DNA of 64,000 nucleotides from the NCBI RefSeq assembly GCF_002201475.1, contig NZ_CP021422.1, forward strand, positions 3,224,001 through 3,288,000. Reading direction: 5' to 3'. The notes under the pieces are model-generated. The model did no database searches, was not told where the DNA came from, and saw only the letters and a list, made by a program, of their open reading frames with translations. The position numbers and the translations under genes are program-made. Below are positions 1-64,000 of this stretch, piece by piece (the first letter of the stretch is position 1; each line of letters begins with the position of its first letter). Origin of the DNA: Acutalibacter muris (lineage in GTDB: Bacteria; Bacillota; Clostridia; Oscillospirales; Acutalibacteraceae).

Positions 1-2
1 TA

Positions 3-605
3 GAGGCCGGGGCCAAGAACGGCATCTTCCCGGTGGACGAGAAAACCATGGAATATTGCAGGGACCGCTTCCAGCGGGAGCCTAAGGTCTATGAGGCCGA
101 CCCGGACGCGGAATATACCCGCACGGTGACAATAGACCTCTCCGCCCTGCGGCCCACTGTGTCCATGCCCCACCTGCCGGAGAACACCCGTACTATAGAA
201 GAGGTCAGCAACGTGAAGATAGACCAGTCGGTGATAGGCTCCTGCACCAACGGCCGCATAAGCGATATGCGGATAGCCGCCCAGATACTCAAGTGCCGCA
301 AGGTGGCGAAGAACGTGCGCTGCATAGTTATCCCCGCCACCCAGGAGGTCTACTTACAGTGCGTGCGCGAGGGCCTGGCGGAGATATTCATCGAGGCCGG
401 GGCCGTGTTCAGCACCCCCACCTGCGGGCCGTGCCTGGGCGGCTATATGGGCATCCTTGCCGAGGGCGAGCGGGCCGTGTCCACCACAAACCGAAACTTT
501 GTGGGGCGCATGGGCCACGTGGAGTCTGAGGTCATACTCTCAAGCCCCGCCGTTGCGGCGGCAAGCGCCGTGACCGGTTACCTGACGGACCCGGCGAAGC
601 TGTGA
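3..605 (+). CDS. leuC: 3-isopropylmalate dehydratase large subunit, C-terminal part (5' end outside window)
   Basis: The frame is open from the first bases, so the 5' part lies outside the window. The product is the large subunit of isopropylmalate isomerase, which interconverts 2- and 3-isopropylmalate in leucine synthesis using a 4Fe-4S cluster. The cluster ligands are visible: one Cys in VIGSCTNGR and two in TCGPCLGG, followed by the family's [10 protein letters not shown] run. Its partner leuD lies at 2168, with three small unrelated genes between them. The stop overlaps the next start (TGATG), so the genes are probably co-translated. Confidence 0.95.
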
Positions 606-1468
606 TGGAGCCCATAAGAATAGAGACTGACCGGCTGCTGCTAAGGCCCCCGAAGCGGGCCGACGCGCCTGCGCTCCGGGAGTTCCTTGCCCAGGAGTAT
701 GTGCGGCGGTACAACTGTCTGGGCAAACTCCCCACTGTGGAGAAGCTGGAGGAGCTGCTTCTAAGCGAGCCGGAACGCCAGTTTTCCCTTGTGCGGCGGG
801 CGGACGGCCAGGTTCTGGGGCATATCGGGCTGGAAACAGACAGTCTGCGTTTTCGGATGGAGGCCCTGTCCCTGGACTACTATCTGGGGGAGGAACACGC
901 CCATAAGGGTTATATGTCCGAGGCGCTGGAGGGGCTGCTGCGGTACCTGTTCCTCCAAACGGGCACAGAGGCGGTCAGCGCCCGGGCCTTCACGGAAAAC
1001 GCCGCCTCCCTCGGCCTGCTGGAAAAGCTGGGCTTTACCCGAGAGGGGACCCTGCGCCGGGCCGTGCGTACCTATGAGGGCAGATGCTTCGACGACGCGG
1101 TCTTTTCCCTGCTTCGTGAGGAATATTTTACCGCCCACCCGCCCCGGACCGGCGACGCCCTCTTCATCAAAATAGACCGCCCCATGGGCACGGCGCACCC
1201 CAAGCACCCGGACATCATATACCCGATCAACTACGGCTACGTGCCCGGGCTCATAGCCCCGGACGGCGAGGAGCAGGACGCTTACGTGCTGGGGGTGGAC
1301 GAGCCGCTCACAGAGTTCACCGGCAGGCTCATCGCCGTTATCCACAGGTTTGACGATGTGGAGGAAAAGTGGGTGCTTGCGCCGGAGGGGAGGAGCTTTA
1401 CAAAAAAGCAGATAGTTGAACTGACCCATTTTCAGGAGCAGTATTACCACACGGAGGTGAGGACATGA
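605..1468 (+). CDS. GNAT acetyltransferase fused to an inorganic-pyrophosphatase-like domain
   Basis: Residues about 1-175 look like a RimJ/RimL-type GNAT acetyltransferase (RIETDRLLLRPP start, acetyl-CoA loop near EEHAHKGYMSEAL, and the typical GFTREGTLR C-terminus). Residues about 180-287 match the short PPase-like proteins of Firmicutes (HPKHPDIIYPINYGYVPG, then DGEEQDAYVLG). The second domain keeps the Asp-rich DGEEQDAY stretch but is far shorter than a full family I pyrophosphatase, so hydrolysis of PPi is uncertain. ATG 605 was preferred over GTG 602 because it overlaps the leuC stop by one base. The substrate is unknown. Confidence 0.8.
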   Translation: MEPIRIETDRLLLRPPKRADAPALREFLAQEYVRRYNCLGKLPTVEKLEELLLSEPERQFSLVRRADGQVLGHIGLETDSLRFRMEALSLDYYLGEEHAHKGYMSEALEGLLRYLFLQTGTEAVSARAFTENAASLGLLEKLGFTREGTLRRAVRTYEGRCFDDAVFSLLREEYFTAHPPRTGDALFIKIDRPMGTAHPKHPDIIYPINYGYVPGLIAPDGEEQDAYVLGVDEPLTEFTGRLIAVIHRFDDVEEKWVLAPEGRSFTKKQIVELTHFQEQYYHTEVRT

Positions 1469-1911
1469 CGGAGCTTGAGCGGGTAAGCCACGAAACCATG
1501 GTGTTCATGCGAGGAAAGTACCGGCTGGACGAAATGGGCGACGGCAAGGACGAGCTGAAGTTCAGACAGGGGAAGAAGACCCTCCTTACCGTGTACACCA
1601 GAGAGGATAGGTTTGACTTCATGATAATCTTCGGCAAGGCGGAGCGGGAGGCTTTTGAAACCCGGCGGGAGGAGTTTTCCCCCTGGGTGCGGGAGGTTTA
1701 CGACGGCTCCAAGACTTATCATGACGGCAAGTGGATGATGTTCGGGGTGGACAGTGTGAAGCGGCTGGAGGAGATTAAGCCGCTGATACTCATGAAGAAG
1801 CGGCCCAACCGCAAGCCGCCGCTGGAGGAAAAGGATTTTGCCGACGGCCAAAGGTTCGCGATACATACGGACAGCTACACTGCTGATGAGATAACCCAAG
1901 CGATACTGTAA
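1465..1911 (+). CDS. DUF3788 family protein
   Basis: A 148-residue soluble protein resembling DUF3788 proteins. These contain a conserved Lys/Arg-rich core (KFRQGKKTLLTVYTRED) and a WMMFGVDS block near residue 90, both visible here. The biochemical role is unknown. It starts with an ATGA overlap with the upstream GNAT gene, so the two are almost certainly one transcription unit. No signal peptide or membrane segment is seen. Confidence 0.7.
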   Translation: MTELERVSHETMVFMRGKYRLDEMGDGKDELKFRQGKKTLLTVYTREDRFDFMIIFGKAEREAFETRREEFSPWVREVYDGSKTYHDGKWMMFGVDSVKRLEEIKPLILMKKRPNRKPPLEEKDFADGQRFAIHTDSYTADEITQAIL

Positions 1912-1925
1912 GGAAGTGAAAAACC

Positions 1926-2147
1926 ATGCCCTACATTTCAATGGAGTGCGGCACACTGACAGACGAGCAGAAATCCCGGCTTATCAAAGAGCTTACCGAG
2001 ACCGCGGCTGGCATAACGCACATACCTGCGGAGTTTTTCAGCATAACGATAAAGGAACTGCCCGACCGGAACTTCGGTATAGGCGGGCGGTCAATAGACA
2101 GGATAAAGGCCGAGTATGCCGTTAAAGGCACAGGAAAGCCAGAATAA
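1926..2147 (+). CDS. 4-oxalocrotonate tautomerase family protein
   Basis: A 73-residue protein beginning Met-Pro. Proline 2 becomes the N-terminal catalytic base once Met is removed, the hallmark of 4-OT/MIF tautomerases. Length and fold pattern fit: beta strand PYISMECG, helix [17 protein letters not shown], then [10 protein letters not shown]. The physiological substrate cannot be read from sequence. The site GGAAGTGAAAAACC precedes the ATG. It sits between DUF3788 and leuD. Confidence 0.8.
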
Positions 2148-2167
2148 ATCCCGAAAGGAGCAAATAC

Positions 2168-2650
2168 ATGAACGCCAAAGGCACAGTACACAAATACGGC
2201 GACGACGTAAACACCGACGTAATAATCCCCGCCCGCTACCTCAACACCGCCTCCCACGCGGAGCTTGCGGCCCACTGTATGGAGGACATCGACAAGGACT
2301 ACGTGAAGAACGTGAAGCCCGGGGACGTGGTGGTGGCCGGAAAGAATTTCGGCTGCGGGTCCTCAAGGGAGCACGCTCCCATCGCGCTGAAGGCCAGCGG
2401 GGCCTCCTGCGTTATAGCCAAGACCTTCGCAAGAATTTTTTACCGCAACTCCATAAATATCGGTTTCCCAATTCTGGAGTGCCCGAAGGCTGCCGAGGAG
2501 ATAAACCCCGGGGACAGCGTGGCGGTGGACTTTGACACCGGCCTTATCACCGACGAGACCACCGGCAGGACCTATCAGGCCCAGCCGTACCCGGAGTTTT
2601 TGCAGAAGATAATCAAAAGCGGCGGGCTGATGGAGTCTATAAAGGGCTGA
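2168..2650 (+). CDS. leuD: 3-isopropylmalate dehydratase small subunit
   Basis: A 160-residue protein of the short (archaeal/clostridial) LeuD type. It carries the swivel-domain signature [16 protein letters not shown] at the N-terminus and the substrate-loop motif [12 protein letters not shown] near residue 60. It forms the isomerase with LeuC for leucine biosynthesis. RBS AAAGGAG lies 7 bases upstream of the ATG. leuB is not here but at 30528, beyond the sigK element. Confidence 0.95.
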
Positions 2651-2653
2651 ACT

Positions 2654-3229
2654 ATGGGCGATATTTATTTTCCAAGCTGTAACTTTAATAAAGCTACTCC
2701 CGAGACGGCAAAGCTGCTTTTGGAGCGCATGAAGGCTATAATGCCGGTGGCCGGGTGCTGCCGGGTGGACAAGCTGGAGTACCCGAAGGGTGACCGGGCG
2801 CTGTACCTCTGTCAGGCCTGCCGGGAGGTCATAGAGGTGCGCTTTCCGGAGCTTGTGCCGGAGAACCTGCTTGTGTGGCTGGACCGGGAGGAAAAATTTC
2901 CGCTGCCGGATTACAGCGGACTGGCCGTAAGCATACAGGACTGCTGGCGGGACCGGGAGCACCCGGAGATACATGAGGCGGTGCGGAGCCTGCTGGCTAA
3001 AATGGGAGTGGCTTTTGAGGAGATACCTGAAAACCGCGGGCAGGCGGACTACTGCGGCGACCTGCACTTCCAGCCGGACCAGGCGGCGAAGCACGGCGGG
3101 TTGCCGGTGCTATGTTACTGCAACCGGTGCAAGCTGTGCATCGGGCAGGACGGCGGCAATGCGCTGCACCTGATGGAGCTGGTGATGGGTACATATTCCC
3201 GGGAGGGTGAGTATGGAAGCCGTGGATAA
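2654..3229 (+). CDS. Cys-rich-domain protein (CCG/heterodisulfide-reductase-like), function unknown
   Basis: 191 residues starting 3 bases after leuD. Cysteines are clustered: SCNF near residue 9, AGCCRVD near 36, LCQACRE near 57, then CYCNRCKLC near 162. This spacing suggests metal or Fe-S binding and recalls the Cys-rich domains of succinate dehydrogenase/heterodisulfide-reductase-like proteins. No assured homologue is recognised. Position suggests co-expression with leuD; a role in leucine synthesis is not implied. Confidence 0.5.
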   Translation: MGDIYFPSCNFNKATPETAKLLLERMKAIMPVAGCCRVDKLEYPKGDRALYLCQACREVIEVRFPELVPENLLVWLDREEKFPLPDYSGLAVSIQDCWRDREHPEIHEAVRSLLAKMGVAFEEIPENRGQADYCGDLHFQPDQAAKHGGLPVLCYCNRCKLCIGQDGGNALHLMELVMGTYSREGEYGSRG

Positions 3230-3287
3230 GGTGCTTTGCGCAAACATAGACAACCTGGGCAAGGCCGAGTATTTTTGCGGCGAATAG
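3213..3287 (+). CDS. possible 24-residue peptide overlapping the preceding gene
   Basis: An ATG at 3213 preceded by GGGAGGGTGAGT opens a 24-codon frame ending TAG at 3287. It overlaps the end of the Cys-rich gene by 17 bases. The strong ribosome site is the only support; it may be the remaining 5' end of a gene lost by deletion. Confidence 0.25.
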   Translation: MEAVDKVLCANIDNLGKAEYFCGE

Positions 3288-3321
3288 CAAAAATATCCGC
3301 CAAAATAATTTGCGGATGGGA

Positions 3322-3350
3322 TTGATTTTTGGCCCATTATTCTGTATAAT
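3322..3350 (+). promoter_or_regulatory. sigma-A promoter of the sugar-phosphate isomerase gene
   Basis: -35 TTGATT (3322-3327), 17-bp spacer, -10 TATAAT (3345-3350). It lies about 40 bases upstream of the GTG start at 3392. Confidence 0.75.
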
Positions 3351-3391
3351 ATTTCCAAGGACCAAAATAAATTCAAAGGAGTGCATACAGA

Positions 3392-4363
3392 GTGAAATTA
3401 GGTATTCTTTCAAATGTTATCGGCAGTACCCCCCTGAAGGAGGCGCTGGCCTACTTTAAGGGCCTGGGTGCACAGATGGTGGAGATAGGCTGCGGCGGAT
3501 ATCCCGGCAAGGACCACTGCGACCCGGGCGTGCTGCTCCATGACGAGGAGAAGTTCAACGAGTTCGTGACCACCGTTAAGGAGTCCGGCCTTGAGATAAG
3601 CGCCCTTAGCTGCCATGCCAACCCCGTGCATCCCAACAAGGAGATCGCAAAGCAGTTTGACGACGACCTGCACAATGCGGTGCTCATGGCCGAGAAGCTG
3701 GGCATACACCAGATAAACACCTTCTCCGGCTGCCCGGGCGACTGCCCCGAGAGCAAGAACCCCAACTGGGTGGTCTGTGCCTGGCCCAACGAGTTCCCTG
3801 AGGTGCTGGAGTGGCAGTGGAACGAGGTGCTTATCCCCTACTGGAAGAATTTTGTGGCCTTCGCCAAGGAGCACGGCGTAAATAAGATAGCCATGGAGAT
3901 GCACCAGGGCTTCTGCGTACATAACACCCGTACCCTCCTGCGCCTGCGGGAGGCCGTGGGTCCCGAGATCGGCGCTAACCTCGACCCCAGCCACCTGTTC
4001 TGGCAGGGCATGGACCCCATCAAGGTCATCAGGGCCCTGGGCGGCGACGCCATCTTCCACGTGCACGCCAAGGACGCTATAATAGACCCCATAAACGCCC
4101 CTGTCAACGGCACCCTGGACACCATCAGCTATGCCGACGAGCTCCATCGCAGCTGGATCTTCCGCAGCATCGGCTACGGCCACGACGAGCTGTTCTGGAA
4201 GGAGTTTGTCAGCAACCTGCGCATGGTGGGCTATGACTACGTGCTGTCCATCGAGCATGAGGACAGCCTTATGAGCCAGAACGAGGGCCTTGTAAAGGCC
4301 TGCGACGTGCTCAAGCGCTCCATCACCTTCGAGGACAAGATGACCGAGGCAAGGTGGATCTAA
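3392..4363 (+). CDS. sugar phosphate isomerase/epimerase (xylose isomerase-like TIM barrel)
   Basis: 323 residues with the AP-endonuclease-2/xylose-isomerase-like barrel: N-terminal KLGILSNVIG, NTFSGCPGDCPES, EMHQGFCVHN, NLDPSHLFWQGMD and HVHAKDA with His/Asp/Glu residues able to bind a divalent metal. Family members isomerise or epimerise sugars and polyols; the substrate is not predictable. GTG start with RBS AAAGGAG. Monocistronic: own promoter and a shared terminator downstream. It adjoins, tail to tail, a solute ABC operon, which may supply its substrate (inference). Confidence 0.85.
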   Translation: MKLGILSNVIGSTPLKEALAYFKGLGAQMVEIGCGGYPGKDHCDPGVLLHDEEKFNEFVTTVKESGLEISALSCHANPVHPNKEIAKQFDDDLHNAVLMAEKLGIHQINTFSGCPGDCPESKNPNWVVCAWPNEFPEVLEWQWNEVLIPYWKNFVAFAKEHGVNKIAMEMHQGFCVHNTRTLLRLREAVGPEIGANLDPSHLFWQGMDPIKVIRALGGDAIFHVHAKDAIIDPINAPVNGTLDTISYADELHRSWIFRSIGYGHDELFWKEFVSNLRMVGYDYVLSIEHEDSLMSQNEGLVKACDVLKRSITFEDKMTEARWI

Positions 4364-4380
4364 GCTTACTCATAAAACAT

Positions 4381-4410
4381 AAGGCATGGGCCAAAACCCA
4401 TGCCTTATTT
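4381..4410. terminator. bidirectional terminator between isomerase and ABC operon
   Basis: Perfect 10-bp stem AAGGCATGGG / CCCATGCCTT around a 6-base loop (4381-4406). It is flanked by ATTT on one side and by TATGTTTTATGAG read on the other strand, so it can serve both convergent units. Confidence 0.75.
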
Positions 4411-4428
4411 GATTTATATGGCCAAGCT

Positions 4429-5409
4429 TTAATCCTTGTTGCCGTTAAGCGGATGATAGCACAGCACCATGCGCTCCTCCCCAAGCTTTGTGGGCTCGGG
4501 CCGCGACTGGCGGCACTTGTCCGTGGCATAGGGGCAGCGGGGGGCAAACTTGCAGTAGGAGATGGCGTACTCCTTGCCCTCCATGTCGGGCATGGCCAGT
4601 TCCTTGTCCCACTTGTCGCCTACCCGGGGCACAGAGCTCATGAGCAGCTCCGTATAGGGGTGAGCCGGTTCGTCCATTATCTCCTTGGCCGGCCCGTATT
4701 CGATAAGGCAGCCGCGGTAGAGGGTGGCGATATAGTCCGACACGTAGTAGGCCGTGGACAGGTCGTGGGTAATATAGATGAAGGATATCTTGTACTTATC
4801 ACGAAGCTCCTTGAAGAGGTTGACAATGTTCATCTTCATGGAGGCGTCTATGGCCGCCACAGGCTCGTCGGCGATTATCAGCTTCGGCCGGGTGATAAGG
4901 GCCCGGGCGATGGATACGCGCTGGAGCTCGCCGCCGGAGAACTGGGTGGGGTACTTGCCCTTTACGACCTCAAGGGACATTCCCACGCTCTTTAGGGCCT
5001 CGTCCACCAGCCTGTCGGCCTCCTGCCGGTTCTTCGCTATGCCCAGCCGCAGAGCCGTGTTGTAAAGGTAGGTATCCACGGTCTTCCTGGCGGAGAAGGA
5101 CTCATAGGGGTTCTGGAAGATGGGCTGAACGTCCAGCTTGAACTGATGGGGGTCATAGCTCTTTTTGTCGGCGTAATTCTTGCCGTCCAGGATTATCTCC
5201 CCCATGTCCGGGTTGTGCAGGCGCAGAACCATCTTGCAAAGGGTGGACTTGCCGCAGCCGGACTCGCCCACGATGGACAGTATAACCGGCCTGTCGCTGT
5301 CGATGGACAGTGTAACGTCGTCCACGGCCACCAGCTTCTTGCCGCGGAGCATACCGCCCACGCGGAATATCTTGCTGACGCCGTTTATCTCAAGTAATTT
5401 CTTAGCCAT
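4429..5409 (-). CDS. oligopeptide-type ABC transporter ATP-binding protein (OppF/DppF-like)
   Basis: 326 residues with Walker A GESGCGKST, signature FSGGELQRVSIARAL and Walker B LIIADEPVAAID. The C-terminal Cys-rich oligopeptide/dipeptide ABC extension (FAPRCPYATDKCRQSRPE) is present. It energises import by the permeases encoded just upstream. Last gene of the five-gene operon; overlaps the OppD-like gene by 8 bases. Substrate could be a peptide or an oligosaccharide, since this transporter class handles both. Confidence 0.9.
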   Translation of the reverse strand: MAKKLLEINGVSKIFRVGGMLRGKKLVAVDDVTLSIDSDRPVILSIVGESGCGKSTLCKMVLRLHNPDMGEIILDGKNYADKKSYDPHQFKLDVQPIFQNPYESFSARKTVDTYLYNTALRLGIAKNRQEADRLVDEALKSVGMSLEVVKGKYPTQFSGGELQRVSIARALITRPKLIIADEPVAAIDASMKMNIVNLFKELRDKYKISFIYITHDLSTAYYVSDYIATLYRGCLIEYGPAKEIMDEPAHPYTELLMSSVPRVGDKWDKELAMPDMEGKEYAISYCKFAPRCPYATDKCRQSRPEPTKLGEERMVLCYHPLNGNKD

Positions 5410-6382
5410 TCGCCTTCACCTCCTCGTTGAGCAGATGGCAGGCGGCAAACCGGCCTGGCCTTACCTCCCGGAAAGCCGGGACCTCCTTGCGGCACCTATC
5501 TGTGGCGTGGGGGCACCTGGGCGCGAAGCGGCAGCCCGGAGGCGGGTCCTTCAGGGCCGGGGGACGACCCGGTATGCCGACCCTCTGTATATCCTCGCCC
5601 ACCCGGGGCAGGGCCCCGACCAGCATGGTGGTATAGGGATGTATGGGGTCGCCGAAGATGTCCTCGGTATTGCCCAGCTCCACCACGCTGCCGGAATACA
5701 TGATGGCCATGCGGTTGGTCACCTGATAGTGCACGCCCATGTCGTGGCTGACGATAACAAGGGTGTTCTTCAGCTGCTTTTGCAGGCGCATAAGCATCAT
5801 CAGAATGCCCTTTTGCACCACCACGTCCAGGGCGGTGGTGGGTTCGTCCGCCAGCACCACATTGGGAGACATAAATGTGGCAAGAGCTATGATGGCCCTC
5901 TGGCGCATACCGCCTGAAAGCTGGAAGGGGTATGCCTCCAGCACATCCGGCGAAAGGCTCAGCTCTTTCAGGTAGTTGGCCACGCGCTCCAGTGTCTGGG
6001 CCTCGGTCTCATTCTTTCTGTCCTCCTTGGGTATTGAATCCACAAACTGCTTTTTCAGCCGCACAATGGGGTTAAGCACGCTCTGGGCGGCCTGGGGCAC
6101 ATAGGAAATATTGTTCCACCAGGTTTTGCGTATCTGGCCAGACTCGTAAGAGAACTTGCTGCCGTTCTTCTCCCCCTCCAGAACCACCCGGCCCTGGTCT
6201 ATCACCAGGGGGAACTCCACGATGTCGTAGAGGGTGTTGAGCAGAGTTGTCTTGCCGCAGCCGGACTCGCCCGCAATGCCGAAGATCTCGTTGTCTTTGA
6301 TAGTCAGGTCGAGATCGTTTATAACGTGCACGTCGCCGTCTATGGTCTTATAAGAGGTGGACAGATGCTCGATTTTTAACAT
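5402..6382 (-). CDS. oligopeptide-type ABC transporter ATP-binding protein (OppD/DppD-like)
   Basis: 326 residues, same class as its neighbour: Walker A GESGCGKTT, signature QLSGGMRQRAIIAL, Walker B VVLADEPTTALD and the C-terminal FAPRCPHATDRCRKE motif. It pairs with the OppF-like subunit to form the heterodimeric motor. It starts 7 bases after the upstream permease stop. Confidence 0.9.
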   Translation of the reverse strand: MLKIEHLSTSYKTIDGDVHVINDLDLTIKDNEIFGIAGESGCGKTTLLNTLYDIVEFPLVIDQGRVVLEGEKNGSKFSYESGQIRKTWWNNISYVPQAAQSVLNPIVRLKKQFVDSIPKEDRKNETEAQTLERVANYLKELSLSPDVLEAYPFQLSGGMRQRAIIALATFMSPNVVLADEPTTALDVVVQKGILMMLMRLQKQLKNTLVIVSHDMGVHYQVTNRMAIMYSGSVVELGNTEDIFGDPIHPYTTMLVGALPRVGEDIQRVGIPGRPPALKDPPPGCRFAPRCPHATDRCRKEVPAFREVRPGRFAACHLLNEEVKANG

Positions 6383-6389
6383 ATTCGGT

Positions 6390-7235
6390 TTACCTGCCTC
6401 TCTTCATGGATTGATAGTCATTATAGCCCGTGATGAGCATAAACAGGCCAATGAACAGCACCACGGTGGCCACTATAGGCGAGCCTATCCAGAGCCACTG
6501 CTGGGTGAAAATCGCGTTCTTTTCCCTGGCCCACTGGATCATATTGCCCAGGGACACCAGACTGCCGGGGGAAAGGCCCAGGACCGCCAGGCTGGACTCG
6601 GAGCCGATAGCGCTCAAAACGGCGTTCATGAAGTTTGACAGGGACCAGGACAGCGCAAAGGGCAGAATCTCTGTGACAACTATCTGTATGGTGCCCTCGC
6701 CGGAGAACCGCGCCGTGTGGATAAAGTCGCGCTCCTTTATGGTCAGGGCCATGGAGCGTATCTGGCGGCTGGGCCAGGCCCAAGCGAACAGTGCCAGCAC
6801 CAGCGCCATCAGTATGACGGTGGAGCTGCCCTTCATCAGCGAGGTCATCAGGATCAGTATGGGCAGCGAGGGGATAACCACAAAGGTATCCGTAATGAGC
6901 ATTAGCACACGGTCCAGGGCTCCGCCGGCAAAGCCGGCCAGCAGCCCCACGAAAACGCCCACCACGGTGCCTATCAGCGCCACAATAAGTCCTATGGTCA
7001 GAGAATTATGTATGGCCTCAATAAGGAGCCACATAACGTCCTGGCCCATATTGGTGGTGCCCAGGGGGTGCTCCATGGAAGCGCCCAGCTTGTTGGGGTA
7101 GGTGTTGAAGGCGAAGGGGTCCTCATGGGGGAAGAAATAGACCACAAAGCCGATGATAAAGAATATCAGCGTGATAATAAGTCCGGCTTTCAGGCGGAAA
7201 TTCGCGTTTTTCCAGAATTTTCTAAATTTAGCCAC
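6390..7235 (-). CDS. ABC transporter permease (OppC/DppC-like)
   Basis: 281 residues with an N-terminal membrane anchor (LIITLIFFIIGFVVYFF), five further hydrophobic stretches and the inner-membrane coupling loop near FIHTARFSGEG. GTTNMGQDVMWLLIEAIHNSLTIG is the usual OppC signature region, shortened here only to show position. It forms the channel with the OppB-like protein in the cytoplasmic membrane. Third permease/ATPase order is normal for this operon type. Confidence 0.85.
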   Translation of the reverse strand: MAKFRKFWKNANFRLKAGLIITLIFFIIGFVVYFFPHEDPFAFNTYPNKLGASMEHPLGTTNMGQDVMWLLIEAIHNSLTIGLIVALIGTVVGVFVGLLAGFAGGALDRVLMLITDTFVVIPSLPILILMTSLMKGSSTVILMALVLALFAWAWPSRQIRSMALTIKERDFIHTARFSGEGTIQIVVTEILPFALSWSLSNFMNAVLSAIGSESSLAVLGLSPGSLVSLGNMIQWAREKNAIFTQQWLWIGSPIVATVVLFIGLFMLITGYNDYQSMKRGR

Positions 7236-7254
7236 GTATAAACTCCCTCCTTTC

Positions 7255-8253
7255 TTAGCTGTAGCGGATCCGTGGATCGATGAACGGGTAGACCAGGTCG
7301 ACTATCAGTGTGGCGGTTGCCACGGCCACGATGGAGATGGTGATGCAGCCCAGGATCATGTTGTAATCCGAAGCCAGTATGGCGTTCTGCACCAACGTAC
7401 CAACGCCCGGATAGCCGAAAATGATCTCGACCATGATGGAGCCGCCGAACACGCCGCCCAGGCTCATAGCCAAAGCGGTGATCTGGGTCAGGATAGAGTT
7501 ATGGAAAACATAGCTGCGGCCGATTTTCCCTTCGGAAAGACCGCGGTAGCGGGCATAGCGCACAAAGTCCTCCTCGGCCGTGGTCCCGGCAAGGGACTTC
7601 ATGGAGATTATCCACCAGCCGGTGCCCACCAGCAGCATACTGAGGGCCGGCAGCACGGAGGCCTTTAAGAGGGCCCCCCAGAACGCCGCAGCGCCGCCCG
7701 CGGCGGGCAGAGTAGTGGTAAGGGGGAACCAGCCCAGCAGGAAGGCGAAGACTATCTGGAATATCAGGGCCACGATAAAGTACGGAATGGGGTAAATGCA
7801 GATGGCGATACCCTCCAGTATCTTGGAGGAGCGCTTGTTCTTGCGGAACCCGGCCAGAAGGCCTATCACGTTGCCGATTATCCAGGCGAACACGGTGGAG
7901 AACAGGGACAGGCACACCGTATACGGCAGGTTGCGGCCGATAATGTCGTTCACCGGGGTGGGATAGCTCATCAGGGAGGGGCCGAAGTCAAAATGCAGAA
8001 GGCCGTTCCACAGGAAAGAGCCATACTGCTGTAGCAAAGAGCCCTCCAGGCCGAACTGCACCCGAAGCTGGCTCTCCAGCGCCTCTCTCTGGGCGGGGTC
8101 CATAGAGCCGGACCGGGCTGTCATCTGTCCGATCATGTTCTGAACAGGGTCAGAAGGGAACATTCTTGGGATGAAGAATATGAATGTTACGCCGATCCAG
8201 ATCGTCAGGGCCCAAGTCAGGATACGCTTCAAGAAATATGTACGGAATTTCAC
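7255..8253 (-). CDS. ABC transporter permease (OppB/DppB-like)
   Basis: 332 residues with an N-terminal transmembrane helix (LTWALTIWIGVTFIFFIP), a large extracytoplasmic loop (about residues 45-95) and further helices. The coupling motif is EEDFVRYARYRGLSEGK. Partner of the OppC-like permease 19 bases downstream. Separated from the binding-protein gene by a partial terminator, so probably expressed below it. Confidence 0.85.
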   Translation of the reverse strand: MKFRTYFLKRILTWALTIWIGVTFIFFIPRMFPSDPVQNMIGQMTARSGSMDPAQREALESQLRVQFGLEGSLLQQYGSFLWNGLLHFDFGPSLMSYPTPVNDIIGRNLPYTVCLSLFSTVFAWIIGNVIGLLAGFRKNKRSSKILEGIAICIYPIPYFIVALIFQIVFAFLLGWFPLTTTLPAAGGAAAFWGALLKASVLPALSMLLVGTGWWIISMKSLAGTTAEEDFVRYARYRGLSEGKIGRSYVFHNSILTQITALAMSLGGVFGGSIMVEIIFGYPGVGTLVQNAILASDYNMILGCITISIVAVATATLIVDLVYPFIDPRIRYS

Positions 8254-8369
8254 AAATACACTTCCTTATCTGACAGATTATAGGGCGGCGAAACGCTTAA
8301 TGTTTCGCAACAGTGACGAAAAATGTGTTAATTGAGCAAAAAAACTGACACAGAATTTAAGTATAAAAA

Positions 8370-8406
8370 GGGAGAGACGCAACAGAAGAAGGTTCGCGCC
8401 TCTCCC
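8370..8406 (-). terminator. intra-operon hairpin between binding protein and permease genes
   Basis: On the minus strand the arms GGGAGAGGCGC and GCGTCTCTCCC (one G-U pair) are followed by TTTTTATAC. A leaky terminator here would give more binding protein than membrane subunits, a common arrangement for ABC importers. Confidence 0.6.
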
Positions 8407-8481
8407 CTAAACTTATGCTACTTCAGGCATTTGGCTGTGAAGCCCTCCTGCCCTTTAATTTTCCTTTTGGGATACCGCTCC

Positions 8482-10506
8482 TTAGCCAACCGCCTTCAGA
8501 TGGGGCAGGATGTACTTGAAGCAGCTCCACCACCACCAGGGGCCGTTGTAGGGATCATCCGCGCAGGGATAGCCGGTCCAGTAGGTGTCATTGGTGGGAA
8601 CGAACTTAACGCCGGAATGGAAGCCGATCATGACGCAGTCCTCAATAGCTATCTTCATGAAGTCCTGGGCCAGCTGATAGGCCTCGTCACTGTCGGGAGA
8701 GATCTTGGAGAGGTCCTGGATGATCTTGGAGGCCTCTTCATTGTCCCAGCGCATACCCTGGCCGGAGCCGGTCTCGCCCAGGGGCTTGATAAGGGCGTTG
8801 TCATAGCCGGAGATCTGAGAGTAGATGTCCTTGGTGATGCCGCCAGTGGGCCAGTAAGCGCCAATGTCAAACTCGCCGGTGCCGCCGTTGGTGTCCCAGG
8901 TAGCGGAGCTCTCAGAGACCAGGGTGCAGTCAAAGCCCAGAGCCTTCCACTGGTTATAGGCAGCCTGGCCGCCGCGGCCGGCCTGGAACTCGCCGGAGGA
9001 CAGGTAGGACACGTTGAACTTGAAGGGCTCGCCGTTGAACATCCAGGTGTCGCCCTCCTTGGTCACGCCGGCCAAGGCCAGCAGCTTGGTGGCGGCCTCC
9101 TCGTCGTGCTTCCAGCAGCCGATGCCGAACATATCCTCAAGGGTAGCCTCGTCGGTGGGAATGTCGCGGCCCTGGGCGCGCAGGGTCTCCGCCATGCGGT
9201 TCTTATACTCGGGATCGAAGGGCTTGAACTTGGTGCCGTCGCCCAGATCCAGCTCGAAGTCGGTGACCCACTCCTTCAGGGGCTGATAGTACAGCTCGGT
9301 CATGGCAGTGGTGGCCGTCAGGATCGGGAAGCAGGAGGCGCGGCCGATACCCTCAAAGACGTTCATGGATATCTGGTCGAAGTCCAGCATAAGGGTCATG
9401 CCCCAGCGGAAGTTGGGGTCGTTATAGGGAGCGCCCTTGCCCATGGAGAACACCAAGCCCTTGGAGCAGGGGTCGTCAGAGGTAGCGTAGGGGAAGTCGG
9501 CGTACCAGGCCTTGACCTTGTCGTTCTGGGCCATCATGGCCTCCAGAACCTCGGGGGTGACCTCACAGAGCACGTCGATCTCGTTGTTGATCATGGCCAT
9601 CTGCTTGGTGGACTCGTCGTCGCCCAGGGTGCGGAACCATACCCACGCCGGAGGCGCGTCGGTGTTGCCGTAGACCTCTTTATTCACAACGCCCAGGGTG
9701 GACTGCTCCCAGTCCTCGCGGCGCTGATAGAGCACCCATGCGCCGTTGGGGTCGTAGGAATGTACAGTGTAGGGGCCGGCCACTACGGGCTGCTCGTCCT
9801 TAAAGGTGTACACGTCGGCCTGCTGGCTGTAGATATGCTCGGGAACGATGCGCAGGTCGTTGCCCCAGATGGTAACGCCAAAGCGCTGAGTCAGCCTGGG
9901 GAAGGGCTCGTTGGTCACGATCTTGACGGTGGTAGCGTCCACAGCCTCGATGGACTTGAAGACCTGCTTGTAGTAGGAGCTGGCGCCGATGGAGTCGGTG
10001 TCCTTTATCATATTCATGGTGAAGGCCACGTCCTCAGCGTTCAGGTCCTCGCCGTCGGACCACTTGATGCCCTCGCGGATCTTAATGGTCCACTCGGTGA
10101 AGTCCTCGTTGGGGGTGCCCATGTCGGCGGCCACCTCGGGGAACTGCTCGCCCTTAACGGTGTCCATCTCCCACATCATAGCGGACATGAGCTGATGGAT
10201 GCCGATGCCGGCGGAGGTGCCGTTCATGTAGGTGTTGAACTGGCCGGGGCAGTCCGTAGCGCTCTGGAACTCAACTATCAGGGTCTCGCTGCGGGGGGTG
10301 CCCACCTCGGTCATAGCGCCGTCGCCGGTGCTTACCTGGGAGCTCTCAGGAGCGCTCTCGGAGCTGTCGCCGCCAGTGCTGCTCTCGGGGGTGCTGGCGG
10401 AGCTGTCGCCGCCGGCGGTGCTGCTGTTATTCTCGCCGCCGCAGGCCGCGAAAACGGATACCAGCATAACGGCCGCCAGTAAAAGTGCGATTAACTTTTT
10501 ACGCAT
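8482..10506 (-). CDS. extracellular solute-binding lipoprotein, family 5 (oligopeptide-type ABC importer)
   Basis: 674 residues from ATG 10506 (RBS GAGGAGG). The signal peptide MRKKLIALLLAAVMLVSVFA precedes a lipobox with Cys22. A Ser/Thr/Gly-rich linker follows (about residues 25-70) and then a long SBP_bac_5 domain with WTIKIREGIKWSDGE and DVAFTMNMIKD. It captures ligand outside the membrane and delivers it to the OppBC-like permeases encoded downstream. It is larger than the usual 520-600 residues. The longer frame from 10632 lacks a ribosome site and was rejected. Two esterase genes diverge from it, which makes a glycan or acylated ligand possible. Confidence 0.9.
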   Translation of the reverse strand: MRKKLIALLLAAVMLVSVFAACGGENNSSTAGGDSSASTPESSTGGDSSESAPESSQVSTGDGAMTEVGTPRSETLIVEFQSATDCPGQFNTYMNGTSAGIGIHQLMSAMMWEMDTVKGEQFPEVAADMGTPNEDFTEWTIKIREGIKWSDGEDLNAEDVAFTMNMIKDTDSIGASSYYKQVFKSIEAVDATTVKIVTNEPFPRLTQRFGVTIWGNDLRIVPEHIYSQQADVYTFKDEQPVVAGPYTVHSYDPNGAWVLYQRREDWEQSTLGVVNKEVYGNTDAPPAWVWFRTLGDDESTKQMAMINNEIDVLCEVTPEVLEAMMAQNDKVKAWYADFPYATSDDPCSKGLVFSMGKGAPYNDPNFRWGMTLMLDFDQISMNVFEGIGRASCFPILTATTAMTELYYQPLKEWVTDFELDLGDGTKFKPFDPEYKNRMAETLRAQGRDIPTDEATLEDMFGIGCWKHDEEAATKLLALAGVTKEGDTWMFNGEPFKFNVSYLSSGEFQAGRGGQAAYNQWKALGFDCTLVSESSATWDTNGGTGEFDIGAYWPTGGITKDIYSQISGYDNALIKPLGETGSGQGMRWDNEEASKIIQDLSKISPDSDEAYQLAQDFMKIAIEDCVMIGFHSGVKFVPTNDTYWTGYPCADDPYNGPWWWWSCFKYILPHLKAVG

Positions 10507-10956
10507 TATAAAATGCCTCCTCTGGAAAATTGCGCGGGATATTGAATTTGGAATATGAGCTCCTTCCTCAAGGCGCACCCGCAGGCGCCGCTTTTTGGGG
10601 AGGAACCCTTTGGTGCAAGCCGCAGGTCCCACATCGTCAAGGCACTATTGTGTATATCCAACGGATATACACAATATAGAAAGGGTACCCTTTCTATGAG
10701 ATTATTCAAAACGCCCGGCTAATGAGCCCGCGCGGCTTTTCACCGCAAAGAAATTAGGAAAAGCTCTCCGGCTCACCTCCTTCACAAGCAGTATAGTATG
10801 TAGACTCTGCTGTTCAGCTCTTATCTCCCGGTAAACCGCCCCTAAAGGGCTGCGCGGGTTTTCGTCCTTTAAAGAGCCGCTCCCGGGCCGGTTATTCTTT
10901 GGATACAACAAACATAGTATCCAAAAACCTGCCTCGGTCAGCTTTGGGTCGTAGTC
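10507..10956 (-). promoter_or_regulatory. long structured 5' leader of the ABC operon
   Basis: The likely transcription start is near 10950, so about 445 untranslated bases precede the ATG at 10506. Visible structures are a hairpin TTTGGATAC / GTATCCAAA (10898-10925), a perfect 22-bp palindrome (10676-10697), and a 14-bp inverted repeat TATTGTGTATATCC with a 3-base spacer (10646-10676). I could not match it to a known riboswitch or T-box. Short frames inside it show no convincing coding signal. Confidence 0.5.
10646..10697. repeat. two abutting perfect palindromes in the ABC operon leader
   Basis: Arms TATTGTGTATATCC (10646-10659) and GGATATACACAATA (10663-10676) enclose AAC. Sharing base 10676, the 22-bp palindrome with half-site ATAGAAAGGGT follows directly (10676-10697). 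Both are perfect. They could be operators or RNA hairpins. Confidence 0.7.
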
Positions 10957-10985
10957 ATTATACCATAACGAAATGGCAATGTCAA
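10957..10985 (-). promoter_or_regulatory. sigma-A promoter of the ABC operon
   Basis: On the minus strand, -35 TTGACA (10985-10980), 17-bp spacer, -10 TATAAT (10962-10957). Both boxes match consensus exactly. Confidence 0.75.
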
Positions 10986-11090
10986 CCAGTTTTATATGCT
11001 TTTTTGATAATATGGCAGGTAACTGTGCACAGACTTATCAGTGCATCTATACTGTTATAGACCCCTCCGCCCGATTATATAGCACATCTC

Positions 11091-11119
11091 TTGACACCCG
11101 CCCGTTTAAGCGATATAAT
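11091..11119 (+). promoter_or_regulatory. sigma-A promoter of the esterase genes
   Basis: -35 TTGACA (11091-11096), 17-bp spacer, -10 TATAAT (11114-11119), about 29 bases ahead of the ATG at 11148. Confidence 0.8.
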
Positions 11120-11147
11120 TAAAAAAACGCATAAAGGAGCGAATATA

Positions 11148-12410
11148 ATGAGCAAAGGTTACTACACCCACACCCGCGTCACCGATTTTGGCCCATATGT
11201 CACAAAAATCGTCCTGCCCCTGCCCGCCCCTGTCAGGGCCGTCTGCCCAGAGAGCTTTTCCGTGTACGTCCGGCGCCTGGACGAGAGAGGGGAACTTCTC
11301 CTGCTGCCGAAGTCCTGGATGGCCGTGGACGACAAGGAGGAGAGCCGGGGGTATATCCCGGTAAAGAAAGCCTATCCCTCGGACCTGTCCGGCGAACCCA
11401 TGGAGTCCGGGGACTGCGTGGCCCTGGAGCTTGCCTATGGCCCCTTACACCAGCTGGCCTCCCGCATCTCCGCCCCCAAGGGGCTGAACGTCTTCGTAAA
11501 TATGCGCTTTACTATAACCCAGACCGGGCCCCTGGAGACCTCAGAGGGCGCTGTCACCGGCCTTGTGTACGACTATCCCTTAGGCGAAAGCTGCCCCTGC
11601 TCCAAGGGCTGGATAAACGATACCTCGCGCACGGCAGAGCCCCTGAACTACGGCTACTACCTCCCCCAGACCGTGGAGCCCGGCCCCCGGCCCCTTATTA
11701 TCTGGCTGCACGGCGCGGGGGAGGGCGGCGTTGACCCCTCCGTTGCCTACATGGGCAATAAGGTGGTGGCCCTGAGCTCCCCGAAGATACAGGCGTACTT
11801 CGGCGGGGCCTACGTCCTAGCCCCCCAGACCCCCACCTTCTGGATGAACGACGGCAGCGGCGAATACGGCCGCACAGGTAAGAGTATGTACTCCAAGGCC
11901 CTTATGGACTGCATAGAGGACTTCGTCTCCCGCAACGAGAACATCGACCGGGACCGCATATACATCGGCGGCGACAGCAACGGCGGCTTCATGACCATGC
12001 GTATGTTCCTTGACCACCCGGACTACTTCGCGGCGGCCTTCCCGGTGTGCGAGGCCCTGTATGACGAGACCATCACCGACGAGGATATTGCGGGCATAAA
12101 GGACAAGGCCCTCTGGTTTACCCACGCGAAAAACGACCCGGTGGTAAAGCCCTCCGAGACCGTGGAGCCCACCTATAAGCGCCTGATAGCCGCCGGGGCA
12201 AAGAACGTGCACTTCACCTACTGGGACAATATAAAGGATATACACGAGGGCTTTAAGGACCAGGAGGGAAACCCCTTCGAGTACATCGGCCACTTTGCCT
12301 GGATACCCCTGCTGAACGACGACTGCACCCTGGACTATGACGGCAGGCCCGTGACTATAGACGGAGAGCCCGTGACCCTCTTGCAGTGGCTCTCAAGACA
12401 GAAAAAGTAA
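11148..12410 (+). CDS. alpha/beta-hydrolase esterase (prolyl-oligopeptidase/CE1-like)
   Basis: 420 residues from ATG 11148 (RBS AAAGGAG); the upstream ATG at 11091 falls inside the promoter. An N-terminal beta domain of about 150 residues is followed by an alpha/beta-hydrolase: PLIIWLHGAGEGG oxyanion region, nucleophile in GGDSNGG, acid likely in AKNDPVV, His in the C-terminal HEGF. Similar proteins deacylate polysaccharides or oligosaccharides. No signal peptide, so it acts in the cytosol, perhaps on imported ligand. Co-transcribed with the next two genes. Confidence 0.8.
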   Translation: MSKGYYTHTRVTDFGPYVTKIVLPLPAPVRAVCPESFSVYVRRLDERGELLLLPKSWMAVDDKEESRGYIPVKKAYPSDLSGEPMESGDCVALELAYGPLHQLASRISAPKGLNVFVNMRFTITQTGPLETSEGAVTGLVYDYPLGESCPCSKGWINDTSRTAEPLNYGYYLPQTVEPGPRPLIIWLHGAGEGGVDPSVAYMGNKVVALSSPKIQAYFGGAYVLAPQTPTFWMNDGSGEYGRTGKSMYSKALMDCIEDFVSRNENIDRDRIYIGGDSNGGFMTMRMFLDHPDYFAAAFPVCEALYDETITDEDIAGIKDKALWFTHAKNDPVVKPSETVEPTYKRLIAAGAKNVHFTYWDNIKDIHEGFKDQEGNPFEYIGHFAWIPLLNDDCTLDYDGRPVTIDGEPVTLLQWLSRQKK

Positions 12411-12429
12411 GCCCCCGAAAGGAGCAGAT

Positions 12430-13407
12430 ATGCAAAAACGGACTCATAAAATCTATGCCCCCGGCGAGTACAATTATTCCCTCTCCGCCGGCTTTACCCC
12501 CTTCCTCGTCAGCTATATCCACACCGATCCCGCCCCGCACCCCGCCTTGCTGGTGACGCCCGGCGGCGGCTACTGCTTCGTGGCCCCCAGCGAGGCCGAG
12601 CCGGTGGCCCTGGAGTTCTATAATTCCGGCTATAACGCCTTCGTGCTCACCTATACCGTGAACCCCCTCTGCCTGGAGCCCCTTCTCCTGCAGCCCTTAA
12701 ACGACCTGTCCAGGGCCGTGCGGTACATAAGAAAGAACGCCGCCGAGTTTCATATAGACCCTGAAAAGCTGGCCGTATGCGGGTTCTCTGCCGGCGGGCA
12801 TCTCAGCGCCAGCCTGTGCGTCCACTGGCAGGACGTGGAGGATCCCTCTCCGAAGTATGCGGGCATTTCAAACCGCCCGAACGCCGCCCTACTCAGCTAC
12901 CCGGTGATAACCTCCGGCGAGCACGCCCACCGGGGCTCCTTCGACGCGCTTTTGGGCCGTGAGCCCGACCCGGGTATGCTGCACTACATGAGCCTTGAGA
13001 CCCAGGTGACGGACAAAGCTCCCCCCTGCTTCCTATGGCAGACCGCCGAGGACGACGCGGTGCCTGTGGAGAACAGCTATCTCTTTGCGGGGGCCTGCAA
13101 GGCGGCTAGGGTGCCCTTTGCCCACCACGTGTTCACCAGCGGCCAGCACGGCCTGGCCCTGGCAAATGACGCGTGGCTGAGAAACGACCACGGCGATACC
13201 TACACCCTGGCGCCCATAACCGCTCTGCGGGATAAGCTGAAAGCCGACAGCATAGAGGCTGCGCCCGCCGACGCGCTGGACGGCTTCTTCGCCCCGCCCG
13301 GGGAGCCCGACCCGGAGTATCAGAAAAAGCTCCGCCGGGACTGTGAAATCGCCCGGGTATGGCCGGAGCTTGCCAAGGCTTGGCTCTCCGCCCAGATGGA
13401 TATTTGA
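12430..13407 (+). CDS. alpha/beta-hydrolase esterase (BD-FAE/acetyl-xylan-esterase-like)
   Basis: 325 residues with the HGGG-like oxyanion loop (VTPGGGYCFVA), nucleophile in GFSAGGHLS, Asp in WQTAEDDAVP and catalytic His in TSGQHGLAL. Such cytosolic enzymes remove acetyl or feruloyl groups from plant-glycan fragments. RBS AAAGGAG. Nineteen bases separate it from the upstream esterase. Confidence 0.8.
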   Translation: MQKRTHKIYAPGEYNYSLSAGFTPFLVSYIHTDPAPHPALLVTPGGGYCFVAPSEAEPVALEFYNSGYNAFVLTYTVNPLCLEPLLLQPLNDLSRAVRYIRKNAAEFHIDPEKLAVCGFSAGGHLSASLCVHWQDVEDPSPKYAGISNRPNAALLSYPVITSGEHAHRGSFDALLGREPDPGMLHYMSLETQVTDKAPPCFLWQTAEDDAVPVENSYLFAGACKAARVPFAHHVFTSGQHGLALANDAWLRNDHGDTYTLAPITALRDKLKADSIEAAPADALDGFFAPPGEPDPEYQKKLRRDCEIARVWPELAKAWLSAQMDI

Positions 13408-13420
13408 ACAAGGTAAGGTG

Positions 13421-14467
13421 ATGAAAATGGATGCCCAGCTCAGGCAGCGCAACCATACCATAGACCTCCTGCGTCTTGCCGCGGCCTTCTCAATAATCTG
13501 CCTGCACAATTTCAGCGGCTCCGGGGTGGCAGGGGCCGAGGAGACCGTGGCCCTCTGCCGCTTTGCCGTGCCCTTATTCTTCATGTTCTCCGGCTACTTC
13601 GCGGCGGGCTTTGACAATAAGCGTAAGCTCCGGCAGTTTCTACGTATCCTCATATGGGCGGTGCTGGGAAACCTTATGTACCTTGCAAGGGAGCTCCTGC
13701 CCCAGCAGAACGCCTACGCCGCCCGAATGCGGCTTTCCCAGATATTCCCCCCAGGGTCCTGGAGGAACCTTCTACTCTTTAACGAGTCCCCCATCAGCGC
13801 CCATCTTTGGTTTCTTGGGGCCTTCGCCTATGTGCTGCTGCTGGACCTTTTGCTGGGGTGGCTTTTCGATAAGCTCCCCCGGTGGACCAGGTGGTGTATT
13901 ACGCTGGCCCTTATGCTGGGCGGGCTTACAACATACCAGCTCCTGACCCGGGACCCCGGCGTTGACTTCCAGCTCTACCACTACCGCAATTTCCTGCTTT
14001 TCGGCCTGCCCTTCTTCCTTTCGGGCAAGCTGATACGCACCGGCTCTTTCGCCAGGATAAAGAAGATATCCTGGTGGGGCTGTTTGCCGCTGGTCTTTCT
14101 GGCGGAAAGGCTGGCGGTTCTGGAATACGGCTCCCTGGGCCCGTGGGAACTGTACATGGGCTCTATACTGACCGCCTTCCTCCTAATACACCTAGCCTTG
14201 AACCACCCGCTCTATAATGCCCCGAAGCCGGTTCGGGTTCTGTCCTGGCTGGGCCGGGAGACCACCCTGGCGGTGTATCTCCTGCACATCTTCTTTTTGG
14301 ACTTCCTCCGGGGGCTGTATTGGCAGCATATGCAGTGGCAGTATGAGTTCGGCATATACCACCTGGTACCCCTGGGAGTCTTCGCCCTGTCCCTGGCCGT
14401 GGGCGCGGTCCTGGCCCTGGGCCGGGCGGGGGTCAGAAAGCTCCTGTCAAAGAGAGCCCATGCTTGA
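13421..14467 (+). CDS. acyltransferase 3 family membrane protein (OafA-like)
   Basis: 348 residues from ATG 13421 (RBS AAGGTAAGG), with about ten hydrophobic segments. The N-terminus RNHTIDLLRLAAAFSIICLHNF is the typical first helix with its conserved Arg and His, shortened to its key part here. These integral proteins transfer acyl groups, usually acetyl, to cell-surface glycans. The frame from 13343 was rejected because it overlaps the esterase by 65 bases. The substrate is unknown. Confidence 0.75.
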   Translation: MKMDAQLRQRNHTIDLLRLAAAFSIICLHNFSGSGVAGAEETVALCRFAVPLFFMFSGYFAAGFDNKRKLRQFLRILIWAVLGNLMYLARELLPQQNAYAARMRLSQIFPPGSWRNLLLFNESPISAHLWFLGAFAYVLLLDLLLGWLFDKLPRWTRWCITLALMLGGLTTYQLLTRDPGVDFQLYHYRNFLLFGLPFFLSGKLIRTGSFARIKKISWWGCLPLVFLAERLAVLEYGSLGPWELYMGSILTAFLLIHLALNHPLYNAPKPVRVLSWLGRETTLAVYLLHIFFLDFLRGLYWQHMQWQYEFGIYHLVPLGVFALSLAVGAVLALGRAGVRKLLSKRAHA

Positions 14468-15050
14468 GCTCAGAGAGACCGTCCACACTTTGGAGCGCAC
14501 CCGGGACATTGAGGACCAGATAGCGCTGCTCCAGCGGCTCAACGACCTGCTCCTGACCCGCTTCTGCGTAAGGCTTGGGGAGGACATCATGCTGCTGCCT
14601 CTATGGGTGGAAGCGTACTATTACCACCCCGGCAGGTTCGAGGACGCAAGCGCCCACCGCAGCCCCCGGCAGAAGGACCGCTTCGGGCGGCTGTATATAC
14701 ACTCCAAGGGCTATGGCGGCGCAGATATCTGCCTGTCCATGGGGGAGTATTACCTGTCGTGCCTTTTGAAATACTCCCTGATAAACGGCGAGTTCCTGTC
14801 CCAGCTGGGCCTTCGGGACTTCCTGAAGGAGCTCTGTGCCAAGGACCCGGAGCTCGGCGGCCGCATGGTGCTCTCCCCGCTGCCCGATGAGCTCCGTGAC
14901 CACCGCCCTGTTTTCCACTCCCCCCGGAGGGGCCTTGGGGAGGGGAAATTCCGCTGGGCAAGGCTCGCGTCCCTTAAAGGGGTGGGCGAGTACCCCTTCA
15001 GATACGAGCAGGGCTTCGGAAAAACCCGACTCTTAAACGAACGGCAATAA
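14460..15050 (+). CDS. conserved hypothetical protein, function unknown
   Basis: 196 residues from ATG 14460, overlapping the acyltransferase stop by 8 bases. It has a compact conserved-looking core: HRSPRQKDRFGRLYIHSKG, then GGADICLSMGEYYLSCLLK. It resembles uncharacterised proteins sometimes annotated as 3-methyladenine glycosylase-like, but I see no catalytic helix-hairpin-helix and do not adopt that name. It ends 15 bases before the convergent sigK 3' half. Confidence 0.5.
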   Translation: MLELRETVHTLERTRDIEDQIALLQRLNDLLLTRFCVRLGEDIMLLPLWVEAYYYHPGRFEDASAHRSPRQKDRFGRLYIHSKGYGGADICLSMGEYYLSCLLKYSLINGEFLSQLGLRDFLKELCAKDPELGGRMVLSPLPDELRDHRPVFHSPRRGLGEGKFRWARLASLKGVGEYPFRYEQGFGKTRLLNERQ

Positions 15051-15065
15051 AGGGGCATATACTCT

Positions 15066-15435
15066 TTAGCCCTCCCCCTCTCCGGCTTCAAAACGTGCCC
15101 TCAGCTTCTGGAGGGCGCGTTTCTCTATCCTGGATACATAGGACCGGGAGATGCCCAGCTTTCCCGCCACCTCCCGCTGGGGCAGAGGCTTGCGGCCGCC
15201 AAGGCCGTAGCGCATACAGATAACGCTGCGCTCTCGTGGCTCCAGGGTGGGGAGATAGTCATAAAGCTTCTCGCTTTTCATGCGAACATCAAGGTCGTCG
15301 ATAACGGTATCATCCACGGCCATCGTATCCATAAGGGTCAGGGCGTTGCCGTCCTTATCTGAGTCAATGGGCTCGTTGATAGACACGTCCTGGGCGGTTT
15401 TTTTGCCGGAACGGAAGAACATGAGGATTTCATTT
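15066..15435 (-). pseudogene. sigK: RNA polymerase sigma-K, 3' half (gene interrupted by skin element)
   Basis: Encodes sigma regions 3-4 of the late mother-cell sporulation factor: NEILMFFRSGKKTAQDVS, then a region 4 helix-turn-helix (REVAGKLGISRSYVSRIEKRA). It has no start of its own; the frame runs up into the recombinase gene. Joining at core AAATG to the 5' half (28654-28982) gives 233 codons in one frame and restores CIENEILM, identical to the SigK consensus. It is thus a developmentally reparable split gene rather than a decayed one, provided excision still works. Confidence 0.93.
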
Positions 15436-17118
15436 GCTATCCTCACTTGACTGCGACAAATCTGGGATAGTGGTATAGCCCACGTCCCCCTCTGCGCCGA
15501 ACAGCACCACATGGGCGGCGTCCCCGTCCCAGACTACCTTTTGCACTACTGTACGGATAGCGGCGCGCTTTTCCTCAACAGACAGCAGATCAATAGTAGT
15601 GCGGAAACTGGACAGCATTTGGACGAGTATGTCAAATTCTTCGGCACTCAACTCATTTTGAGCGGTCAGGCCCTCCAGCTCGGTTATCCGGGTTTGGAGG
15701 GTCTCCTGCTGCCCGCTCAACTCGTCTATGCGTTTGGCTACCTGGTTCTTGGCGGCGGTACTGTCCAGTTCCGCAAGAGAATCCACCAGAGCGGTGAGCT
15801 TGGTTTCTACGTCCGCACACTTTTTGCGTAGACCGGCTAACCGCTCGTCATAGCCGGTACGATCGCCGGAATAAAAGCTCTTGCTCTTTTCAAGCTGCTC
15901 CACAAACGCCGCCTTGTCCTCGGTCAGCCCCTTTATCTCCTCAAGAACAGCGGCGTCCAGCCGGTTGCCGCTGACGTTTTTCTGGGCGCACTGACTCCCC
16001 TGGCTGTGCTCCTTGCACTTGCAGACGTAGCTGTATACCAGCTGGCCCTCTTTGTTCAGCCGCTTGCTGACCTTTGGGTACATCCGGCTGCCGCAGGAGC
16101 AGAACAGCAGGCCGGTAAGCAGCGCCTGGTTGCTCCGGGGCTTGCGGTAGGATTTGGAGCGGTTCTGCTCCAGGCTCTCCTGCACCTTCACCCACTCCCG
16201 GCCTGGTATCAGGCCCTCATGCTGGCCCACGGTGACGATCCACTCATTGACCGGCAGGTAGACCGTGGCCCGGCCCTTTTCCTGGTCGGTGCGGTTGTAG
16301 GCGAGAATACCGTGGGTGCTGTCAAAGTCGGCGGGAGAGGAGCACAGCTCGGCCTCGTTTTCTGTGAAATATTGGTATGCTTCCTGGTCGGCCAGTAGAT
16401 AGACAGGGTTTTGCAGGATATTCCTGACAGCAAATCGGGTGAAGTCCCGGCCCGTCTTGGTCTTGATATTCTGGCGGCGAAGCTCGGCCTCGGTTTTGGA
16501 GAGGGAGTCAGTCTGGGCATAGAGCGAGTAAATCTTCCTGACCAGCTCGCCCTCCTCCGGCAGGAGCTTCAGCTTGCAGGACTTGCGGCTCTTGCCGTCC
16601 ACGGTGATAGTTTGTACACTCTCAGAACAGTAGCCGGTGGGGGTGTTGCCCCCCAGCCAGCGGCCGGTCTTGGCCAGCTCGTGCATGTTGTCCCGGATGC
16701 GCTCGGCGATGGTTTCCCGCTCCAGCTGGGAGAACACGGAGGCGATGTACATCATGGCCCGGCCCATGGGGCTGCCCGTGTCGAACTGCTCCCGGATGGA
16801 GATGAACGCCACATTCAGGCGGCTCAGTTCTTCGATGAGGGTAGAGAAATCGCTGATGTTGCGGCTGATGCGGTCCAGGCGGTAGACCACGATGGAGCTG
16901 ATCTCATGGTTCCGGGCGGCGCTCAGCATCTGCTGGAAGGCCGGGCGGTTCAGGTTGCCGCCGGAGAAGCCTTCGTCCTCAAAGATGAGGGCGGTGCGGG
17001 CGGCTTCTTTGCCGGAGTGCAGTGCGATGTATTCCCGGCAAAGGTCGATTTGGTTGGCCGTACTTTCGCCTTTGCCGGTGAATTTGGATTTGCGGGAGTA
17101 GATGGCGGTGGGTTTCAT
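15430..17118 (-). CDS. large serine recombinase (SpoIVCA-like skin excisionase/integrase)
   Basis: 562 residues from ATG 17118 (RBS AAAGGAG); the frame to 17160 has no ribosome site there. The resolvase domain has YSRKS with likely nucleophile Ser11, VVYRLDRISRNISDF and FSQLERETIAERI. A recombinase domain (about 165-270) follows, then a zinc ribbon (CSCGSRMYP with later CKC and C) and a coiled coil (about 400-500). Its role by position is site-specific excision to rebuild sigK in the mother cell. A TTTACT-N17-TATACT promoter-like pair sits upstream; no perfect sigma-E site is seen. Confidence 0.92.
   Translation of the reverse strand: MKPTAIYSRKSKFTGKGESTANQIDLCREYIALHSGKEAARTALIFEDEGFSGGNLNRPAFQQMLSAARNHEISSIVVYRLDRISRNISDFSTLIEELSRLNVAFISIREQFDTGSPMGRAMMYIASVFSQLERETIAERIRDNMHELAKTGRWLGGNTPTGYCSESVQTITVDGKSRKSCKLKLLPEEGELVRKIYSLYAQTDSLSKTEAELRRQNIKTKTGRDFTRFAVRNILQNPVYLLADQEAYQYFTENEAELCSSPADFDSTHGILAYNRTDQEKGRATVYLPVNEWIVTVGQHEGLIPGREWVKVQESLEQNRSKSYRKPRSNQALLTGLLFCSCGSRMYPKVSKRLNKEGQLVYSYVCKCKEHSQGSQCAQKNVSGNRLDAAVLEEIKGLTEDKAAFVEQLEKSKSFYSGDRTGYDERLAGLRKKCADVETKLTALVDSLAELDSTAAKNQVAKRIDELSGQQETLQTRITELEGLTAQNELSAEEFDILVQMLSSFRTTIDLLSVEEKRAAIRTVVQKVVWDGDAAHVVLFGAEGDVGYTTIPDLSQSSEDSK
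15431..15435. other. skin element attachment core, 3'-half side
   Basis: On the minus strand the sequence is GCAAATGAAATC. Its AAATG is the only 5-bp run shared with the other border (GAAAATGCTATG) at the matching codon. The recombinase stop codon TGA (15432-15430) overlaps this core. Confidence 0.8.
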
Positions 17119-17220
17119 GGGAGACTCCTTTATGATATAAGTTTGATTGTAGTATATCATAAAGTCTTGCCAGAGTAAATACCCGTAAAATTATTTTTCC
17201 TAGCTTTAGATAAAGCAAGA

Positions 17221-17248
17221 ATAGTCTGTACTTTACTGTACCGACTAT
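17221..17248. terminator. hairpin between recombinase gene and defence operon end
   Basis: ATAGTCTGTAC and GTACCGACTAT pair with one mismatch around TTTACT. The flanks are AT-rich without a clean T-run, so termination of the operon ending at 17339 is plausible but unproven. Confidence 0.35.
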
Positions 17249-17338
17249 CCTTGCATTAATTTTATTTTGATAAATAATGCACCAATGTATACAGAATTCT
17301 CAAATTATCTAATAAATTAGTGCATTGCACCAGAAAAA

Positions 17339-17680
17339 CTAATCGATAGTAGCTAACCATGTCTTTTGCTTTGTTTCTTCTTTTTGAAGTTCAACCTTAT
17401 ATTTATCCATTGCTGCTTTGTATATGCTTATGCTTTCATCTTTGAATCTTGCCTTGTTATCTATAAGGCTGTTCAATTTTGAGCAGAGATTTCGGTAAAT
17501 AATTCGATGAGCAGCGTTCTGTAAGTTGTTCTCATCATATGGGTCTATTTCTACTTCTGAAGATAGAACTAAATCCAATAGCTTTAGTAAATCTTCTTTT
17601 GTAAGCTGATCTAAGGAAATCTTATTGCTTTCATCAAGCGCATAGTACCCTTTCCCATTTTCAATTAGAAGACATTTCAT
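17339..17680 (-). CDS. small unknown protein at the end of the defence-like operon
   Basis: 113 residues, charged, with no cysteine cluster or membrane helix. It looks mainly alpha-helical (SLDQLTKEDLLKLLDLVL; ESISIYKAAMDKYKVELQKEE). No family recognised. It overlaps the PHP-ATPase gene by 20 bases, so it is translationally coupled and probably belongs to the same system, perhaps as a regulator or partner of the ATPase. Confidence 0.6.
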   Translation of the reverse strand: MKCLLIENGKGYYALDESNKISLDQLTKEDLLKLLDLVLSSEVEIDPYDENNLQNAAHRIIYRNLCSKLNSLIDNKARFKDESISIYKAAMDKYKVELQKEETKQKTWLATID

Positions 17681-19688
17681 AAGTTACTCTCCTTTCATTA
17701 TACGCAGGCTCACCGGCCTCAAGGCAATCTAACAGTACGTCATGTTTTGCAATTGTTTCACCACAAAGATCACACAAATCCGTGCTTGTTGGAAATCCTC
17801 CAAAGATTTGATAAGTGACATGACCATCATCTTGAAGCTTTTTTCGAGTGTACAAAATATAATCAGGCTTAATAGAAGCACCAATCGTATTATTGTGTGT
17901 AGCTACAATAACTGGTGTGGTTCTAGATATATCCTTAATTAACGAATTAACATCACTCTTTAAAAATAGATTATCAAACGATGACTCAGGTTCATCCAAA
18001 AGTAAAATATCATACTGTGTTGCATCTGAAAGTTGTTCTAACAAATTATATTCCGATCGTTCTCCGCCCGAAGCACGAAAGCCATGTCTGTTTCTTACTT
18101 CATATTTTATGTTAACAAAATACTTATAATATTCAGAAACTGATAGCTCAGGTTTGTTTTTCAGACAGCACAAAAACTTGTACGGCGTATCATACTGCTC
18201 AAATGCATCAGAAAACGCAACTACTTTCCCACTTTGATTTTTCATCTCTAAAGCACCTGTATATGGGAGAGCCGTAGCTACTACCTTAAAAGAACGCAAT
18301 TCTTTCGTATAAATGACTTTTTCGTTCTTAACTGCTTGAGCAATAGAAATGTATTTCTGAATTTTTACTTTTTTGAGCATCAAATCATAGAAATCAATTT
18401 CTGGAATCGGTGTAGTAGCAGTACGAACTTTTAGTTGTGATTTGATGTCATCCAATGCCTCATTAACGTACTCCCTTTTCAGAAGCAACTCTTTCTCTTC
18501 GGCATACTGTTCCATAAGTGCAATGGCCAACTCAATCAGTTTGGATCGGTCAATGAACCGACCAATAATCGCCTCATATTCTTTGTTTGCAATTACTGTG
18601 TTTACTGCTTCAATAAGCTTGACTAAGGAGTTAAGATCTGGAGTATCAAAATGGGACTCGGTAAATAGTCTTGTTTTAGAAAATACATCTTGTCGGTCCG
18701 CTTCAGAGGCAGATTTATGCAGAGCACTTATATAAGCTTCCAACAAGCTGTTATCTTGCTCCAAGCTGATAGCACGTACATCTTCAACTACATCTCGAAA
18801 TGGTCGCAGGTACTCTTCCGCGATGGTTTCAGAGCGATTTCTTAATAACTTCTCAAAGTTCTTTTCGTCAATACTTGCGTCTGCTGCCAATAGCGAGAAC
18901 TGCCTAATATATTTATGATTACTAATATTATTGGCAAGTTCATCTAGTGTATGAGTTTTTCCAGAAGACCTCTCCCCCAAAAGAACCGTCAACCCGGTCG
19001 ATATTTTAAGTCCATTGCTTAGTACATCTATAAGTTGATGTCCTTCATCATCGGATAAAGCAACTTTTGTTTTATCGGTAAAAGCTTGTTTCAAAGATGA
19101 AATTGATATGGAATCAACATCAACATAAGTGCATTTTGAGGGAAACTGAGTAACACCACTTGCAATTCTAAAATCACTAAAAAGGACAGGGGTAAGCTTG
19201 TCGGTTGTCTTTTTATAAGTTTGAAACTTTTTTGGACTGGAAACCTCGCCGCACACCACTTGACCTTGCAGCGATACAACATTTTCCATGTCTAATATAG
19301 GTTCTTTATCATAATGGGGAATCAAAAGATATTTGTTGAGAGTGGGAAAAATCTCGTTAAATTGAGCAGCGGATACAAAATCAGTTGCGGTGGATATTAA
19401 TGAGCTTATTTTATCACATCGCGAAGAAAAGTCTGAAATATCTCCTGGAGAAGCAATAACTAAAAGGTGCCCTCTCTCAAGGTCGATTTCAATTCCAGGA
19501 AAAACAGGAATTGAAACTTCTGAACATATTTCATTATATTGTGCTATATCAAGCTGGTTGTGATTTGTGATTGCTATTGCATCCAGAGATAATTCAGAAA
19601 TGTACCTAGTCAATATAGATAAGTCAAATTCGAATGGTTTATCGCTAACGGTATGGACCGTATGAATATGTAGATCTAACTTCTTCAT
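17661..19688 (-). CDS. PHP-domain plus ABC/SMC-type ATPase (TrlF-like)
   Basis: 675 residues. The N-terminal PHP phosphoesterase domain shows HIHT at 7-10, TNHN near 41 and a GIEID...GHLL block, fitting a metal-dependent nuclease or phosphatase site. The ATPase shows Walker A GERSSGKT near 240, a helical insertion of about 250 residues, signature ASGGERSEYNLL at about 539 and Walker B ILLLDEPESSFD near 565. This architecture matches proteins called TrlF-like AAA ATPases, thought to be defence effectors. AT-rich relative to the host. ATGA overlap with the DUF262 gene upstream. Confidence 0.8.
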   Translation of the reverse strand: MKKLDLHIHTVHTVSDKPFEFDLSILTRYISELSLDAIAITNHNQLDIAQYNEICSEVSIPVFPGIEIDLERGHLLVIASPGDISDFSSRCDKISSLISTATDFVSAAQFNEIFPTLNKYLLIPHYDKEPILDMENVVSLQGQVVCGEVSSPKKFQTYKKTTDKLTPVLFSDFRIASGVTQFPSKCTYVDVDSISISSLKQAFTDKTKVALSDDEGHQLIDVLSNGLKISTGLTVLLGERSSGKTHTLDELANNISNHKYIRQFSLLAADASIDEKNFEKLLRNRSETIAEEYLRPFRDVVEDVRAISLEQDNSLLEAYISALHKSASEADRQDVFSKTRLFTESHFDTPDLNSLVKLIEAVNTVIANKEYEAIIGRFIDRSKLIELAIALMEQYAEEKELLLKREYVNEALDDIKSQLKVRTATTPIPEIDFYDLMLKKVKIQKYISIAQAVKNEKVIYTKELRSFKVVATALPYTGALEMKNQSGKVVAFSDAFEQYDTPYKFLCCLKNKPELSVSEYYKYFVNIKYEVRNRHGFRASGGERSEYNLLEQLSDATQYDILLLDEPESSFDNLFLKSDVNSLIKDISRTTPVIVATHNNTIGASIKPDYILYTRKKLQDDGHVTYQIFGGFPTSTDLCDLCGETIAKHDVLLDCLEAGEPAYNERRVTYEMSSN

Positions 19689-20839
19689 ATATCACTTTTC
19701 CTCCGATTACACTCCCTGCACCTCATCTTACAATTCTCAGGCACTGTTTTCCCGCCCTGGCTCCAAGGCGTGATGTGGTCAGCTTCCATCTCTTCAAACT
19801 CATAATGTGCATTTTCTTTTCCCGCGGCCTGACAATCCGGGCATATGCCGCCCTGCCGTTCGTATGCCGCGCGCTTCTGGGCCTCGGTAAACGCCCGCAG
19901 GCTCAGGTGCTTTTCCTCGCCGGTTAGGATGTATGTATAAACACCTTTCTTACTTGTGACCTCATCATCCATCATCAGCTCTTTGATTTGCCGTTCTAAC
20001 GCATCCGGGTCTAACTCTGCGTCCATAAACTGATTATAGAGCAGTCCCCACTCAAGGCCCTTCATCTCCCTGCGCCTAACCGGGAAAATCGCCTCCACCC
20101 ACTCAATCACCCGGCGGAAGTAAAGCCAAATCTGGTTGGCATTCTCGTCCTGCTGGTGTAATGCCATGTATTCCTCAATAGACCTCAGGCCATCCCTGGC
20201 GGCAATCCACTCAATGGCTTTTTCCAGATACTCCTGACGGATAGGCGAACCACTCATATAGTCCTTAGCAATACGATAAGCGGTACAGTTTGGCTTGGAA
20301 AAGTGAAGTTTCGCATCAGCAAGCCAAGGGCCGGTATAGGAGGTGTTCCTTAATTCCTGCGCTGAAAGCACCTTACCCGCGATATTGATAATTTTGAACC
20401 AGTCCAGCACCTCAGAGGGCGTTCCATCACAGACGTAAATGTCCAAAACATAGTCCAACATACGCTCTTTCTGATCTTCTGGCAGATTAAAGAAATACAG
20501 GTTGTCCACCGAAAAGCATTGCTCATAACTCTGACGGTCGAACTCATTACTGGCCGCCGCATAGTGGCAAATGGAGATGGTGCGTTGCTGACCGTCCATC
20601 AACTCATAACGGCCATCAGCAGTTTTTGCCCAGTACATCACATTGAGGGGGAACTGTTTCTTTATAGAGCGGATAACCTCATCCCGGTCTTTGTCAGGGT
20701 ATATGTATTCGCGCTGGTAAGCCGGGCGCACGTCCAGCCTGCCGCCATAGGCAACAACGCCCTCAATACCATCAGGGCCCTTTTCTTCATAGCCGTCAAT
20801 CAGTTCTTTGATTGTCACTTGGATGCGGTCAATATTCAT
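19685..20839 (-). CDS. DUF262 and HNH endonuclease protein (GmrS/D-like restriction protein)
   Basis: 384 residues. The N-terminal DUF262 domain has RPAYQREYIYP and the hallmark DGQQR near residue 78, residues linked to NTP use in GmrSD-type enzymes. The C-terminal HNH nuclease has CPDC, EADHITPWSQGGKT, and CRECNRRKSD. It probably cleaves DNA. The start ATG follows directly on the methyltransferase stop (TAGATG), and its own stop overlaps the PHP-ATPase start, so the genes form one unit. Confidence 0.85.
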   Translation of the reverse strand: MNIDRIQVTIKELIDGYEEKGPDGIEGVVAYGGRLDVRPAYQREYIYPDKDRDEVIRSIKKQFPLNVMYWAKTADGRYELMDGQQRTISICHYAAASNEFDRQSYEQCFSVDNLYFFNLPEDQKERMLDYVLDIYVCDGTPSEVLDWFKIINIAGKVLSAQELRNTSYTGPWLADAKLHFSKPNCTAYRIAKDYMSGSPIRQEYLEKAIEWIAARDGLRSIEEYMALHQQDENANQIWLYFRRVIEWVEAIFPVRRREMKGLEWGLLYNQFMDAELDPDALERQIKELMMDDEVTSKKGVYTYILTGEEKHLSLRAFTEAQKRAAYERQGGICPDCQAAGKENAHYEFEEMEADHITPWSQGGKTVPENCKMRCRECNRRKSDI

Positions 20840-21113
20840 CTATTCTTCACCTAGCCTTTTGGGATTTTTGTTGCGTATGAGGACTCGATTGTATATCTTT
20901 TTTCCATTGATGATTGTATAGCACTCATAGCCAAGCCAACGAGCGGAATTTGCTATACCCAATAATTCAAATTGGTCGGAACACCATTTATCTAGGATGG
21001 TAATAGGAACGCCCATGATGCCTGAGTAATCACAGGGAATGTCAGCCGTCTTATCTACATTGATAATCTCATAGTTGTCGTAACATGGATATTCTTTAGG
21101 AGAATATCTTTTA

Positions 21114-22212
21114 TTATTCCTGAAAAACGACCTAGAAAAAAGCAGTAGAAAGTGGTAAAATAGAGAGTATGGAATACATAGATTTACGAAAACTGAAAAG
21201 TGGAGAACTCAAGCAGATACGCCGGCAGGTCGTACGCCTCAAAAAGATGGGGAAAACCGGGAAAGAAATAGAGGAATTAACCGGAGTACGGCAGTGTCGC
21301 GCCAGCGAAATATGGACGGCATATAAGCGAGAGGGAGACAAAGCGCTGGAACCGAAGAAACACGGATTCCAGAAGGGGACGCATCTGCTTCTGACACCGG
21401 AGGAGCAGGCGGAAATACGGGAAACGATTGTTACCCGCCGCCCAGAGGAATTCGGCATTCCTGGGAGTCTGTGGACGCTGAAGAAAGTGTGTGCATACGT
21501 CTGGAAAAGGTATCGGAAAAAGATCTCGGACGGCAGTGTGTCGGATTATATGCGGCGCTGGGGCTTGACGTGCCAGCGTCCGGTCAAGCGTGCCCGGAAA
21601 CAGAATCCTTCCCGTATCTAAAGGTGGCGGGAGGAAGAATATCCGGCCATCGACCAGCGGGCCAAGGCAGAAAATGCCGTGATTTACTGGGGAGACGAGA
21701 CTGGAATCGACAACTGCTCGAACTGTGAGCGCGGGTTTGCACCCAAAGGACAGCCTCCTGTTCTGTCGGTGGAAACGAAAAGAGAGAGGCTGAATATGCT
21801 TTCCGCCCTGAGCAGGCAGGGGGACGTTCGCTTTATGATGTACGAGGATTCCATGAACCAGCAGCGCCTGATCCAATTTATGGACCGGTTGATTCGGACC
21901 TCCAACCAAAAGGTTTTCCTGATTTTGGACAACTTAAAGGTGCACCACGGGAAGAAAGCCGCAGCCTGGCTGGACAAGCATCGGGATAAAATCGAGCTGT
22001 TCTTTCTGCCGCCCTATGCTCCCGAGAGCAATCCGGACGAATATCTCAATCACGCGCTGAAACTTTCGGTCCATTCTGGCGACTTACCTCGGACCATATA
22101 CGATATCCGCCATAAAACTACTTCCTTCATGCGAACATTACAACATTCTCCTGATAAGGTCTCCGCTTTCTTTCAACATAATCAGATTTCCTATATTCTT
22201 GTTCGGGGGTAA
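21114..22212 (+). mobile_element. IS630-family insertion sequence in the methyltransferase gene
   Basis: About 1.1 kb bounded by duplicated TA (21112-21113 and 22213-22214), the target used by IS630/Tc1 elements. Ends TTATTCCTGAAAAACGA and TTACCCCCGAACAAGAA (read inward) are imperfect inverted repeats. Transposase on the plus strand, opposite to the interrupted gene. Confidence 0.8.
21169..22212 (+). pseudogene. IS630-family transposase with an internal stop
   Basis: The N-terminal part (21169-21618) is a helix-turn-helix/winged region (TGKEIEELTGVRQCRASEIW, shown partly). The frame stops at TAA 21619-21621 and continues in the same frame through RWREEEYPAI to the DDE catalytic part: WGDETGIDN, ILDNLKVHHGKK, PPYAPESNPDEYLNH. 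A single C-to-T change (CAA to TAA) would explain the stop. Unless the stop is read through, the copy is inactive. Confidence 0.8.
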
Positions 22213-22988
22213 TATATAAATCCAGAGGCTGATGGCGTACTGATATATCAAGATTAGTAAACCAACAGCAATTCCCCATTCTTCGCCATTTCGTGCCGTC
22301 ATCATCTTTACGAAAATCGGTGTTCTTCTCTTCATAATAATCAGGAACTCGAAACCAAAAATGACCTGCTCGATTTCCTAACCACATTTCGTTAGATTTG
22401 AAATAGCGAAAAACTTCTTTCATTGTAACATGATTTGTGTTGCCTAAGATAATAAACTTTTTCCCACTATCTGCCACTAAAGGAATATACTCTTTCATCA
22501 GAGAGAAAGGCGGATTCGTCACCACAATGTCGCACTCTTTAAGCAGGGCTAAACATTCCGGCGAGCGGAAGTCCCCGTTACCCTCTAGTGGGGTTTTTAC
22601 ATAGTCGGGCATACCAATTTGATCATCATTATCGCTGCTGACAATCTCAAATTTGTAGCTGGGTTTCTCTGCCTCATAGTGGGTGGTGATCAGCTTCTTG
22701 ATACCAAGCTGCGTAAAATTAAGCTGGAAGTAGCGGAAAAAATTGCTGGTGTAACCTCCCAGGCCATCGCCAAAATGATCCTGCCCATCCTCCCCAATGG
22801 CCGGATCATCTGCATTGCAGAAGATAATTTTATCCCGGAAATACTTACGGTAGTGGCGCAGCTCATCTTCAATGGTGGAGAGCTGTGTGTAGAACTCATC
22901 CGTCTTTCCCGCTCGGGACATATGCAGATTGCTGTTTCCGGGCATTGACTCGACCTCCTTTAGACACAAACCGCACTATATATTGGAA

Positions 22989-23017
22989 ATTATACCATAT
23001 TCGCAGAGATATTTCAA
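22989..23017 (-). promoter_or_regulatory. promoter of the methyltransferase/nuclease/ATPase operon
   Basis: Minus strand: -35 TTGAAA (23017-23012), 17-bp spacer, -10 TATAAT (22994-22989), 44 bases ahead of the ATG at 22945. Confidence 0.7.
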
Positions 23018-23316
23018 CCTTACAATGACAATTTGAGGAAAAATGAACTTATAGACACAAAATATTGTGTGCGGACGGTCATGGACAAAATGTCCGTGAC
23101 CACTTTGCAGCGGCGTGGCCGAAAGCGTTTTTCCCACGTTGTTTTCTGGTCACAGGCAAAATGCACGCCTCCATCCCGCAGAATCAAAACGTCATATTAT
23201 CGCTTGGTCAGCGAATTTTTGACGTTGACCAGATTGCTTACCGCAACGTGGCGGAAATGATTTCCGCCACGTTCTAAAACCGACAAAATGGCGTTTTTAG
23301 TTTGGCAGAGAAAAGC
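23018..23316. repeat. non-coding hairpin region between repressor and methyltransferase genes
   Basis: About 300 bases without a convincing gene. It contains a 13-bp perfect stem AACGTGGCGGAAA / TTTCCGCCACGTT with loop TGA (23245-23273), and GGTCATGGAC / GTCCGTGACC around AAAAT (23077-23101). These may be terminators for the two genes' transcripts or remnants of replication sites. Confidence 0.5.
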
Positions 23317-23925
23317 TCAGTCTGTACTTTGTTCTATTTTCAAAGTTTCACGGATTTGCTCGGTGATACTTTTCTTTTCCCCTACTATTTCGGTTTCCCA
23401 GGCCTGAATGATATTTTCCAGCTCGGTTGTGGCGACAAGGTGCTCAATGAAAACAGAATTTATCCATTTGGTCTTTGTTTCCCGGTCTGCCTGCGTTCTC
23501 TCAGCATCCCGCTGTCCTTCTAGGCTATATCGATATTTCAACAAGCTTCTCATAACTTCGTGAAACTTTTCAGCAGCAAAGAGGGCATCTAGTGTGCCAG
23601 GATAGTCCGCCGCAAACTGTCCCAATTCTCGTAGGAATACCACACATTCCTCGCTCATGTTCAGGAACTTGCACACTCCCGCCATATCCATATCAAAGCT
23701 CTTAGCCCCGCCCTGCCGCCCCACCAGCCAATCGCAGGACACATCGAAGTACTCGGCAATTTGCAACAGCTTGTCAGCGTTCGGCTGCCCTATACCCATG
23801 GTGTATTGGCTAACTGCCTGTCGTGATATACCCAGCTCTCTTGCAACCGCTGTGATGGTAGTGGGCTTTTCTTCAATTAGCTGTCTGAGCCGAGTAGGGA
23901 ATATGTCATTATATTTGTCTGACAA
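23317..23925 (-). CDS. XRE-family repressor-like regulator
   Basis: 202 residues. An N-terminal helix-turn-helix (TITAVARELGISRQAVSQY, about 18-40) and a second conserved stretch GQPNADKLLQIAEYFDVSCDWLVGR, shortened, are typical of phage/ICE repressors. The C-terminal 120 residues are helical and of unknown role, without a visible LexA-type Ser/Lys protease pair. The start is TTG 23925 after AAAGGAGG. It is divergent from the primase genes and likely controls them through the palindrome at 24010. Confidence 0.8.
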   Translation of the reverse strand: MSDKYNDIFPTRLRQLIEEKPTTITAVARELGISRQAVSQYTMGIGQPNADKLLQIAEYFDVSCDWLVGRQGGAKSFDMDMAGVCKFLNMSEECVVFLRELGQFAADYPGTLDALFAAEKFHEVMRSLLKYRYSLEGQRDAERTQADRETKTKWINSVFIEHLVATTELENIIQAWETEIVGEKKSITEQIRETLKIEQSTD

Positions 23926-23987
23926 GAAATCTACCTCCTTTTGCAGTGCACGATTTTCTTGCGATTTTGCAAATGCAGAAAGAAATA

Positions 23988-24024
23988 TTGACTTTGCCTT
24001 TTCCTTGCTCTATACTGAGTATAG
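23988..24024 (+). promoter_or_regulatory. promoter with overlapping operator for the primase genes
   Basis: -35 TTGACT (23988-23993), 17-bp spacer, -10 TATACT (24011-24016). The palindrome CTATAC-TGA-GTATAG (24010-24024) covers the -10 box, so a bound repressor from the divergent XRE gene would block transcription. Confidence 0.7.
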
Positions 24025-24033
24025 CAAGAAATA

Positions 24034-24231
24034 ATGCCACTGTCAAGTGGTTATTACAAAGGAGGAATTTCTATAGCAGAAACAAAAACCATTCAAGAGC
24101 TGGCGCGAGAAGCCCAGCGAGAGTACCAGCGCCAGTGGCGCAGGAAGAACCCCGATAAGGTGAGGGAGATGAACCGCCGCTATTGGGAGAAAAAGGCCTG
24201 GGAGAAAGCAAAAGAGGGGGTGAAGCGATGA
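24034..24231 (+). CDS. small basic protein upstream of the primase, possible non-AUG start
   Basis: 65 residues from ATG 24034, but that ATG sits about 10 bases from the predicted transcript start and has no ribosome site. A perfect AAAGGAGG at 24057-24064 instead points to ATA 24073, giving 52 residues beginning AETKTIQELAREAQREYQRQW. The protein is a highly charged helix (Lys/Arg/Glu). Small proteins of this kind commonly precede primases in phages and ICEs. It overlaps the primase start by ATGA. Confidence 0.55.
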   Translation: MPLSSGYYKGGISIAETKTIQELAREAQREYQRQWRRKNPDKVREMNRRYWEKKAWEKAKEGVKR

Positions 24232-25661
24232 CAAATTTCTCTAACTGTCTGGTTAAATTTGCTCCTGAAGCTAACTCCCGATACACAACGACCGACATTG
24301 GCAACAGCAATCTGTTCGCCGATTATTACCGCGACGTCGCCCGCTACGTCCCCGAGCGGAAGATGTGGTACATCTTCACTGGTAAAATGTGGGAGCCGGA
24401 CATTGGCAATCTCCAGGCCATGGAGTTATGCAAAAGGTTGGCTGACGAGCTGGTAATTTACGCATTGTCCCTCCCCGATGGACGTGACCGTAACGAGTAC
24501 CGCAAAGCCGTGGAGCGTTGGCAAATCCGCCACTACAGGGAGATAATCCTAAAAGATGCGATGAGTATTTACCCAGTAAAGCTCAGTGATTTTGACAACA
24601 AACCCTACCTGTTAAACTGCATAAATGGTACGCTGGATTTGCAAACGAGAGCGTTCCATGAGCACAACCCAGCCGATATGCTGGCAACCATTTCGGGGGT
24701 AAAGTATGACCCGGAGGCCCGTTCGGCACTGTGGGAGCGCACTATCCAGGACGTTATGCAAGGTGATATCGACCTTGCTACCTACCTGCAAAAGGCCCTG
24801 GGCTACGGCCTGACTGGGGACACCAGCGAGGAGTGTTTCTTTCTGCTCTACGGCCCCACCACCCGCAACGGCAAGGGCACCGTGATGGAAACCTATATGA
24901 AAATGCTGGGCGGTTATGGCAAAACAGCGCGGCCAGAAACCATAGCCCTGCGCCAAAACTACAACGCCAGCGGCCCCTCTGAGGACATAGCGAAGCTGGC
25001 CAGAGCGCGGGCCGTGAACATCTCCGAGCCGGACAAACAGATGGTTTTGAGCTCCGCTTTGGTGAAAACTTTGACCGGAAACGACACCATGAGCGCCCGC
25101 TTCCTTAACGAAAACAGCTTTGAGTTCAAGCCGCAATTCAAACTCTTCATCAACACAAATCACTTGCCAAAGGCCAACGACGTGACGATTTTCAGCTCTG
25201 GGAGAGTGAAAGTGTTGCCATTTAACCGCCACTTTGAACCGGAAGAGCAGGATAAAACTCTCAAAAGACAGCTGGAAAAGGAACTGTCGGGCGTGCTGAA
25301 CTGGTGCTTAGATGGGCTGTGGCTCATGCAGGAAACAGGGTTTGAGCCGCCGGAATCGGTGCTGAATGCCACTGCTCAGTACCAGCATGACAGCGACAAG
25401 CTGACTCGCTTTGTGGAGGAAATGCTCACGCCAGCCCCCGATGGTGAAGTCAGAACCGAAGATGTTTACCGCGAATACCGGGACTGGTGTACGCAAAACG
25501 GGCAGTATGCAGACGCTTATCCCACATTCAAACAGGGTATGGAAGGGTACGCGCAAATAAGGAAAAAGCGTCCAAAGGGAGCCGGAAAATCTGTTAATCC
25601 AACGGCCATGTTCTGTGGTGTACAGCTTAAAGTGGGCACCGCTTTCCAACCGCAAACCTGA
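24228..25661 (+). CDS. D5/P4-type phage or plasmid primase-helicase
   Basis: 477 residues from ATG 24228. The D5_N region (about 120-230) precedes a superfamily 3 helicase core: LLYGPTTRNGKGTVMETY (Walker A), a Walker B-like acidic region near ARAVNISEPDKQ, and the sensor FKLFINTNHLPK. The C-terminus has the winged-helix-like region EDVYREYRDWC. The N-terminal primase domain proper is short or missing, so it is mainly a replicative helicase for the excised circle or plasmid form. Repeats directly downstream may be its origin. Confidence 0.85.
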   Translation: MTNFSNCLVKFAPEANSRYTTTDIGNSNLFADYYRDVARYVPERKMWYIFTGKMWEPDIGNLQAMELCKRLADELVIYALSLPDGRDRNEYRKAVERWQIRHYREIILKDAMSIYPVKLSDFDNKPYLLNCINGTLDLQTRAFHEHNPADMLATISGVKYDPEARSALWERTIQDVMQGDIDLATYLQKALGYGLTGDTSEECFFLLYGPTTRNGKGTVMETYMKMLGGYGKTARPETIALRQNYNASGPSEDIAKLARARAVNISEPDKQMVLSSALVKTLTGNDTMSARFLNENSFEFKPQFKLFINTNHLPKANDVTIFSSGRVKVLPFNRHFEPEEQDKTLKRQLEKELSGVLNWCLDGLWLMQETGFEPPESVLNATAQYQHDSDKLTRFVEEMLTPAPDGEVRTEDVYREYRDWCTQNGQYADAYPTFKQGMEGYAQIRKKRPKGAGKSVNPTAMFCGVQLKVGTAFQPQT

Positions 25662-25925
25662 CGGTGTTCCAAGTGTTCCAGGCTAAAACATTACCTCCTA
25701 TGCGAGAGCAAATATATTTACCCCTATGTTCCGTTGGAACACCTGGAACACATGAAAATTTGACCCTTGAAAACAGCCCCGCAGGGGCTAAATTCTGAAA
25801 CCGAGTTTTTACGAGGTTTTAGAATGAGCCAGCATCGCATTTGTCCCGACACCCGTGCGGACACGTGTGCGGACAATGCAGCTTGGACAGGGAGAACCCT
25901 GTGACCCCTTATATTTAGAGTTATA
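25662..25925. repeat. iteron-like repeats downstream of the primase, possible replication origin
   Basis: GTGTTCCA occurs twice in a row at 25664-25680, and its reverse complement TGGAACAC twice at 25733-25752, forming a large interrupted inverted repeat around an AT-rich spacer. The small palindrome GCCCCGCAGGGGC (25779-25791) and tandem GTGCGGACA (25855-25876) follow. Placement next to a helicase gene is what one expects of an origin. Confidence 0.45.
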
Positions 25926-25939
25926 ACATAATAGAAAGG

Positions 25940-26296
25940 ATGATTTTTATAGGCAATCAAAAGAAATTTGACATGAGGATGACCGAGCAGGATTACAAGC
26001 GGCTTACCCGCAAAGCGCACAAGTGCGGGCTAACCAGGTCCGGCTACATCCGCCAACTCATCCACGGCTACAACCCCCGCGAGGCCCCGCCCGCTGATTA
26101 CTATGGCATGACCCGCGAGCTAAAAGAAATAGGCAACAACATGAACCAGATTGCGTTCATGGCTAACGCCACCGGCCTTGTGGACAAGGGAAAATATTAT
26201 GAGGAGGTAATACGCCTGCGGGACGCCCTGCGGAGAATTGAGCAGGCGGTTACTGGAGTGAAAGATGCTCCAGTTGACTTCGATGAAGAAAGTTAA
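25940..26296 (+). CDS. MobC-like plasmid mobilisation/relaxosome protein
   Basis: 118 residues with a ribbon-helix-helix-like N-terminus (DMRMTEQDYKRLTRKAHKCG) and the MobC core GNNMNQIAFMANATG. Such proteins help a relaxase melt oriT. No relaxase gene is seen in this element, so it would depend on one in trans, for example from the ICE in this window. ATG 25940 abuts the site AGAAAGG; an ATA at 25949 has better spacing. Confidence 0.7.
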   Translation: MIFIGNQKKFDMRMTEQDYKRLTRKAHKCGLTRSGYIRQLIHGYNPREAPPADYYGMTRELKEIGNNMNQIAFMANATGLVDKGKYYEEVIRLRDALRRIEQAVTGVKDAPVDFDEES

Positions 26297-26368
26297 GGCA
26301 CGGCACCATGAGCAAGCATATTGTACAAGCTCCCAACCATATGAGTAAGTGAATCGGAGGTGCTGCCT

Positions 26369-26593
26369 TTGCCCAAGAGCCAACCTTTCAAGATCGTCAT
26401 GCACTACCCCCAGACCGAAGATGGAATACGCCAGTTGTCCCGGCGTGTAGCCCAGGCCCACGCGGACGCGGTGATACATAAAGTCAACGGTACGCGGGGT
26501 TCTGTTAGAGAAAGAATTGAGTTGATGAAAGCTGTGAACAACGCCGCGAAGAGGGAGCGTGCAAGTCCCGCCACTGATGAACTAAGTCGCTGA
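26369..26593 (+). CDS. hypothetical protein
   Basis: 74 residues if started at TTG 26369 behind GGAGG; the frame itself opens at GTG 26360. Charged, helical, ending in the Lys/Arg-rich KAVNNAAKRERAS. No family recognised. It follows MobC by 72 bases in the same direction and may be a mobilisation accessory. Confidence 0.5.
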   Translation: MPKSQPFKIVMHYPQTEDGIRQLSRRVAQAHADAVIHKVNGTRGSVRERIELMKAVNNAAKRERASPATDELSR

Positions 26594-26615
26594 CGCAGTT
26601 AAAATAAACTTAAAA

Positions 26616-27254
26616 CTAAACTAAAAACATTATCAAAAATGATTGACAAACAAAAACACGGATAGGAGAAAAGCTGTCCATGAAAAGTTTAATATCGCGA
26701 CTTAATGCGTAAAAGTCCCAGAGAGTGTTTCTCTCCGGGACTTTTGCTTTATAAAAAACCATTAACTCTTTCAGCCACTCCGGCGGGCTCTGAGAGATAG
26801 CCAGCAGCTCCCCATTCTCATACCGGGCCACCTCCATAAAGCCGTTGCCATTGTCAAAGAACCTAGCCTCGTCGCAGTAGGGCAGCACCTTTACAAGGGC
26901 CTCAAACCGCCCCGCATACCGCCGCTCCACGTCCCGCTGGGGGATATTGTGCCCGCCCTTTTTGACGCGGTTCTCAATGCGCGAAAGGCTCTCCTCAAGG
27001 CTATCCAGACCGATATAGTACAGCCGGATGGTATAGCCCAGCTCCTTTGCCTGCCGGATGGTGCGCTCCGTTCTGGCCCCGGCCAGGGTGGTCTCCTGGG
27101 TGAAGTTCAAGCCCTTCCCCAGGCACTCGTTCATTTTCTCGACTGGCGGGTGCTCTAAAATATGGCCTAAATCGTTTCGTACTGCTTGTAGTATTCCGAG
27201 CAGACTGGATTTTCCGCATCCGTTTACCCCGCCGATGATGGTGTATAGTTTCAC
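26616..27254 (-). CDS. zeta-toxin-like AAA kinase, possibly defective
   Basis: 212 residues with the P-loop GGVNGCGKSS at about 8-17, FTQETTLAG, and LYYIGLDSLEESLSRI, as in zeta toxins that phosphorylate UDP-N-acetylglucosamine. Between the P-loop and FTQETTL the usual segment with the DxD-type catalytic Asp appears about 20 residues short. The last 40 residues have no counterpart and run through a hairpin (26711-26745), suggesting a lost stop codon. No epsilon antitoxin gene is adjacent. Confidence 0.65.
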   Translation of the reverse strand: MKLYTIIGGVNGCGKSSLLGILQAVRNDLGHILEHPPVEKMNECLGKGLNFTQETTLAGARTERTIRQAKELGYTIRLYYIGLDSLEESLSRIENRVKKGGHNIPQRDVERRYAGRFEALVKVLPYCDEARFFDNGNGFMEVARYENGELLAISQSPPEWLKELMVFYKAKVPERNTLWDFYALSRDIKLFMDSFSPIRVFVCQSFLIMFLV

Positions 27255-27365
27255 AGTGTGTTCCTCCGATGGTTCTGCTTAACTTCATTATACCACATCC
27301 TTCCCCGGATAGAAAGAAAAATACTTCGCTGTAAAATTCGCGGTTGAATTTCTCGGCAAAATGGT

Positions 27366-27465
27366 GTATACTTTACGAAGTGAAGTGTGCAAAGCCACTT
27401 CACTCTCGAAAAGTATACTTTTTGAAAGATAGCGGCTTCACACGCTCGTCTTTCATAAAGTATAC
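27366..27465. promoter_or_regulatory. operator region of the toxin-antitoxin pair
   Basis: A nearly perfect 22-bp inverted repeat has arms starting GTATACTTT and ending GTATAC (27366-27418) around TGCAAAGC. A third GTATAC lies at 27460-27465, just ahead of the ATG at 27498. Repeated palindromes are typical of antitoxin-autoregulated promoters. Confidence 0.6.
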
Positions 27466-27497
27466 TATTACTTACTACAACAAAGGAGCTGAATCTT

Positions 27498-27752
27498 ATG
27501 CCGAACATCAAGCCTATCTCTGACCTGAGAAACTACACCGAGGTCCTGCGGGACGTGGACGTGGGCGCGCCGGTCTTCCTGACCCGCAACGGCCGGGGCA
27601 AGTACGCCATTCTGGACATGGCCGACTATGAGAAGCTACAAGCCTCTATCTGGCTGATGAACGAGCTGGAAAAGGGGCGGCGCTCCGGCGAGGAAAAGGG
27701 CTGGCTGAGCATTGAGGAAGTGGAAAGGAGCCTGGGGATTGCCGATGACTAA
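27498..27752 (+). CDS. Phd/YefM-family antitoxin
   Basis: 84 residues. The N-terminal Phd fold (IKPISDLRNYTEVLRDV, PVFLTRNGRGKYAILDMADYE) binds DNA. The C-terminal helix (EEKGWLSIEEVERSLG) neutralises the toxin. RBS AAAGGAG. It overlaps the toxin gene by 8 bases. It would repress its own promoter and stabilise the element in the lineage. Confidence 0.9.
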   Translation: MPNIKPISDLRNYTEVLRDVDVGAPVFLTRNGRGKYAILDMADYEKLQASIWLMNELEKGRRSGEEKGWLSIEEVERSLGIADD

Positions 27753-28080
27753 ACTTCACATATCCGATGATGCGCGGGCCGATATGGCCGAAATCAAGGC
27801 CTATATTTCCGAGGGGCTGGGCAACCCCCAGGCAGCTAGATCCACCGCTAAGAAAATCACCCAGCGCATCCGCCAGCTTCAGGACTTCCCGCTCATGGGA
27901 CCGCCGCTGAACTCCATTGTGGCCCTTGAGAGCGAGTACCGCTTTCTGGTTTCCGGCAACTACCTGATTTTTTACCGGGCGGAAGGGAACGACGTGTACG
28001 TTGACCGAGTTTTCTACGGCCGCCGGAACTATCCCGAGCTGCTCTTTGGAGCCGCCGGTCTTTCAGAAGATGAAGAATAA
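27745..28080 (+). CDS. ParE/RelE-family toxin
   Basis: 111 residues from ATG 27745, overlapping the antitoxin stop. It has the ParE/RelE pattern: HISDDARADMAEIKAYI, a central helix pair, then EYRFLVSGNYLIFYRAEGN and VDRVFYGRRNY, where the basic residues at the end are characteristic. Targets of such toxins are gyrase (ParE) or ribosome-bound mRNA (RelE); sequence alone does not decide. It probably acts as an addiction module for the skin element. Confidence 0.88.
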   Translation: MTKLHISDDARADMAEIKAYISEGLGNPQAARSTAKKITQRIRQLQDFPLMGPPLNSIVALESEYRFLVSGNYLIFYRAEGNDVYVDRVFYGRRNYPELLFGAAGLSEDEE

Positions 28081-28116
28081 GAACTGCCCGGGGGTGTTTG
28101 GCTCCCGGGTATTTCT

Positions 28117-28614
28117 CTACAGAATCAAAACCGCTTTCAGCCTCTCCCAGCTCTTTTTCCTGGTCTTTTTCCGTCCCATCTCCCAATCCCGCACCGACTT
28201 CTCCCCGACCCCCGCCAGCTCCGCAAATGCCTTCCGGCTCAACCCCAGCCTTTTCCGAGCGTACCGTATCCGGTCAACCGGCCCGCCATAGAGGAACCGG
28301 CTATACTCGTCCAGCAAATCCTCCACCGGCACCTGATATAGCTCTGCCAGCTTGTCCACCGCATAAGCCGGATACTCCTGGCAGTCCCCGCGCTCCATCT
28401 CCTCATACAGAGTTTGAGAGATACCCACCCGCTGGGCCACCTCTTTCTGCATCAACCCTAACCTAAGCCGACACCAACGCAGTCTCTCTGGCACGGTGTG
28501 CAAGTCTTCATACCTCTTGCCTATCCCCATTGCGAACACCTGGAACGTGTGCACATAAAGCGGCGCACACCTGCCGCTCCGGCCCATCAGGTACAGTCCA
28601 TCCCCCAAAGGCAT
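28117..28614 (-). CDS. double helix-turn-helix regulator directly behind the sigK 5' half
   Basis: 165 residues with two XRE-type DNA-binding domains: about 41-65 (LGLMQKEVAQRVGISQTLYEE, part) and about 120-150 (GLSRKAFAELAGVGEKSV). Its first ATG (28614) lies two bases after the truncated sigK stop, with no independent ribosome site, so translation could be coupled to the sigK fragment. ATG 28530 is an alternative start. It would be transcribed from the sigK promoter only while the element is integrated, a fitting place for an excision regulator (inference). Confidence 0.75.
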   Translation of the reverse strand: MPLGDGLYLMGRSGRCAPLYVHTFQVFAMGIGKRYEDLHTVPERLRWCRLRLGLMQKEVAQRVGISQTLYEEMERGDCQEYPAYAVDKLAELYQVPVEDLLDEYSRFLYGGPVDRIRYARKRLGLSRKAFAELAGVGEKSVRDWEMGRKKTRKKSWERLKAVLIL

Positions 28615-28616
28615 TT

Positions 28617-28982
28617 TTACCCGCCATATCTCTCTCGTGTTAGCATAGCATTTTCAATACACTTAGAAGCATAACTGGAAAGCCGTATCCCTTTCCCCGC
28701 GTCAAAGGTATCCACCGCCTTTATCAGCCCTATTGTCCCTATCGAAACCAGATCCTCCTGGTCGCTGCCGCTGACATAGTATTTCTTCACGATATGCGCC
28801 ACCAGCCGCAGGTTATGTTCTATAAGCCGCTGCCGGGCGGCGGCGCTGCCTGCGGCCATCTCCGAGAGGGCCTGCCGCTCGGCCTGGGCGCCCAGCGCCC
28901 GGGGGAAACTTCCCGCACCGGTGACGTGCAGGAGAAGGTAGACGGCGTGGGACAGGAGGTCGAGGAAATTTGCAAAAAACAT
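28617..28982 (-). pseudogene. sigK: RNA polymerase pro-sigma-K, 5' half (interrupted by skin element)
   Basis: From ATG 28982 (AGGAG at 8 bases) it encodes a hydrophobic pro-sequence (FFANFLDLLSHAVYLLLHV), then region 2: LIEHNLRLVAHIVKKYY, DLVSIGTIGLIKAVDTFD, SSYASKCIEN. After the core it runs only nine codons into the element (AMLTRERYGG) before TAA. The pro-sequence implies membrane-linked processing as in Bacillus, unlike C. difficile sigma-K, which lacks it. Without excision the product lacks regions 3-4 and cannot recognise -35 elements. Confidence 0.93.
28649..28653. other. skin element attachment core, 5'-half side
   Basis: Minus strand GAAAATGCTATG. Exchange at AAATG with the copy at 15431-15435 gives ATT-GAA-AAT-GAA-ATC, which is the conserved IENEI of sigma-K. 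Confidence 0.8.
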
Positions 28983-29026
28983 GGGGGTCACTCCTATACA
29001 ATTAACCTGTTTAATACTTTATGTTA

Positions 29027-29034
29027 ATTGTATG
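29027..29034 (-). promoter_or_regulatory. sigma-E-type -10 element upstream of sigK
   Basis: CATACAAT on the minus strand matches the sigma-E -10 consensus CATACAMT exactly, 45 bases ahead of the ATG. An AAATATT further upstream resembles the -35 box, but its 12-bp spacing is short. Confidence 0.55.
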
Positions 29035-29087
29035 AGCGGCCCCCAAAATATTTGCTTGTACCTGCCGGTTTATTCCGCGATAAGCCC

Positions 29088-30065
29088 TCAAAACAGCAGA
29101 TCATAATTCACCGGCGTATAGAAAAGCCGCCTGACCTCCCCCGGCTCCCTGGTCCTCGCCAGCGCCCACATAAGCTTTGTCACCGCCGCCTCCAGGGTCA
29201 TGTCGTAGGGCTCCAGAAGCCCCTCCCGCTCCTTGAGCCTGTGGCCCACCTGATACACCGACAGGTCGCTGCCCTCCTGGGGCACCTGGGTGGCAAGCAC
29301 TACGGTCTTGCCCGCGTTCAGTATGCTTTCAAGCTCCGAAAGGTACGCGTCCGGGATGCCGCCCACGCCGTAGCTCTCGATTATCAGCCCGTCGCAGAGC
29401 CCCCCAAAGGAGGTAAACATCTCCGGCGGCAGGCCGGGTATCAGCTTCAGAAGGGCCACCCGGGTATTGAGCTTATGGGTGAAAACCGGCTCCCCCGCCC
29501 CCTTATAGGGTATGAAGCGCACCACCCGCCGGTCCCGAAGCTCCGCGATATCCGGGAAGTTGAGGCTTGAAAAGGCGTTATAGCTCTTGGTACGGGTCTT
29601 TCTGGCCCTGGTCCCCGCTATCACATGGCCGCCGAATACTATGCACACCCCGCTGTCCCCGCTGCACGCATAGCTGAAGCTGTCAAGAAGGTTCTGCCTT
29701 GCGTCGGTGTCCTCCCGGTCGATAGGCCGCTGAGCCCCGGTCAGAACGATGGGCTTGCCGGTGTTCTGTATGAGATAGGAGAGCGCGGCGGCGGTATAGG
29801 CCAGGGTGTCCGTGCCGTGGCATATAACAAAGCCGTCAAAGCGGCCGTAATTCTCCTCTATCACCTCCGCTATCAGGAGCCAGTCCCCGGGGGATATGTT
29901 GGTGCTGTCCAGGTTCAGGGGCTGGACGGCCTCCACACGGCAAAGGCCCCTGACCTCCGGCACCCTGGCCAGCAGCTCCTCCGCCGAAAACCCCGGCGCA
30001 AGGCCCGTCCCGGTTTTGCGGGAGGCGATGGTGCCGCCGGTGGCGATGAGCAGTATCTTTTTCAT
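29088..30065 (-). CDS. L-asparaginase
   Basis: 325 residues from ATG 30065. It has both catalytic threonine motifs of asparaginases: ATGGTIAS at about 7-14 and CHGTDTLAYTAA near residue 85, plus the GAQRP loop. It hydrolyses asparagine to aspartate and ammonia. No signal peptide, so it is a cytosolic type I-like enzyme. The longer frame to 30305 overlaps the next gene and has no ribosome site. An ammonia-dependent asparagine synthetase (asnA) lies in the same window at 33845. Confidence 0.92.
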   Translation of the reverse strand: MKKILLIATGGTIASRKTGTGLAPGFSAEELLARVPEVRGLCRVEAVQPLNLDSTNISPGDWLLIAEVIEENYGRFDGFVICHGTDTLAYTAAALSYLIQNTGKPIVLTGAQRPIDREDTDARQNLLDSFSYACSGDSGVCIVFGGHVIAGTRARKTRTKSYNAFSSLNFPDIAELRDRRVVRFIPYKGAGEPVFTHKLNTRVALLKLIPGLPPEMFTSFGGLCDGLIIESYGVGGIPDAYLSELESILNAGKTVVLATQVPQEGSDLSVYQVGHRLKEREGLLEPYDMTLEAAVTKLMWALARTREPGEVRRLFYTPVNYDLLF

Positions 30066-30133
30066 TTCAGTCACCCTTTTATGCTTTTCAAATTTATCTG
30101 GCAGTACCAGTATACCCCCTTTCCGCCGGGCGG

Positions 30134-30379
30134 TCAAGCTCCGCTTTTCTCCCCCTGCCTTTTTTGCAGCCTGCGCCAGTTTATATAGGTATAGGAGTCG
30201 TTCACAAGAAACACCGCAAAACACACCGTCACCGAGAGGTAGGAGGGCTCCCCAATACTCGCCATCACCCAGAGCACGATAAGCACCAGCGCCACAGAGC
30301 AGCACCAGAGCGCCCGCTCCCCCCGGGTAAAATAGTGGTAGAAATCGCGCAAAAGTGTGCGAAAATCAGCTTTTTTCAT
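30134..30379 (-). pseudogene. PnuC-like membrane protein with a large internal deletion
   Basis: 81 residues. The beginning (FTRGERALWCCSVALVLIVLW) resembles the first helix of PnuC nicotinamide riboside/mononucleotide transporters. The end (CFAVFLVNDSYTYINWRRLQKRQ, shown partly) resembles the last helix with its NDxYxxINWxR motif. A full PnuC has about 200-240 residues and seven helices; the middle is missing. Probably a remnant, though a functional small two-helix protein cannot be excluded. Confidence 0.5.
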
Positions 30380-30420
30380 ACTAAAAACCCCCGAAAAATG
30401 TACTATAATTTAAAAAACAG

Positions 30421-30468
30421 GGCACCCCGCGCACATCTTCAAAGACCTAACGATGTGCGCCGGGTGCC
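30421..30468 (-). terminator. terminator of leuB
   Basis: A long stem (GGCACCC-CGCGCACATC pairing with GATGTGCGC-CGGGTGCC) is followed on the minus strand by TGTTTTTT. Confidence 0.8.
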
Positions 30469-30527
30469 AAAGCTTTACTATTGCACCTGCTGCCCGGTGG
30501 CAGCTATTAAGTTTTCCGTACCAGGGT

Positions 30528-31604
30528 TCAGATAAGGGAGGCCACTATGTCCCCCATCTCCCCGCACCCCACCAGCTTCGCGCCGCAGCCCTCGGTGTAG
30601 ATATCCCGGGTGCGGGCCTTGGTGAGCGCCTTTGCCACAGCGTCCTCTATGGCCTTCGCAGCCTCGGGCTCGTCCAGAGAGTACCGAAGCAGCATGGCTA
30701 TTGACAGTATGGTTGCCAGCGGGTTCGCCGCGTCCTGTCCGGCGATGTCAGGGGCGGAGCCATGGATAGGCTCGTACAGTCCGAAGCCGCTGCCGCCTAA
30801 ACTAGCCGAGGCCAGCATACCGATGGAGCCGCTTATCATGGAGGCCTCGTCCGAGAGAATATCCCCGAACATATTGGAGGTAAGTATCACGTCGAACTGC
30901 CCCGGGTCCCGGACCAGCTGCATGGCGGTATTATCCACGTACAGATGGCTGACCTGCACCTCGGGGTACTCCTTTGCTATCCTGTCCACCGTGGCCCGCC
31001 ATAACCTGGAACTGTCCAGCACGTTGGCCTTGTCCACGCTTGTAAGCCGTTTATCACGCTTTTGGGCCATGTCAAAGGCCACCCGGGCAATGCGTTCTAT
31101 CTCCGGCACGGAGTACCGCTCGGTGTCAAAGGCGGACTTCACGCCGTCCCTCTCCTCGGTGCCCCTGTCCCCGAAGTAGATGCCCCCGGTGAGCTCTCTG
31201 ACCACCATTATGTCAAGGCTCTCCCCGATTATCTCGGGCTTCAGGGGAGACGCGCCCCGCAGGGGCGCGAATATCACGGCGGGACGCAGGTTGGCGTAGA
31301 GCCCCAAGGCCTTGCGTATGCCCAGAAGCCCCGCTTCGGGCCTGTTGTTCCCGGGCTCCTTGTCCCACTTGGGCCCGCCCACTGCGCCCAGTATCACCGA
31401 ATCCGCCGCCTTGCAGGAATTGACGGTCTCCTCCGGCAGGGGGACCCCTGTGGCGTCTATGGCCGCGCCCCCCAGGAGCTGATAGTCATATTCTACCGAA
31501 AAGCCAAACTTGTCCGCGGCCTTATCCAATGCCTTTATGGCCTCGTCCACTATCTCGGGCCCGATGCCGTCGCCCTTTAAAACGGTGAGCTTATAATTTT
31601 TCAT
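30528..31604 (-). CDS. leuB: 3-isopropylmalate dehydrogenase
   Basis: 358 residues, full length. N-terminal [15 protein letters not shown], substrate Arg loops ([21 protein letters not shown], part), [17 protein letters not shown] (metal-binding Asp residues) and [14 protein letters not shown] (NAD-specific). It oxidises and decarboxylates 3-isopropylmalate in leucine synthesis, completing leuC/leuD at the left end of the window. Own promoter and terminator, so transcribed alone. Confidence 0.95.
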
Positions 31605-31642
31605 ACTGCCAAACCCCTTTTATCTTTCAGTTTATACTGGAA

Positions 31643-31671
31643 ATTTTAGCACAATGAAGCCCTTCTGTCAA
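31643..31671 (-). promoter_or_regulatory. promoter of leuB
   Basis: Minus strand: TTGACA (31671-31666), 17-bp spacer, TAAAAT (31648-31643). Confidence 0.7.
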
Positions 31672-31693
31672 GCAGGGCGGCCTTTGAAAGAAC

Positions 31694-31722
31694 TTGACAT
31701 TCCAGGGAGTATATGCTACAAT
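31694..31722 (+). promoter_or_regulatory. promoter of the YhfC-like gene
   Basis: TTGACA (31694-31699), 17-bp spacer, TACAAT (31717-31722). The ATG at 31772 lies 49 bases further, behind AAAGGAG. Confidence 0.75.
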
Positions 31723-31771
31723 ACACACAACGTTTAACTTAAACGTAAAATATCCAAAGGAGAATAAGCAT

Positions 31772-32584
31772 ATGCAGAACGTACCAAACATATTTCAGTC
31801 CGTAATAGTCCTGGCCATAACCTCCCTGCTCCTGCTGGCGCTGCCCGTAATCGCGGCCCTCGTCTGGAGAAGGCGCGCAAAGCCCAGCTTCGTGCCCCTG
31901 TTCCTGGGGGCGGCGGGCTTCCTGCTCTTTGCTCGGGTGTTGGAGCTGGGGGTACATATGGTGTGCATCGTCATGGACAACCCCGTCTCCCGCACGATAC
32001 TTTCAAGCACGCCCCTCTACGTGCTCTACGGCGCGTCTATGGCCGGTATCTTCGAGGAGTGCGGGCGCTATGTCTTTTTGCGCTTCACCATGAAGAAGCA
32101 CCGCGGCAGAGAGGACTACGTCATGTACGGCATAGGCCACGGCGGCATAGAGGTCTTTGTCATACTCATGGGCATTTTGAGCTATCTGGTGACAGCCGTG
32201 CTGTTGATGCTCCAGGGCCCCGAAGCCACAGGAAAAATGCTGGACCCCACAGGCGCCGGTAATATCGGCCCCGCCCTGGAGGCCGCGGCCAGCTTCGGCC
32301 CCATGATGGGGCTGCTGAACATTGTGGAGCGCGTACTAGTCATGTCCGCGCACATCTCCCTGACCCTGGTGGTGGCCTATGGGCTGGACACGGGCAAGAG
32401 CCGCCTGTACCTGCCCCTGGCTATCCTGGCCCACGCTTTAGTGGACGTTTTCGCCGCCCTGTACCAGCGTGGCGCGGTGAGTATGCTTCTCTGCGAGGGC
32501 TGGGTGCTTTTGTGGGCGGTGCTGCTGGCGGTCTGGGCCGTCAGGCTCTATAAAAAGCTCAATACTTCCCCCGCAAATTCTTAA
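31772..32584 (+). CDS. YhfC-family intramembrane protein (putative glutamic-type protease)
   Basis: 270 residues with seven or eight hydrophobic segments. Conserved motifs are FEECGRYVFLRF near residue 95 and GIGHGGIEVFVI near 125; the Glu and His residues recall CAAX/Abi-type intramembrane proteases. The substrate is unknown. The frame from 31694 was rejected because it starts in the promoter. Its end overlaps the convergent isomerase gene by 26 bases. Confidence 0.75.
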   Translation: MQNVPNIFQSVIVLAITSLLLLALPVIAALVWRRRAKPSFVPLFLGAAGFLLFARVLELGVHMVCIVMDNPVSRTILSSTPLYVLYGASMAGIFEECGRYVFLRFTMKKHRGREDYVMYGIGHGGIEVFVILMGILSYLVTAVLLMLQGPEATGKMLDPTGAGNIGPALEAAASFGPMMGLLNIVERVLVMSAHISLTLVVAYGLDTGKSRLYLPLAILAHALVDVFAALYQRGAVSMLLCEGWVLLWAVLLAVWAVRLYKKLNTSPANS

Positions 32585-33308
32585 AGCTTATCTCAAGGCA
32601 GTCGAAGGGGCTGCCCACGCAGGTGTCCTGCTCCACCAGAAGATGCTCTGTCCCGCACCTCTTTGCCGTCTTAATAATTTTATCAAAGTCCAGGTTACCC
32701 TCCCCCACCGGGGCCATCACCGGCTCCCAGCCGCTTACGGCCATATCCTTAAGGTGTATGCAAGGTATGCGCCCAGAGAGCTTCTCCATCCAGGCGCACA
32801 CGTCAGCGCCGCCCATATGCACCCAGTAGGTGTCCAGGGTAAAGCCCAGCTCACCGGGGGCGAAGTTCTCCAGCAGGGTGTCTATCACCAGCTTGCCGCC
32901 GAACTTCTGGAACTCCACGTTGTGATTATGGTACATCAGCAGCTTGCCTGCGGCGGCAATTTTCCTTGCGGCCTCTTTATAGTCATCGGCGAAGTGCCAA
33001 AGCCATTCGGGAGAGCAGTATTTCTTGGGCATCATGCCGATGCCTATGTACTTACAGCCCATGACGTCGTGCTCTTTTATGACGTTCTCTGTGTCGTTCA
33101 GAATACGGTTGGGGTCCGTATGGGTCAGCACTATCTCGAGTCCGTGCTTATCGCAGAGCTCCCGGACCCGCTCCGGGGCGATGGGCCCTACGGCCGATAT
33201 CTGCACGGTGGTATAGCCCATTTGGGCCACCCGCATAAGGGAGTAGTCCAGGTCCTTTTCCGTCTGGGTGTACTCGCGTAAGGTGAAAAGCTGCGCGCCT
33301 AGTTTCAC
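32559..33308 (-). CDS. sugar phosphate isomerase/epimerase
   Basis: 249 residues of the xylose-isomerase-like TIM-barrel family: KLGAQLFTLREYTQTEKD, TTVQISAVGPI, MYHNHNVEFQKFGG, LDTYWVHMGGADV and HLKDMA with metal-ligand His, Glu and Asp. Together with the genes at 3392 and 34896 it makes three paralogous barrels in one region, suggesting use of several polyols or rare sugars (inference). Confidence 0.85.
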   Translation of the reverse strand: MKLGAQLFTLREYTQTEKDLDYSLMRVAQMGYTTVQISAVGPIAPERVRELCDKHGLEIVLTHTDPNRILNDTENVIKEHDVMGCKYIGIGMMPKKYCSPEWLWHFADDYKEAARKIAAAGKLLMYHNHNVEFQKFGGKLVIDTLLENFAPGELGFTLDTYWVHMGGADVCAWMEKLSGRIPCIHLKDMAVSGWEPVMAPVGEGNLDFDKIIKTAKRCGTEHLLVEQDTCVGSPFDCLEISFKNLRGKY

Positions 33309-33337
33309 AATTATGACCTCCCGATAATTTTACTATC

Positions 33338-33366
33338 ATATTAGCGCAGTACCTCGGGAATGTCAA
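33338..33366 (-). promoter_or_regulatory. promoter of the isomerase gene
   Basis: Minus strand: TTGACA (33366-33361), 17-bp spacer, TAATAT (33343-33338). It is back to back with the ridA promoter. Confidence 0.65.
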
Positions 33367-33370
33367 GGGC

Positions 33371-33397
33371 TTGATTTTTTCCCGCAAAAAGTATAAT
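33371..33397 (+). promoter_or_regulatory. promoter of the ridA-asnA pair
   Basis: TTGATT (33371-33376), 15-bp spacer, TATAAT (33392-33397), with ATG at 33436. The spacer is two bases short of optimal. Confidence 0.5.
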
Positions 33398-33435
33398 ATA
33401 TATGGTGTATAAAAAAATCAAAGGAGGATATTTCC

Positions 33436-33810
33436 ATGAACAAGACAATAACAGCTCAAAATGCCCCTGCCGCCGTGGGCCCCTACTGCCACGCAAAGCT
33501 CTGCGGCAATACTCTCTACACCTCCGGCCAGCTGGGGCTCGTCCCCGCCACAGGAGAGCTGCCCGACGGGGTAGAAGCCCAAGCCAGGCAGGCCCTTGAG
33601 AACCTTAAAGCCGTGCTTGAAGCCAGCGGCATGGCCCTCTCAGATGTGGCCAAGACCACCGTATTTTTGGCAGACATCAACGACTTCGCGGCTATAAACG
33701 CCATTTACGCCGAGTATTTCACCGGCGAGGCCCCTGCCCGCTCCTGCGTCCAGGTGGCGGCCCTTCCCAAGGGCGCACTCTTTGAGATAGAGGCCGTCGC
33801 AGTAAAGTAA
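33436..33810 (+). CDS. RidA family enamine/imine deaminase
   Basis: 124 residues, the standard length. Signature blocks are [25 protein letters not shown] (part), the conserved Arg in [23 protein letters not shown] (part) and Glu near the C-terminus. It hydrolyses reactive 2-aminoacrylate-type enamines made by PLP enzymes. RBS AAAGGAGG. asnA follows 34 bases downstream in the same unit. Confidence 0.92.
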
Positions 33811-33844
33811 GGCAAAGCAAACTAACCGATTGGAGGTGTTTCCC

Positions 33845-34846
33845 ATGACGACAATACCCGAGGGCTATGTCTCCACCCTCAGCCTTTACGACACCCAAAA
33901 GGCCATCGGCCTTATAAAGAACGTGTTTCAGGTGAAGCTCTGCGCGGCCCTGCATTTAAAGCGGGTCACAGCGCCCCTCTTTGTGGATCCCTCAACGGGC
34001 CTTAACGATGACCTCAACGGCGTGGAGCGCCCGGTGGGCTTCGACATCCCCGCCGTGGGGATAGACGGCCAGGTGGTGCACTCCCTGGCAAAGTGGAAGC
34101 GGCTGGCCCTTCACGACTACGGCTTCTATGTGGGCAACGGCCTTGTGACGGACATGAACGCCATACGCCGGGACGAGGAGCTGGACAATCTCCACTCGGT
34201 CTATGTGGACCAGTGGGACTGGGAGAAGGTCATAGACCGGGAGAGCAGAAATATAGGCTTTTTGCAGGAGACGGTCGGAAGGATAGTCAGCGCCGTCTGC
34301 GGCACTTTGGATGAGCTCAAATGGCAGTTTTCGGACCTGCCCGTGGACCTGTGCCGTGACGTGACCTTCATAACCGCCCAGGAGCTGGAGGATATGTGGC
34401 CCGAGCTTAGCTCCAAGGAGCGCGAGAACCGATTCACAAAAGAGCATAAGACGGTGTTCATAGAGGGCATCGGCGGTAAACTGAAGAGTGGAAAGCTCCA
34501 CGACGGCCGGGCCCCCGACTACGACGACTGGGCCCTTAACGGCGACCTGTTCTTCTGGCACGAGCCCTTAGGCTGCGCCATGGAGATAAGCAGCATGGGC
34601 ATAAGGGTGGACCCGGAGAGCCTTGACAGCCAGCTTAAAGAAGCCGGCTGTGAGCACAGGCGGGCGCTGCCCTTCCACAAGCTGCTCCTGGCAGGAGAAC
34701 TGCCCCTTACCATAGGCGGCGGCATCGGTCAGAGCCGTCTCTGTATGCTGCTTCTTGGCAAGGCCCACATCGGCGAGGTCCAGGCCTCCCTCTGGGACAG
34801 CGACACCCGGGAGAAGTGCAGAGAGGCCGGAATAGTCCTGCTGTAA
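33845..34846 (+). CDS. asnA: aspartate-ammonia ligase (asparagine synthetase A)
   Basis: 333 residues from ATG 33845 behind GGAGGTG. Class II tRNA-synthetase-like fold: [37 protein letters not shown], and the final [14 protein letters not shown] motif 3 with its Arg. It makes asparagine from aspartate, ammonia and ATP. A strong terminator follows directly. Confidence 0.95.
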
Positions 34847-34856
34847 ACAAAACCTT

Positions 34857-34895
34857 GGCCGGCCCTGACAGCAGGGCCGGCCCTTTATTTTTTTC
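34857..34895. terminator. terminator after asnA
   Basis: Perfect 11-bp stem GGCCGGCCCTG / CAGGGCCGGCC with loop ACAG, then CTTTATTTTTTT on the plus strand. It also separates the convergent isomerase. Confidence 0.9.
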
Positions 34896-35783
34896 TTACT
34901 GGATATTCTCCTTCACAAACTTTGCGTCGTCCGCAATGCACTTGTCGTGCTCGTCATAGAAGCCCTCGCGCTCCACCACCCAGAAGGCCTCGAAGCTCTG
35001 CTCGTCCAGGGCCTCCTTAATAGCCCTCCAGTCCATATTGGACTCGGGCGCGCCCATTTTGCACTGGACGTTAAAGCGCTTCTGCCCCTCGGGGCTCTGG
35101 TTCCGGGCGTTGAACTGATCCAACATTGCCTGGCGTTCCTCCAGGGACATTTCCTTAACATGGGCGAAGGGGCTCTCGTGGGGACCCTCGGCGTGGGCTG
35201 ACTTGGGCTGGGGCCCTGGGCCCTGGACCCGGCAGTTCTCCTTGACGTGGATGGCCACTATCCTGTCCCTATACCTGCGGATAAAGGTGGGGGGATATGT
35301 GCCTGCGTTCATGCACCAGCCGCAGTCCAGCTGGAAGAAGAACTTGCTGGAGTTATTTGCCATATGCTCGATAAGGGGCAGACCCTGGTCCACATAGAAC
35401 TCCTTGCTGTGGTTGTGATAGCCGATCTTTATGCCGTAGGGCTCCGCCATCTCGGCCATCTTGTCCAGCTTGTGGGCCACCTCGATGGCCTCCTCCTTGT
35501 TGCAGAAGTCGGTGCTGGCCCAGATAACGGCCTTGCCGCCAAGAGCAGCCATCTTCTTGACGATTTCCTCGGTGGGCTCCGCGTGAACAGATACTATCTC
35601 CAGCCCGGTCTCCTGGGCCCACTTCTTAATGTCCTCAACGGGATTGTCCAGGTCCACAGGCAGCAGCTCCACGCCGTCGAAGCCCAGGGCCTTGATGGTC
35701 TGAAATTTCTCCAGCAGGGTGGGCCCAAGGCCTAAGTAGCTGGCGATGCCGCCGAAGGAATAGGTGCCGATATTTACTTTCAT
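34896..35783 (-). CDS. sugar phosphate isomerase/epimerase
   Basis: 295 residues, third barrel of this class in the window: KVNIGTYSFGGIASYLG, FDGVELLPVDLD, IGYHNHSKEF, FQLDCGWCMNAGTY and IHVKENC, giving His/Glu/Asp metal ligands. The C-terminal part WVVEREGFYDEHD is typical of IolE/epimerase-like members. GAGGAGG lies upstream of the ATG. Confidence 0.85.
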   Translation of the reverse strand: MKVNIGTYSFGGIASYLGLGPTLLEKFQTIKALGFDGVELLPVDLDNPVEDIKKWAQETGLEIVSVHAEPTEEIVKKMAALGGKAVIWASTDFCNKEEAIEVAHKLDKMAEMAEPYGIKIGYHNHSKEFYVDQGLPLIEHMANNSSKFFFQLDCGWCMNAGTYPPTFIRRYRDRIVAIHVKENCRVQGPGPQPKSAHAEGPHESPFAHVKEMSLEERQAMLDQFNARNQSPEGQKRFNVQCKMGAPESNMDWRAIKEALDEQSFEAFWVVEREGFYDEHDKCIADDAKFVKENIQ

Positions 35784-35822
35784 TGGAAACGACCTCCTCT
35801 TGGGTATTATATTATATATATT

Positions 35823-35851
35823 ATAGTACCCAATTCAGGAGGATTTGTCAA
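35823..35851 (-). promoter_or_regulatory. promoter of the isomerase gene
   Basis: Minus strand: TTGACA (35851-35846), 17-bp spacer, TACTAT (35828-35823). Confidence 0.65.
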
Positions 35852-35880
35852 CAGGTTTTGCGTCAAAAACACCTAAACGA

Positions 35881-36891
35881 CTAATATACCTCCTCGCCCT
35901 TGCGGTCCCTGGACATCAGCTCCCGCACGGCCATAGCGGGGGGCACCCCGCCGTGGATAATGGACTCCACGGCCTCTACAATGGGCATCTCCACCTTGTA
36001 CCGCCTGGAGAGCTCCAGCACCGCAGGCAGGGCGTGGAGGCCCTCCACCACCATGCCGGTGCGCTCCACAGCCTCCTCAGGCGTAAGGCCTCCGCCTATA
36101 AGCTGCCCGCAGCGGTTGTTGCGGCTGTGGATGCTGGTAGCGGTAACTATCAGGTCCCCAATGCCCCCAAGGCCCGTAAAGGTCTGCCGGTCGCAGCCCA
36201 TGGCGCAGCCCAGCCGTGTCAGCTCCGCAAGGCCCCGGGTGATAATGGCCGCCTTGGTGTTGTCGCCATAGCCTAACCCCAGAGAGATGCCCGAGGCCAG
36301 GGCTATCACGTTCTTCACCGCCCCGCAGAGCTCCACCCCCCGGATATCGGGGTTTGTATACACCCTCATGCAGGTATTCATGCACAGGTCCTGGACCTGC
36401 CTTGCCGCCTCCGGATCCGGGCTTGCGGAAACGATGGTGGTGGGCATATCCCTTGCCACCTCCTCGGCGTGGGTGGGGCCGGAGAGGGCCACTAACCTTG
36501 CGGGCCCCGCCCCGGCTTTTTTGAGCTCGTCAGCTATGACCCCGGTCATGGTCAGAAGTGTGCCGGCCTCTATGCCCTTGGCCGCGTCGGCTATAAGCTG
36601 GCCCGGGCCTATATAGGGCGCGGCCCTCCTGGTGGTCTCGCGCACATAGGGCGAGGGCACCGCGAACAGCAGCAGGTCCATCTCCCGGCAGGCCTCCTCC
36701 ATGCTGCCGGTAAAGATAAGCTCCCGTGGCAGCTCCACCCCGGGAAGGTTCGGGTGCGCCCGTGTCTCTGAGAGCGTACTCACCTCGCTGTCAAGGGCGG
36801 ACCAGACGGTGACTACACTGCCGGTATTGGAGAGCATCCTCGCTAGGGCCGTGCCCCAGGTCCCGGCCCCAAGAACGGTTATCCGCTTCAT
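35881..36891 (-). CDS. gpsA: NAD(P)H-dependent glycerol-3-phosphate dehydrogenase
   Basis: 336 residues. Rossmann GAGTWGTALARML at 8-20, catalytic Lys in CGAVKNVIALASG, GLGGIGDLIVT, and SRNNRCGQLIG. It reduces dihydroxyacetone phosphate to sn-glycerol 3-phosphate for phospholipid synthesis. Its start overlaps the upstream gene stop by one base (TAATG). Confidence 0.95.
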   Translation of the reverse strand: MKRITVLGAGTWGTALARMLSNTGSVVTVWSALDSEVSTLSETRAHPNLPGVELPRELIFTGSMEEACREMDLLLFAVPSPYVRETTRRAAPYIGPGQLIADAAKGIEAGTLLTMTGVIADELKKAGAGPARLVALSGPTHAEEVARDMPTTIVSASPDPEAARQVQDLCMNTCMRVYTNPDIRGVELCGAVKNVIALASGISLGLGYGDNTKAAIITRGLAELTRLGCAMGCDRQTFTGLGGIGDLIVTATSIHSRNNRCGQLIGGGLTPEEAVERTGMVVEGLHALPAVLELSRRYKVEMPIVEAVESIIHGGVPPAMAVRELMSRDRKGEEVY

Positions 36892-37607
36892 TATCCGGGC
36901 TCCCCCTTCTCCTCCGGCTTTAATATGTCCTCTCCCCCGCGCACACGCTCTATAAGCGCCGCCATAAGTTCCCGGTCATACTCCTTGCTCTTTTTCACAA
37001 GCTCGTCTATCCTGTCCGAAAGGGTCTCACGGTTCCACTTGGCGAACTCCTCTATCTCTTTTTGAGAAGCGCCCCTTCTCATCATGGCGTCCATGGCCTT
37101 GGCGTTCCCCCTGAGGACCTCCTGGACGGCGGCCCTGCGCTCCTCCCGGGCGGTGACGGTCTCTGTATACTTTTTAAGCCCAGCGTTCAAATCCTCATAC
37201 TCCTGCCGGGTGATGGAGCCCTCCGAAAAGGCCTCGTCTATTTTCCGGCCCACCTCCCCGAAGTGCTCCGCAAGCTGGTCCCGGCTGATAGTCAGGCTGA
37301 ACTCTTTCAGCTGGGACCGAAGGGCGTCGTCCCGCTCGTCCATAAGCATAGACAGCTCCCTGGCCTTTTCAGAGACCTGGCTGTTGGTGAAGGTGGTGGA
37401 GAGCTGCGGCTTTCCAAGCACCCTCCCGATAATGTCCTCGTCCAGCTCCTCAAGCTGCCTTATCCCATAATCCTCTCCCGGCTGGAAGGAGTCGAAGCGG
37501 CCCTCTCTGATACTGGTCTCCAGCTTCTCCAGGGCCTCTTCAGAGATGGTTACCTTTGAGCCGGGGCCATAGTTCTTTATATTGTTTGCGATAGGGGTTA
37601 TGTTCAT
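36891..37607 (-). CDS. unknown protein, gpsA operon
   Basis: 238 residues, hydrophilic and strongly helical (long Glu/Arg-rich stretches, residues 60-220), no cysteine and no signal peptide. Start NITPIANNIKNYGPGSKVTI resembles short N-termini of secreted or surface regulators, but no family is recognised. It lies between gpsA and another unknown gene that also begins Met-Asn-Ile, hinting at a functional pair. Confidence 0.55.
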   Translation of the reverse strand: MNITPIANNIKNYGPGSKVTISEEALEKLETSIREGRFDSFQPGEDYGIRQLEELDEDIIGRVLGKPQLSTTFTNSQVSEKARELSMLMDERDDALRSQLKEFSLTISRDQLAEHFGEVGRKIDEAFSEGSITRQEYEDLNAGLKKYTETVTAREERRAAVQEVLRGNAKAMDAMMRRGASQKEIEEFAKWNRETLSDRIDELVKKSKEYDRELMAALIERVRGGEDILKPEEKGEPG

Positions 37608-37637
37608 ATGTGTCTCTCCAGTCTCTATATGTTATTA

Positions 37638-38774
37638 TTACGCTCTCGCATCCCATCCGCCCTCAGCCCTTTTCTGGCTCTCGCTCCACGCCTTATCGGC
37701 AAAGTACCCGCTGGGGGCCACCTGGAAGTTCCGCAGATACTTATTGACCGCAACGATTTCACTCTTTACCCCGGCCCCGAACTGCAACAAATCCCCCAGA
37801 TTCTTCACCTCCGAGGGCAGGTCCCGGCCCAGGCTGAAGTCAAAGCTCTTTGAGACGAGCATATCCCTGTACATGGCCCAAACCCTGGACTTTGGCCGGG
37901 GGATATCCTCCCCGCCCCCGCTTATGAGCACGTCCTCCTTGCTGCCCTCCTCCTCAAAGAACCACTTAAAGTCCTCTGGCGGCGCCGCGTCAAAGTCCAG
38001 TATCCACTTCTCCTCTATGGCCAGCAGACCGCCGGGGATATAGTCGCTCTCGCCGGAGACAGCGGAGTTGAAATTATAAAGGCTGTTCTTGCCGATAGCT
38101 ATATAGTCGGGTATCTGGAACTCTTTATAATCCCGCTCTTGGGCCATACCCATTACCCTTTCGGATATTGCCCCGATGGCGCTCTCGCTCTTATAGTAGT
38201 AGTCAGAGTTATAATAGTGCCAGTCACGGTTATGCTTGGAGGCAAGCTCACTGCCCTCGGCGTTGTTATGCTGCACGGCGGACTTCAGTATGGCTCCCCG
38301 AAAGCAGTCATAGGCGAAGGACATAGCCGCCTCGTCCATGCCGGTGAGCATCGGGAAGGGGTACTGCTTTTCCTTACAGATACCGATGAACTTTTCAGCC
38401 AGGGCCTGGAATTTGTCCGCAAGCTCGCTCTCGGTCACTTCCCCATCGAAGAAACCGTCGGCAAGGCTCTCCATGGAGCTTTTCATGCTCTGGATATCCT
38501 CTGATATCTTCGCGCCGCAGCCCGCACCCCGGAAGAAGGTGTCCTTTACGTTCTCCAGCTGTTTCCAGTGGGGCTGGTGCACAGAGCCGTCTATTGTCCA
38601 GCCGATGGCGTTCATCTCGTCGGCATTTAGGGTGTACTCAGTCCTGTTCCCGGTCACCCGCTTCACGGTCTGGCCGTTCACCGTCATGTTCTCCCCTCCG
38701 GTAACGTCTGTGTGGGTTACCCTGACCGGCTCGCCGTAAAAGACCGGCCTGCCGCCCTCTATTTTTATGTTCAT
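37638..38774 (-). CDS. unknown protein upstream of the gpsA operon
   Basis: 378 residues from ATG 38774 behind GGAGG. The N-terminal 65 residues look like a small beta domain (VRVTHTDVTGGENMTVNGQT). The rest is mixed helical with many aromatic residues (HYYNSDYYYKSESA). No signal peptide or known motif. It is directly downstream of the sigG fragment in the same direction, so sporulation-linked expression is conceivable but unproven. Confidence 0.5.
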   Translation of the reverse strand: MNIKIEGGRPVFYGEPVRVTHTDVTGGENMTVNGQTVKRVTGNRTEYTLNADEMNAIGWTIDGSVHQPHWKQLENVKDTFFRGAGCGAKISEDIQSMKSSMESLADGFFDGEVTESELADKFQALAEKFIGICKEKQYPFPMLTGMDEAAMSFAYDCFRGAILKSAVQHNNAEGSELASKHNRDWHYYNSDYYYKSESAIGAISERVMGMAQERDYKEFQIPDYIAIGKNSLYNFNSAVSGESDYIPGGLLAIEEKWILDFDAAPPEDFKWFFEEEGSKEDVLISGGGEDIPRPKSRVWAMYRDMLVSKSFDFSLGRDLPSEVKNLGDLLQFGAGVKSEIVAVNKYLRNFQVAPSGYFADKAWSESQKRAEGGWDARA

Positions 38775-38828
38775 GCCGATACCTCCAATACGCTTATATG
38801 AAGTATATCGGCATATATTGTCCTAAAG

Positions 38829-39320
38829 TTAAGCCCTTATCTCCGCCTTTATCTTCCCAAGGGCCCCCTTCTCAAGCCTTGACACCTGGGCCTGGGAGAT
38901 GCCCACAAGGCCCGCCACCTCCATCTGGGTCCTGCCGTCCAGAAAGCGCATGGAGAGTATGCGCTTTTCCCGCTCAGATAGGTTGTGGATGGCCTGTTTT
39001 ATGGCTATCTCCTCCAACCAGTCCTGGTCGTCGCTGCCGCCCACCTGGTCCATGATATACACCGGGTCCCCGCCGTCGGAGAAGGTGGGCTCGTATAGGG
39101 ACACCGGCTCCACAATGGCCTCCAGGGCCACCACCACGTCCTCCCGCTTTATCCCAAGCTCAGTCGCCATCTCCTCCACAGTGGGCTCCCTGCCGTTCTT
39201 TGCGGTAAGGCGCTCCTTGCACTGGATGGCCTTATAGGCCGTGTCCCGCATGGAGCGGCTGACCCTCACGGAGTTGTTGTCACGGAGGAAGCGACGTACC
39301 TCGCCGATTATCATGGGCAT
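38829..39320 (-). pseudogene. sigG: RNA polymerase sigma-G, 3' part (5' part separated by the ICE)
   Basis: About 163 codons from PMIIGEVRRFLRDNN to the end, covering regions 2.4-4. It is sigma-G rather than sigma-F: VRVSRSMRDTAYKA, EPVSLYEPTFSDGGDPVYIMDQ (part) and QAIHNLSEREKRIL match the G type. Region 4 helix-turn-helix QMEVAGLVGISQAQVSRLEKGAL. Upstream of ATGCCC (39320) homology stops and ICE sequence begins, with the recombinase 47 bases away. The 5' half should lie at the far ICE end, outside the window. Confidence 0.88.
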
Positions 39321-39325
39321 GAGAG
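39315..39325. other. ICE-sigG junction (attachment site)
   Basis: Sigma-G homology on the minus strand starts at (A/G)TGCCCATGATAATC. Just before it, GGGTACTCTC no longer fits the expected STYAV codons. The crossover is therefore at or just before 39320. The exact core cannot be fixed without the other end. Confidence 0.6.
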
Positions 39326-39366
39326 TACCCTGGGGAAAAACTATATTTTGAGGCAAAGAACAGCTA

Positions 39367-40809
39367 TTACGCAACATATTTGGCTGTCCCCGCCTTTCCT
39401 TTGTCCTTTAAGAAGGTGTAGAATATCTCCACCTTGTTCTTGTGAATGATAATGCGGTCAATGCAGTCCCGCAGCACGGTCTGGCGCTCCTGCATACTGA
39501 GCATACCCCAGGCCGACCGGATGCTGACTACCCGCTCCCGAACCAGGTCGATGTGCTTGGCCCGGGTGCGGGTCTCCTCCTCCATGATAAGCTGTTCCCG
39601 GAGCAGGGCCAGCTGGCGCTTGTTCTCCTCTATGGTGTCCAGCAGCATATCGTTGCCGTCTATGGCGTAGAGGTTATACAGGCGCTTGACTTTGGCCTCG
39701 GTTTGGGCGATCTGGCTCTCCAACTCCTGGAGGGGGTTGACCGGTGGGGCAGTGTCATCCTTTGTAGACCGTTCCAGATTGGCCGAGATGTTGAACAAGT
39801 CCTGTATCACCAGGTCCTCAATCTGGTCGGCCCAGCAGGGCTCTGAATCGCAGGAATCGGCCCGTTTCATGTGGGGCTTGGAGTTGTCTTTGGAGTAGCA
39901 GTACAGCTTGTAGCCGTTCTTGCCCCACTTCACATACCTCATACGTGCGCCGCACTCGCCGCAATACACAAGCCCAGCCAGCAGGTGGGTGCCTTTGGTA
40001 GGCACCCGGCTCTTCTCGGAGCGTTCCCGCATTTTGATTTGGGTCAGGTTGTATATCTCCTCCGAGATAATTGGCTCGTGCAGCCCGGGGTACTCCTCGC
40101 CCTTATAGCATATCACGCCGGTGTTGCTCTTTCGGGTCAATATCTGGGTGACGATCTTGTCATAGTGCAGCCCCAGCATATTGGCGATTTTTTGGGCGGA
40201 GTAGCCCTTCAAATAGAGGTCGTACATCTTCCGCACCTGTTCGGCCTGCTGGGGGTTCGGCACCAAGATACCCTGGTTTCGGTCGTAGTCATACCCGTAG
40301 GGTACTCCACCGCCGCCCATCCAGTAGCCCTGCTTGACCCTCTCCAGCATACCCATGCGGGTGCGCTGGTAAATGTTCTCGCGTTCAAGCTGGGCGAACG
40401 CTGACAGAATCCCTATCATGGCCCGGCCATAGGGCGTGCCGGTGTCGATGTTCTCGTTGAGAGATACGAAAGCCACATCGTTGGGGATAAAGATGTCCTC
40501 AATCAGGTACAGAGTGTCCTTCTGGCTGCGGGAGAGGCGGTCCAGCTTGTAGACCACCACCGCACACACCTTTCCCGCCTGTACGTCCGCGATCAACTGC
40601 TGCATTTTTGGGCGGTTCAGGTTGCTCCCGGAAAATCCGGGGTCGATATAAAGTTGATAGTTTTTCCATCCCATAGCCCGGCAGTAGGCTTCCAGCCGTT
40701 CCTGCTGGGCCCCGATGGAATAGCCCTCCTCCGCCTGCGCCTCCGTGGAAACACGGATATACAGCACGCGAAAGCGGGTTTCTAACTCTTGGTTTGGCTT
40801 GCTTGCCAC
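39367..40809 (-). CDS. large serine recombinase of the ICE
   Basis: 480 residues from GTG 40809 behind AAAGGAG; the ATG at 40845 has no site. YIRVST with nucleophile Ser21, VVVYKLDRLSRSQKD, FAQLERENIYQRT, then a recombinase domain, a zinc ribbon (YCGECGARMRY) and a C-terminal coiled coil. It integrates and excises the ICE at the sigG junction. The arrangement, recombinase gene pointing to and next to the sigma 3' half, mirrors the sigK element, but the proteins differ clearly in sequence. Confidence 0.92.
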   Translation of the reverse strand: MASKPNQELETRFRVLYIRVSTEAQAEEGYSIGAQQERLEAYCRAMGWKNYQLYIDPGFSGSNLNRPKMQQLIADVQAGKVCAVVVYKLDRLSRSQKDTLYLIEDIFIPNDVAFVSLNENIDTGTPYGRAMIGILSAFAQLERENIYQRTRMGMLERVKQGYWMGGGGVPYGYDYDRNQGILVPNPQQAEQVRKMYDLYLKGYSAQKIANMLGLHYDKIVTQILTRKSNTGVICYKGEEYPGLHEPIISEEIYNLTQIKMRERSEKSRVPTKGTHLLAGLVYCGECGARMRYVKWGKNGYKLYCYSKDNSKPHMKRADSCDSEPCWADQIEDLVIQDLFNISANLERSTKDDTAPPVNPLQELESQIAQTEAKVKRLYNLYAIDGNDMLLDTIEENKRQLALLREQLIMEEETRTRAKHIDLVRERVVSIRSAWGMLSMQERQTVLRDCIDRIIIHKNKVEIFYTFLKDKGKAGTAKYVA

Positions 40810-40875
40810 GTTTTCTCCTTTCCGGAAATGCCCTCTGCAAGGCACTTTCAGTATACCATATTGCCGGGTAGAAAA

Positions 40876-41052
40876 TCAATGGGAGAATTTCCCATCCGCC
40901 CGGTCACTGGGTTCTGACTTTGGCGTATCAAGAAGCCGGTGCTGCAAATCTTTCAGCACCATGACTACGCCGAGGTTTTCCACCTCAATGGCGGGCAGCT
41001 TTTCTCCCCTGTATGGCTCGTTGTTGATATAGCGTATAACTGTCATGTTCAT
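40876..41052 (-). CDS. small ICE protein upstream of the recombinase
   Basis: 58 residues from ATG 41052 with GAGGTGAT at good distance: starts MNMTVIRYINNEPYRGEKLP and ends GKFSH. The composition and ribosome site support a real gene; no family recognised. It could be a directionality factor or part of the recombinase regulon because it lies 66 bases ahead of it in the same direction. Confidence 0.55.
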   Translation of the reverse strand: MNMTVIRYINNEPYRGEKLPAIEVENLGVVMVLKDLQHRLLDTPKSEPSDRADGKFSH

Positions 41053-41141
41053 GGTATCACCTCATAGTTCATTATGGTCTGCTTGTCCGTGATGTAATCG
41101 CTTTCTGATTGGATTCCACCTGCGGAGGTTTTGTTTTGCAA
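41049..41141 (-). CDS. possible 30-residue peptide coupled to the small ICE protein
   Basis: A TTG at 41141 opens 30 codons ending SDYITDKQTIMNYEVIP; its TGA overlaps the next ATG (ATGA). No good ribosome site precedes the TTG. It may be the preserved end of a longer lost gene. Confidence 0.3.
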   Translation of the reverse strand: MQNKTSAGGIQSESDYITDKQTIMNYEVIP

Positions 41142-41403
41142 CGAAAAAATAAAAATATCTTCCCCAGCGTCCGTGGCTAACGGACTATGGAGTGGTCGGT
41201 TCTCCCATATTCCATGCGGGTATCGTCGCGTTGGGGCGGTGCCGCCGCCTCATATGTACTCATGGCCAGCTTGCCGGGCTGGTGGATAGCCGCTCGCCCA
41301 CAGGGATATGTACCGGGTCAGATTATGCGGTTGTCAAGGTTCGGGGCATGGGGAAATGCCTTTCACTCTATAAAAACAACTGAGATTTCGGAAATCTTCC
41401 CTT
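41142..41403. other. non-coding stretch, nothing recognised
   Basis: About 260 bases with short frames on both strands but no ribosome site, repeat or hairpin that I would defend. It probably holds the promoter for the small genes and recombinase. Confidence 0.4.
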
Positions 41404-41595
41404 TCAGAGAGAAAATTTTGAAATATTTTTGAAAATGTGCAGCAGGATATACTGGCGCAGGTCTTCGTCCAACTCTCCATCAATATAGCTTCTGCTATTT
41501 ATCAGCGGCATATATAACTCAATTATATCGGCAAGTGCTTCATTACTGCCATTCACTGCCGCCATAAGTGTCGTGCGAAATTCCTTGGCACTCAT
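41404..41595 (-). CDS. helix-turn-helix domain protein (Tn916-type small regulator)
   Basis: 63 residues with the HTH_16-like sequence FRTTLMAAVNGSNEALADIIELY seen next to sigma factors in Tn916/Tn1549-type elements (shown in part above 20 residues is avoided; key residues are AAVNGSNEAL and LINSRS). It overlaps the sigma gene by 4 bases. It probably helps control excision and transfer genes. Confidence 0.7.
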   Translation of the reverse strand: MSAKEFRTTLMAAVNGSNEALADIIELYMPLINSRSYIDGELDEDLRQYILLHIFKNISKFSL

Positions 41596-41981
41596 AACTC
41601 GCCACCGCTTTCCAGCGCATCGCGGAGCCTTTTTATTGCCAGTGACTTCTGCTTATAGACGTACTGTACCGTGCAGCCCAACTCCTTTGCTACTTCCTCT
41701 GGCGACATATCCAGAAAAAACAGCATTGCCATTATCTTCTTTTTTGCAGCGGGCAGCTGAGCAAACGCCTTTGAGAGATTCTCCTCCTCAAAACAGAAAC
41801 GCTCAGCCACCGGCATATCCTGGAAACATAACTGCTCCATAGGAGCTTCCTCCAGGGAAATCGTGTCCATTCTACGACTCTGTGCCTTTATGTAGTTTTG
41901 TCTTGCTCTGTAAACAGTCACCTCCATCCATTTCGTAAACCTCGCCCTAAGTTCATCTCGTTCCTGATTTTTCCCGCGCAT
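41592..41981 (-). CDS. sigma-70-like factor of the conjugative element
   Basis: 129 residues from ATG 41981 (AAAGGAG upstream). The N-terminal helix (RARFTKWMEVTVYRARQNY) and the region 4 HTH (MSPEEVAKELGCTVQYVYKQ) match the small sigma-like proteins of Tn916-type elements. It likely drives or modulates element genes. Co-translated with the downstream HTH gene. Confidence 0.8.
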   Translation of the reverse strand: MRGKNQERDELRARFTKWMEVTVYRARQNYIKAQSRRMDTISLEEAPMEQLCFQDMPVAERFCFEEENLSKAFAQLPAAKKKIMAMLFFLDMSPEEVAKELGCTVQYVYKQKSLAIKRLRDALESGGEL

Positions 41982-42087
41982 GGTGCGCTCCTTTCTCCCA
42001 GAGCACACCATCAGGGCAAAGCGCGGAACGAAAAAACCAGACACACCTGAATGGTATGCCTGGACAAAATGATATAAAAAGACAAAA

Positions 42088-42118
42088 AGGCCGGGCTACA
42101 TTTCTGTAGAACGGCCTT
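42088..42118 (-). terminator. terminator downstream of parR
   Basis: Minus strand AAGGCCG-TT-CTACA GAAA TGTAG-CC-CGGCCTT followed by TTTGTCTTTTT. Confidence 0.75.
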
Positions 42119-42271
42119 CATGCGAGCAGTCCGAAATAAAAGTATCAGCAGATATACAGAAAACCTATTTCTTACTGCACAATAATTTTACTGCTTCCAT
42201 TTTCAAAAAGAAAGTGTTGTAAAGGAGCACTTATAATCTCTTTAGATTAAGCGATAAAGAAATCGTGTGTT

Positions 42272-42619
42272 TTACTGAAACATATCTAAATTATCCAGCA
42301 TTTCTGTTATCTTGCCATTAAAATCCACATTGTTTCCAGTACCTGCTTCTGTTTTTGAGGTTGCCGCAAGCTGTTCTTCCAACAAATTACGTACCATTTC
42401 CCTTAATGATTCTGACGAAAGGCTCTGCACCGCCTTGATTTCGACCCTGCACTCCGGGCTGAGCAAGGCCGGGTGAGCAGCCAAATACTCCCCCAGCGCC
42501 GCCACCACGACGGCGCTTTTCTTATTTCCCAGCCTTTCCAGCAGTTCCCCGGCTTGTATCTGCTCCTCCGTCTCTGCCGGAAACTGTAGGGAGAACCTGT
42601 ACTTCCCATTCTTCCGCAT
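42272..42619 (-). CDS. ParR-like plasmid segregation centromere-binding protein
   Basis: 115 residues. The N-terminal ribbon-helix-helix-like part (KYRFSLQFPAETEEQIQAGE) and the C-terminal acidic segment (ITEMLDNLDMF), which in ParR binds ParM filaments, are both present. Only a stump of parM lies upstream, so active segregation is lost unless ParM comes from elsewhere. Confidence 0.7.
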   Translation of the reverse strand: MRKNGKYRFSLQFPAETEEQIQAGELLERLGNKKSAVVVAALGEYLAAHPALLSPECRVEIKAVQSLSSESLREMVRNLLEEQLAATSKTEAGTGNNVDFNGKITEMLDNLDMFQ

Positions 42620-42622
42620 ACG

Positions 42623-42730
42623 TTACCCCCGCAATCTTGCCAGCTGCTTCTCACCCAGCATCTCATAGCCCACAGCATTGGCGTTGGGCGAGTCGATAAA
42701 CTCCGCCTTACCAGCCAGGGGGGCCTCGCT
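42623..42730 (-). pseudogene. parM remnant (actin-like segregation ATPase, C-terminal end)
   Basis: About 35 codons reading SEAPLAGKAEFIDSPNANAV, GYEMLGEKQLARLRG, then stop. This is the C-terminal end usual for ICE ParM proteins. Homology ends near 42730 and the rest of the gene is gone, which marks a deletion end point. Confidence 0.6.
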
Positions 42731-42828
42731 TAAATATGAATGAGTTTTAATAGGAACACTGTAATATCAAGGCTTTTCGGAGCCAGCAACCACAAAAAAA
42801 TATTATTTGAGCTATCACATTACGCAGA

Positions 42829-42863
42829 AAGCCGTCCGGCATGAAAAAACGGGCGGCTTTTTT
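42829..42863 (+). terminator. hairpin upstream of the Pro/Ala-rich gene
   Basis: AAGCCGTCCG and CGGGCGGCTT (one G-U pair) around GCATGAAAAAA, then TTTT. A terminator for transcription entering from the left. Confidence 0.6.
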
Positions 42864-42956
42864 GCGTGGATAGCCGGGAGGGAGGCGAAAAAATAGTAAC
42901 AAAGTTTTAGTGCAAGATTTGTGCAACATTCACGAAATTAAAAAAGGAGGTAACGA

Positions 42957-43526
42957 ATGGCAGACGAAAAATTAAACGTGAGCCCGGAGGAAAATCCCCA
43001 GCCCAGCTTGTTCGATACTGGCCCGGCGGATGCTCCTGCCCCGGAAACATCCGCGCCGGAGCCCCCGGCCCCGGAGAACATTCCCGAGCAGGCCGCCGTG
43101 GATGCGCCCGCCCAGGATGCCCCGGCTGGTGCTCCCGGCGAGGTGAGTGTATCCGCTGACCAGATTGAAAAGCTCATGGCAGAACAGCGGGCGGCGGGAC
43201 GTGCGGAGGTGGAAAAGAACGAGCCGCCCGAACCGGAACAGCCGCCCACCCCGGCCCCGGAAGATAAGGCCGCCGGGGAAAAGGGGCCCGCCAAAAAGGA
43301 CAAGGCCGCCAAAGAAAAAAAGCCCGAGCCGGATAAACCCAAGGGCAGGCGGGGCCGCAAGCCCAAGGAAGAAAAAGCGGGGCCCGGCGAACCGGGAGGG
43401 ACGGGGGCCCGCAAGAGCCGCCCACCCAAGGCTGACAAGGCGGCCCCGGACAGGCCCCCGTCCCAACCTCGAGACAAAATGGAGCTGTTGACAAAGTGCC
43501 CCCAAATCGCTCGAAATATGGTATAA
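42957..43526 (+). CDS. Pro/Ala/Lys-rich ICE protein, 3' end changed by IS1182
   Basis: 189 residues, low complexity: acidic Pro/Ala-rich first half, Lys/Pro-rich second half (KGRRGRKPKEEKAG). An AAAGGAGG site precedes the ATG. The last 15 residues (MELLTKCPQIARNMV) come from the IS end, so the native C-terminus is lost. Such proteins occur at the start of the transfer region in CD1107-type ICEs; the exact role is unknown. Confidence 0.65.
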   Translation: MADEKLNVSPEENPQPSLFDTGPADAPAPETSAPEPPAPENIPEQAAVDAPAQDAPAGAPGEVSVSADQIEKLMAEQRAAGRAEVEKNEPPEPEQPPTPAPEDKAAGEKGPAKKDKAAKEKKPEPDKPKGRRGRKPKEEKAGPGEPGGTGARKSRPPKADKAAPDRPPSQPRDKMELLTKCPQIARNMV

Positions 43527-44980
43527 TTAGAGCAGGGGGGGCGAGGAAATGCAGTTAAAATATCACATGGTAACGATAGAGGATTTGGTACCGGAAAATC
43601 ATTTTCTGCGGAAATTGGAAGCGGCGCTGGATTTATCGTTTGTGTATGAGGAGACGGCGCACTTGTACAGCCGGAGGTATGGCCGTGCGCCCATAGACCC
43701 GGTAGTAATGGTAAAATACCTGTTGCTGGTTTTTTTGTACGGCATCCCCTCGGAGCGGCAGATCGAGGTGCGGTGTGCGGACAGCAACGCGTTTCGTTGG
43801 TATCTTGGAATAGATTTGGATGAACGAGTGCCAGACCACAGTACGATCAGCCAGCTGCGGCGGCGGAAGCCTGCGTTTCGGAAGGTGTTCCGGCGGCTGT
43901 TTGAGGAAGTGGTGCGCCAGTGCGTGGAAAAAGGTCTGGTGAGCGGACGGCTGGCGGTGACGGATTCCACCCACGTCAAGGCCAACGCGTCCAGGGCCTC
44001 GAAGCAGGAGGTAGATGCGCTGGAAGAGGTGGGGAACTATTGGGAGCGGCTGGACGCCTATGAGGAGGAGGGACTGGAGGAGCTGAAACGGCAGACAGGG
44101 CAGCGCCGGGCGAAGCGTACAAAGCAGGTGAAAAAGGACAAGCGCCGTTCCCACAAGAAGGTGAGTAGTACCGACCCGGAGTCGGGCTACATGAAGCGGC
44201 CCGGCAAGCCCAGCGGTTTTTATTATCTGTCTCACCAGACAACCGACCCGGACCACGGTATCATCACCGCTGTAACCGTGACGCCGGGGGGTGTCCATGA
44301 CTCACGGCCCTATTTGGAGCAGTTGGAGTACGTCCATAAAAGTGTTGTGCCGCTGCAAGCCGCCGCGGCGGACTCCGCCTATGACTTCCCCCTGGCACAC
44401 CGAGCGCTGGAAGAACTGGGCATCGACTTCTTTGTCGTGCCACAGCCCGCCCATGACCGCACGAAAGCTGAACTGAAGCGGGATGCATTCACCTATAACG
44501 AACAGCGGGACGTATACTTGTGCCCTAACGGGAAAGAACTGCGGCGCAAGCGGCTGTATCGAAGTGGCAGCGGGCTGTTCTGGGAATACTGGGCGGAAAA
44601 GAAAGACTGCGGCAGTTGTCCTTTGCGGCAGAAATGTTTGAATGAGACGGACAAGGCCGGCGCCAGAAAGCTCCAGGACAGTTATTTCAAGACTGTTGTT
44701 CAAGAACATTTCTCCAGGCGATGGGAGCCGGATTACCGGGAGGCGCTGAAGCAGCGGCAGATCTGGTGTGAGGGTACTTTTGCCGCACAGAAATGGGGAC
44801 ACAACCTGACGCGTCTCCTGCGGCGAGGTTTAGAGGCAGCGGAGGACCACTGTCTCCTTTCCGCCGCGGCCTTGAACCTCAAAAGAATGATTAAACACTC
44901 AGTGTGATGCCGAAAGGCATCTTTTTTCTTGCCTGAAATCTCCCTTGTCCCTTTATTTCAGGCACTTTGTCAACAGCTCC
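43481..44980 (+). mobile_element. IS1182-family element, copy 1
   Basis: 1500 bp with perfect terminal inverted repeats GGAGCTGTTGACAAAGTGCC. Left flank ends ACAAAAT and right flank begins ATTTTGTCCC, which are inverted, not direct, repeats of each other, unlike copy 2. This fits recombination between IS copies with loss of the DNA between them. Confidence 0.88.
43549..44907 (+). CDS. IS1182-family transposase, copy 1
   Basis: 452 residues: DUF772-type N-terminus (VPENHFLRKLEAALDLSFVY), DDE domain with AVTDSTHVKANAS (first Asp), ITAVTVTPGGVHDS and AADSAYDFPLAHRALE (second Asp), and a C-terminal Cys cluster (CGSCPLRQKCLN) then WCEGTFAAQKWGHNL (Glu). Appears intact. Differs from copy 2 by two residues (Gly for Asp in PGxVHDS; Ala for Thr in KAGxRK). 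Confidence 0.92.
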   Translation: MQLKYHMVTIEDLVPENHFLRKLEAALDLSFVYEETAHLYSRRYGRAPIDPVVMVKYLLLVFLYGIPSERQIEVRCADSNAFRWYLGIDLDERVPDHSTISQLRRRKPAFRKVFRRLFEEVVRQCVEKGLVSGRLAVTDSTHVKANASRASKQEVDALEEVGNYWERLDAYEEEGLEELKRQTGQRRAKRTKQVKKDKRRSHKKVSSTDPESGYMKRPGKPSGFYYLSHQTTDPDHGIITAVTVTPGGVHDSRPYLEQLEYVHKSVVPLQAAAADSAYDFPLAHRALEELGIDFFVVPQPAHDRTKAELKRDAFTYNEQRDVYLCPNGKELRRKRLYRSGSGLFWEYWAEKKDCGSCPLRQKCLNETDKAGARKLQDSYFKTVVQEHFSRRWEPDYREALKQRQIWCEGTFAAQKWGHNLTRLLRRGLEAAEDHCLLSAAALNLKRMIKHSV

Positions 44981-45008
44981 ATTTTGTCCCAAAGAAAGGA
45001 GGCTTGAA

Positions 45009-45383
45009 ATGCCCTATGTGAATGTACCTAACGACTTATCCAAAATCAAGACGAAAATCGCTTTCAATCTGACAAAACGCCAGCTTGTGTGTTTCGGCGG
45101 CGCGGCCCTTGTGGGAGTCCCCTCCTACCTGCTGGCCCGGAGCTCGTTTGGGAACACGGCGGCGTTGTTCCTGATGCTGGGCATCATGCTCCCGGCGTTT
45201 CTTCTGGCGATGTACGAGAAAGACGGCCTGCCGCTGGAAAAGGTGGTAAAGAACATCATCCGGGCCAAGTACCTGCGGCCCGGCGTGAGGCCCTACAAGA
45301 CCGGGAATATCTACGCGCCCTTTACCGGGCAGGCGGGAAAGGAGGCAGTGAATGGAAAACCGAAAAAGCAAAAGAAAGAATAA
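45009..45383 (+). CDS. PrgI-family conjugal transfer membrane protein
   Basis: 124 residues from ATG 45009 (AAAGGAGG). PYVNVPNDLSKIKTKIAFNL at the start, then two membrane helices (VCFGGAALVGVPSYLLA; AALFLMLGIMLPAFLLAMY), as in PrgI/VirB3-like proteins of Gram-positive type IV systems. It overlaps the virB4 start by 32 bases. The VirB6-like gene normally just upstream is missing. Confidence 0.88.
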   Translation: MPYVNVPNDLSKIKTKIAFNLTKRQLVCFGGAALVGVPSYLLARSSFGNTAALFLMLGIMLPAFLLAMYEKDGLPLEKVVKNIIRAKYLRPGVRPYKTGNIYAPFTGQAGKEAVNGKPKKQKKE

Positions 45384-47694
45384 GGCGGCCTTATCTTCCC
45401 AGCAGTCCATCCCCTATGTGGCGATGCACCCGGACGGCGTGTGCCAGCTCCCCGGCGGGCTCTACACAAAGACCGTGGAATATGAGGACATCAATTATTC
45501 CGTGGCATCCACCGAGGATCAGTCCGCGATATTCAGCGGGTGGAGCTCGTTCCTCAACTACTTCGACAGCGCGCTCCCCGTCCAGCTCTCCTTTATCAAC
45601 CGCCGCTCCCACTCCACCAGCCGCTACCATGTGAACATCCCCGCCCAGGCGGACGATTTTGACAGCATCCGGGGCGAGTTCGTGGGGATGCTCAAACGGC
45701 AGATTGCCCGGAGCAACAACGGGATTGAACGCTCCAAATATATCACCTTTGGCGTGCCCGCCGAGGGGATTGCCGCCGCCCGGCCCCGGCTTGACCGGGT
45801 GGAGGCGGACGTGATGGGGAACCTCCACCGGCTGGGCGTTCCCTCGTCCCCGCTGGACGGGCGGGAGCGGCTGGCCCTCCTGCATGGGCAGATGCACCCC
45901 GGACGGCGGGAGCCGTTCCGCTTTTCATGGGGCGATATTTCCAAAACGGGCATGGGGACAAAGGACTTCATCACCCCCAGCGGCGGCTTTGACTTTAGGG
46001 GCTCCCGGTTCTTCCGTGTGGGCGGCTTTTGGGGCGCGGCGTCCTATCTTCAGATTTTGGCGTCCGAGCTCTCTGACCGCCTTTTGCGGGAAATTCTGGA
46101 GCTGGACGCGGAGCTCACCGTCACCATGCACATCCAGACCGTTGACCAGTTAAAGGCGATAAAGACCATCAAGGGGAAAATCTCGGACATCGACAAGATG
46201 AAAGTGGAGGAGCAGAAAAAGGCCGTCCGCGCCGGGTACGACATGGATATACTTCCCCCCGACCTTATCACGTTCAGCAAGGACGCGGCGGAGCTGCTGG
46301 GGGATTTGCAGTCCCGGAATGAGCGGATGTTCCTTTTGACGTTCACCGTCATCAACCTCGCCCCCACCCGCCAGCGGCTGGAAAATGACGTGTTCACCGT
46401 CTCCGGCATCGCGCAGAAATACAACTGCGCCTTAAAGCGGCTGGACTGGCAGCAGGAGCAGGGCTTTATGTCCTCGCTGGCCCTCGGCTATAACGAGGTG
46501 CAGATACAGCGGGGCATGACCACCAGCTCCACCGCGATTTTCATTCCCTTTATGACGCGGGAGCTCCGCATGGGCGGGCAGGCCCTCTACTACGGCATGA
46601 ACGCGCTTTCCCACAATGTCATCATGGCTGACCGGAAAAAGCTGAAATCCGCCAATGGGATGTATCTTGGCTCCACGGGCTCCGGCAAGAGCTTTGCCGC
46701 CAAACGGGAATTGATAAACGTCTTTCTTGCCACAAGTGACCGCATCGTTATCGTTGACCCGATGGGGGAATATTCCCCGCTGGTACGGCGGCTGGGCGGG
46801 CAGGTCATTGAGATTGCCCCGGACAGCCCCCACCACATCAACCCGATGGATATTGAAATCGGTTTGAATGACGAGGACAGCCCCCTTTCCATGAAAGCGG
46901 ATTTTCTGCTTTCCCTCTGTGAGCTGGTGGTAGGCGGCAAGGACGGCCTGCAACCTATTGAAAAGACCGTGATTGACCGCTGTGTGCGGCTGGTGTACCG
47001 GGAGCTTGCGCTGGGGCTGGAGGGCGCAAAGATGCCTTTGCTCCAGAGCTTGTACGAGGAATTACTCAAACAGCCGGAGCCGGAGGCGAAACGTGTGGCG
47101 ACTGCGCTGGAGCTCTACTGTACGGGCTCCCTCAATCTGTTCAACCACCCGACCAATGTGGACTTGAGCTCCCGGGTGGTGTGCATCGTGCTGAAAGGGC
47201 TGGGGGAGAACCTCCGCAAGATTGCGATGCACGTCACCAACGAGTTTGTCACCTCGGCGGTGAATACCAACTATAAAAGCGGCGCGGCGACGTGGTGCTA
47301 CTTTGACGAGTTCCACATCCTGCTCCGCGACCCGCTGACCGCCAGCTACTTTGTGGCGGTGTGGAAGATGCTCCGCAAAAAGGGCTGTGTGCCCTCGGCC
47401 CTCACGCAGAACGTGAAAGACCTTTTGGCCAGCCGGGAAATCGAGAACATACTGGATAACACCGATTTTCTTGTTCTGCTCTCCCAGGCCCAGAGCGACC
47501 GGGCCATCATCGCAAAACAGCTCGGCATTTCCGAGCACCAGCTTTCCTATATCACCCACAGCAATTCCGGCGAGGGCCTGCTGTTCTATGGGAATGTGAC
47601 CATCCCCTTTGTTGACCGTTTCCCCAAGGGTGAGATTTACAACCTGCTCACCACCCGCCCGGAGGACATAGCCAATGACCAGAGGAACGAATAA
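45352..47694 (+). CDS. VirB4-family conjugation ATPase
   Basis: 780 residues with Walker A GSTGSGKSFAAKREL at about 440, Walker B region (TWCYFDEFHILL) and the arginine-rich C-terminus of TraE/VirB4 ATPases (VPSALTQNVKDLLASRE). Powers assembly of the transfer channel at the membrane. Full length and apparently intact. Confidence 0.92.
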   Translation: MENRKSKRKNKAALSSQQSIPYVAMHPDGVCQLPGGLYTKTVEYEDINYSVASTEDQSAIFSGWSSFLNYFDSALPVQLSFINRRSHSTSRYHVNIPAQADDFDSIRGEFVGMLKRQIARSNNGIERSKYITFGVPAEGIAAARPRLDRVEADVMGNLHRLGVPSSPLDGRERLALLHGQMHPGRREPFRFSWGDISKTGMGTKDFITPSGGFDFRGSRFFRVGGFWGAASYLQILASELSDRLLREILELDAELTVTMHIQTVDQLKAIKTIKGKISDIDKMKVEEQKKAVRAGYDMDILPPDLITFSKDAAELLGDLQSRNERMFLLTFTVINLAPTRQRLENDVFTVSGIAQKYNCALKRLDWQQEQGFMSSLALGYNEVQIQRGMTTSSTAIFIPFMTRELRMGGQALYYGMNALSHNVIMADRKKLKSANGMYLGSTGSGKSFAAKRELINVFLATSDRIVIVDPMGEYSPLVRRLGGQVIEIAPDSPHHINPMDIEIGLNDEDSPLSMKADFLLSLCELVVGGKDGLQPIEKTVIDRCVRLVYRELALGLEGAKMPLLQSLYEELLKQPEPEAKRVATALELYCTGSLNLFNHPTNVDLSSRVVCIVLKGLGENLRKIAMHVTNEFVTSAVNTNYKSGAATWCYFDEFHILLRDPLTASYFVAVWKMLRKKGCVPSALTQNVKDLLASREIENILDNTDFLVLLSQAQSDRAIIAKQLGISEHQLSYITHSNSGEGLLFYGNVTIPFVDRFPKGEIYNLLTTRPEDIANDQRNE

Positions 47695-47720
47695 CGCCGG
47701 GGACAAAGGCACTTCGGGAC

Positions 47721-49230
47721 AAAATGGAGCTGTTGACAAAGTGCCTGAAATAAAGGGACAAGGGAGATTTCAGGCAAGAAAAAAGATGCCTTTCGGCATC
47801 ACACTGAGTGTTTAATCATTCTTTTGAGGTTCAAGGCCGCGGCGGAAAGGAGACAGTGGTCCTCCGCTGCCTCTAAACCTCGCCGCAGGAGACGCGTCAG
47901 GTTGTGTCCCCATTTCTGTGCGGCAAAAGTACCCTCACACCAGATCTGCCGCTGCTTCAGCGCCTCCCGGTAATCCGGCTCCCATCGCCTGGAGAAATGT
48001 TCTTGAACAACAGTCTTGAAATAACTGTCCTGGAGCTTTCTGGTGCCGGCCTTGTCCGTCTCATTCAAACATTTCTGCCGCAAAGGACAACTGCCGCAGT
48101 CTTTCTTTTCCGCCCAGTATTCCCAGAACAGCCCGCTGCCACTTCGATACAGCCGCTTGCGCCGCAGTTCTTTCCCGTTAGGGCACAAGTATACGTCCCG
48201 CTGTTCGTTATAGGTGAATGCATCCCGCTTCAGTTCAGCTTTCGTGCGGTCATGGGCGGGCTGTGGCACGACAAAGAAGTCGATGCCCAGTTCTTCCAGC
48301 GCTCGGTGTGCCAGGGGGAAGTCATAGGCGGAGTCCGCCGCGGCGGCTTGCAGCGGCACAACACTTTTATGGACGTACTCCAACTGCTCCAAATAGGGCC
48401 GTGAGTCATGGACATCCCCCGGCGTCACGGTTACAGCGGTGATGATACCGTGGTCCGGGTCGGTTGTCTGGTGAGACAGATAATAAAAACCGCTGGGCTT
48501 GCCGGGCCGCTTCATGTAGCCCGACTCCGGGTCGGTACTACTCACCTTCTTGTGGGAACGGCGCTTGTCCTTTTTCACCTGCTTTGTACGCTTCGCCCGG
48601 CGCTGCCCTGTCTGCCGTTTCAGCTCCTCCAGTCCCTCCTCCTCATAGGCGTCCAGCCGCTCCCAATAGTTCCCCACCTCTTCCAGCGCATCTACCTCCT
48701 GCTTCGAGGCCCTGGACGCGTTGGCCTTGACGTGGGTGGAATCCGTCACCGCCAGCCGTCCGCTCACCAGACCTTTTTCCACGCACTGGCGCACCACTTC
48801 CTCAAACAGCCGCCGGAACACCTTCCGAAACGCAGGCTTCCGCCGCCGCAGCTGGCTGATCGTACTGTGGTCTGGCACTCGTTCATCCAAATCTATTCCA
48901 AGATACCAACGAAACGCGTTGCTGTCCGCACACCGCACCTCGATCTGCCGCTCCGAGGGGATGCCGTACAAAAAAACCAGCAACAGGTATTTTACCATTA
49001 CTACCGGGTCTATGGGCGCACGGCCATACCTCCGGCTGTACAAGTGCGCCGTCTCCTCATACACAAACGATAAATCCAGCGCCGCTTCCAATTTCCGCAG
49101 AAAATGATTTTCCGGTACCAAATCCTCTATCGTTACCATGTGATATTTTAACTGCATTTCCTCGCCCCCCCTGCTCTAATTATACCATATTTCGAGCGAT
49201 TTGGGGGCACTTTGTCAACAGCTCCAAAAT
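47721..49230 (-). mobile_element. IS1182-family element, copy 2, with AAAAT target duplication
   Basis: IS proper 47726-49225 (1500 bp, same inverted repeats as copy 1), inverted relative to it. Flanking direct repeats AAAAT (47721-47725 and 49226-49230). Rejoining them gives GGGACAAAATGTCCC, the hairpin found intact elsewhere in this ICE. Confidence 0.88.
47799..49157 (-). CDS. IS1182-family transposase, copy 2
   Basis: 452 residues, almost identical to copy 1 with the same DDE residues and Cys cluster; apparently intact. Near identity implies recent spread inside the element. The pair in opposite orientation can invert or mobilise the prgI-virB4 segment between them. Confidence 0.92.
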   Translation of the reverse strand: MQLKYHMVTIEDLVPENHFLRKLEAALDLSFVYEETAHLYSRRYGRAPIDPVVMVKYLLLVFLYGIPSERQIEVRCADSNAFRWYLGIDLDERVPDHSTISQLRRRKPAFRKVFRRLFEEVVRQCVEKGLVSGRLAVTDSTHVKANASRASKQEVDALEEVGNYWERLDAYEEEGLEELKRQTGQRRAKRTKQVKKDKRRSHKKVSSTDPESGYMKRPGKPSGFYYLSHQTTDPDHGIITAVTVTPGDVHDSRPYLEQLEYVHKSVVPLQAAAADSAYDFPLAHRALEELGIDFFVVPQPAHDRTKAELKRDAFTYNEQRDVYLCPNGKELRRKRLYRSGSGLFWEYWAEKKDCGSCPLRQKCLNETDKAGTRKLQDSYFKTVVQEHFSRRWEPDYREALKQRQIWCEGTFAAQKWGHNLTRLLRRGLEAAEDHCLLSAAALNLKRMIKHSV

Positions 49231-49278
49231 GTCCCAAAGTCCCCGAAAGGGCCCAAAACCAAAAAATCGAAATTCCGC

Positions 49279-50514
49279 ATGGAAAGCGAACAGGAAAAAA
49301 TCAGCAAGTCCAAGCTCCGCATGGAGACGCGGGAGGACAAGTTGAACCGGGCCCGGAAAAAGCTGGAGGGCAAAAAGCCGCCGAAGCCCAGGGGCCCGGT
49401 GCGCCGGGCTTTTGGGGCCGCCGGGTGGAGCGCCCACGGCTTTGTGCATGGCAAAATCTACGAGGTGGAGCATGAAAACGTGGGAACCGAGGGGACCCAC
49501 CGCTCCGAGCTTTTGGGCGAGGCCGCTCTCCGGCAGGGGACGCGGTACGCAAAAAAGCGCATCCGGGAGCACCCGGCCCGGGCCGTCCATAAGGCCGAGA
49601 CGCAGTACATCAAGGCCCGGGCGGACTACCAGTTCCGCATGGCCGCCCAGGAGAACCCGGAGCTTGCAAAGAACGCCGTCACCCGCTACTGGCACAAGCA
49701 AAAGCTGAAAAAGCAGTACGCCAAACAAGCGCGGCAGGCGGCGAAACAGACCGCGAAACAGACCGCGAAACAAGGGGCCAAGGCCGCCGGGAAAACCGCC
49801 GCCGCCACGGAAAAGCTGGCGGAGCGGGCCGTGGCTTTCGTGAAACGGCATCCCGTGGGGGCGCTTATCGCGCTGGCCTGCGTGGTGCTCGTTTTATCCC
49901 TCCAGTCCTGCGCGTCCTCCCTTATCACTTTGGGGAACGCCGCCGCAGGCGCGGTTGGGGCCACCACCTACCCCGCCCAGGACGGGGATATGCTGGGGGC
50001 CGAGGCCGCTTATTGTTCGCTGGAGGCGGAGCTCCAGCATTATCTGGATACCTACGAAAGCACACACGACTATGACGAGTACCATTTTGATTTGGACGCT
50101 ATTGAGCACGACCCCTATGTGCTGATTTCCTTATTGAGCGCATGGCATGAGGGCGAGTGGACGCTGGCGGATGTCCGGCCTACGCTGCAGATGCTCTTTG
50201 ACCGCCAGTACACGCTGACAGAGAACGTGGTAAAGGAGCGGCGGTACTACATCGAAACGGATACATGGACGGACGAGGACGGCAATACCCACACCGACAG
50301 CTACCGGGTGTATTACGATTATTACATCTGCTATGTGACGCTGGATAACTTCAACCTTTCCCATCTCCCTATCTACATCATGGGGGAGGACAAGGTTTGC
50401 CGCTTGAAAACCCGCTTGTATCAAGGCTTTCCGGGCGCGGTTCATGGGGCCCGGTATGTTTCTATGTCCGGCCCCCGTTTCCCCGCCCAAAAGCTAACAT
50501 CTGAGAGGAGGTAA
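49279..50514 (+). CDS. CD1108-like ICE protein, missing its peptidoglycan hydrolase domain
   Basis: About 411 residues if begun at ATG 49279; the native start is uncertain because the open frame runs back into the IS end (to 49201). Basic N-terminus rich in Lys/Arg/Gln, one membrane helix (VGALIALACVVLVLSL, about residue 215), then an extracytoplasmic part reaching IYIMGEDKV. In related proteins an NlpC/P60 or lysozyme domain follows that point; here 38 unrelated residues lead to the stop, so the domain that opens the cell wall is gone. Confidence 0.65.
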   Translation: MESEQEKISKSKLRMETREDKLNRARKKLEGKKPPKPRGPVRRAFGAAGWSAHGFVHGKIYEVEHENVGTEGTHRSELLGEAALRQGTRYAKKRIREHPARAVHKAETQYIKARADYQFRMAAQENPELAKNAVTRYWHKQKLKKQYAKQARQAAKQTAKQTAKQGAKAAGKTAAATEKLAERAVAFVKRHPVGALIALACVVLVLSLQSCASSLITLGNAAAGAVGATTYPAQDGDMLGAEAAYCSLEAELQHYLDTYESTHDYDEYHFDLDAIEHDPYVLISLLSAWHEGEWTLADVRPTLQMLFDRQYTLTENVVKERRYYIETDTWTDEDGNTHTDSYRVYYDYYICYVTLDNFNLSHLPIYIMGEDKVCRLKTRLYQGFPGAVHGARYVSMSGPRFPAQKLTSERR

Positions 50515-50516
50515 CT

Positions 50517-51059
50517 TTGGAAAAAGCGCAGGAATACAAGTATTATTCTACCCAGCGGCCCGTTGACATCGGCACGTTCCCCAATGGCAAGGAAAACCCG
50601 CCCATCCGGATCGAAAACTACGAGGGCCGGATTTGGGTGGAGCATGATACCCGGCTTGCATGGGGCGAGCTGGCCTATGCCCAGCCGCTCACGGAAAAGG
50701 AGCTCTATAATTACGAACTCAAGCCATCCCGTGATAACCCGGATATGCGGCGGCTGATGGATACCCAGGCCCAGGTGGTGGGGAAATGGGAGGACGAGGG
50801 CCGCGTCCCTGATGGAAAGCGGCTGACATGGTTTTACCCGGATTTTGGGTGCTATGTAGTGAAAGAATTTGTTTCCCCGGAGCGGCTGGCCGAGTGTGCC
50901 CGTGGGGTGGAGCTCCAGCAGGAGGCCGCTGGCCGTAAACGGGCCCGGCAGGAAAAACCCCCGATTGCCGCACAACTGCGGGAGGCTGGGAAACTGGCCG
51001 GGGAACGGCAGGCCCCCGCCGCGCCCAAACGGAACGCGCCCGACCGGGGCGACAGGTAG
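50517..51059 (+). CDS. conserved ICE protein of unknown function
   Basis: 180 residues from TTG 50517 behind GAGAGGAGG. The N-terminal half (YYSTQRPVDIGTFPNGKENP; YEGRIWVEHDTRLAWGELAY) is typical of a protein found beside MobC in such ICEs. The C-terminal part is charged. No enzymatic motif seen. Two bases separate it from MobC. Confidence 0.6.
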   Translation: MEKAQEYKYYSTQRPVDIGTFPNGKENPPIRIENYEGRIWVEHDTRLAWGELAYAQPLTEKELYNYELKPSRDNPDMRRLMDTQAQVVGKWEDEGRVPDGKRLTWFYPDFGCYVVKEFVSPERLAECARGVELQQEAAGRKRARQEKPPIAAQLREAGKLAGERQAPAAPKRNAPDRGDR

Positions 51060-51061
51060 GC

Positions 51062-51412
51062 ATGGCCGGAAAAAAGCGCCGCCGCCCCATCCATCTCCAT
51101 GTGATGGTGTCCGAGGATGAGCAGGCGCTTATCCGGGAACGCATGGCCCAGGCGGGCATCCGCAACATGGGGGCCTATATGCGCCGGATGGCCCTCTGCG
51201 GCTATGTGCTCCAGATTGACCTTGCCCCCGTCCGAGAGCTGGTGTCCCTCCAGCGGCGATGCTCAAACAATCTCAATCAAGTGGCCATCCATGCCAACAC
51301 CTACGGGGGCATCTACCCCGAGGAAATATCGGCCCTCCAGCGGGACTACTCCGCTTTGTGGGGCCCTCTGTCTGATTTGCTGAAACAGCTTTCCGCGCTG
51401 GTGGAGCTGTGA
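51062..51412 (+). CDS. MobC-like relaxosome protein
   Basis: 116 residues: ribbon-helix-helix-like start (IHLHVMVSEDEQALIRERMA), then YMRRMALCGYVL and SNNLNQVAIHANTYGG, the MobC core. It assists the relaxase at oriT. Followed by a strong terminator. The relaxase gene was probably next before AbiH was inserted. Confidence 0.85.
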   Translation: MAGKKRRRPIHLHVMVSEDEQALIRERMAQAGIRNMGAYMRRMALCGYVLQIDLAPVRELVSLQRRCSNNLNQVAIHANTYGGIYPEEISALQRDYSALWGPLSDLLKQLSALVEL

Positions 51413-51418
51413 CCTGCT

Positions 51419-51452
51419 GGGGAGCGGTGCTGTGCCGCTCCCCGGCTTTTTT
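51419..51452 (+). terminator. terminator after mobC
   Basis: GGGGAGCGG / CCGCTCCCC around TGCTGTG, followed by GGCTTTTTTC. Confidence 0.88.
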
Positions 51453-51460
51453 CGTACTTC

Positions 51461-51475
51461 GGGACATTTTGTCCC
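51461..51475. repeat. GGGACATTTTGTCCC hairpin repeat, intact copy
   Basis: Same 15-bp palindromic unit that, in the reverse loop orientation, carries IS1182 copy 2; another copy is at 54285. It marks module borders in this ICE. Confidence 0.7.
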
Positions 51476-51598
51476 AAAGATGGGTAGATTGTCGAAATGA
51501 GATGTGATATAATTATGTTTAAGCAAGCGAAAAAATATGTTTAAGTGAAAATGCTTTGCTTTATATGAGTTAGTATGCGTTCAAAGGAGGCACTGGCT

Positions 51599-52768
51599 TT
51601 GAATATTCTTATCATTGGAAATGGGTTTGATTTAGCTCATGGCCTACCCACAAAATATGAGCATTTTTTGAAATATGTTGACGCCTTTAAGCGATTTAAG
51701 GATATCTGTAAACAAGAAAGCGTTAAGGCTGACTGGGAAACTGCGAACGAAGAAGATAAAGATTTTATACTACACTTTGCTAATCTTTATGATAAAAAAC
51801 CACAAATTTATAAAGAAATAGAAAACCTAATTTCAAATAATGTTTGGATTGATTATTTTTGGAAGATTTATAAAAGCCGAGGAATAGCTGGGAAAGATGG
51901 GTGGATCGATTTTGAGAGTGAAATATCAAGGATAATACAAACACTTGATAAAGCAAGGCTTACTATTTTAGAAGAGATAAACCGAGGTCAAAAGCTGGGA
52001 AAAATGACGTATCAACAATCAAATATTCTCTCTCCGCTTTGGGGTAAACCGGGAACAAGCTGTGATAGCATGAAATTTGATGAAAACGCAGTCGGATATA
52101 AAAAAACACGATTTTTAACAGATTTAAATAGGCTTACACGGTGCTTGGAAATCTATCTGAGTAATTATGTTGAAGAAATTACTCCTAAAGTTAAACTACC
52201 GGACATTGATGGGCTGACTATTCATTGTGTTCTTAGTTTTAATTACACTCATACATATCAAAGATTTTATGACGCAAACAAAAATCCAAAAATAAGATAC
52301 GACTATATTCACGGGGAAACAAAAGCTGGAAGTGACGTCGATAATTGCAATCTTATTCTTGGAATTGATGAATATTTAGAAGGATATGCCAAAGATAGAG
52401 ACAATGAGTTCATTCAGTTCAAGAAATTTTATCAGAGAATTTATAAAAAGACTGGCTGCAAATATATTGACTGGATGAATAGTATGGCACAGATGCCATC
52501 GGGTTATGGGAGAAACGGAGATGCCATACATAATGTCTATATTATAGGACATTCCTTGGACATTACCGACAAAGATATTCTTTCAAGCCTAATTAACATG
52601 GAAAGCACCAAAACAACAATTTTCTATCATAGTCAGACAACTCTGGGAAACCAAATAAGTAATCTTGTCAAAGTCCTCGGCGAGGATAGGCTTATTGCTA
52701 AAGTACATGGGGCAAATGCAAGCATTGTTCTACAAAAACAGCAGGAGGCAATCCCGATAGAGCATTAA
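51599..52768 (+). CDS. AbiH-family abortive infection protein
   Basis: 389 residues from TTG 51599 (AAAGGAGG at 51581). It begins NILIIGNGFDLAHGLPTKYE, the AbiH signature, with the later LSFNYTHTYQRFYD and YIIGHSLDITDKDILS blocks, all typical. Such proteins stop phage growth by killing or arresting the infected cell; the mechanism is not known. Much more AT-rich than the ICE backbone and placed between mobC and the relaxase, so it is recently gained cargo. Confidence 0.85.
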   Translation: MNILIIGNGFDLAHGLPTKYEHFLKYVDAFKRFKDICKQESVKADWETANEEDKDFILHFANLYDKKPQIYKEIENLISNNVWIDYFWKIYKSRGIAGKDGWIDFESEISRIIQTLDKARLTILEEINRGQKLGKMTYQQSNILSPLWGKPGTSCDSMKFDENAVGYKKTRFLTDLNRLTRCLEIYLSNYVEEITPKVKLPDIDGLTIHCVLSFNYTHTYQRFYDANKNPKIRYDYIHGETKAGSDVDNCNLILGIDEYLEGYAKDRDNEFIQFKKFYQRIYKKTGCKYIDWMNSMAQMPSGYGRNGDAIHNVYIIGHSLDITDKDILSSLINMESTKTTIFYHSQTTLGNQISNLVKVLGEDRLIAKVHGANASIVLQKQQEAIPIEH

Positions 52769-52858
52769 TTATAGAAATTAAGTTAATAAATTATTTGAAA
52801 GAATGACAGAAGGTGAGTTGCCTTACTGTCATTTTTTCTGTTAAAAGGAGGTGCTACC

Positions 52859-54265
52859 ACGGCCACGACCTACATCCGGCCCTACAAGCAGGCGGCGGGA
52901 CTGAGCGCCGTCCAGACGATGGAGGAGCGGTTTGCCTACGGGCTCAACCCCCAAAAGCTGGGGGCCGTGTCCTCCCACCTTTGCGACCCGGCCACAGCCG
53001 CCGCCGAGTTTCTGCTGGTGAAAAGCGAATACCAGGCGGCCACCGCCCGGCCCGTGGAGCGCGGGGCTCTGTTTTTCCAGATACGGCAGGCGTTCCCGCC
53101 CGGCGAGGTGACGGCGGAGGAGGCAAACAAGCTGGGCTTTGAAACGGCGATGCGCTGGACGAAAGGCAAGTACCAGTTTTTCGTCTGCACCCATACCGAC
53201 AAGGGCCACATTCACAATCATATCTATTTCAATTCCACGGCCTTTGACTGCTCCCGGAAATTTCATAATTTCCTCGGCTCCAGCTTTGCCCTCCGGCGGC
53301 TGTCTGACCGGGTATGTCTGGAGCATGATTTGTCCGTGATACAAAACCCCAAACAGCACAGCAAGGGCCGTTTCCTCCACTATGGCCAGTGGATAGGCGA
53401 CAAGCCGCCCTCCGCTCAACAGCGGGGGCGGCTGGCAATCATCGCGGCCCTTGAAAAAAAGCCCGCCGACTTTGCCGCGTTCCTCCGGCTGATGGAAGAG
53501 TCCGGCTTTGCCGTCAAGTGCGGGCGGGGCGGCGTGGTTTCGTTCCTCGCGCCGGGGCAGGACAAGTACACCCGGCTCCGGGCATCCACCCTCGGCGCGG
53601 GCTTTGACCCCGAGGACATCCGGGCAGTGATCGCCGGGGAGCGGCCCCTCCCGGAGCTCCCCAAGAACGCGCCGCCCCCGGCCCGGCAGGTGGGGCTTAT
53701 CATTGACATTCAAAAGCGCATGGCCGAGGGCAAGGGCCCGGCTTATGAACGGTGGGCGAAAGTCTACAACCTAAAGCAGATGGCCGCCGCCCTCCAGTTT
53801 TTGCAGGAAAACAATCTCACCGACTATGACGCGCTGGCGGCAAAGACCACGGCGGCGGTTGACCGGGCCTACGCGCTGGCCGGGGAGCTCCAGACCACCG
53901 AGGCCGCCCTCTCGAAAGTCTCCAAGCTGATGGGGGCCGTGGTGGACTATGCCAAGGCCCGGCCCGTGTTCGATGGCTACAAGGCGGCCCGGTACTCGAA
54001 AAAATACCTTGCCGAGCACGAGGCGGAGCTTGCCACCTACCGGGCGGCCCGGGCCGCTATGAATGAATTGTTGGGCGGTGCAAAGCTCCCCAAAATGGAC
54101 GCGCTGAAAAAACAGCGGCGGGAGCTGGCGGATAAGAAAAAGGCCCTCTATGCCGAGTATAGGCAGGCCCAGCGGGATATGCGGGAGGCCGTGGCGGTCA
54201 AGGCCAACATCGACCATCTGCTCGGCCTTACGGACGGGCGCACAGATAAGGAACAGACGCGATAG
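52859..54265 (+). CDS. MobA/VirD2-type relaxase, apparent ACG start
   Basis: 468 residues if begun at ACG 52859 (ribosome site AAAAGGAGG, 9 bases away), giving the family's usual N-terminus ATTYIRPYKQAAGLS. The first ATG in frame is 52919. Catalytic Tyr candidate is in TYIRPY or FAYGL; metal-binding histidines are in THTDKGHIHNHIYFN. It nicks oriT and pilots the strand. The C-terminal half is coiled and lacks a helicase or primase domain. Confidence 0.85.
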   Translation, partial: TATTYIRPYKQAAGLSAVQTMEERFAYGLNPQKLGAVSSHLCDPATAAAEFLLVKSEYQAATARPVERGALFFQIRQAFPPGEVTAEEANKLGFETAMRWTKGKYQFFVCTHTDKGHIHNHIYFNSTAFDCSRKFHNFLGSSFALRRLSDRVCLEHDLSVIQNPKQHSKGRFLHYGQWIGDKPPSAQQRGRLAIIAALEKKPADFAAFLRLMEESGFAVKCGRGGVVSFLAPGQDKYTRLRASTLGAGFDPEDIRAVIAGERPLPELPKNAPPPARQVGLIIDIQKRMAEGKGPAYERWAKVYNLKQMAAALQFLQENNLTDYDALAAKTTAAVDRAYALAGELQTTEAALSKVSKLMGAVVDYAKARPVFDGYKAARYSKKYLAEHEAELATYRAARAAMNELLGGAKLPKMDALKKQRRELADKKKALYAEYRQAQRDMREAVAVKANIDHLLGLTDGRTDKEQTR

Positions 54266-54284
54266 CGGCGGTGACGCAGCCAAC

Positions 54285-54311
54285 CTCTTTGGGACATTTT
54301 GTCCCAAAGAG
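54285..54311. repeat. CTCTTTGGGAC-ATTTT-GTCCCAAAGAG hairpin repeat
   Basis: Perfect 11-bp stem with a 5-base loop, 20 bases after the relaxase stop. Longest intact example of the repeat used by IS1182. It may also terminate the relaxase transcript. Confidence 0.7.
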
Positions 54312-54339
54312 TCGGGTTTGGGGAGGCTCCCCAACAAGC

Positions 54340-54405
54340 ATTTTTGCGGGCCCATGGCCCAGCAAAAATTTCGGAGTGTGGCCACACCCGAATTGCTTGC
54401 CGAAA
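54340..54405. other. inverted repeats downstream of the relaxase, candidate oriT
   Basis: ATTTTTGCGGGCC and GGCCCAGCAAAAAT form a hairpin around CAT (54340-54369). The perfect palindrome GTGTGGCCACAC follows (54376-54387 by line position). Two dyads in a 190-bp non-coding stretch beside the relaxase gene would suit an origin of transfer; no nick-site consensus was recognised. Confidence 0.35.
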
Positions 54406-54453
54406 CGCGCAACCCCGGAAGTGGCGCGAAAAAACGGAGGCGCGTGCTTCTCT

Positions 54454-54813
54454 TTACGCATCCTCCGTTTCTTTAGCCGCTTTCATCGCTTGGATCATGG
54501 CTTCTACAATTTTTAGTTCTTTTTCGTCCAGGGCGTTAAGAATGGCGTCGATCCGCTTTCTGCACTCACTCCCTTTATTCTTGGACGGATAGAAATATTG
54601 ATCTACCGATATATCGAACATTGTCACCATCTGATAAAAGGTGTTGAGGCTGGGGTGCTGGCCGTCATTCTCGTTATACATGATGGTACGCGGAGCCCGG
54701 TCAACAATATAGGCCAGTTGCTCCTGCGTCATTCCGCTGGCTTCCCTTGCCCGCTTGATGGCGAGCCCTATATCGTGAAAATCAAATCGTCGATTATCTC
54801 TCTCAATCTTCAT
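54454..54813 (-). CDS. XRE-family regulator
   Basis: 119 residues from ATG 54813 (TTAGGTGAT). Helix-turn-helix at about 12-35 (IKRAREASGMTQEQLAYIVD), then a dimerisation-like helical tail (DAILNALDEKELKIVEAMI). Likely controls the convergently or divergently placed ICE genes; target not known. The start at 54843 lacks a ribosome site. Confidence 0.8.
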   Translation of the reverse strand: MKIERDNRRFDFHDIGLAIKRAREASGMTQEQLAYIVDRAPRTIMYNENDGQHPSLNTFYQMVTMFDISVDQYFYPSKNKGSECRKRIDAILNALDEKELKIVEAMIQAMKAAKETEDA

Positions 54814-54973
54814 AACATCACCTAATGTAATTTTACATTTCATATGATATTATTTGAACGATTGTGTATTTCATACTACTGACTGTTTAATTTCATATTG
54901 AACAACAAAAACAACTTCTACACGCTTGACTTTCACGTAACGTCATAGTGTATTATAGAGAAAACAGGAAAGG

Positions 54974-55705
54974 ATGATTAAAATGAAAGTAAAGTATATT
55001 CGTTCTGACGGCGTTTATCAAAAAATCGCAAATGCGTCCATTGAAAAGAAAAATGACATCTATCGTTATGAGTTAATGATGCCTTTCAAGAAAAAATGGG
55101 ACTGTTATAGTGTCCCAATGAAAGCATCAACGCCTAATGGATATGATGTAATAATGGCAAGCAGTATGCTTGGTCTTATTGCTCCAAGTAAAGTAGACAA
55201 ATCCCAGCAGAAAAATATCGAGCAAATTTCTTCTGATTTACTGTGGACTGCTTGTCAACAATCTATTCAGAAATCTTTGGATTGCTTTGCAAACAGTGGT
55301 ATTGAAGTACCAGTACAGGAATATCTTTTTACAATTTTGTTAGCAGATCCCGAAAGTCCCTATATTTCACTTAATGAAGGGTATTGTGGCGATGGAGGTA
55401 TTCCCGGCTATATTTTTGCATGGCTTGTTCCCAATCAATATACTTTGGAGCGGTTGCCAGTTGCTCTTGCACATGAAGTCAATCATAATATTCGATTTCA
55501 ATTTATTCGATGGAGAAATGATATTACACTGGCCGAAATGATGGTTAGCGAAGGACTTGCTGAAAATTTTGCAACTTATTTATATGGCGAAGATAAAGCG
55601 GGGCCGTGGGTAACTAAAACTGATATAAAAACCTTAAACGAATATATTAAACCGATTATTTATGATGGGTTAAATGTACAGGGCCTTGAAAATCTTAATC
55701 CTTGA
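54974..55705 (+). CDS. YjaZ/DUF2268-like putative Zn protease, C-terminus probably truncated
   Basis: 243 residues. It has HEVNHNIRF, an HExxH zinc motif, near residue 171 and a second acidic motif (MMVSEGLAENFATYLYG) that could supply the third ligand, as in DUF2268. AT-rich, unlike the ICE. It runs into the 3' end of the convergent RecD2 gene, and both proteins end early here, so a recombination joint lies near 55700. YjaZ proteins are thought to be cytosolic or exported proteases of unknown substrate. Confidence 0.65.
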   Translation: MIKMKVKYIRSDGVYQKIANASIEKKNDIYRYELMMPFKKKWDCYSVPMKASTPNGYDVIMASSMLGLIAPSKVDKSQQKNIEQISSDLLWTACQQSIQKSLDCFANSGIEVPVQEYLFTILLADPESPYISLNEGYCGDGGIPGYIFAWLVPNQYTLERLPVALAHEVNHNIRFQFIRWRNDITLAEMMVSEGLAENFATYLYGEDKAGPWVTKTDIKTLNEYIKPIIYDGLNVQGLENLNP

Positions 55706-57524
55706 TATAACCCACATCGCCATTGTTCACTTCGCCCAGATTTTTGGTTTGCATCACTCTGTTGCCAACCCGGAATACCCGCTTGCCATGTGCAGCCTCA
55801 GGCTTGCCGGGCGCGGGCGGGTTCACCAAGTCGCGCAGACGGAGGTTGAGTGCGTTGGCCCCGGTCTCCGTCTTTTTGCGGTAGGGGGTAAGCAGGGCAA
55901 CATTGTCCAGGCCATATTTCTTGACCTCCTGCATATATAGCGTTACCACCTTGTCTGCGGACGCTGCTATGTCAGGCGAGTCCACAAACTGGAAATCGTC
56001 ACCGAACTCCAGATTACGAACGCCCTTACGGATAGCTTTCGCGTTGACCGCAATCCGGCTCCCCGCCTGCTGGCGGAATACCTTATCAAGCCGGGCAACA
56101 GGCACCTTGCCGCTGGCGATGATCTCGCTGAGAACCGCTCCAGGACCCACAGAGGGCAGCTGGTCGCTGTCGCCAATCAGCACTACCTGTGCGCCCAGAC
56201 GGATAGCTCCCAATAAGTAATTAGCCAGGTACAGGTCCAACATGGAAACCTCGTCCACCAGAATCAAATCGGCGTCCACCAACTCAGGCTCGTTGAAATT
56301 GCCGTCCTCGTCAGCCATAAGATTCAGGGCCTTGTGGATGGTGGAGGCCGGGTGATTGGTGGCCTGCTCCATGCGGCGTGCCGCTCGCCCGGTGGGGGCA
56401 CAGCAGCAGATCATGCCGTCCGGGTTCTGCCGGTGGTAGATGTCAAGAATTGCTTTTTGAATCATGGTCTTACCCGTACCAGGACCGCCGGTTATAACAG
56501 ACAGCCCTTGGGTCAGGGCCATTTTAACGGCCTGCCGCTGCTCTGGAGCAAAGCTGAGATTCAGACGCTTTTCCGCGCCGTCCAGCTCGGTTTCCAGATT
56601 GATGCAGCCCTTTGTCTTGGCCCGCAAAAACTGCTGAATCCTCTGGGCTAGACATCTCTCGGTATGAGCGCTTTTCGCGCGGTACACATACTGGTCGTAG
56701 GTGGTGAGCTGCCCGCTCTCCACCAAACAGGCGGCACGGTTCGCCGCCATCCGGGTTGTAAGCTCCGGGGTGTCCAGCAGCTTGAGCGCCGCCTTGAGGA
56801 AAGCGTGTTTCTCAAGGCATAAGTGCCCATAGCTCTCTGCTTCGGTCAGCGTGTAGAGTAAGCCTTCGTCCACCCGTTCAGTGGACAGCTTGTCAAAACC
56901 CATACTGGCGGCAATTTTGTCGGCCGTCAGAAATCCCACGCCCGACAGCTCGCAAAGCCGGTAAGGGTGATTCTTAACGGTGTCCATGGTGTGCTCGGCG
57001 TACTCCTCATAGAACTTCAGCGCCTGCCTGGGCGTGATGCCGTGGGGCGCAAGGAACGCGATGATGTCCCTAGCTCCACGGTTCATCAGGTAGGACTCCC
57101 GGATTTTTTGCAGCTTTTTCGGGGTGATGCCCTTGATTTGCAGCAGCTTTTCCGGCTCAGAATCAAGCACATCCAGAGCCTTTATTCCGAACAAATCATA
57201 GATTTTTTCAGCCGTTTTCTGGCCAATGCCCTTAATCTGCCCGGAGGCAAGGTAGCCGATGACGCCCTCCTTTGTGGGCACCAGCACCTCATCATAGCTC
57301 TCCACCTCGAACTGGACGCCGTGCTTGGTGTTGGTATTCCACCGCCCCTGCATGTTGTACCGCAGGTTTTCAGCGGTGGGCAGACAGTAGCCAACGGCTT
57401 TTATCTGGGTCAGGATGTTCCCGGCAAGGTCCTTGACCTGCTCGCAGGGGTGGTAGAGTGCTACCATGTAGCTGCCGGGGCTGGGGATGGGCGGGTAGAT
57501 CACCCGCTGGAATTCACAAAGCAT
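55695..57524 (-). CDS. RecD2-like helicase, truncated at the C-terminus
   Basis: 609 residues from ATG 57524 (AAAGGAG). Helix-hairpin-helix region (IKGIGQKTAEKIYDLFG; ELSGVGFLTADKIA), Walker A GGPGTGKTM near 345, DEVSMLD (motif II), GDSDQLPSVGPG (motif III), then motif IV/V TPYRKKTETGANALN. The last motif (HKSQG, expected after GDVGY) is missing because the gene stops there, so unwinding is probably lost. Full RecD2 proteins are about 730-750 residues. Confidence 0.8.
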   Translation of the reverse strand: MLCEFQRVIYPPIPSPGSYMVALYHPCEQVKDLAGNILTQIKAVGYCLPTAENLRYNMQGRWNTNTKHGVQFEVESYDEVLVPTKEGVIGYLASGQIKGIGQKTAEKIYDLFGIKALDVLDSEPEKLLQIKGITPKKLQKIRESYLMNRGARDIIAFLAPHGITPRQALKFYEEYAEHTMDTVKNHPYRLCELSGVGFLTADKIAASMGFDKLSTERVDEGLLYTLTEAESYGHLCLEKHAFLKAALKLLDTPELTTRMAANRAACLVESGQLTTYDQYVYRAKSAHTERCLAQRIQQFLRAKTKGCINLETELDGAEKRLNLSFAPEQRQAVKMALTQGLSVITGGPGTGKTMIQKAILDIYHRQNPDGMICCCAPTGRAARRMEQATNHPASTIHKALNLMADEDGNFNEPELVDADLILVDEVSMLDLYLANYLLGAIRLGAQVVLIGDSDQLPSVGPGAVLSEIIASGKVPVARLDKVFRQQAGSRIAVNAKAIRKGVRNLEFGDDFQFVDSPDIAASADKVVTLYMQEVKKYGLDNVALLTPYRKKTETGANALNLRLRDLVNPPAPGKPEAAHGKRVFRVGNRVMQTKNLGEVNNGDVGYIKD

Positions 57525-57536
57525 TTTGTACTCCTT

Positions 57537-57758
57537 TCAGCCAACAGGAACCAGCGCCTTACGCGTCTGCGTGACTTGGTATTCTTCATCCTGCACAGCA
57601 TAGTTTTGGGCGTAAAAGACAGCCTCCTGTACCATATCGTCTGCCAGCCGGTCAAATTCTTGCACTAGCCGCACCCTGTTTCTCAGGTCATACATGGACC
57701 AATCCTCAAAATCGGCATCACAGTCAGTGCCGCGGCCCGGAAAGGTGGTGACCTGCAT
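57537..57758 (-). CDS. hypothetical ICE protein
   Basis: 73 residues from ATG 57758. Asp/Glu-rich with the motif MYDLRNRVRLVQEFDRLADD. No family recognised. It lies between the DUF932-like gene and the helicase in one operon. The frame continues upstream to 57845 through a Cys-containing stretch (NVCGVCRKPACV), so the true start is uncertain. Confidence 0.45.
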   Translation of the reverse strand: MQVTTFPGRGTDCDADFEDWSMYDLRNRVRLVQEFDRLADDMVQEAVFYAQNYAVQDEEYQVTQTRKALVPVG

Positions 57759-57774
57759 ATGCGTCCCTCGAAAG

Positions 57775-58980
57775 TCAACACAGGCGGGTTTTCTGCAGAC
57801 TCCACAGACATTTCCTGCACGGACCGGTAACTCTTCTGCCCGCAATTGGTGCAGTAGGACTTATAGCCGCTGGGAATACGTTCAGGGTGAGTGCTCGCGC
57901 CATGTTTTCCTCTACGGCCAGCAGCTTGCTTTCCGGCGTACCCTGGGTTTTGAGGATAAAGGGAATCTCCTGCATGGCAAAATAGACGTCGTGGGCCGTG
58001 GCCGGGCTGCCGCCCAAAGCCATCCCGTACATGGCGATGGCTTCCACCGCCGCCTTTTTGGGCAAGCTGAGCTTTTTACATACCCGGGTCATGGCGTTGA
58101 TGGGATAGTCCAACTCAACCTCAAGGAGCCTTTGCAGCTTGCCCACCAAGTCCCCAAACTGGGCAAAAACCTGGTCGAGAGCCGTCTCGAAGTCGGAAAC
58201 CTTGTGGCCTTTCCGGTGGTCTACCGCAACGCACTCCCCGATGTGGATGGGGACCTGGCCGCCTATAAGCAGGGCGGAAACCTTTGCCGAGGCTGTGCCG
58301 GTATCTGAGGTCATGAACCGGATACCCGGCGTGAGCTTTGCCGCTATGGAAGCCTTGCCCTGGGAGGCAAGCATTTTGGCATAGGCGCCCAACAGGTCCT
58401 CTTTCTGGCCGGGCATCTCCCAGGACGCGCTGACTATCGAGTGGTCGCAGTAGCCGTCCACAAAGCTGCTGCCTGGAAAGCGCTCGTCCAGCTTTGTTTT
58501 GAGGGTCATGAGCAGTTCATCCACCGGCAGCACGGCATAGTCGGCCTCGCCGCCGGAGTGAACTGCCGAGACCTTCTCATCCCGGATCAGCAGCAGGGCC
58601 TCATCACCGAACAGAGTCATGCAGGCGTTGAGGACATCCGCCAGCTTGTCACGCTTGAGCTTGGGCAGGGCGGTGCCGTTGATTTTGGCCCGGCCCAGCA
58701 GGCTCTTGTAGGCTGTGTCCCGGACGGGGTAGTAGCCGCTGTCCATCTTCATGGCGAGGCCCAGATTTTTTGCGGTGTCCTCCACCGCTTCCCGGCTGAT
58801 ACCGGGGGCAAAGGAGGAGAGGTCGCTGTAGAGCGGGGCGTTTTTGTCCAGAGGCTCCAGACGCAGATCTTTCACCCGGCGGCGCTTCCACTGGCTTTCC
58901 CGGGTTTGGTTCTCGTGGTACCCCAGCATAGCGGGGAAGTCCGGGAATGTGGCAGAATAGTTGTCCTGGCAGGTTGACAT
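57775..58980 (-). CDS. DUF932-like ICE protein
   Basis: 401 residues from ATG 58980 (GGGAG). Contains GYCDHSIVSASWEMPGQKED and TSDTGTASAKVSALLIGG, typical of DUF932 phage/plasmid proteins of unknown function. The last 35 residues (from NVFPAAI on) read poorly, while the neighbouring frame there encodes a CxxC-containing tail (SYCTNCGQKSYRSV), so a frameshift near 57880 is possible. Confidence 0.6.
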   Translation of the reverse strand: MSTCQDNYSATFPDFPAMLGYHENQTRESQWKRRRVKDLRLEPLDKNAPLYSDLSSFAPGISREAVEDTAKNLGLAMKMDSGYYPVRDTAYKSLLGRAKINGTALPKLKRDKLADVLNACMTLFGDEALLLIRDEKVSAVHSGGEADYAVLPVDELLMTLKTKLDERFPGSSFVDGYCDHSIVSASWEMPGQKEDLLGAYAKMLASQGKASIAAKLTPGIRFMTSDTGTASAKVSALLIGGQVPIHIGECVAVDHRKGHKVSDFETALDQVFAQFGDLVGKLQRLLEVELDYPINAMTRVCKKLSLPKKAAVEAIAMYGMALGGSPATAHDVYFAMQEIPFILKTQGTPESKLLAVEENMARALTLNVFPAAISPTAPIAGRRVTGPCRKCLWSLQKTRLC

Positions 58981-59198
58981 TTTGATACTCCCTTTCTTTG
59001 GTGAAATGCAAAAAGGCAGCGGTCATAATGACTGCTGCCTTTTGCCAGTACCGGCCCGATTCGGTTGTAAGAGGAAACAAAAAAGTGCCATCTATGTCTG
59101 CACACGGCAAACACTGATGACACTCTGTAACGCGGTGACTTTGTCCGTTGTCCGAACCTGATACTGTAATGCTATTTTATCAGGTTTTGGAGTGATTG
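58981..59198. other. intergenic stretch, nothing recognised
   Basis: About 220 bases between DUF932 and a regulator gene. GGCAGCAGTCATTATGAC read on the minus strand pairs partly with AAAAGGCAGCGGTCATAATG nearby (59006-59045), which may be a terminator for the upstream unit. No gene seen. Confidence 0.4.
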
Positions 59199-59543
59199 TC
59201 AATCTCCTTTAGTGTTCCTTTTTTCTGCCTGCTGGATTAAAAGCTCACACAAATCAAGAATATTTTCCTTTTCATCTGAAGGAAGCGCGAAAAGTTTTTC
59301 GCTCAAATATGACGCCCTGTGTTCCATGGATTTATCCACTACATCACAGAACACTTCGTCTGCTGAGATTTTCAGCTCATTCAGCAGCAAAACCATATTA
59401 TCATAACGAGGAAACCTTTTCCCTCTCTCTACATAGGAGATATACTGTACGGATAACCCGGTCCTTGCCGCCAGTTCCTCCTGGGTCAAGCCTAACCTTT
59501 CTCTACATGCCTTAAATCTGTTCCCAAACTTTTTGTCCGTCAT
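59199..59543 (-). CDS. XRE-family regulator
   Basis: 114 residues: helix-turn-helix FKACRERLGLTQEELAARTG at about 9-28 and SVQYISYVERGKRFPRYDNM (recognition helix and following loop). The C-terminal 45 residues are helical and acidic. Convergent with nothing, so it may control the DUF932 unit directly downstream. Confidence 0.8.
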   Translation of the reverse strand: MTDKKFGNRFKACRERLGLTQEELAARTGLSVQYISYVERGKRFPRYDNMVLLLNELKISADEVFCDVVDKSMEHRASYLSEKLFALPSDEKENILDLCELLIQQAEKRNTKGD

Positions 59544-59670
59544 ACCGCGCTCCCATCAGGCTCACTCATTTAGGTTAAATATAACCCTTTTTGTGGAAAG
59601 TAACCAACACGCTAAAGGTTTATACTGCGCCTTTAAGATGTATAAGCGCGGAATCTTTTTTTCAAAAAAG

Positions 59671-59697
59671 AACGACACTGGTGAAACCAGTGCCGTT
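59671..59697 (-). terminator. terminator of the Uma2 gene
   Basis: Minus strand AACGGCACTGGT / ACCAGTGTCGTT with a short GTTTC-type loop, followed by CTTTTTT. Confidence 0.85.
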
Positions 59698-59724
59698 AAA
59701 AGCGGATTGTAAAACTTTTCGAGG

Positions 59725-60225
59725 CTACATAAACACCTTGTTTACCTCAATATAGCACCCCTCCAGGCTGTTCACCTTGGCAGTGTCCTTTGAAGTATAG
59801 ACCTCGTGGAGGAGTAAAAGGCCGTCCTTCAGCAGGAACACCTCAATCGAACTGCTTGCCAGGTCCACCAGCCAAAGCTCCCTTACTCCGGCCCGCTGGT
59901 ACAGATTAAACTTCACCAGCCGGTCATGCCGCAGGCTGCCGGGGGAGATGATTTCTACCACCATCTCCGGCGCGCCTTTGCATCCCCGTTCGTTCAGCTT
60001 GGATTTGTCACAGATGACCGTGATATCCGGCTGAACTACCGTGTTTTTCTCAAATAAGCAGACCTCAAACGGGGCCGGTATGGCCCTGCAGGGCTTTCCT
60101 TCTAAGAAGTTCGTCAACTGCCGTATGAGTTCAGCCAGCACCAGCTGATGGGAGGTCGTTGGCACATCTAAACAAACTCTTTCCCCCTCGATTCGTTCAC
60201 AGCTACCGGATATTGGGGCGGCCAT
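59725..60225 (-). CDS. Uma2-family (DUF820) putative nuclease
   Basis: 166 residues of the PD-(D/E)XK-like DUF820 fold: VVQPDITVICDKSKL with the active Asp, then PEMVVEIISPGSLRHDRLVKFNLY, shortened, with Glu and Lys. The in vivo target is unknown. Own promoter and terminator, hence an independent insert between ICE genes. Confidence 0.85.
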   Translation of the reverse strand: MAAPISGSCERIEGERVCLDVPTTSHQLVLAELIRQLTNFLEGKPCRAIPAPFEVCLFEKNTVVQPDITVICDKSKLNERGCKGAPEMVVEIISPGSLRHDRLVKFNLYQRAGVRELWLVDLASSSIEVFLLKDGLLLLHEVYTSKDTAKVNSLEGCYIEVNKVFM

Positions 60226-60257
60226 TCTCGTTCCTCCTCTGCCGTCTGTATGCTTAT

Positions 60258-60286
60258 ATTATACCGTGCCTACACTTAAAAATCAA
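60258..60286 (-). promoter_or_regulatory. promoter of the Uma2 gene
   Basis: Minus strand: TTGATT (60286-60281), 17-bp spacer, TATAAT (60263-60258). Confidence 0.7.
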
Positions 60287-60312
60287 CGGGTCCGTCACAG
60301 GATTTGCTCATA

Positions 60313-62556
60313 CTAAATCCTGATATGCTTTTTCACAACTGCTGTCAACTTGCTGGGCAGCTGTTCCAAGTCCGTTATATCCAGAAAAGAGCTGCCGTAA
60401 ATCCGCTGGATGCTGGGCTTATCGTCTCCAATGGCCGCAGCCACAAAGACGATTCCCTTGCGCTGGTACTCCTGCTTAATGCCCCGCAAATCCTCCTCGG
60501 CGGCGGTACCATCATAGCCAATATCCGCGGGCTGGCCGTCTGACACCAGAATCAACAGCTTGACACCCTCAGGGCGTTTCGAGAGCCGCTCGGCCACATA
60601 CCGCAGAGCCGCCCCATCCCGATTGCTGCTCCTGGCATGGATGTCCATGAGACGGTAGCGGTCATCATTGTCAAAGCCGTCAAACTCAGCGTAGGAGTAC
60701 AACGCAACACCGCGTCCGTCTGTAGAGTGGCCGTAAATCATAACAGGAATCTCCAAGCTGTCACAGAAATCATGAAGGATGATTGCCGCCGCCCGGGCAT
60801 AGATACAGCGGTCGCCACAGCTCATGGAGCCGGACTCATCCACCAGCAGGCCAACTGCCAGCTCGGGTATCTCGTTTGGTAGGTTGTTTTTGTAGAACGC
60901 CTTGCCATCGTTCCGGCACAAGGCATGGGAGTCAAGCCTTCTGCCCATGACAAGGCCAGTCTGCTTGCCGCCCTGACGGTGCTCCTTGAGCTGTTTCTGG
61001 ATGCTACGCTGGAGCTGTTTTGAGATAGTAACAAGCCGGGGCGCGACAGCATCGTACTGCTCTATGAGGTCAGTGTCCACGCTGGAAATGCGGTTAATTT
61101 TGATGTTCACCCCCTGGTGGATATCGCCGTAGGAGATGCTGTTTGCCATCTCGTTCAGCTCAGACAGGCGCTCATTTTCCAGCTGTTCAGTTGCTGCACG
61201 CTCGGCCATTTTGTCCAGCATACGGTCAATGTCAGAGGCGGCCTTGTCGTACTGCTCCCGCTCATAGTCAGCGTTGTACTCCGTTGAGCCGCCTACTGGT
61301 TCGGAAACCGAATTTGTCTGATGATACGGTATGCGCCCGCCCTCGGATTCTGAAACCTCCTGCTTCCCTGTATTGGGAGCAGAACCCATGATAGGCGGCA
61401 GCTCCTCGTCGGATTGCGCGGATTCTTCCTCCACAGGTTTGTCATCCCCATTCTCTTCTTCTGGCTCACTAGTCTCCTGCTCAGAGGAATCATCGCCGTT
61501 CGCTCCTGCAGCGTCTTCATGGGTCTTAGCGCGGCTGGGCGCTGTAGCAGAAGAGCTCCCGGAACTTCCAGCCCCGGGAACCGGCGTGCCGCCTGTTCCC
61601 GCCGTGGTAGCGCCGGACATACCGCCAAGGCTCTTATTCACAGCATCGACCATAGATTCATTGGCCTCCATCTCGGCCTTGAGCCGCTCGCAGTAGTCCT
61701 CAATATGCTCCCAGCAGCGCACCAGAATCAGGTTTACTGTGCGGAGCCTGGTCTTGGGGTCAGGGTCGATTATCGAGCTGTCCAACTCATTGATAAGGTC
61801 AAAGATGGTCTGAATGCGAATATCGACCAGTTCTTCATCACCGTATTTTATCTCCCCAAACTCCACATAGGACAGCATGACCAGCAAGATGCTCTGGAAA
61901 ATATGGTTCTGCCCGTCTTCCTCCTTCTCCTTGAGCTGGGTGACGGTGAACATTTCCTCCCACACTGTTTGGCGTAGGGCAGCCAGCCCAAACCCCAGCG
62001 TGCCGGGGAAGTCGTTGAGCATACGGTTCTCAATATAGCCGTCCTCCAGCACATTGGAAATAAAGCGTGAAACCTCATTTATAGCCTCTGAATTCTTGGG
62101 GTCAGCCTTGAGGTATGCCCATAGCGCCTTTTCGTTGGCGAAATCCTCCGCCGTATGCAGAGGGGGTGGCTCTGGGAACCAGAGACCACGCTCCATGTGA
62201 TTTGCGTGGGTTTGGGGCAGCAAAAAGTCGGTGTACAGCACATGGCCCAGTTCATGGGCAAACAGCCCGCACACCAGCTGATACCGGTTCTCCCGGCCCC
62301 TGGTCTTTGTCACCAGCGTATGACCGGTGTTGATATGTATCTTCCTGTTGTCCGTATGGGCTGCACCCGGGGATTTGGGCTCCCAACGAAGCTGCACCCG
62401 TACCCGCCGGTCGTACTTATAGCGACGGGTCTGGGCGGCGGCCATGTCCTCAAAATGCCCCGCCAGCACACGGCTGGTGAAGAACTGCCGGTCGGTTATC
62501 TTGCTGCGCTTTTCATTGAGCAGTTTTTTTACCAGCTTGTGGTTTACTCTTGCCAT
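60313..62556 (-). CDS. VWA-domain protein with an N-terminal HELGH zinc motif (CobT/NorD-like)
   Basis: 747 residues from ATG 62556 (AAGGAGG); the start at 62610 overlaps the upstream gene. Residues near 100 carry FAHELGHVLYTDF, a HExxH-type metal site. A long acidic, low-complexity middle (about 320-430) follows. The C-terminal VWA domain has MIDAS LVDESGSMSCGD and LLILVSDGQPAD. Such proteins usually act with a MoxR-type AAA ATPase, which is not in the window and may lie just beyond. Role in the ICE unknown. Confidence 0.8.
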   Translation of the reverse strand: MARVNHKLVKKLLNEKRSKITDRQFFTSRVLAGHFEDMAAAQTRRYKYDRRVRVQLRWEPKSPGAAHTDNRKIHINTGHTLVTKTRGRENRYQLVCGLFAHELGHVLYTDFLLPQTHANHMERGLWFPEPPPLHTAEDFANEKALWAYLKADPKNSEAINEVSRFISNVLEDGYIENRMLNDFPGTLGFGLAALRQTVWEEMFTVTQLKEKEEDGQNHIFQSILLVMLSYVEFGEIKYGDEELVDIRIQTIFDLINELDSSIIDPDPKTRLRTVNLILVRCWEHIEDYCERLKAEMEANESMVDAVNKSLGGMSGATTAGTGGTPVPGAGSSGSSSATAPSRAKTHEDAAGANGDDSSEQETSEPEEENGDDKPVEEESAQSDEELPPIMGSAPNTGKQEVSESEGGRIPYHQTNSVSEPVGGSTEYNADYEREQYDKAASDIDRMLDKMAERAATEQLENERLSELNEMANSISYGDIHQGVNIKINRISSVDTDLIEQYDAVAPRLVTISKQLQRSIQKQLKEHRQGGKQTGLVMGRRLDSHALCRNDGKAFYKNNLPNEIPELAVGLLVDESGSMSCGDRCIYARAAAIILHDFCDSLEIPVMIYGHSTDGRGVALYSYAEFDGFDNDDRYRLMDIHARSSNRDGAALRYVAERLSKRPEGVKLLILVSDGQPADIGYDGTAAEEDLRGIKQEYQRKGIVFVAAAIGDDKPSIQRIYGSSFLDITDLEQLPSKLTAVVKKHIRI

Positions 62557-62609
62557 TTTTGGCCTCCTTATAGATAGGAAAGGGCCAGACATTTGCCTGG
62601 CCGCTCCCA

Positions 62610-63419
62610 TTATTTTAGTGATTCAATTTTACCCGAGTCGGTCAGGTACTTGGCGAAGTCGTGCTCAGTCTTTGTGACAATATACCAGTCCCGCTTGACT
62701 GGATCATATAGGCGGTGCTCATTTGACCTGCCAAGATTGATGCAAACAGGGACGCGCCCCTCCAGCAGCTGTTTGATGACAAAATCCCGCCGGGTCATCA
62801 CCGTGCCGTTGAAACGGCCCTTGCGCTCCATCACCTTTTTCACCTGCCCGAACCGCAGCTCAGACATATCATCCGCCCAGCCGAGGAAAGCGTCCCGTTG
62901 GGACTGTTTTTCCTGACGGAGCTTTTCAGCCGCAGCGGCTTCCGTTTCCAGACGCTTATTTTCCTCTGCCTGCCATGCCTGTTCTCTCTGAACCAGACGC
63001 CCCTGGCGGTATGCAGCCAGCCTTTGTGCCTGGGCCTCATCGAACTGTCGGACAAACTCAATATCCGCCAGACCGATCCACCTGGAATTATCCATGTCCT
63101 GCTTCAGGTTATCCAGGTAGCCGGACAAGCTGCCCACGCCACCGGTTTGTACCAAGCCCAAAAGGTACTCGGGCGTATCACGGACCTCAATCCGTTTTTG
63201 ACGCATAAAGCGCAGACCCGCCGGAATACCGTCATAAAACAGGTACAAGTCACACTCCTGCTCTTTGTACCGGTTTTCCACTTCACGGCTCTTATACAGA
63301 GGGCCGGCCACCTGCTGGACCTCGTGCCAGTGCCGTACTGGCGTGTTAAAATTCCGGCCGGAGCCGTACTCAATGACTTTCCGTTTTTCGTACGGCGTTG
63401 TAAGCTCAGTCATATGCAT
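62610..63419 (-). CDS. hypothetical ICE protein with a coiled coil
   Basis: 269 residues from ATG 63419 (GGAGGG). N-terminal mixed domain, then a long Gln/Glu/Arg-rich coiled coil (about 145-180: AWQAEENKRLETEAAAAEKL), then a basic C-terminus. No family recognised. Spaced 2 bases after the HTH gene and 53 bases before the VWA gene, so it belongs to the same operon. Confidence 0.55.
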   Translation of the reverse strand: MHMTELTTPYEKRKVIEYGSGRNFNTPVRHWHEVQQVAGPLYKSREVENRYKEQECDLYLFYDGIPAGLRFMRQKRIEVRDTPEYLLGLVQTGGVGSLSGYLDNLKQDMDNSRWIGLADIEFVRQFDEAQAQRLAAYRQGRLVQREQAWQAEENKRLETEAAAAEKLRQEKQSQRDAFLGWADDMSELRFGQVKKVMERKGRFNGTVMTRRDFVIKQLLEGRVPVCINLGRSNEHRLYDPVKRDWYIVTKTEHDFAKYLTDSGKIESLK

Positions 63420-63421
63420 GT

Positions 63422-63970
63422 TTATCCCTCCAGCTCAAAGCCATTTTCGCGCATAACTTCCACGGAGCAAAATGTAACGCGAACCCCATGGGGCACGTCG
63501 GTCATCCCTCTGCTGGATGCGGCCCGGGCTAGTTTCATGAGCTGGTACTGCATGGCAATATTGAGATGCGTCCGCAGGCTGGCTCCAGCATTGGGGTCAT
63601 AAGTCTCTATGGCCTGCAGCCCTCGGAGCAAAAGCTCCTGCCGCACATCCTCAACCTCCATGCCGGTTGCCACAACCAGCGTCCAGTTCTGCCGGATAAT
63701 ATATCCGGGCAGGTCCATGTACTTTTCCAGCAGCTCGTTGCGCTCGCTGACAGCAGGGCATTGGGGAGGCATAGGGCAGCACTCCTCAACTCCAAGAGCC
63801 TCCGCCAAAGTACGCAGGCGTCTGGCAGATGGAGTGTTGCGGCCCCGCTCATAACCCTTGATAGTATGATAAGGGATACCGCTCCTCCGGCCTAGCTCCC
63901 GCTGAGTCAATCCCTGCTCAATACGGGCCTCCCGCAATGGCTGATAACAATTCTGATTTATAACAATCAT
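63422..63970 (-). CDS. helix-turn-helix regulator with a sigma-like C-terminal part
   Basis: 182 residues. XRE-type HTH at about 12-45 (ARIEQGLTQRELGRRSGIPY). The C-terminal 90 residues resemble the region-2 helices of sigma factors (EDVRQELLLRGLQAIETYDP, then HLNIAMQYQLMKLARAA). Possibly the first gene and controller of the accessory operon that ends at 55695. AAGGAGTG precedes the ATG. The window ends 30 bases further. Confidence 0.65.
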   Translation of the reverse strand: MIVINQNCYQPLREARIEQGLTQRELGRRSGIPYHTIKGYERGRNTPSARRLRTLAEALGVEECCPMPPQCPAVSERNELLEKYMDLPGYIIRQNWTLVVATGMEVEDVRQELLLRGLQAIETYDPNAGASLRTHLNIAMQYQLMKLARAASSRGMTDVPHGVRVTFCSVEVMRENGFELEG

Positions 63971-64000
63971 GTTTTACACTCCTTATGCTGTTTTTCTTTT

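Follow-up and report, generated by a model that had tools for sequence, protein, structure and literature searches.

The sigG gene of Acutalibacter muris lies in two pieces

The window analyzed here, a stretch of 64,000 nucleotides (G000:C1:3224001-3288000), belongs to the genome of Acutalibacter muris (G000), a single 3.80-Mb contig. Within it lie the sigG 3' part and, directly ahead, the gene of a large serine recombinase (LSR), among the following features (window coordinates):

38829..39317, minus strand: sigG 3' part, from the Pro of PMIIGE to the stop (NCBIfam SigG, 6.2e-71)
39316..39341, minus strand: recombinase half-site (B arm) abutting the CC core, TTTTTCCCCAGGGTACTCTCATG/CC (related half-sites at other junctions)
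39318..64000, continuing to G000:C1:3323358, no strand assigned: window part of a 60.0-kb intervening element (two junctions compared with intact relatives)
39367..40845, minus strand: LSR of the sigG-linked family, 492 aa (Pfam PF00239, PF07508, PF13408)
40876..41052, minus strand: 58-aa ORF, candidate recombination directionality factor (similar small ORFs upstream of sigG-linked LSRs; no Pfam or PHROG match)

The open reading frame at 38829-39377 (minus strand) reads ...FPQGTLM-PMIIGEVRRFLRDN..., and the sigG C half within it comprises 162 aa from the Pro, with SigG as the best NCBIfam match (NF006071, 6.2e-71; TIGR02850, 1.4e-69). The first-pass annotation placed the start of this part at PMIIGE, with a large serine recombinase within 50 bases, and this was confirmed: the LSR gene ends 49 bases ahead of the P codon. 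The same annotation expected an N half on the minus strand at the far end of the element, ending in STYA(V). A whole-genome search with TIGR02850 located the 5' half there, outside the window, with a match at G000:C1:3323352-3323633 (minus strand); the half itself is placed at 3323361-3323642 and belongs to a 108-aa ORF with the C-terminal end ...STYGV-P-MTFPWGKREGGAK*, that is, STYGV rather than STYA(V). The two halves tile the SigG model (TIGR02850 positions 2-95 and 93-252), and SigG is the best NCBIfam match of both. They are 60.0 kb apart on the minus strand in direct order, N half first, so that simple excision would rejoin sigG.

TIGR02850 has 11 matches in the contig. The C half (236.8 bits) and the N half (155.2 bits) are followed by a nearly full-length factor (146.7 bits) that is 38% identical to SigG; the remaining eight matches are weaker, and two of them are the halves of sigK (NCBIfam-confirmed). 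The curated SigG cut-off of this model, 457 bits, is passed by neither half and by none of the 394 genomes of the order. No complete sigG was found anywhere in the G000 contig by this search. Of the two objections named beforehand, a missing 5' half and a second complete sigG, neither was borne out.

The interruption falls in the Pro codon preceding MIIGE

The split falls at the CC of the Pro codon that precedes MIIGE. The N junction of G000 reads ..TATGGGGTG/CC/GATGACGTTCCCTTGGGGAAA and the C junction ..TTTTTCCCCAGGGTACTCTCATG/CC/CATGATAATCGG, with two near-palindromic flanking arms. The empty site is present in 21 of the 29 genomes of the window's genus, in which sigG is whole at this position and reads STYGVPMIIGEV. 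Because these genus-mates all read GTN-CCN-ATGAT (VPMIIGE), the core common to both junctions is the Pro-codon CC, and the leading ATG at the C junction derives from the element arm. A different register, VPMPMII, in which the C junction ATGCCCATG might reflect an AT core and a duplicated CCCATG in the target, is ruled out by VPMIIGE in the same 21 genomes. Joining the G000 halves across this short shared core with inverted arms restores the sigG reading frame.

In G027, the LSR of which is 89% identical to that of G000, the arms are swapped round relative to G000, with CC still in the sigG sense strand. We infer that the dinucleotide is flipped relative to the arms in G027, as expected if the dinucleotide alone sets orientation. 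Between G000 and G027, a natural LSR family with one conserved target occurs in both insertion orientations, which fits orientation being set by the central dinucleotide.

The flanks of the G000 halves were compared with those of seven relatives. The N-half leader (56-57 nt) aligns in G018, G010, and G019; for the DNA 3' of the C half, alignments were obtained with G018, G010, and G021 and, reversed, with G026; neither flank aligns in G005 and G011. Across lineages, a quasi-palindromic half-site was found at all 39 C junctions and all 41 N junctions entered. In the 24 nt beside the core, conservation amounts to 0.88 (C) and 0.89 (N) bits per column, compared with ~0.1 further out.

The uninterrupted allele was also recovered from metagenomic data. 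P0004 (ENA, 1,059-bp metagenomic contig, 9 members) matches 94 of 94 residues of the G000 N half and continues uninterrupted as PMIIGEVRRFLRD. This contig demonstrates an uninterrupted allele of G000 or of a closely similar strain rather than excision itself, and its source may be a strain that lacks the element.

A dedicated recombinase family and a candidate directionality factor

Besides its close relative in G027, the sigG LSR of G000 is 48-62% identical to sigG-linked LSRs of other lineages and 27-28% identical to sigK- and ssp-linked LSRs. The sigG-linked LSRs are mutually mostly 45-62% identical between lineages and share 22-34% identity with the sigK- and ssp-linked LSRs compared (42% in one local alignment). 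Named LSR families are missed by the G000 protein (CcrB, 187.7 bits vs a cut-off of 900; XisF, 147.7 vs 375; NCBIfam). At E <= 1e-100, the LSR was detected in 6 of 398 genomes of the family; five of these LSRs adjoin sigG halves, and the sixth genome, G329, has a whole sigG.

Upstream of the LSR, an ORF of 41-65 aa with a loose shared pattern, picked by eye, is present at 18 of 19 loci, the one without it being G163. These small ORFs are only weakly alike between lineages, and the three searched matched no Pfam or PHROG family; pN/pS of the small ORF is 0.47 and 0.33 in two genera. We propose the encoded protein as a candidate directionality factor.

A simple scan for sigma-F promoters in the DNA ahead of the small ORF gave matches at 4 of 18 loci, two of them only under a relaxed pattern; among these 18 loci, there was no match in G000 and none common to genus-mates. 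Two other promoter candidates for a small ORF/LSR operon were rejected: in g220, a conserved TATAAT-like motif most likely acts as promoter for the divergent pta, and TCTGCTATACTG lies in the coding part of the small ORF.

The 60.0-kb element resembles an integrative conjugative element

Within the window, the element encodes:

41592..42044, minus strand: sigma-70 region 4-like regulator (PF08281, 3.1e-08)
43549..44907, plus strand: IS transposase inside the element (PF05598/PF13751)
44967..45383, plus strand: PrgI-family protein, conjugation (PF12666, 8.6e-32)
45352..47694, plus strand: VirB4/TraG-type ATPase, conjugation (PF19044, 2.2e-11)
47799-49157, minus strand: second IS transposase copy, with the same length and first 70 residues as the first copy
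51062..51412, plus strand: NikA/MobC-like mobilization protein (PF21983, 1.1e-12)
52919..54265, plus strand: relaxase (PF03432, 5.9e-28)

Given the PrgI-family protein, the VirB4/TraG-type ATPase, the NikA/MobC-like protein, and the relaxase, the element looks like an integrative conjugative element (ICE); judged from sequence, it combines a relaxase, a conjugation ATPase, and a site-specific recombinase. Near the N junction, two internal near-copies of the A arm (genome positions 3317031 and 3312859; 3 mismatches in 25) each precede a further copy of the MTRKQAI gene, which also comes after the N junction. The pieces between them encode a CBASS-type cyclase accompanied by E2 and 4TM proteins, an ATPase resembling AbiLi, and a pair resembling AbiLi/AbiLii. 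Together, the arm copies and the anti-phage-like genes suggest that modules are stacked in the element. The region G000:C1:3312244-3323346 (L011, L012) points to the sigG junction as a possible hotspot for defense cargo.

This gene content fits a plain mobile element that uses sigG as its attB, in which case the ICE would sit in a gene that is silent during growth, block sporulation, and be lost only on transfer or curing, with no developmental control. The scarcity of the split in the window's genus (4 of 29 genomes), the existence of an element-free allele (P0004), and the sigma-F scan, which found no forespore promoter in G000, are all in line with this account. We nevertheless consider it unlikely, given the genus-wide split in g175 and g220, where pN/pS of the halves is 0.035-0.15, and the g175 insert, both described below.

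Split sigG recurs across genera

In 35 genomes representing 16 genera, both sigG junctions were read; the interrupted codon is the same throughout, and the half-sites are related. In the order, 29 of 394 genomes carry the sigG LSR family at E <= 1e-100. A full-length sigG match is absent in 28 of these 29 genomes vs 52 of the 365 others (Fisher p 1.3e-20, the genomes not being phylogenetically independent). In these counts, taken from per-genome best E-values, the absence of full-length sigG means a best TIGR02850 E weaker than 1e-90; G659, joined at this site yet interrupted near the 3' end, was counted as full-length. Among the 52 LSR-negative genomes, G489, G726, G747, and G261 were inspected individually, and G489, in which sigG is cut by a contig end, was left out of the split count. 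In the class, the family is present in 10 of 391 genomes, G000 included.

A search of 18 LSR-positive or suspect genomes found N and C pieces apart in 13, only one piece in 4 (N in G612; C in G777, G941, and G747), and, in G758, a sigG-type LSR with an extra sigG N half beside it (L211, G758:C14) plus a whole sigG. The 29 genomes of the window's genus comprise, besides the 21 with whole sigG, 4 split cases (one of them, G024, with the N junction only), 1 with sigG at a contig end, and 3 without a SigG match. At the same site, sigG is split in all 5 g175 genomes of the order sample and in 10 of 11 g220 genomes. When the truncated N half was searched against 5.8 billion proteins, within a length range chosen to leave out whole SigG, 6,968 of 7,999 scored proteins matched at E <= 1e-20. 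Among the 120 of these truncated SigG proteins that were listed, 90 have a foreign tail directly after STY[AGS][VIL]P, 28 continue natively, and 2 are unscorable.

The arrangement of the halves (ARRANGEMENTS) varies. In g175 (G473, G501, G551, G619), they are direct and 6.4 kb apart; the insert looks metabolic from its ORFs inspected by eye, and no conjugation gene was recognized among them, which does not fit a plain mobile element. Direct halves are also found at 6.7 kb (G765), about 15 kb (G004), and 17 kb (G597), compared with 60 kb in G000. In G690, the halves are inverted at a distance of 3.7 kb.

The genus g220 is probably Agathobaculum, as suggested by how the relatives of its LSR, 76-77% identical, are named. 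Here, the N half adjoins an amidohydrolase-like gene, and the C half lies behind the LSR, near a pta-like gene in most loci viewed (gene names by eye). In the complete, one-contig genome G724, the halves are inverted and 757 kb apart. In G719, they are 112 kb apart on one strand with C ahead of N, an order in which joining would put sigG on a circle. In other g220 genomes, the halves lie on different contigs; G571, for example, has them at position 523 kb of a contig 754 kb long and at position 152 kb of one that is 177 kb long. Different contigs also carry the halves in the class-level genomes with both pieces, and in several class-level genomes the LSR adjoins neither half; the cases of distant halves are mostly draft assemblies. 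Joining would here call for a hypothetical on-demand 757-kb inversion in G724 or 112-kb circle in G719, a point against restoration of sigG by the LSR.

Both halves are under purifying selection in two genera

In two genera, both halves of split sigG are under purifying selection, with pN/pS, computed on a codon alignment, like or below that of whole sigG. The median values are 0.037 (N) and 0.035 (C) in g175 (5 genomes), 0.150 and 0.107 in g220 (7 of the 10 split genomes), and 0.122 and 0.189 for whole sigG in the window's genus (g1; 21 genomes). Of the two alternatives in the first-pass annotation, an asporogenous strain or a reversible switch on sporulation, either may apply to G000; in these relatives, the genus-wide, constrained split argues for a working switch. 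With the split present in only 4 of 29 genomes of the window's genus, the insertion there may have happened recently, and little can be concluded from constraint on the G000 copy.

Constraint on both halves could also be expected if the N part (region 2) and the C part (regions 3-4) were two cooperating polypeptides. Split sigma factors exist, as in SigO/RsoA, and the conserved, distant halves in g220 and other genomes, as well as an ATG at or beside the start of the C half, would agree with a factor working in trans. However, the N-half tails differ freely in length and sequence between species, no Shine-Dalgarno sequence was seen by eye ahead of the C half, and the conserved part of both junctions is the DNA half-site. 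Conservation of the DNA site and the two coding halves, but not of the N tails, favors DNA joining, and we regard a protein split in trans as very improbable.

Each of the 25 joined sigG sequences can be read in frame through the junction without a stop; the frame stays open as far as the normal 3' end in 22 and as far as a second interruption in 3, although openness is partly built into the extraction. Full-length SigG proteins near g220 exist (120 listed), but none of the 23 compared among these equals the two halves of any species examined, so they do not prove joining.

A model for the restoration of sigG

In our assessment, LSR-mediated recombination of the sigG junctions, by excision or inversion, probably restores sigG. 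The sequence shows the precise split, the empty site, the arms, the LSR, the recurrence, and the constraint on both halves in two genera; that the halves join in vivo, when they do so, and what the small protein contributes are inferences in the following account. The sigG gene would serve as the integration site for a dedicated LSR family. In G000, a 60-kb composite element consisting of ICE genes and stacked defense modules would have entered sigG by LSR recombination at the Pro-codon CC. The LSR, probably with the small upstream-encoded protein as directionality factor, would recombine the junctions (attL x attR), yielding uninterrupted sigG and the released element. In relatives, the same reaction would take the form of excision of 6-17 kb, inversion of 3.7 kb, or recombination between distant loci. 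It would be expected shortly before or in the forespore. To persist, the element would then have to re-integrate or be kept by sister cells; with inverted halves, it would not be lost at all.

A broader proposal is that several genera keep the gene for the forespore sigma factor as two distant pieces that are assembled on demand by a dedicated serine recombinase, via large inversions or circle formation. We put this forward tentatively, as somewhat less probable than not. If true, on-demand sigG assembly would be a programmed, heritable, genome-scale DNA rearrangement in a bacterial germline, heritable because inversion, unlike excision, loses nothing.

Relationship to known intervening elements

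Interrupted sporulation genes named in PMC4191935, PMC5025042, PMC5595907, and PMC10747680 are sigK, spsM, spoVFB, gerE, and yabG. A full-text literature search, which covered sources other than subscription papers and preprints, returned no title or abstract on an interrupted sigG, in agreement with the first-pass view that no such element has been described. The word sigG is absent from the intervening-element papers checked for it, and the papers checked that do contain it use it otherwise.

The sigG system resembles the skin elements in sigK of B. subtilis and C. difficile, in which an LSR-bearing element likewise precisely splits a sporulation sigma gene, with attachment sites at the element ends and, in C. 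difficile, a directionality factor, for which the sigG element has a candidate (PMC5025042 for the skin elements). Skin elements target the mother-cell sigma-K, whereas the sigG element targets the forespore sigma-G; moreover, the sigG halves of relatives may be inverted or distant, and excision from sigG is a prediction from sequence. Other sporulation genes that are interrupted and can be rejoined by a serine recombinase host SPbeta (spsM), vfbin (spoVFB), gin (gerE), and yin (yabG), and gin illustrates that such elements need not be phage-like (PMC4191935, PMC5595907, PMC10747680). The comK prophage of Listeria undergoes regulated excision from a regulator gene in non-terminal cells (PMC5025042), but involves a phage and a competence regulator, compared with an ICE and a sporulation sigma factor here. 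We place the sigG element among the intervening elements; its dispersed form might merit separate classification, should joining be demonstrated.

The published reason for settling in sporulation genes is exit from the doomed mother cell only (PMC4191935, PMC5025042). According to PMC4191935, excision of intervening elements, including SPbeta, vfbin, gin, and yin, is confined to the terminal mother cell, and the spore genome keeps the element; the same paper puts the activity of sigma-G in the forespore. Such confinement is not available to a forespore gene and is therefore unlikely to apply to the sigG element. Recurrent, constrained interruption of sigG would thus be an exception, in the cell that founds the next generation. 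In C. acetobutylicum engineered to lack sigG, sporulation does not proceed beyond engulfment (PMC8102284). A further implication of the split is that Clostridia able to sporulate could appear in gene surveys with sigG missing or truncated.

Other split sporulation genes

The first-pass annotation described sigG as cut by a second recombinase element with the same layout as at sigK, and this holds: sigK of G000 is also split beside an LSR (window 15066-15512 and 28617-28991, minus strand, about 13 kb), a 576-aa protein (window 15430-17160, minus strand) that adjoins the C half and is 27% identical to the sigG LSR.

SASP and SpoIVA matches were found in 20 of 20 genomes checked, with SASP in two pieces in three (G000, G719, G704) and SpoIVA in one piece in 19. 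G000 has no SASP (PF00269) matches other than two pieces of a single gene, ~85 kb apart (G000:C1:1066771, L149, and 1151768, L150). A 563-aa serine recombinase, of a family other than the sigG-linked LSR, lies directly ahead of the C part, and the 3' end of the gene departs from the family. In the g220 genomes G719 (L151/L152) and G704 (L153), the SASP gene is split as well, and the recombinases are 64-65% identical.

With its SASP gene split and deviating at the 3' end, the Acutalibacter muris strain could be asporogenous. More generally, sporulation might have been lost, leaving sigG and ssp as neutral landing sites bound to decay, a possibility to which the SASP splits in three genomes and a second sigG interruption in G764, G709, G659, and G597 lend themselves. 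The in-frame joined sequences (25 of 25, with the reservation on extraction given above), constraint on the halves matching that of whole genes in two genera, unsplit SpoIVA in 19 of 20 genomes, and the conserved arms speak against decay, and we consider such a relic highly improbable compared with restoration of sigG by its LSR.

In G061, the SpoIVA match is in two pieces on two contigs (L154, L155), with a 628-aa serine recombinase near one of them. The second sigG interruption site is EI[HG][LI]S-QAQVSR (G764, L106; G709, L107; G659, L123; G597, L102). G659 was rejected as an example of intact sigG: it is joined at the Pro site, yet interrupted at this second site near the 3' end. The second form of sigG interruption is also carried by protein clusters P0246 and P0247, with 902 and 1,088 members, respectively.
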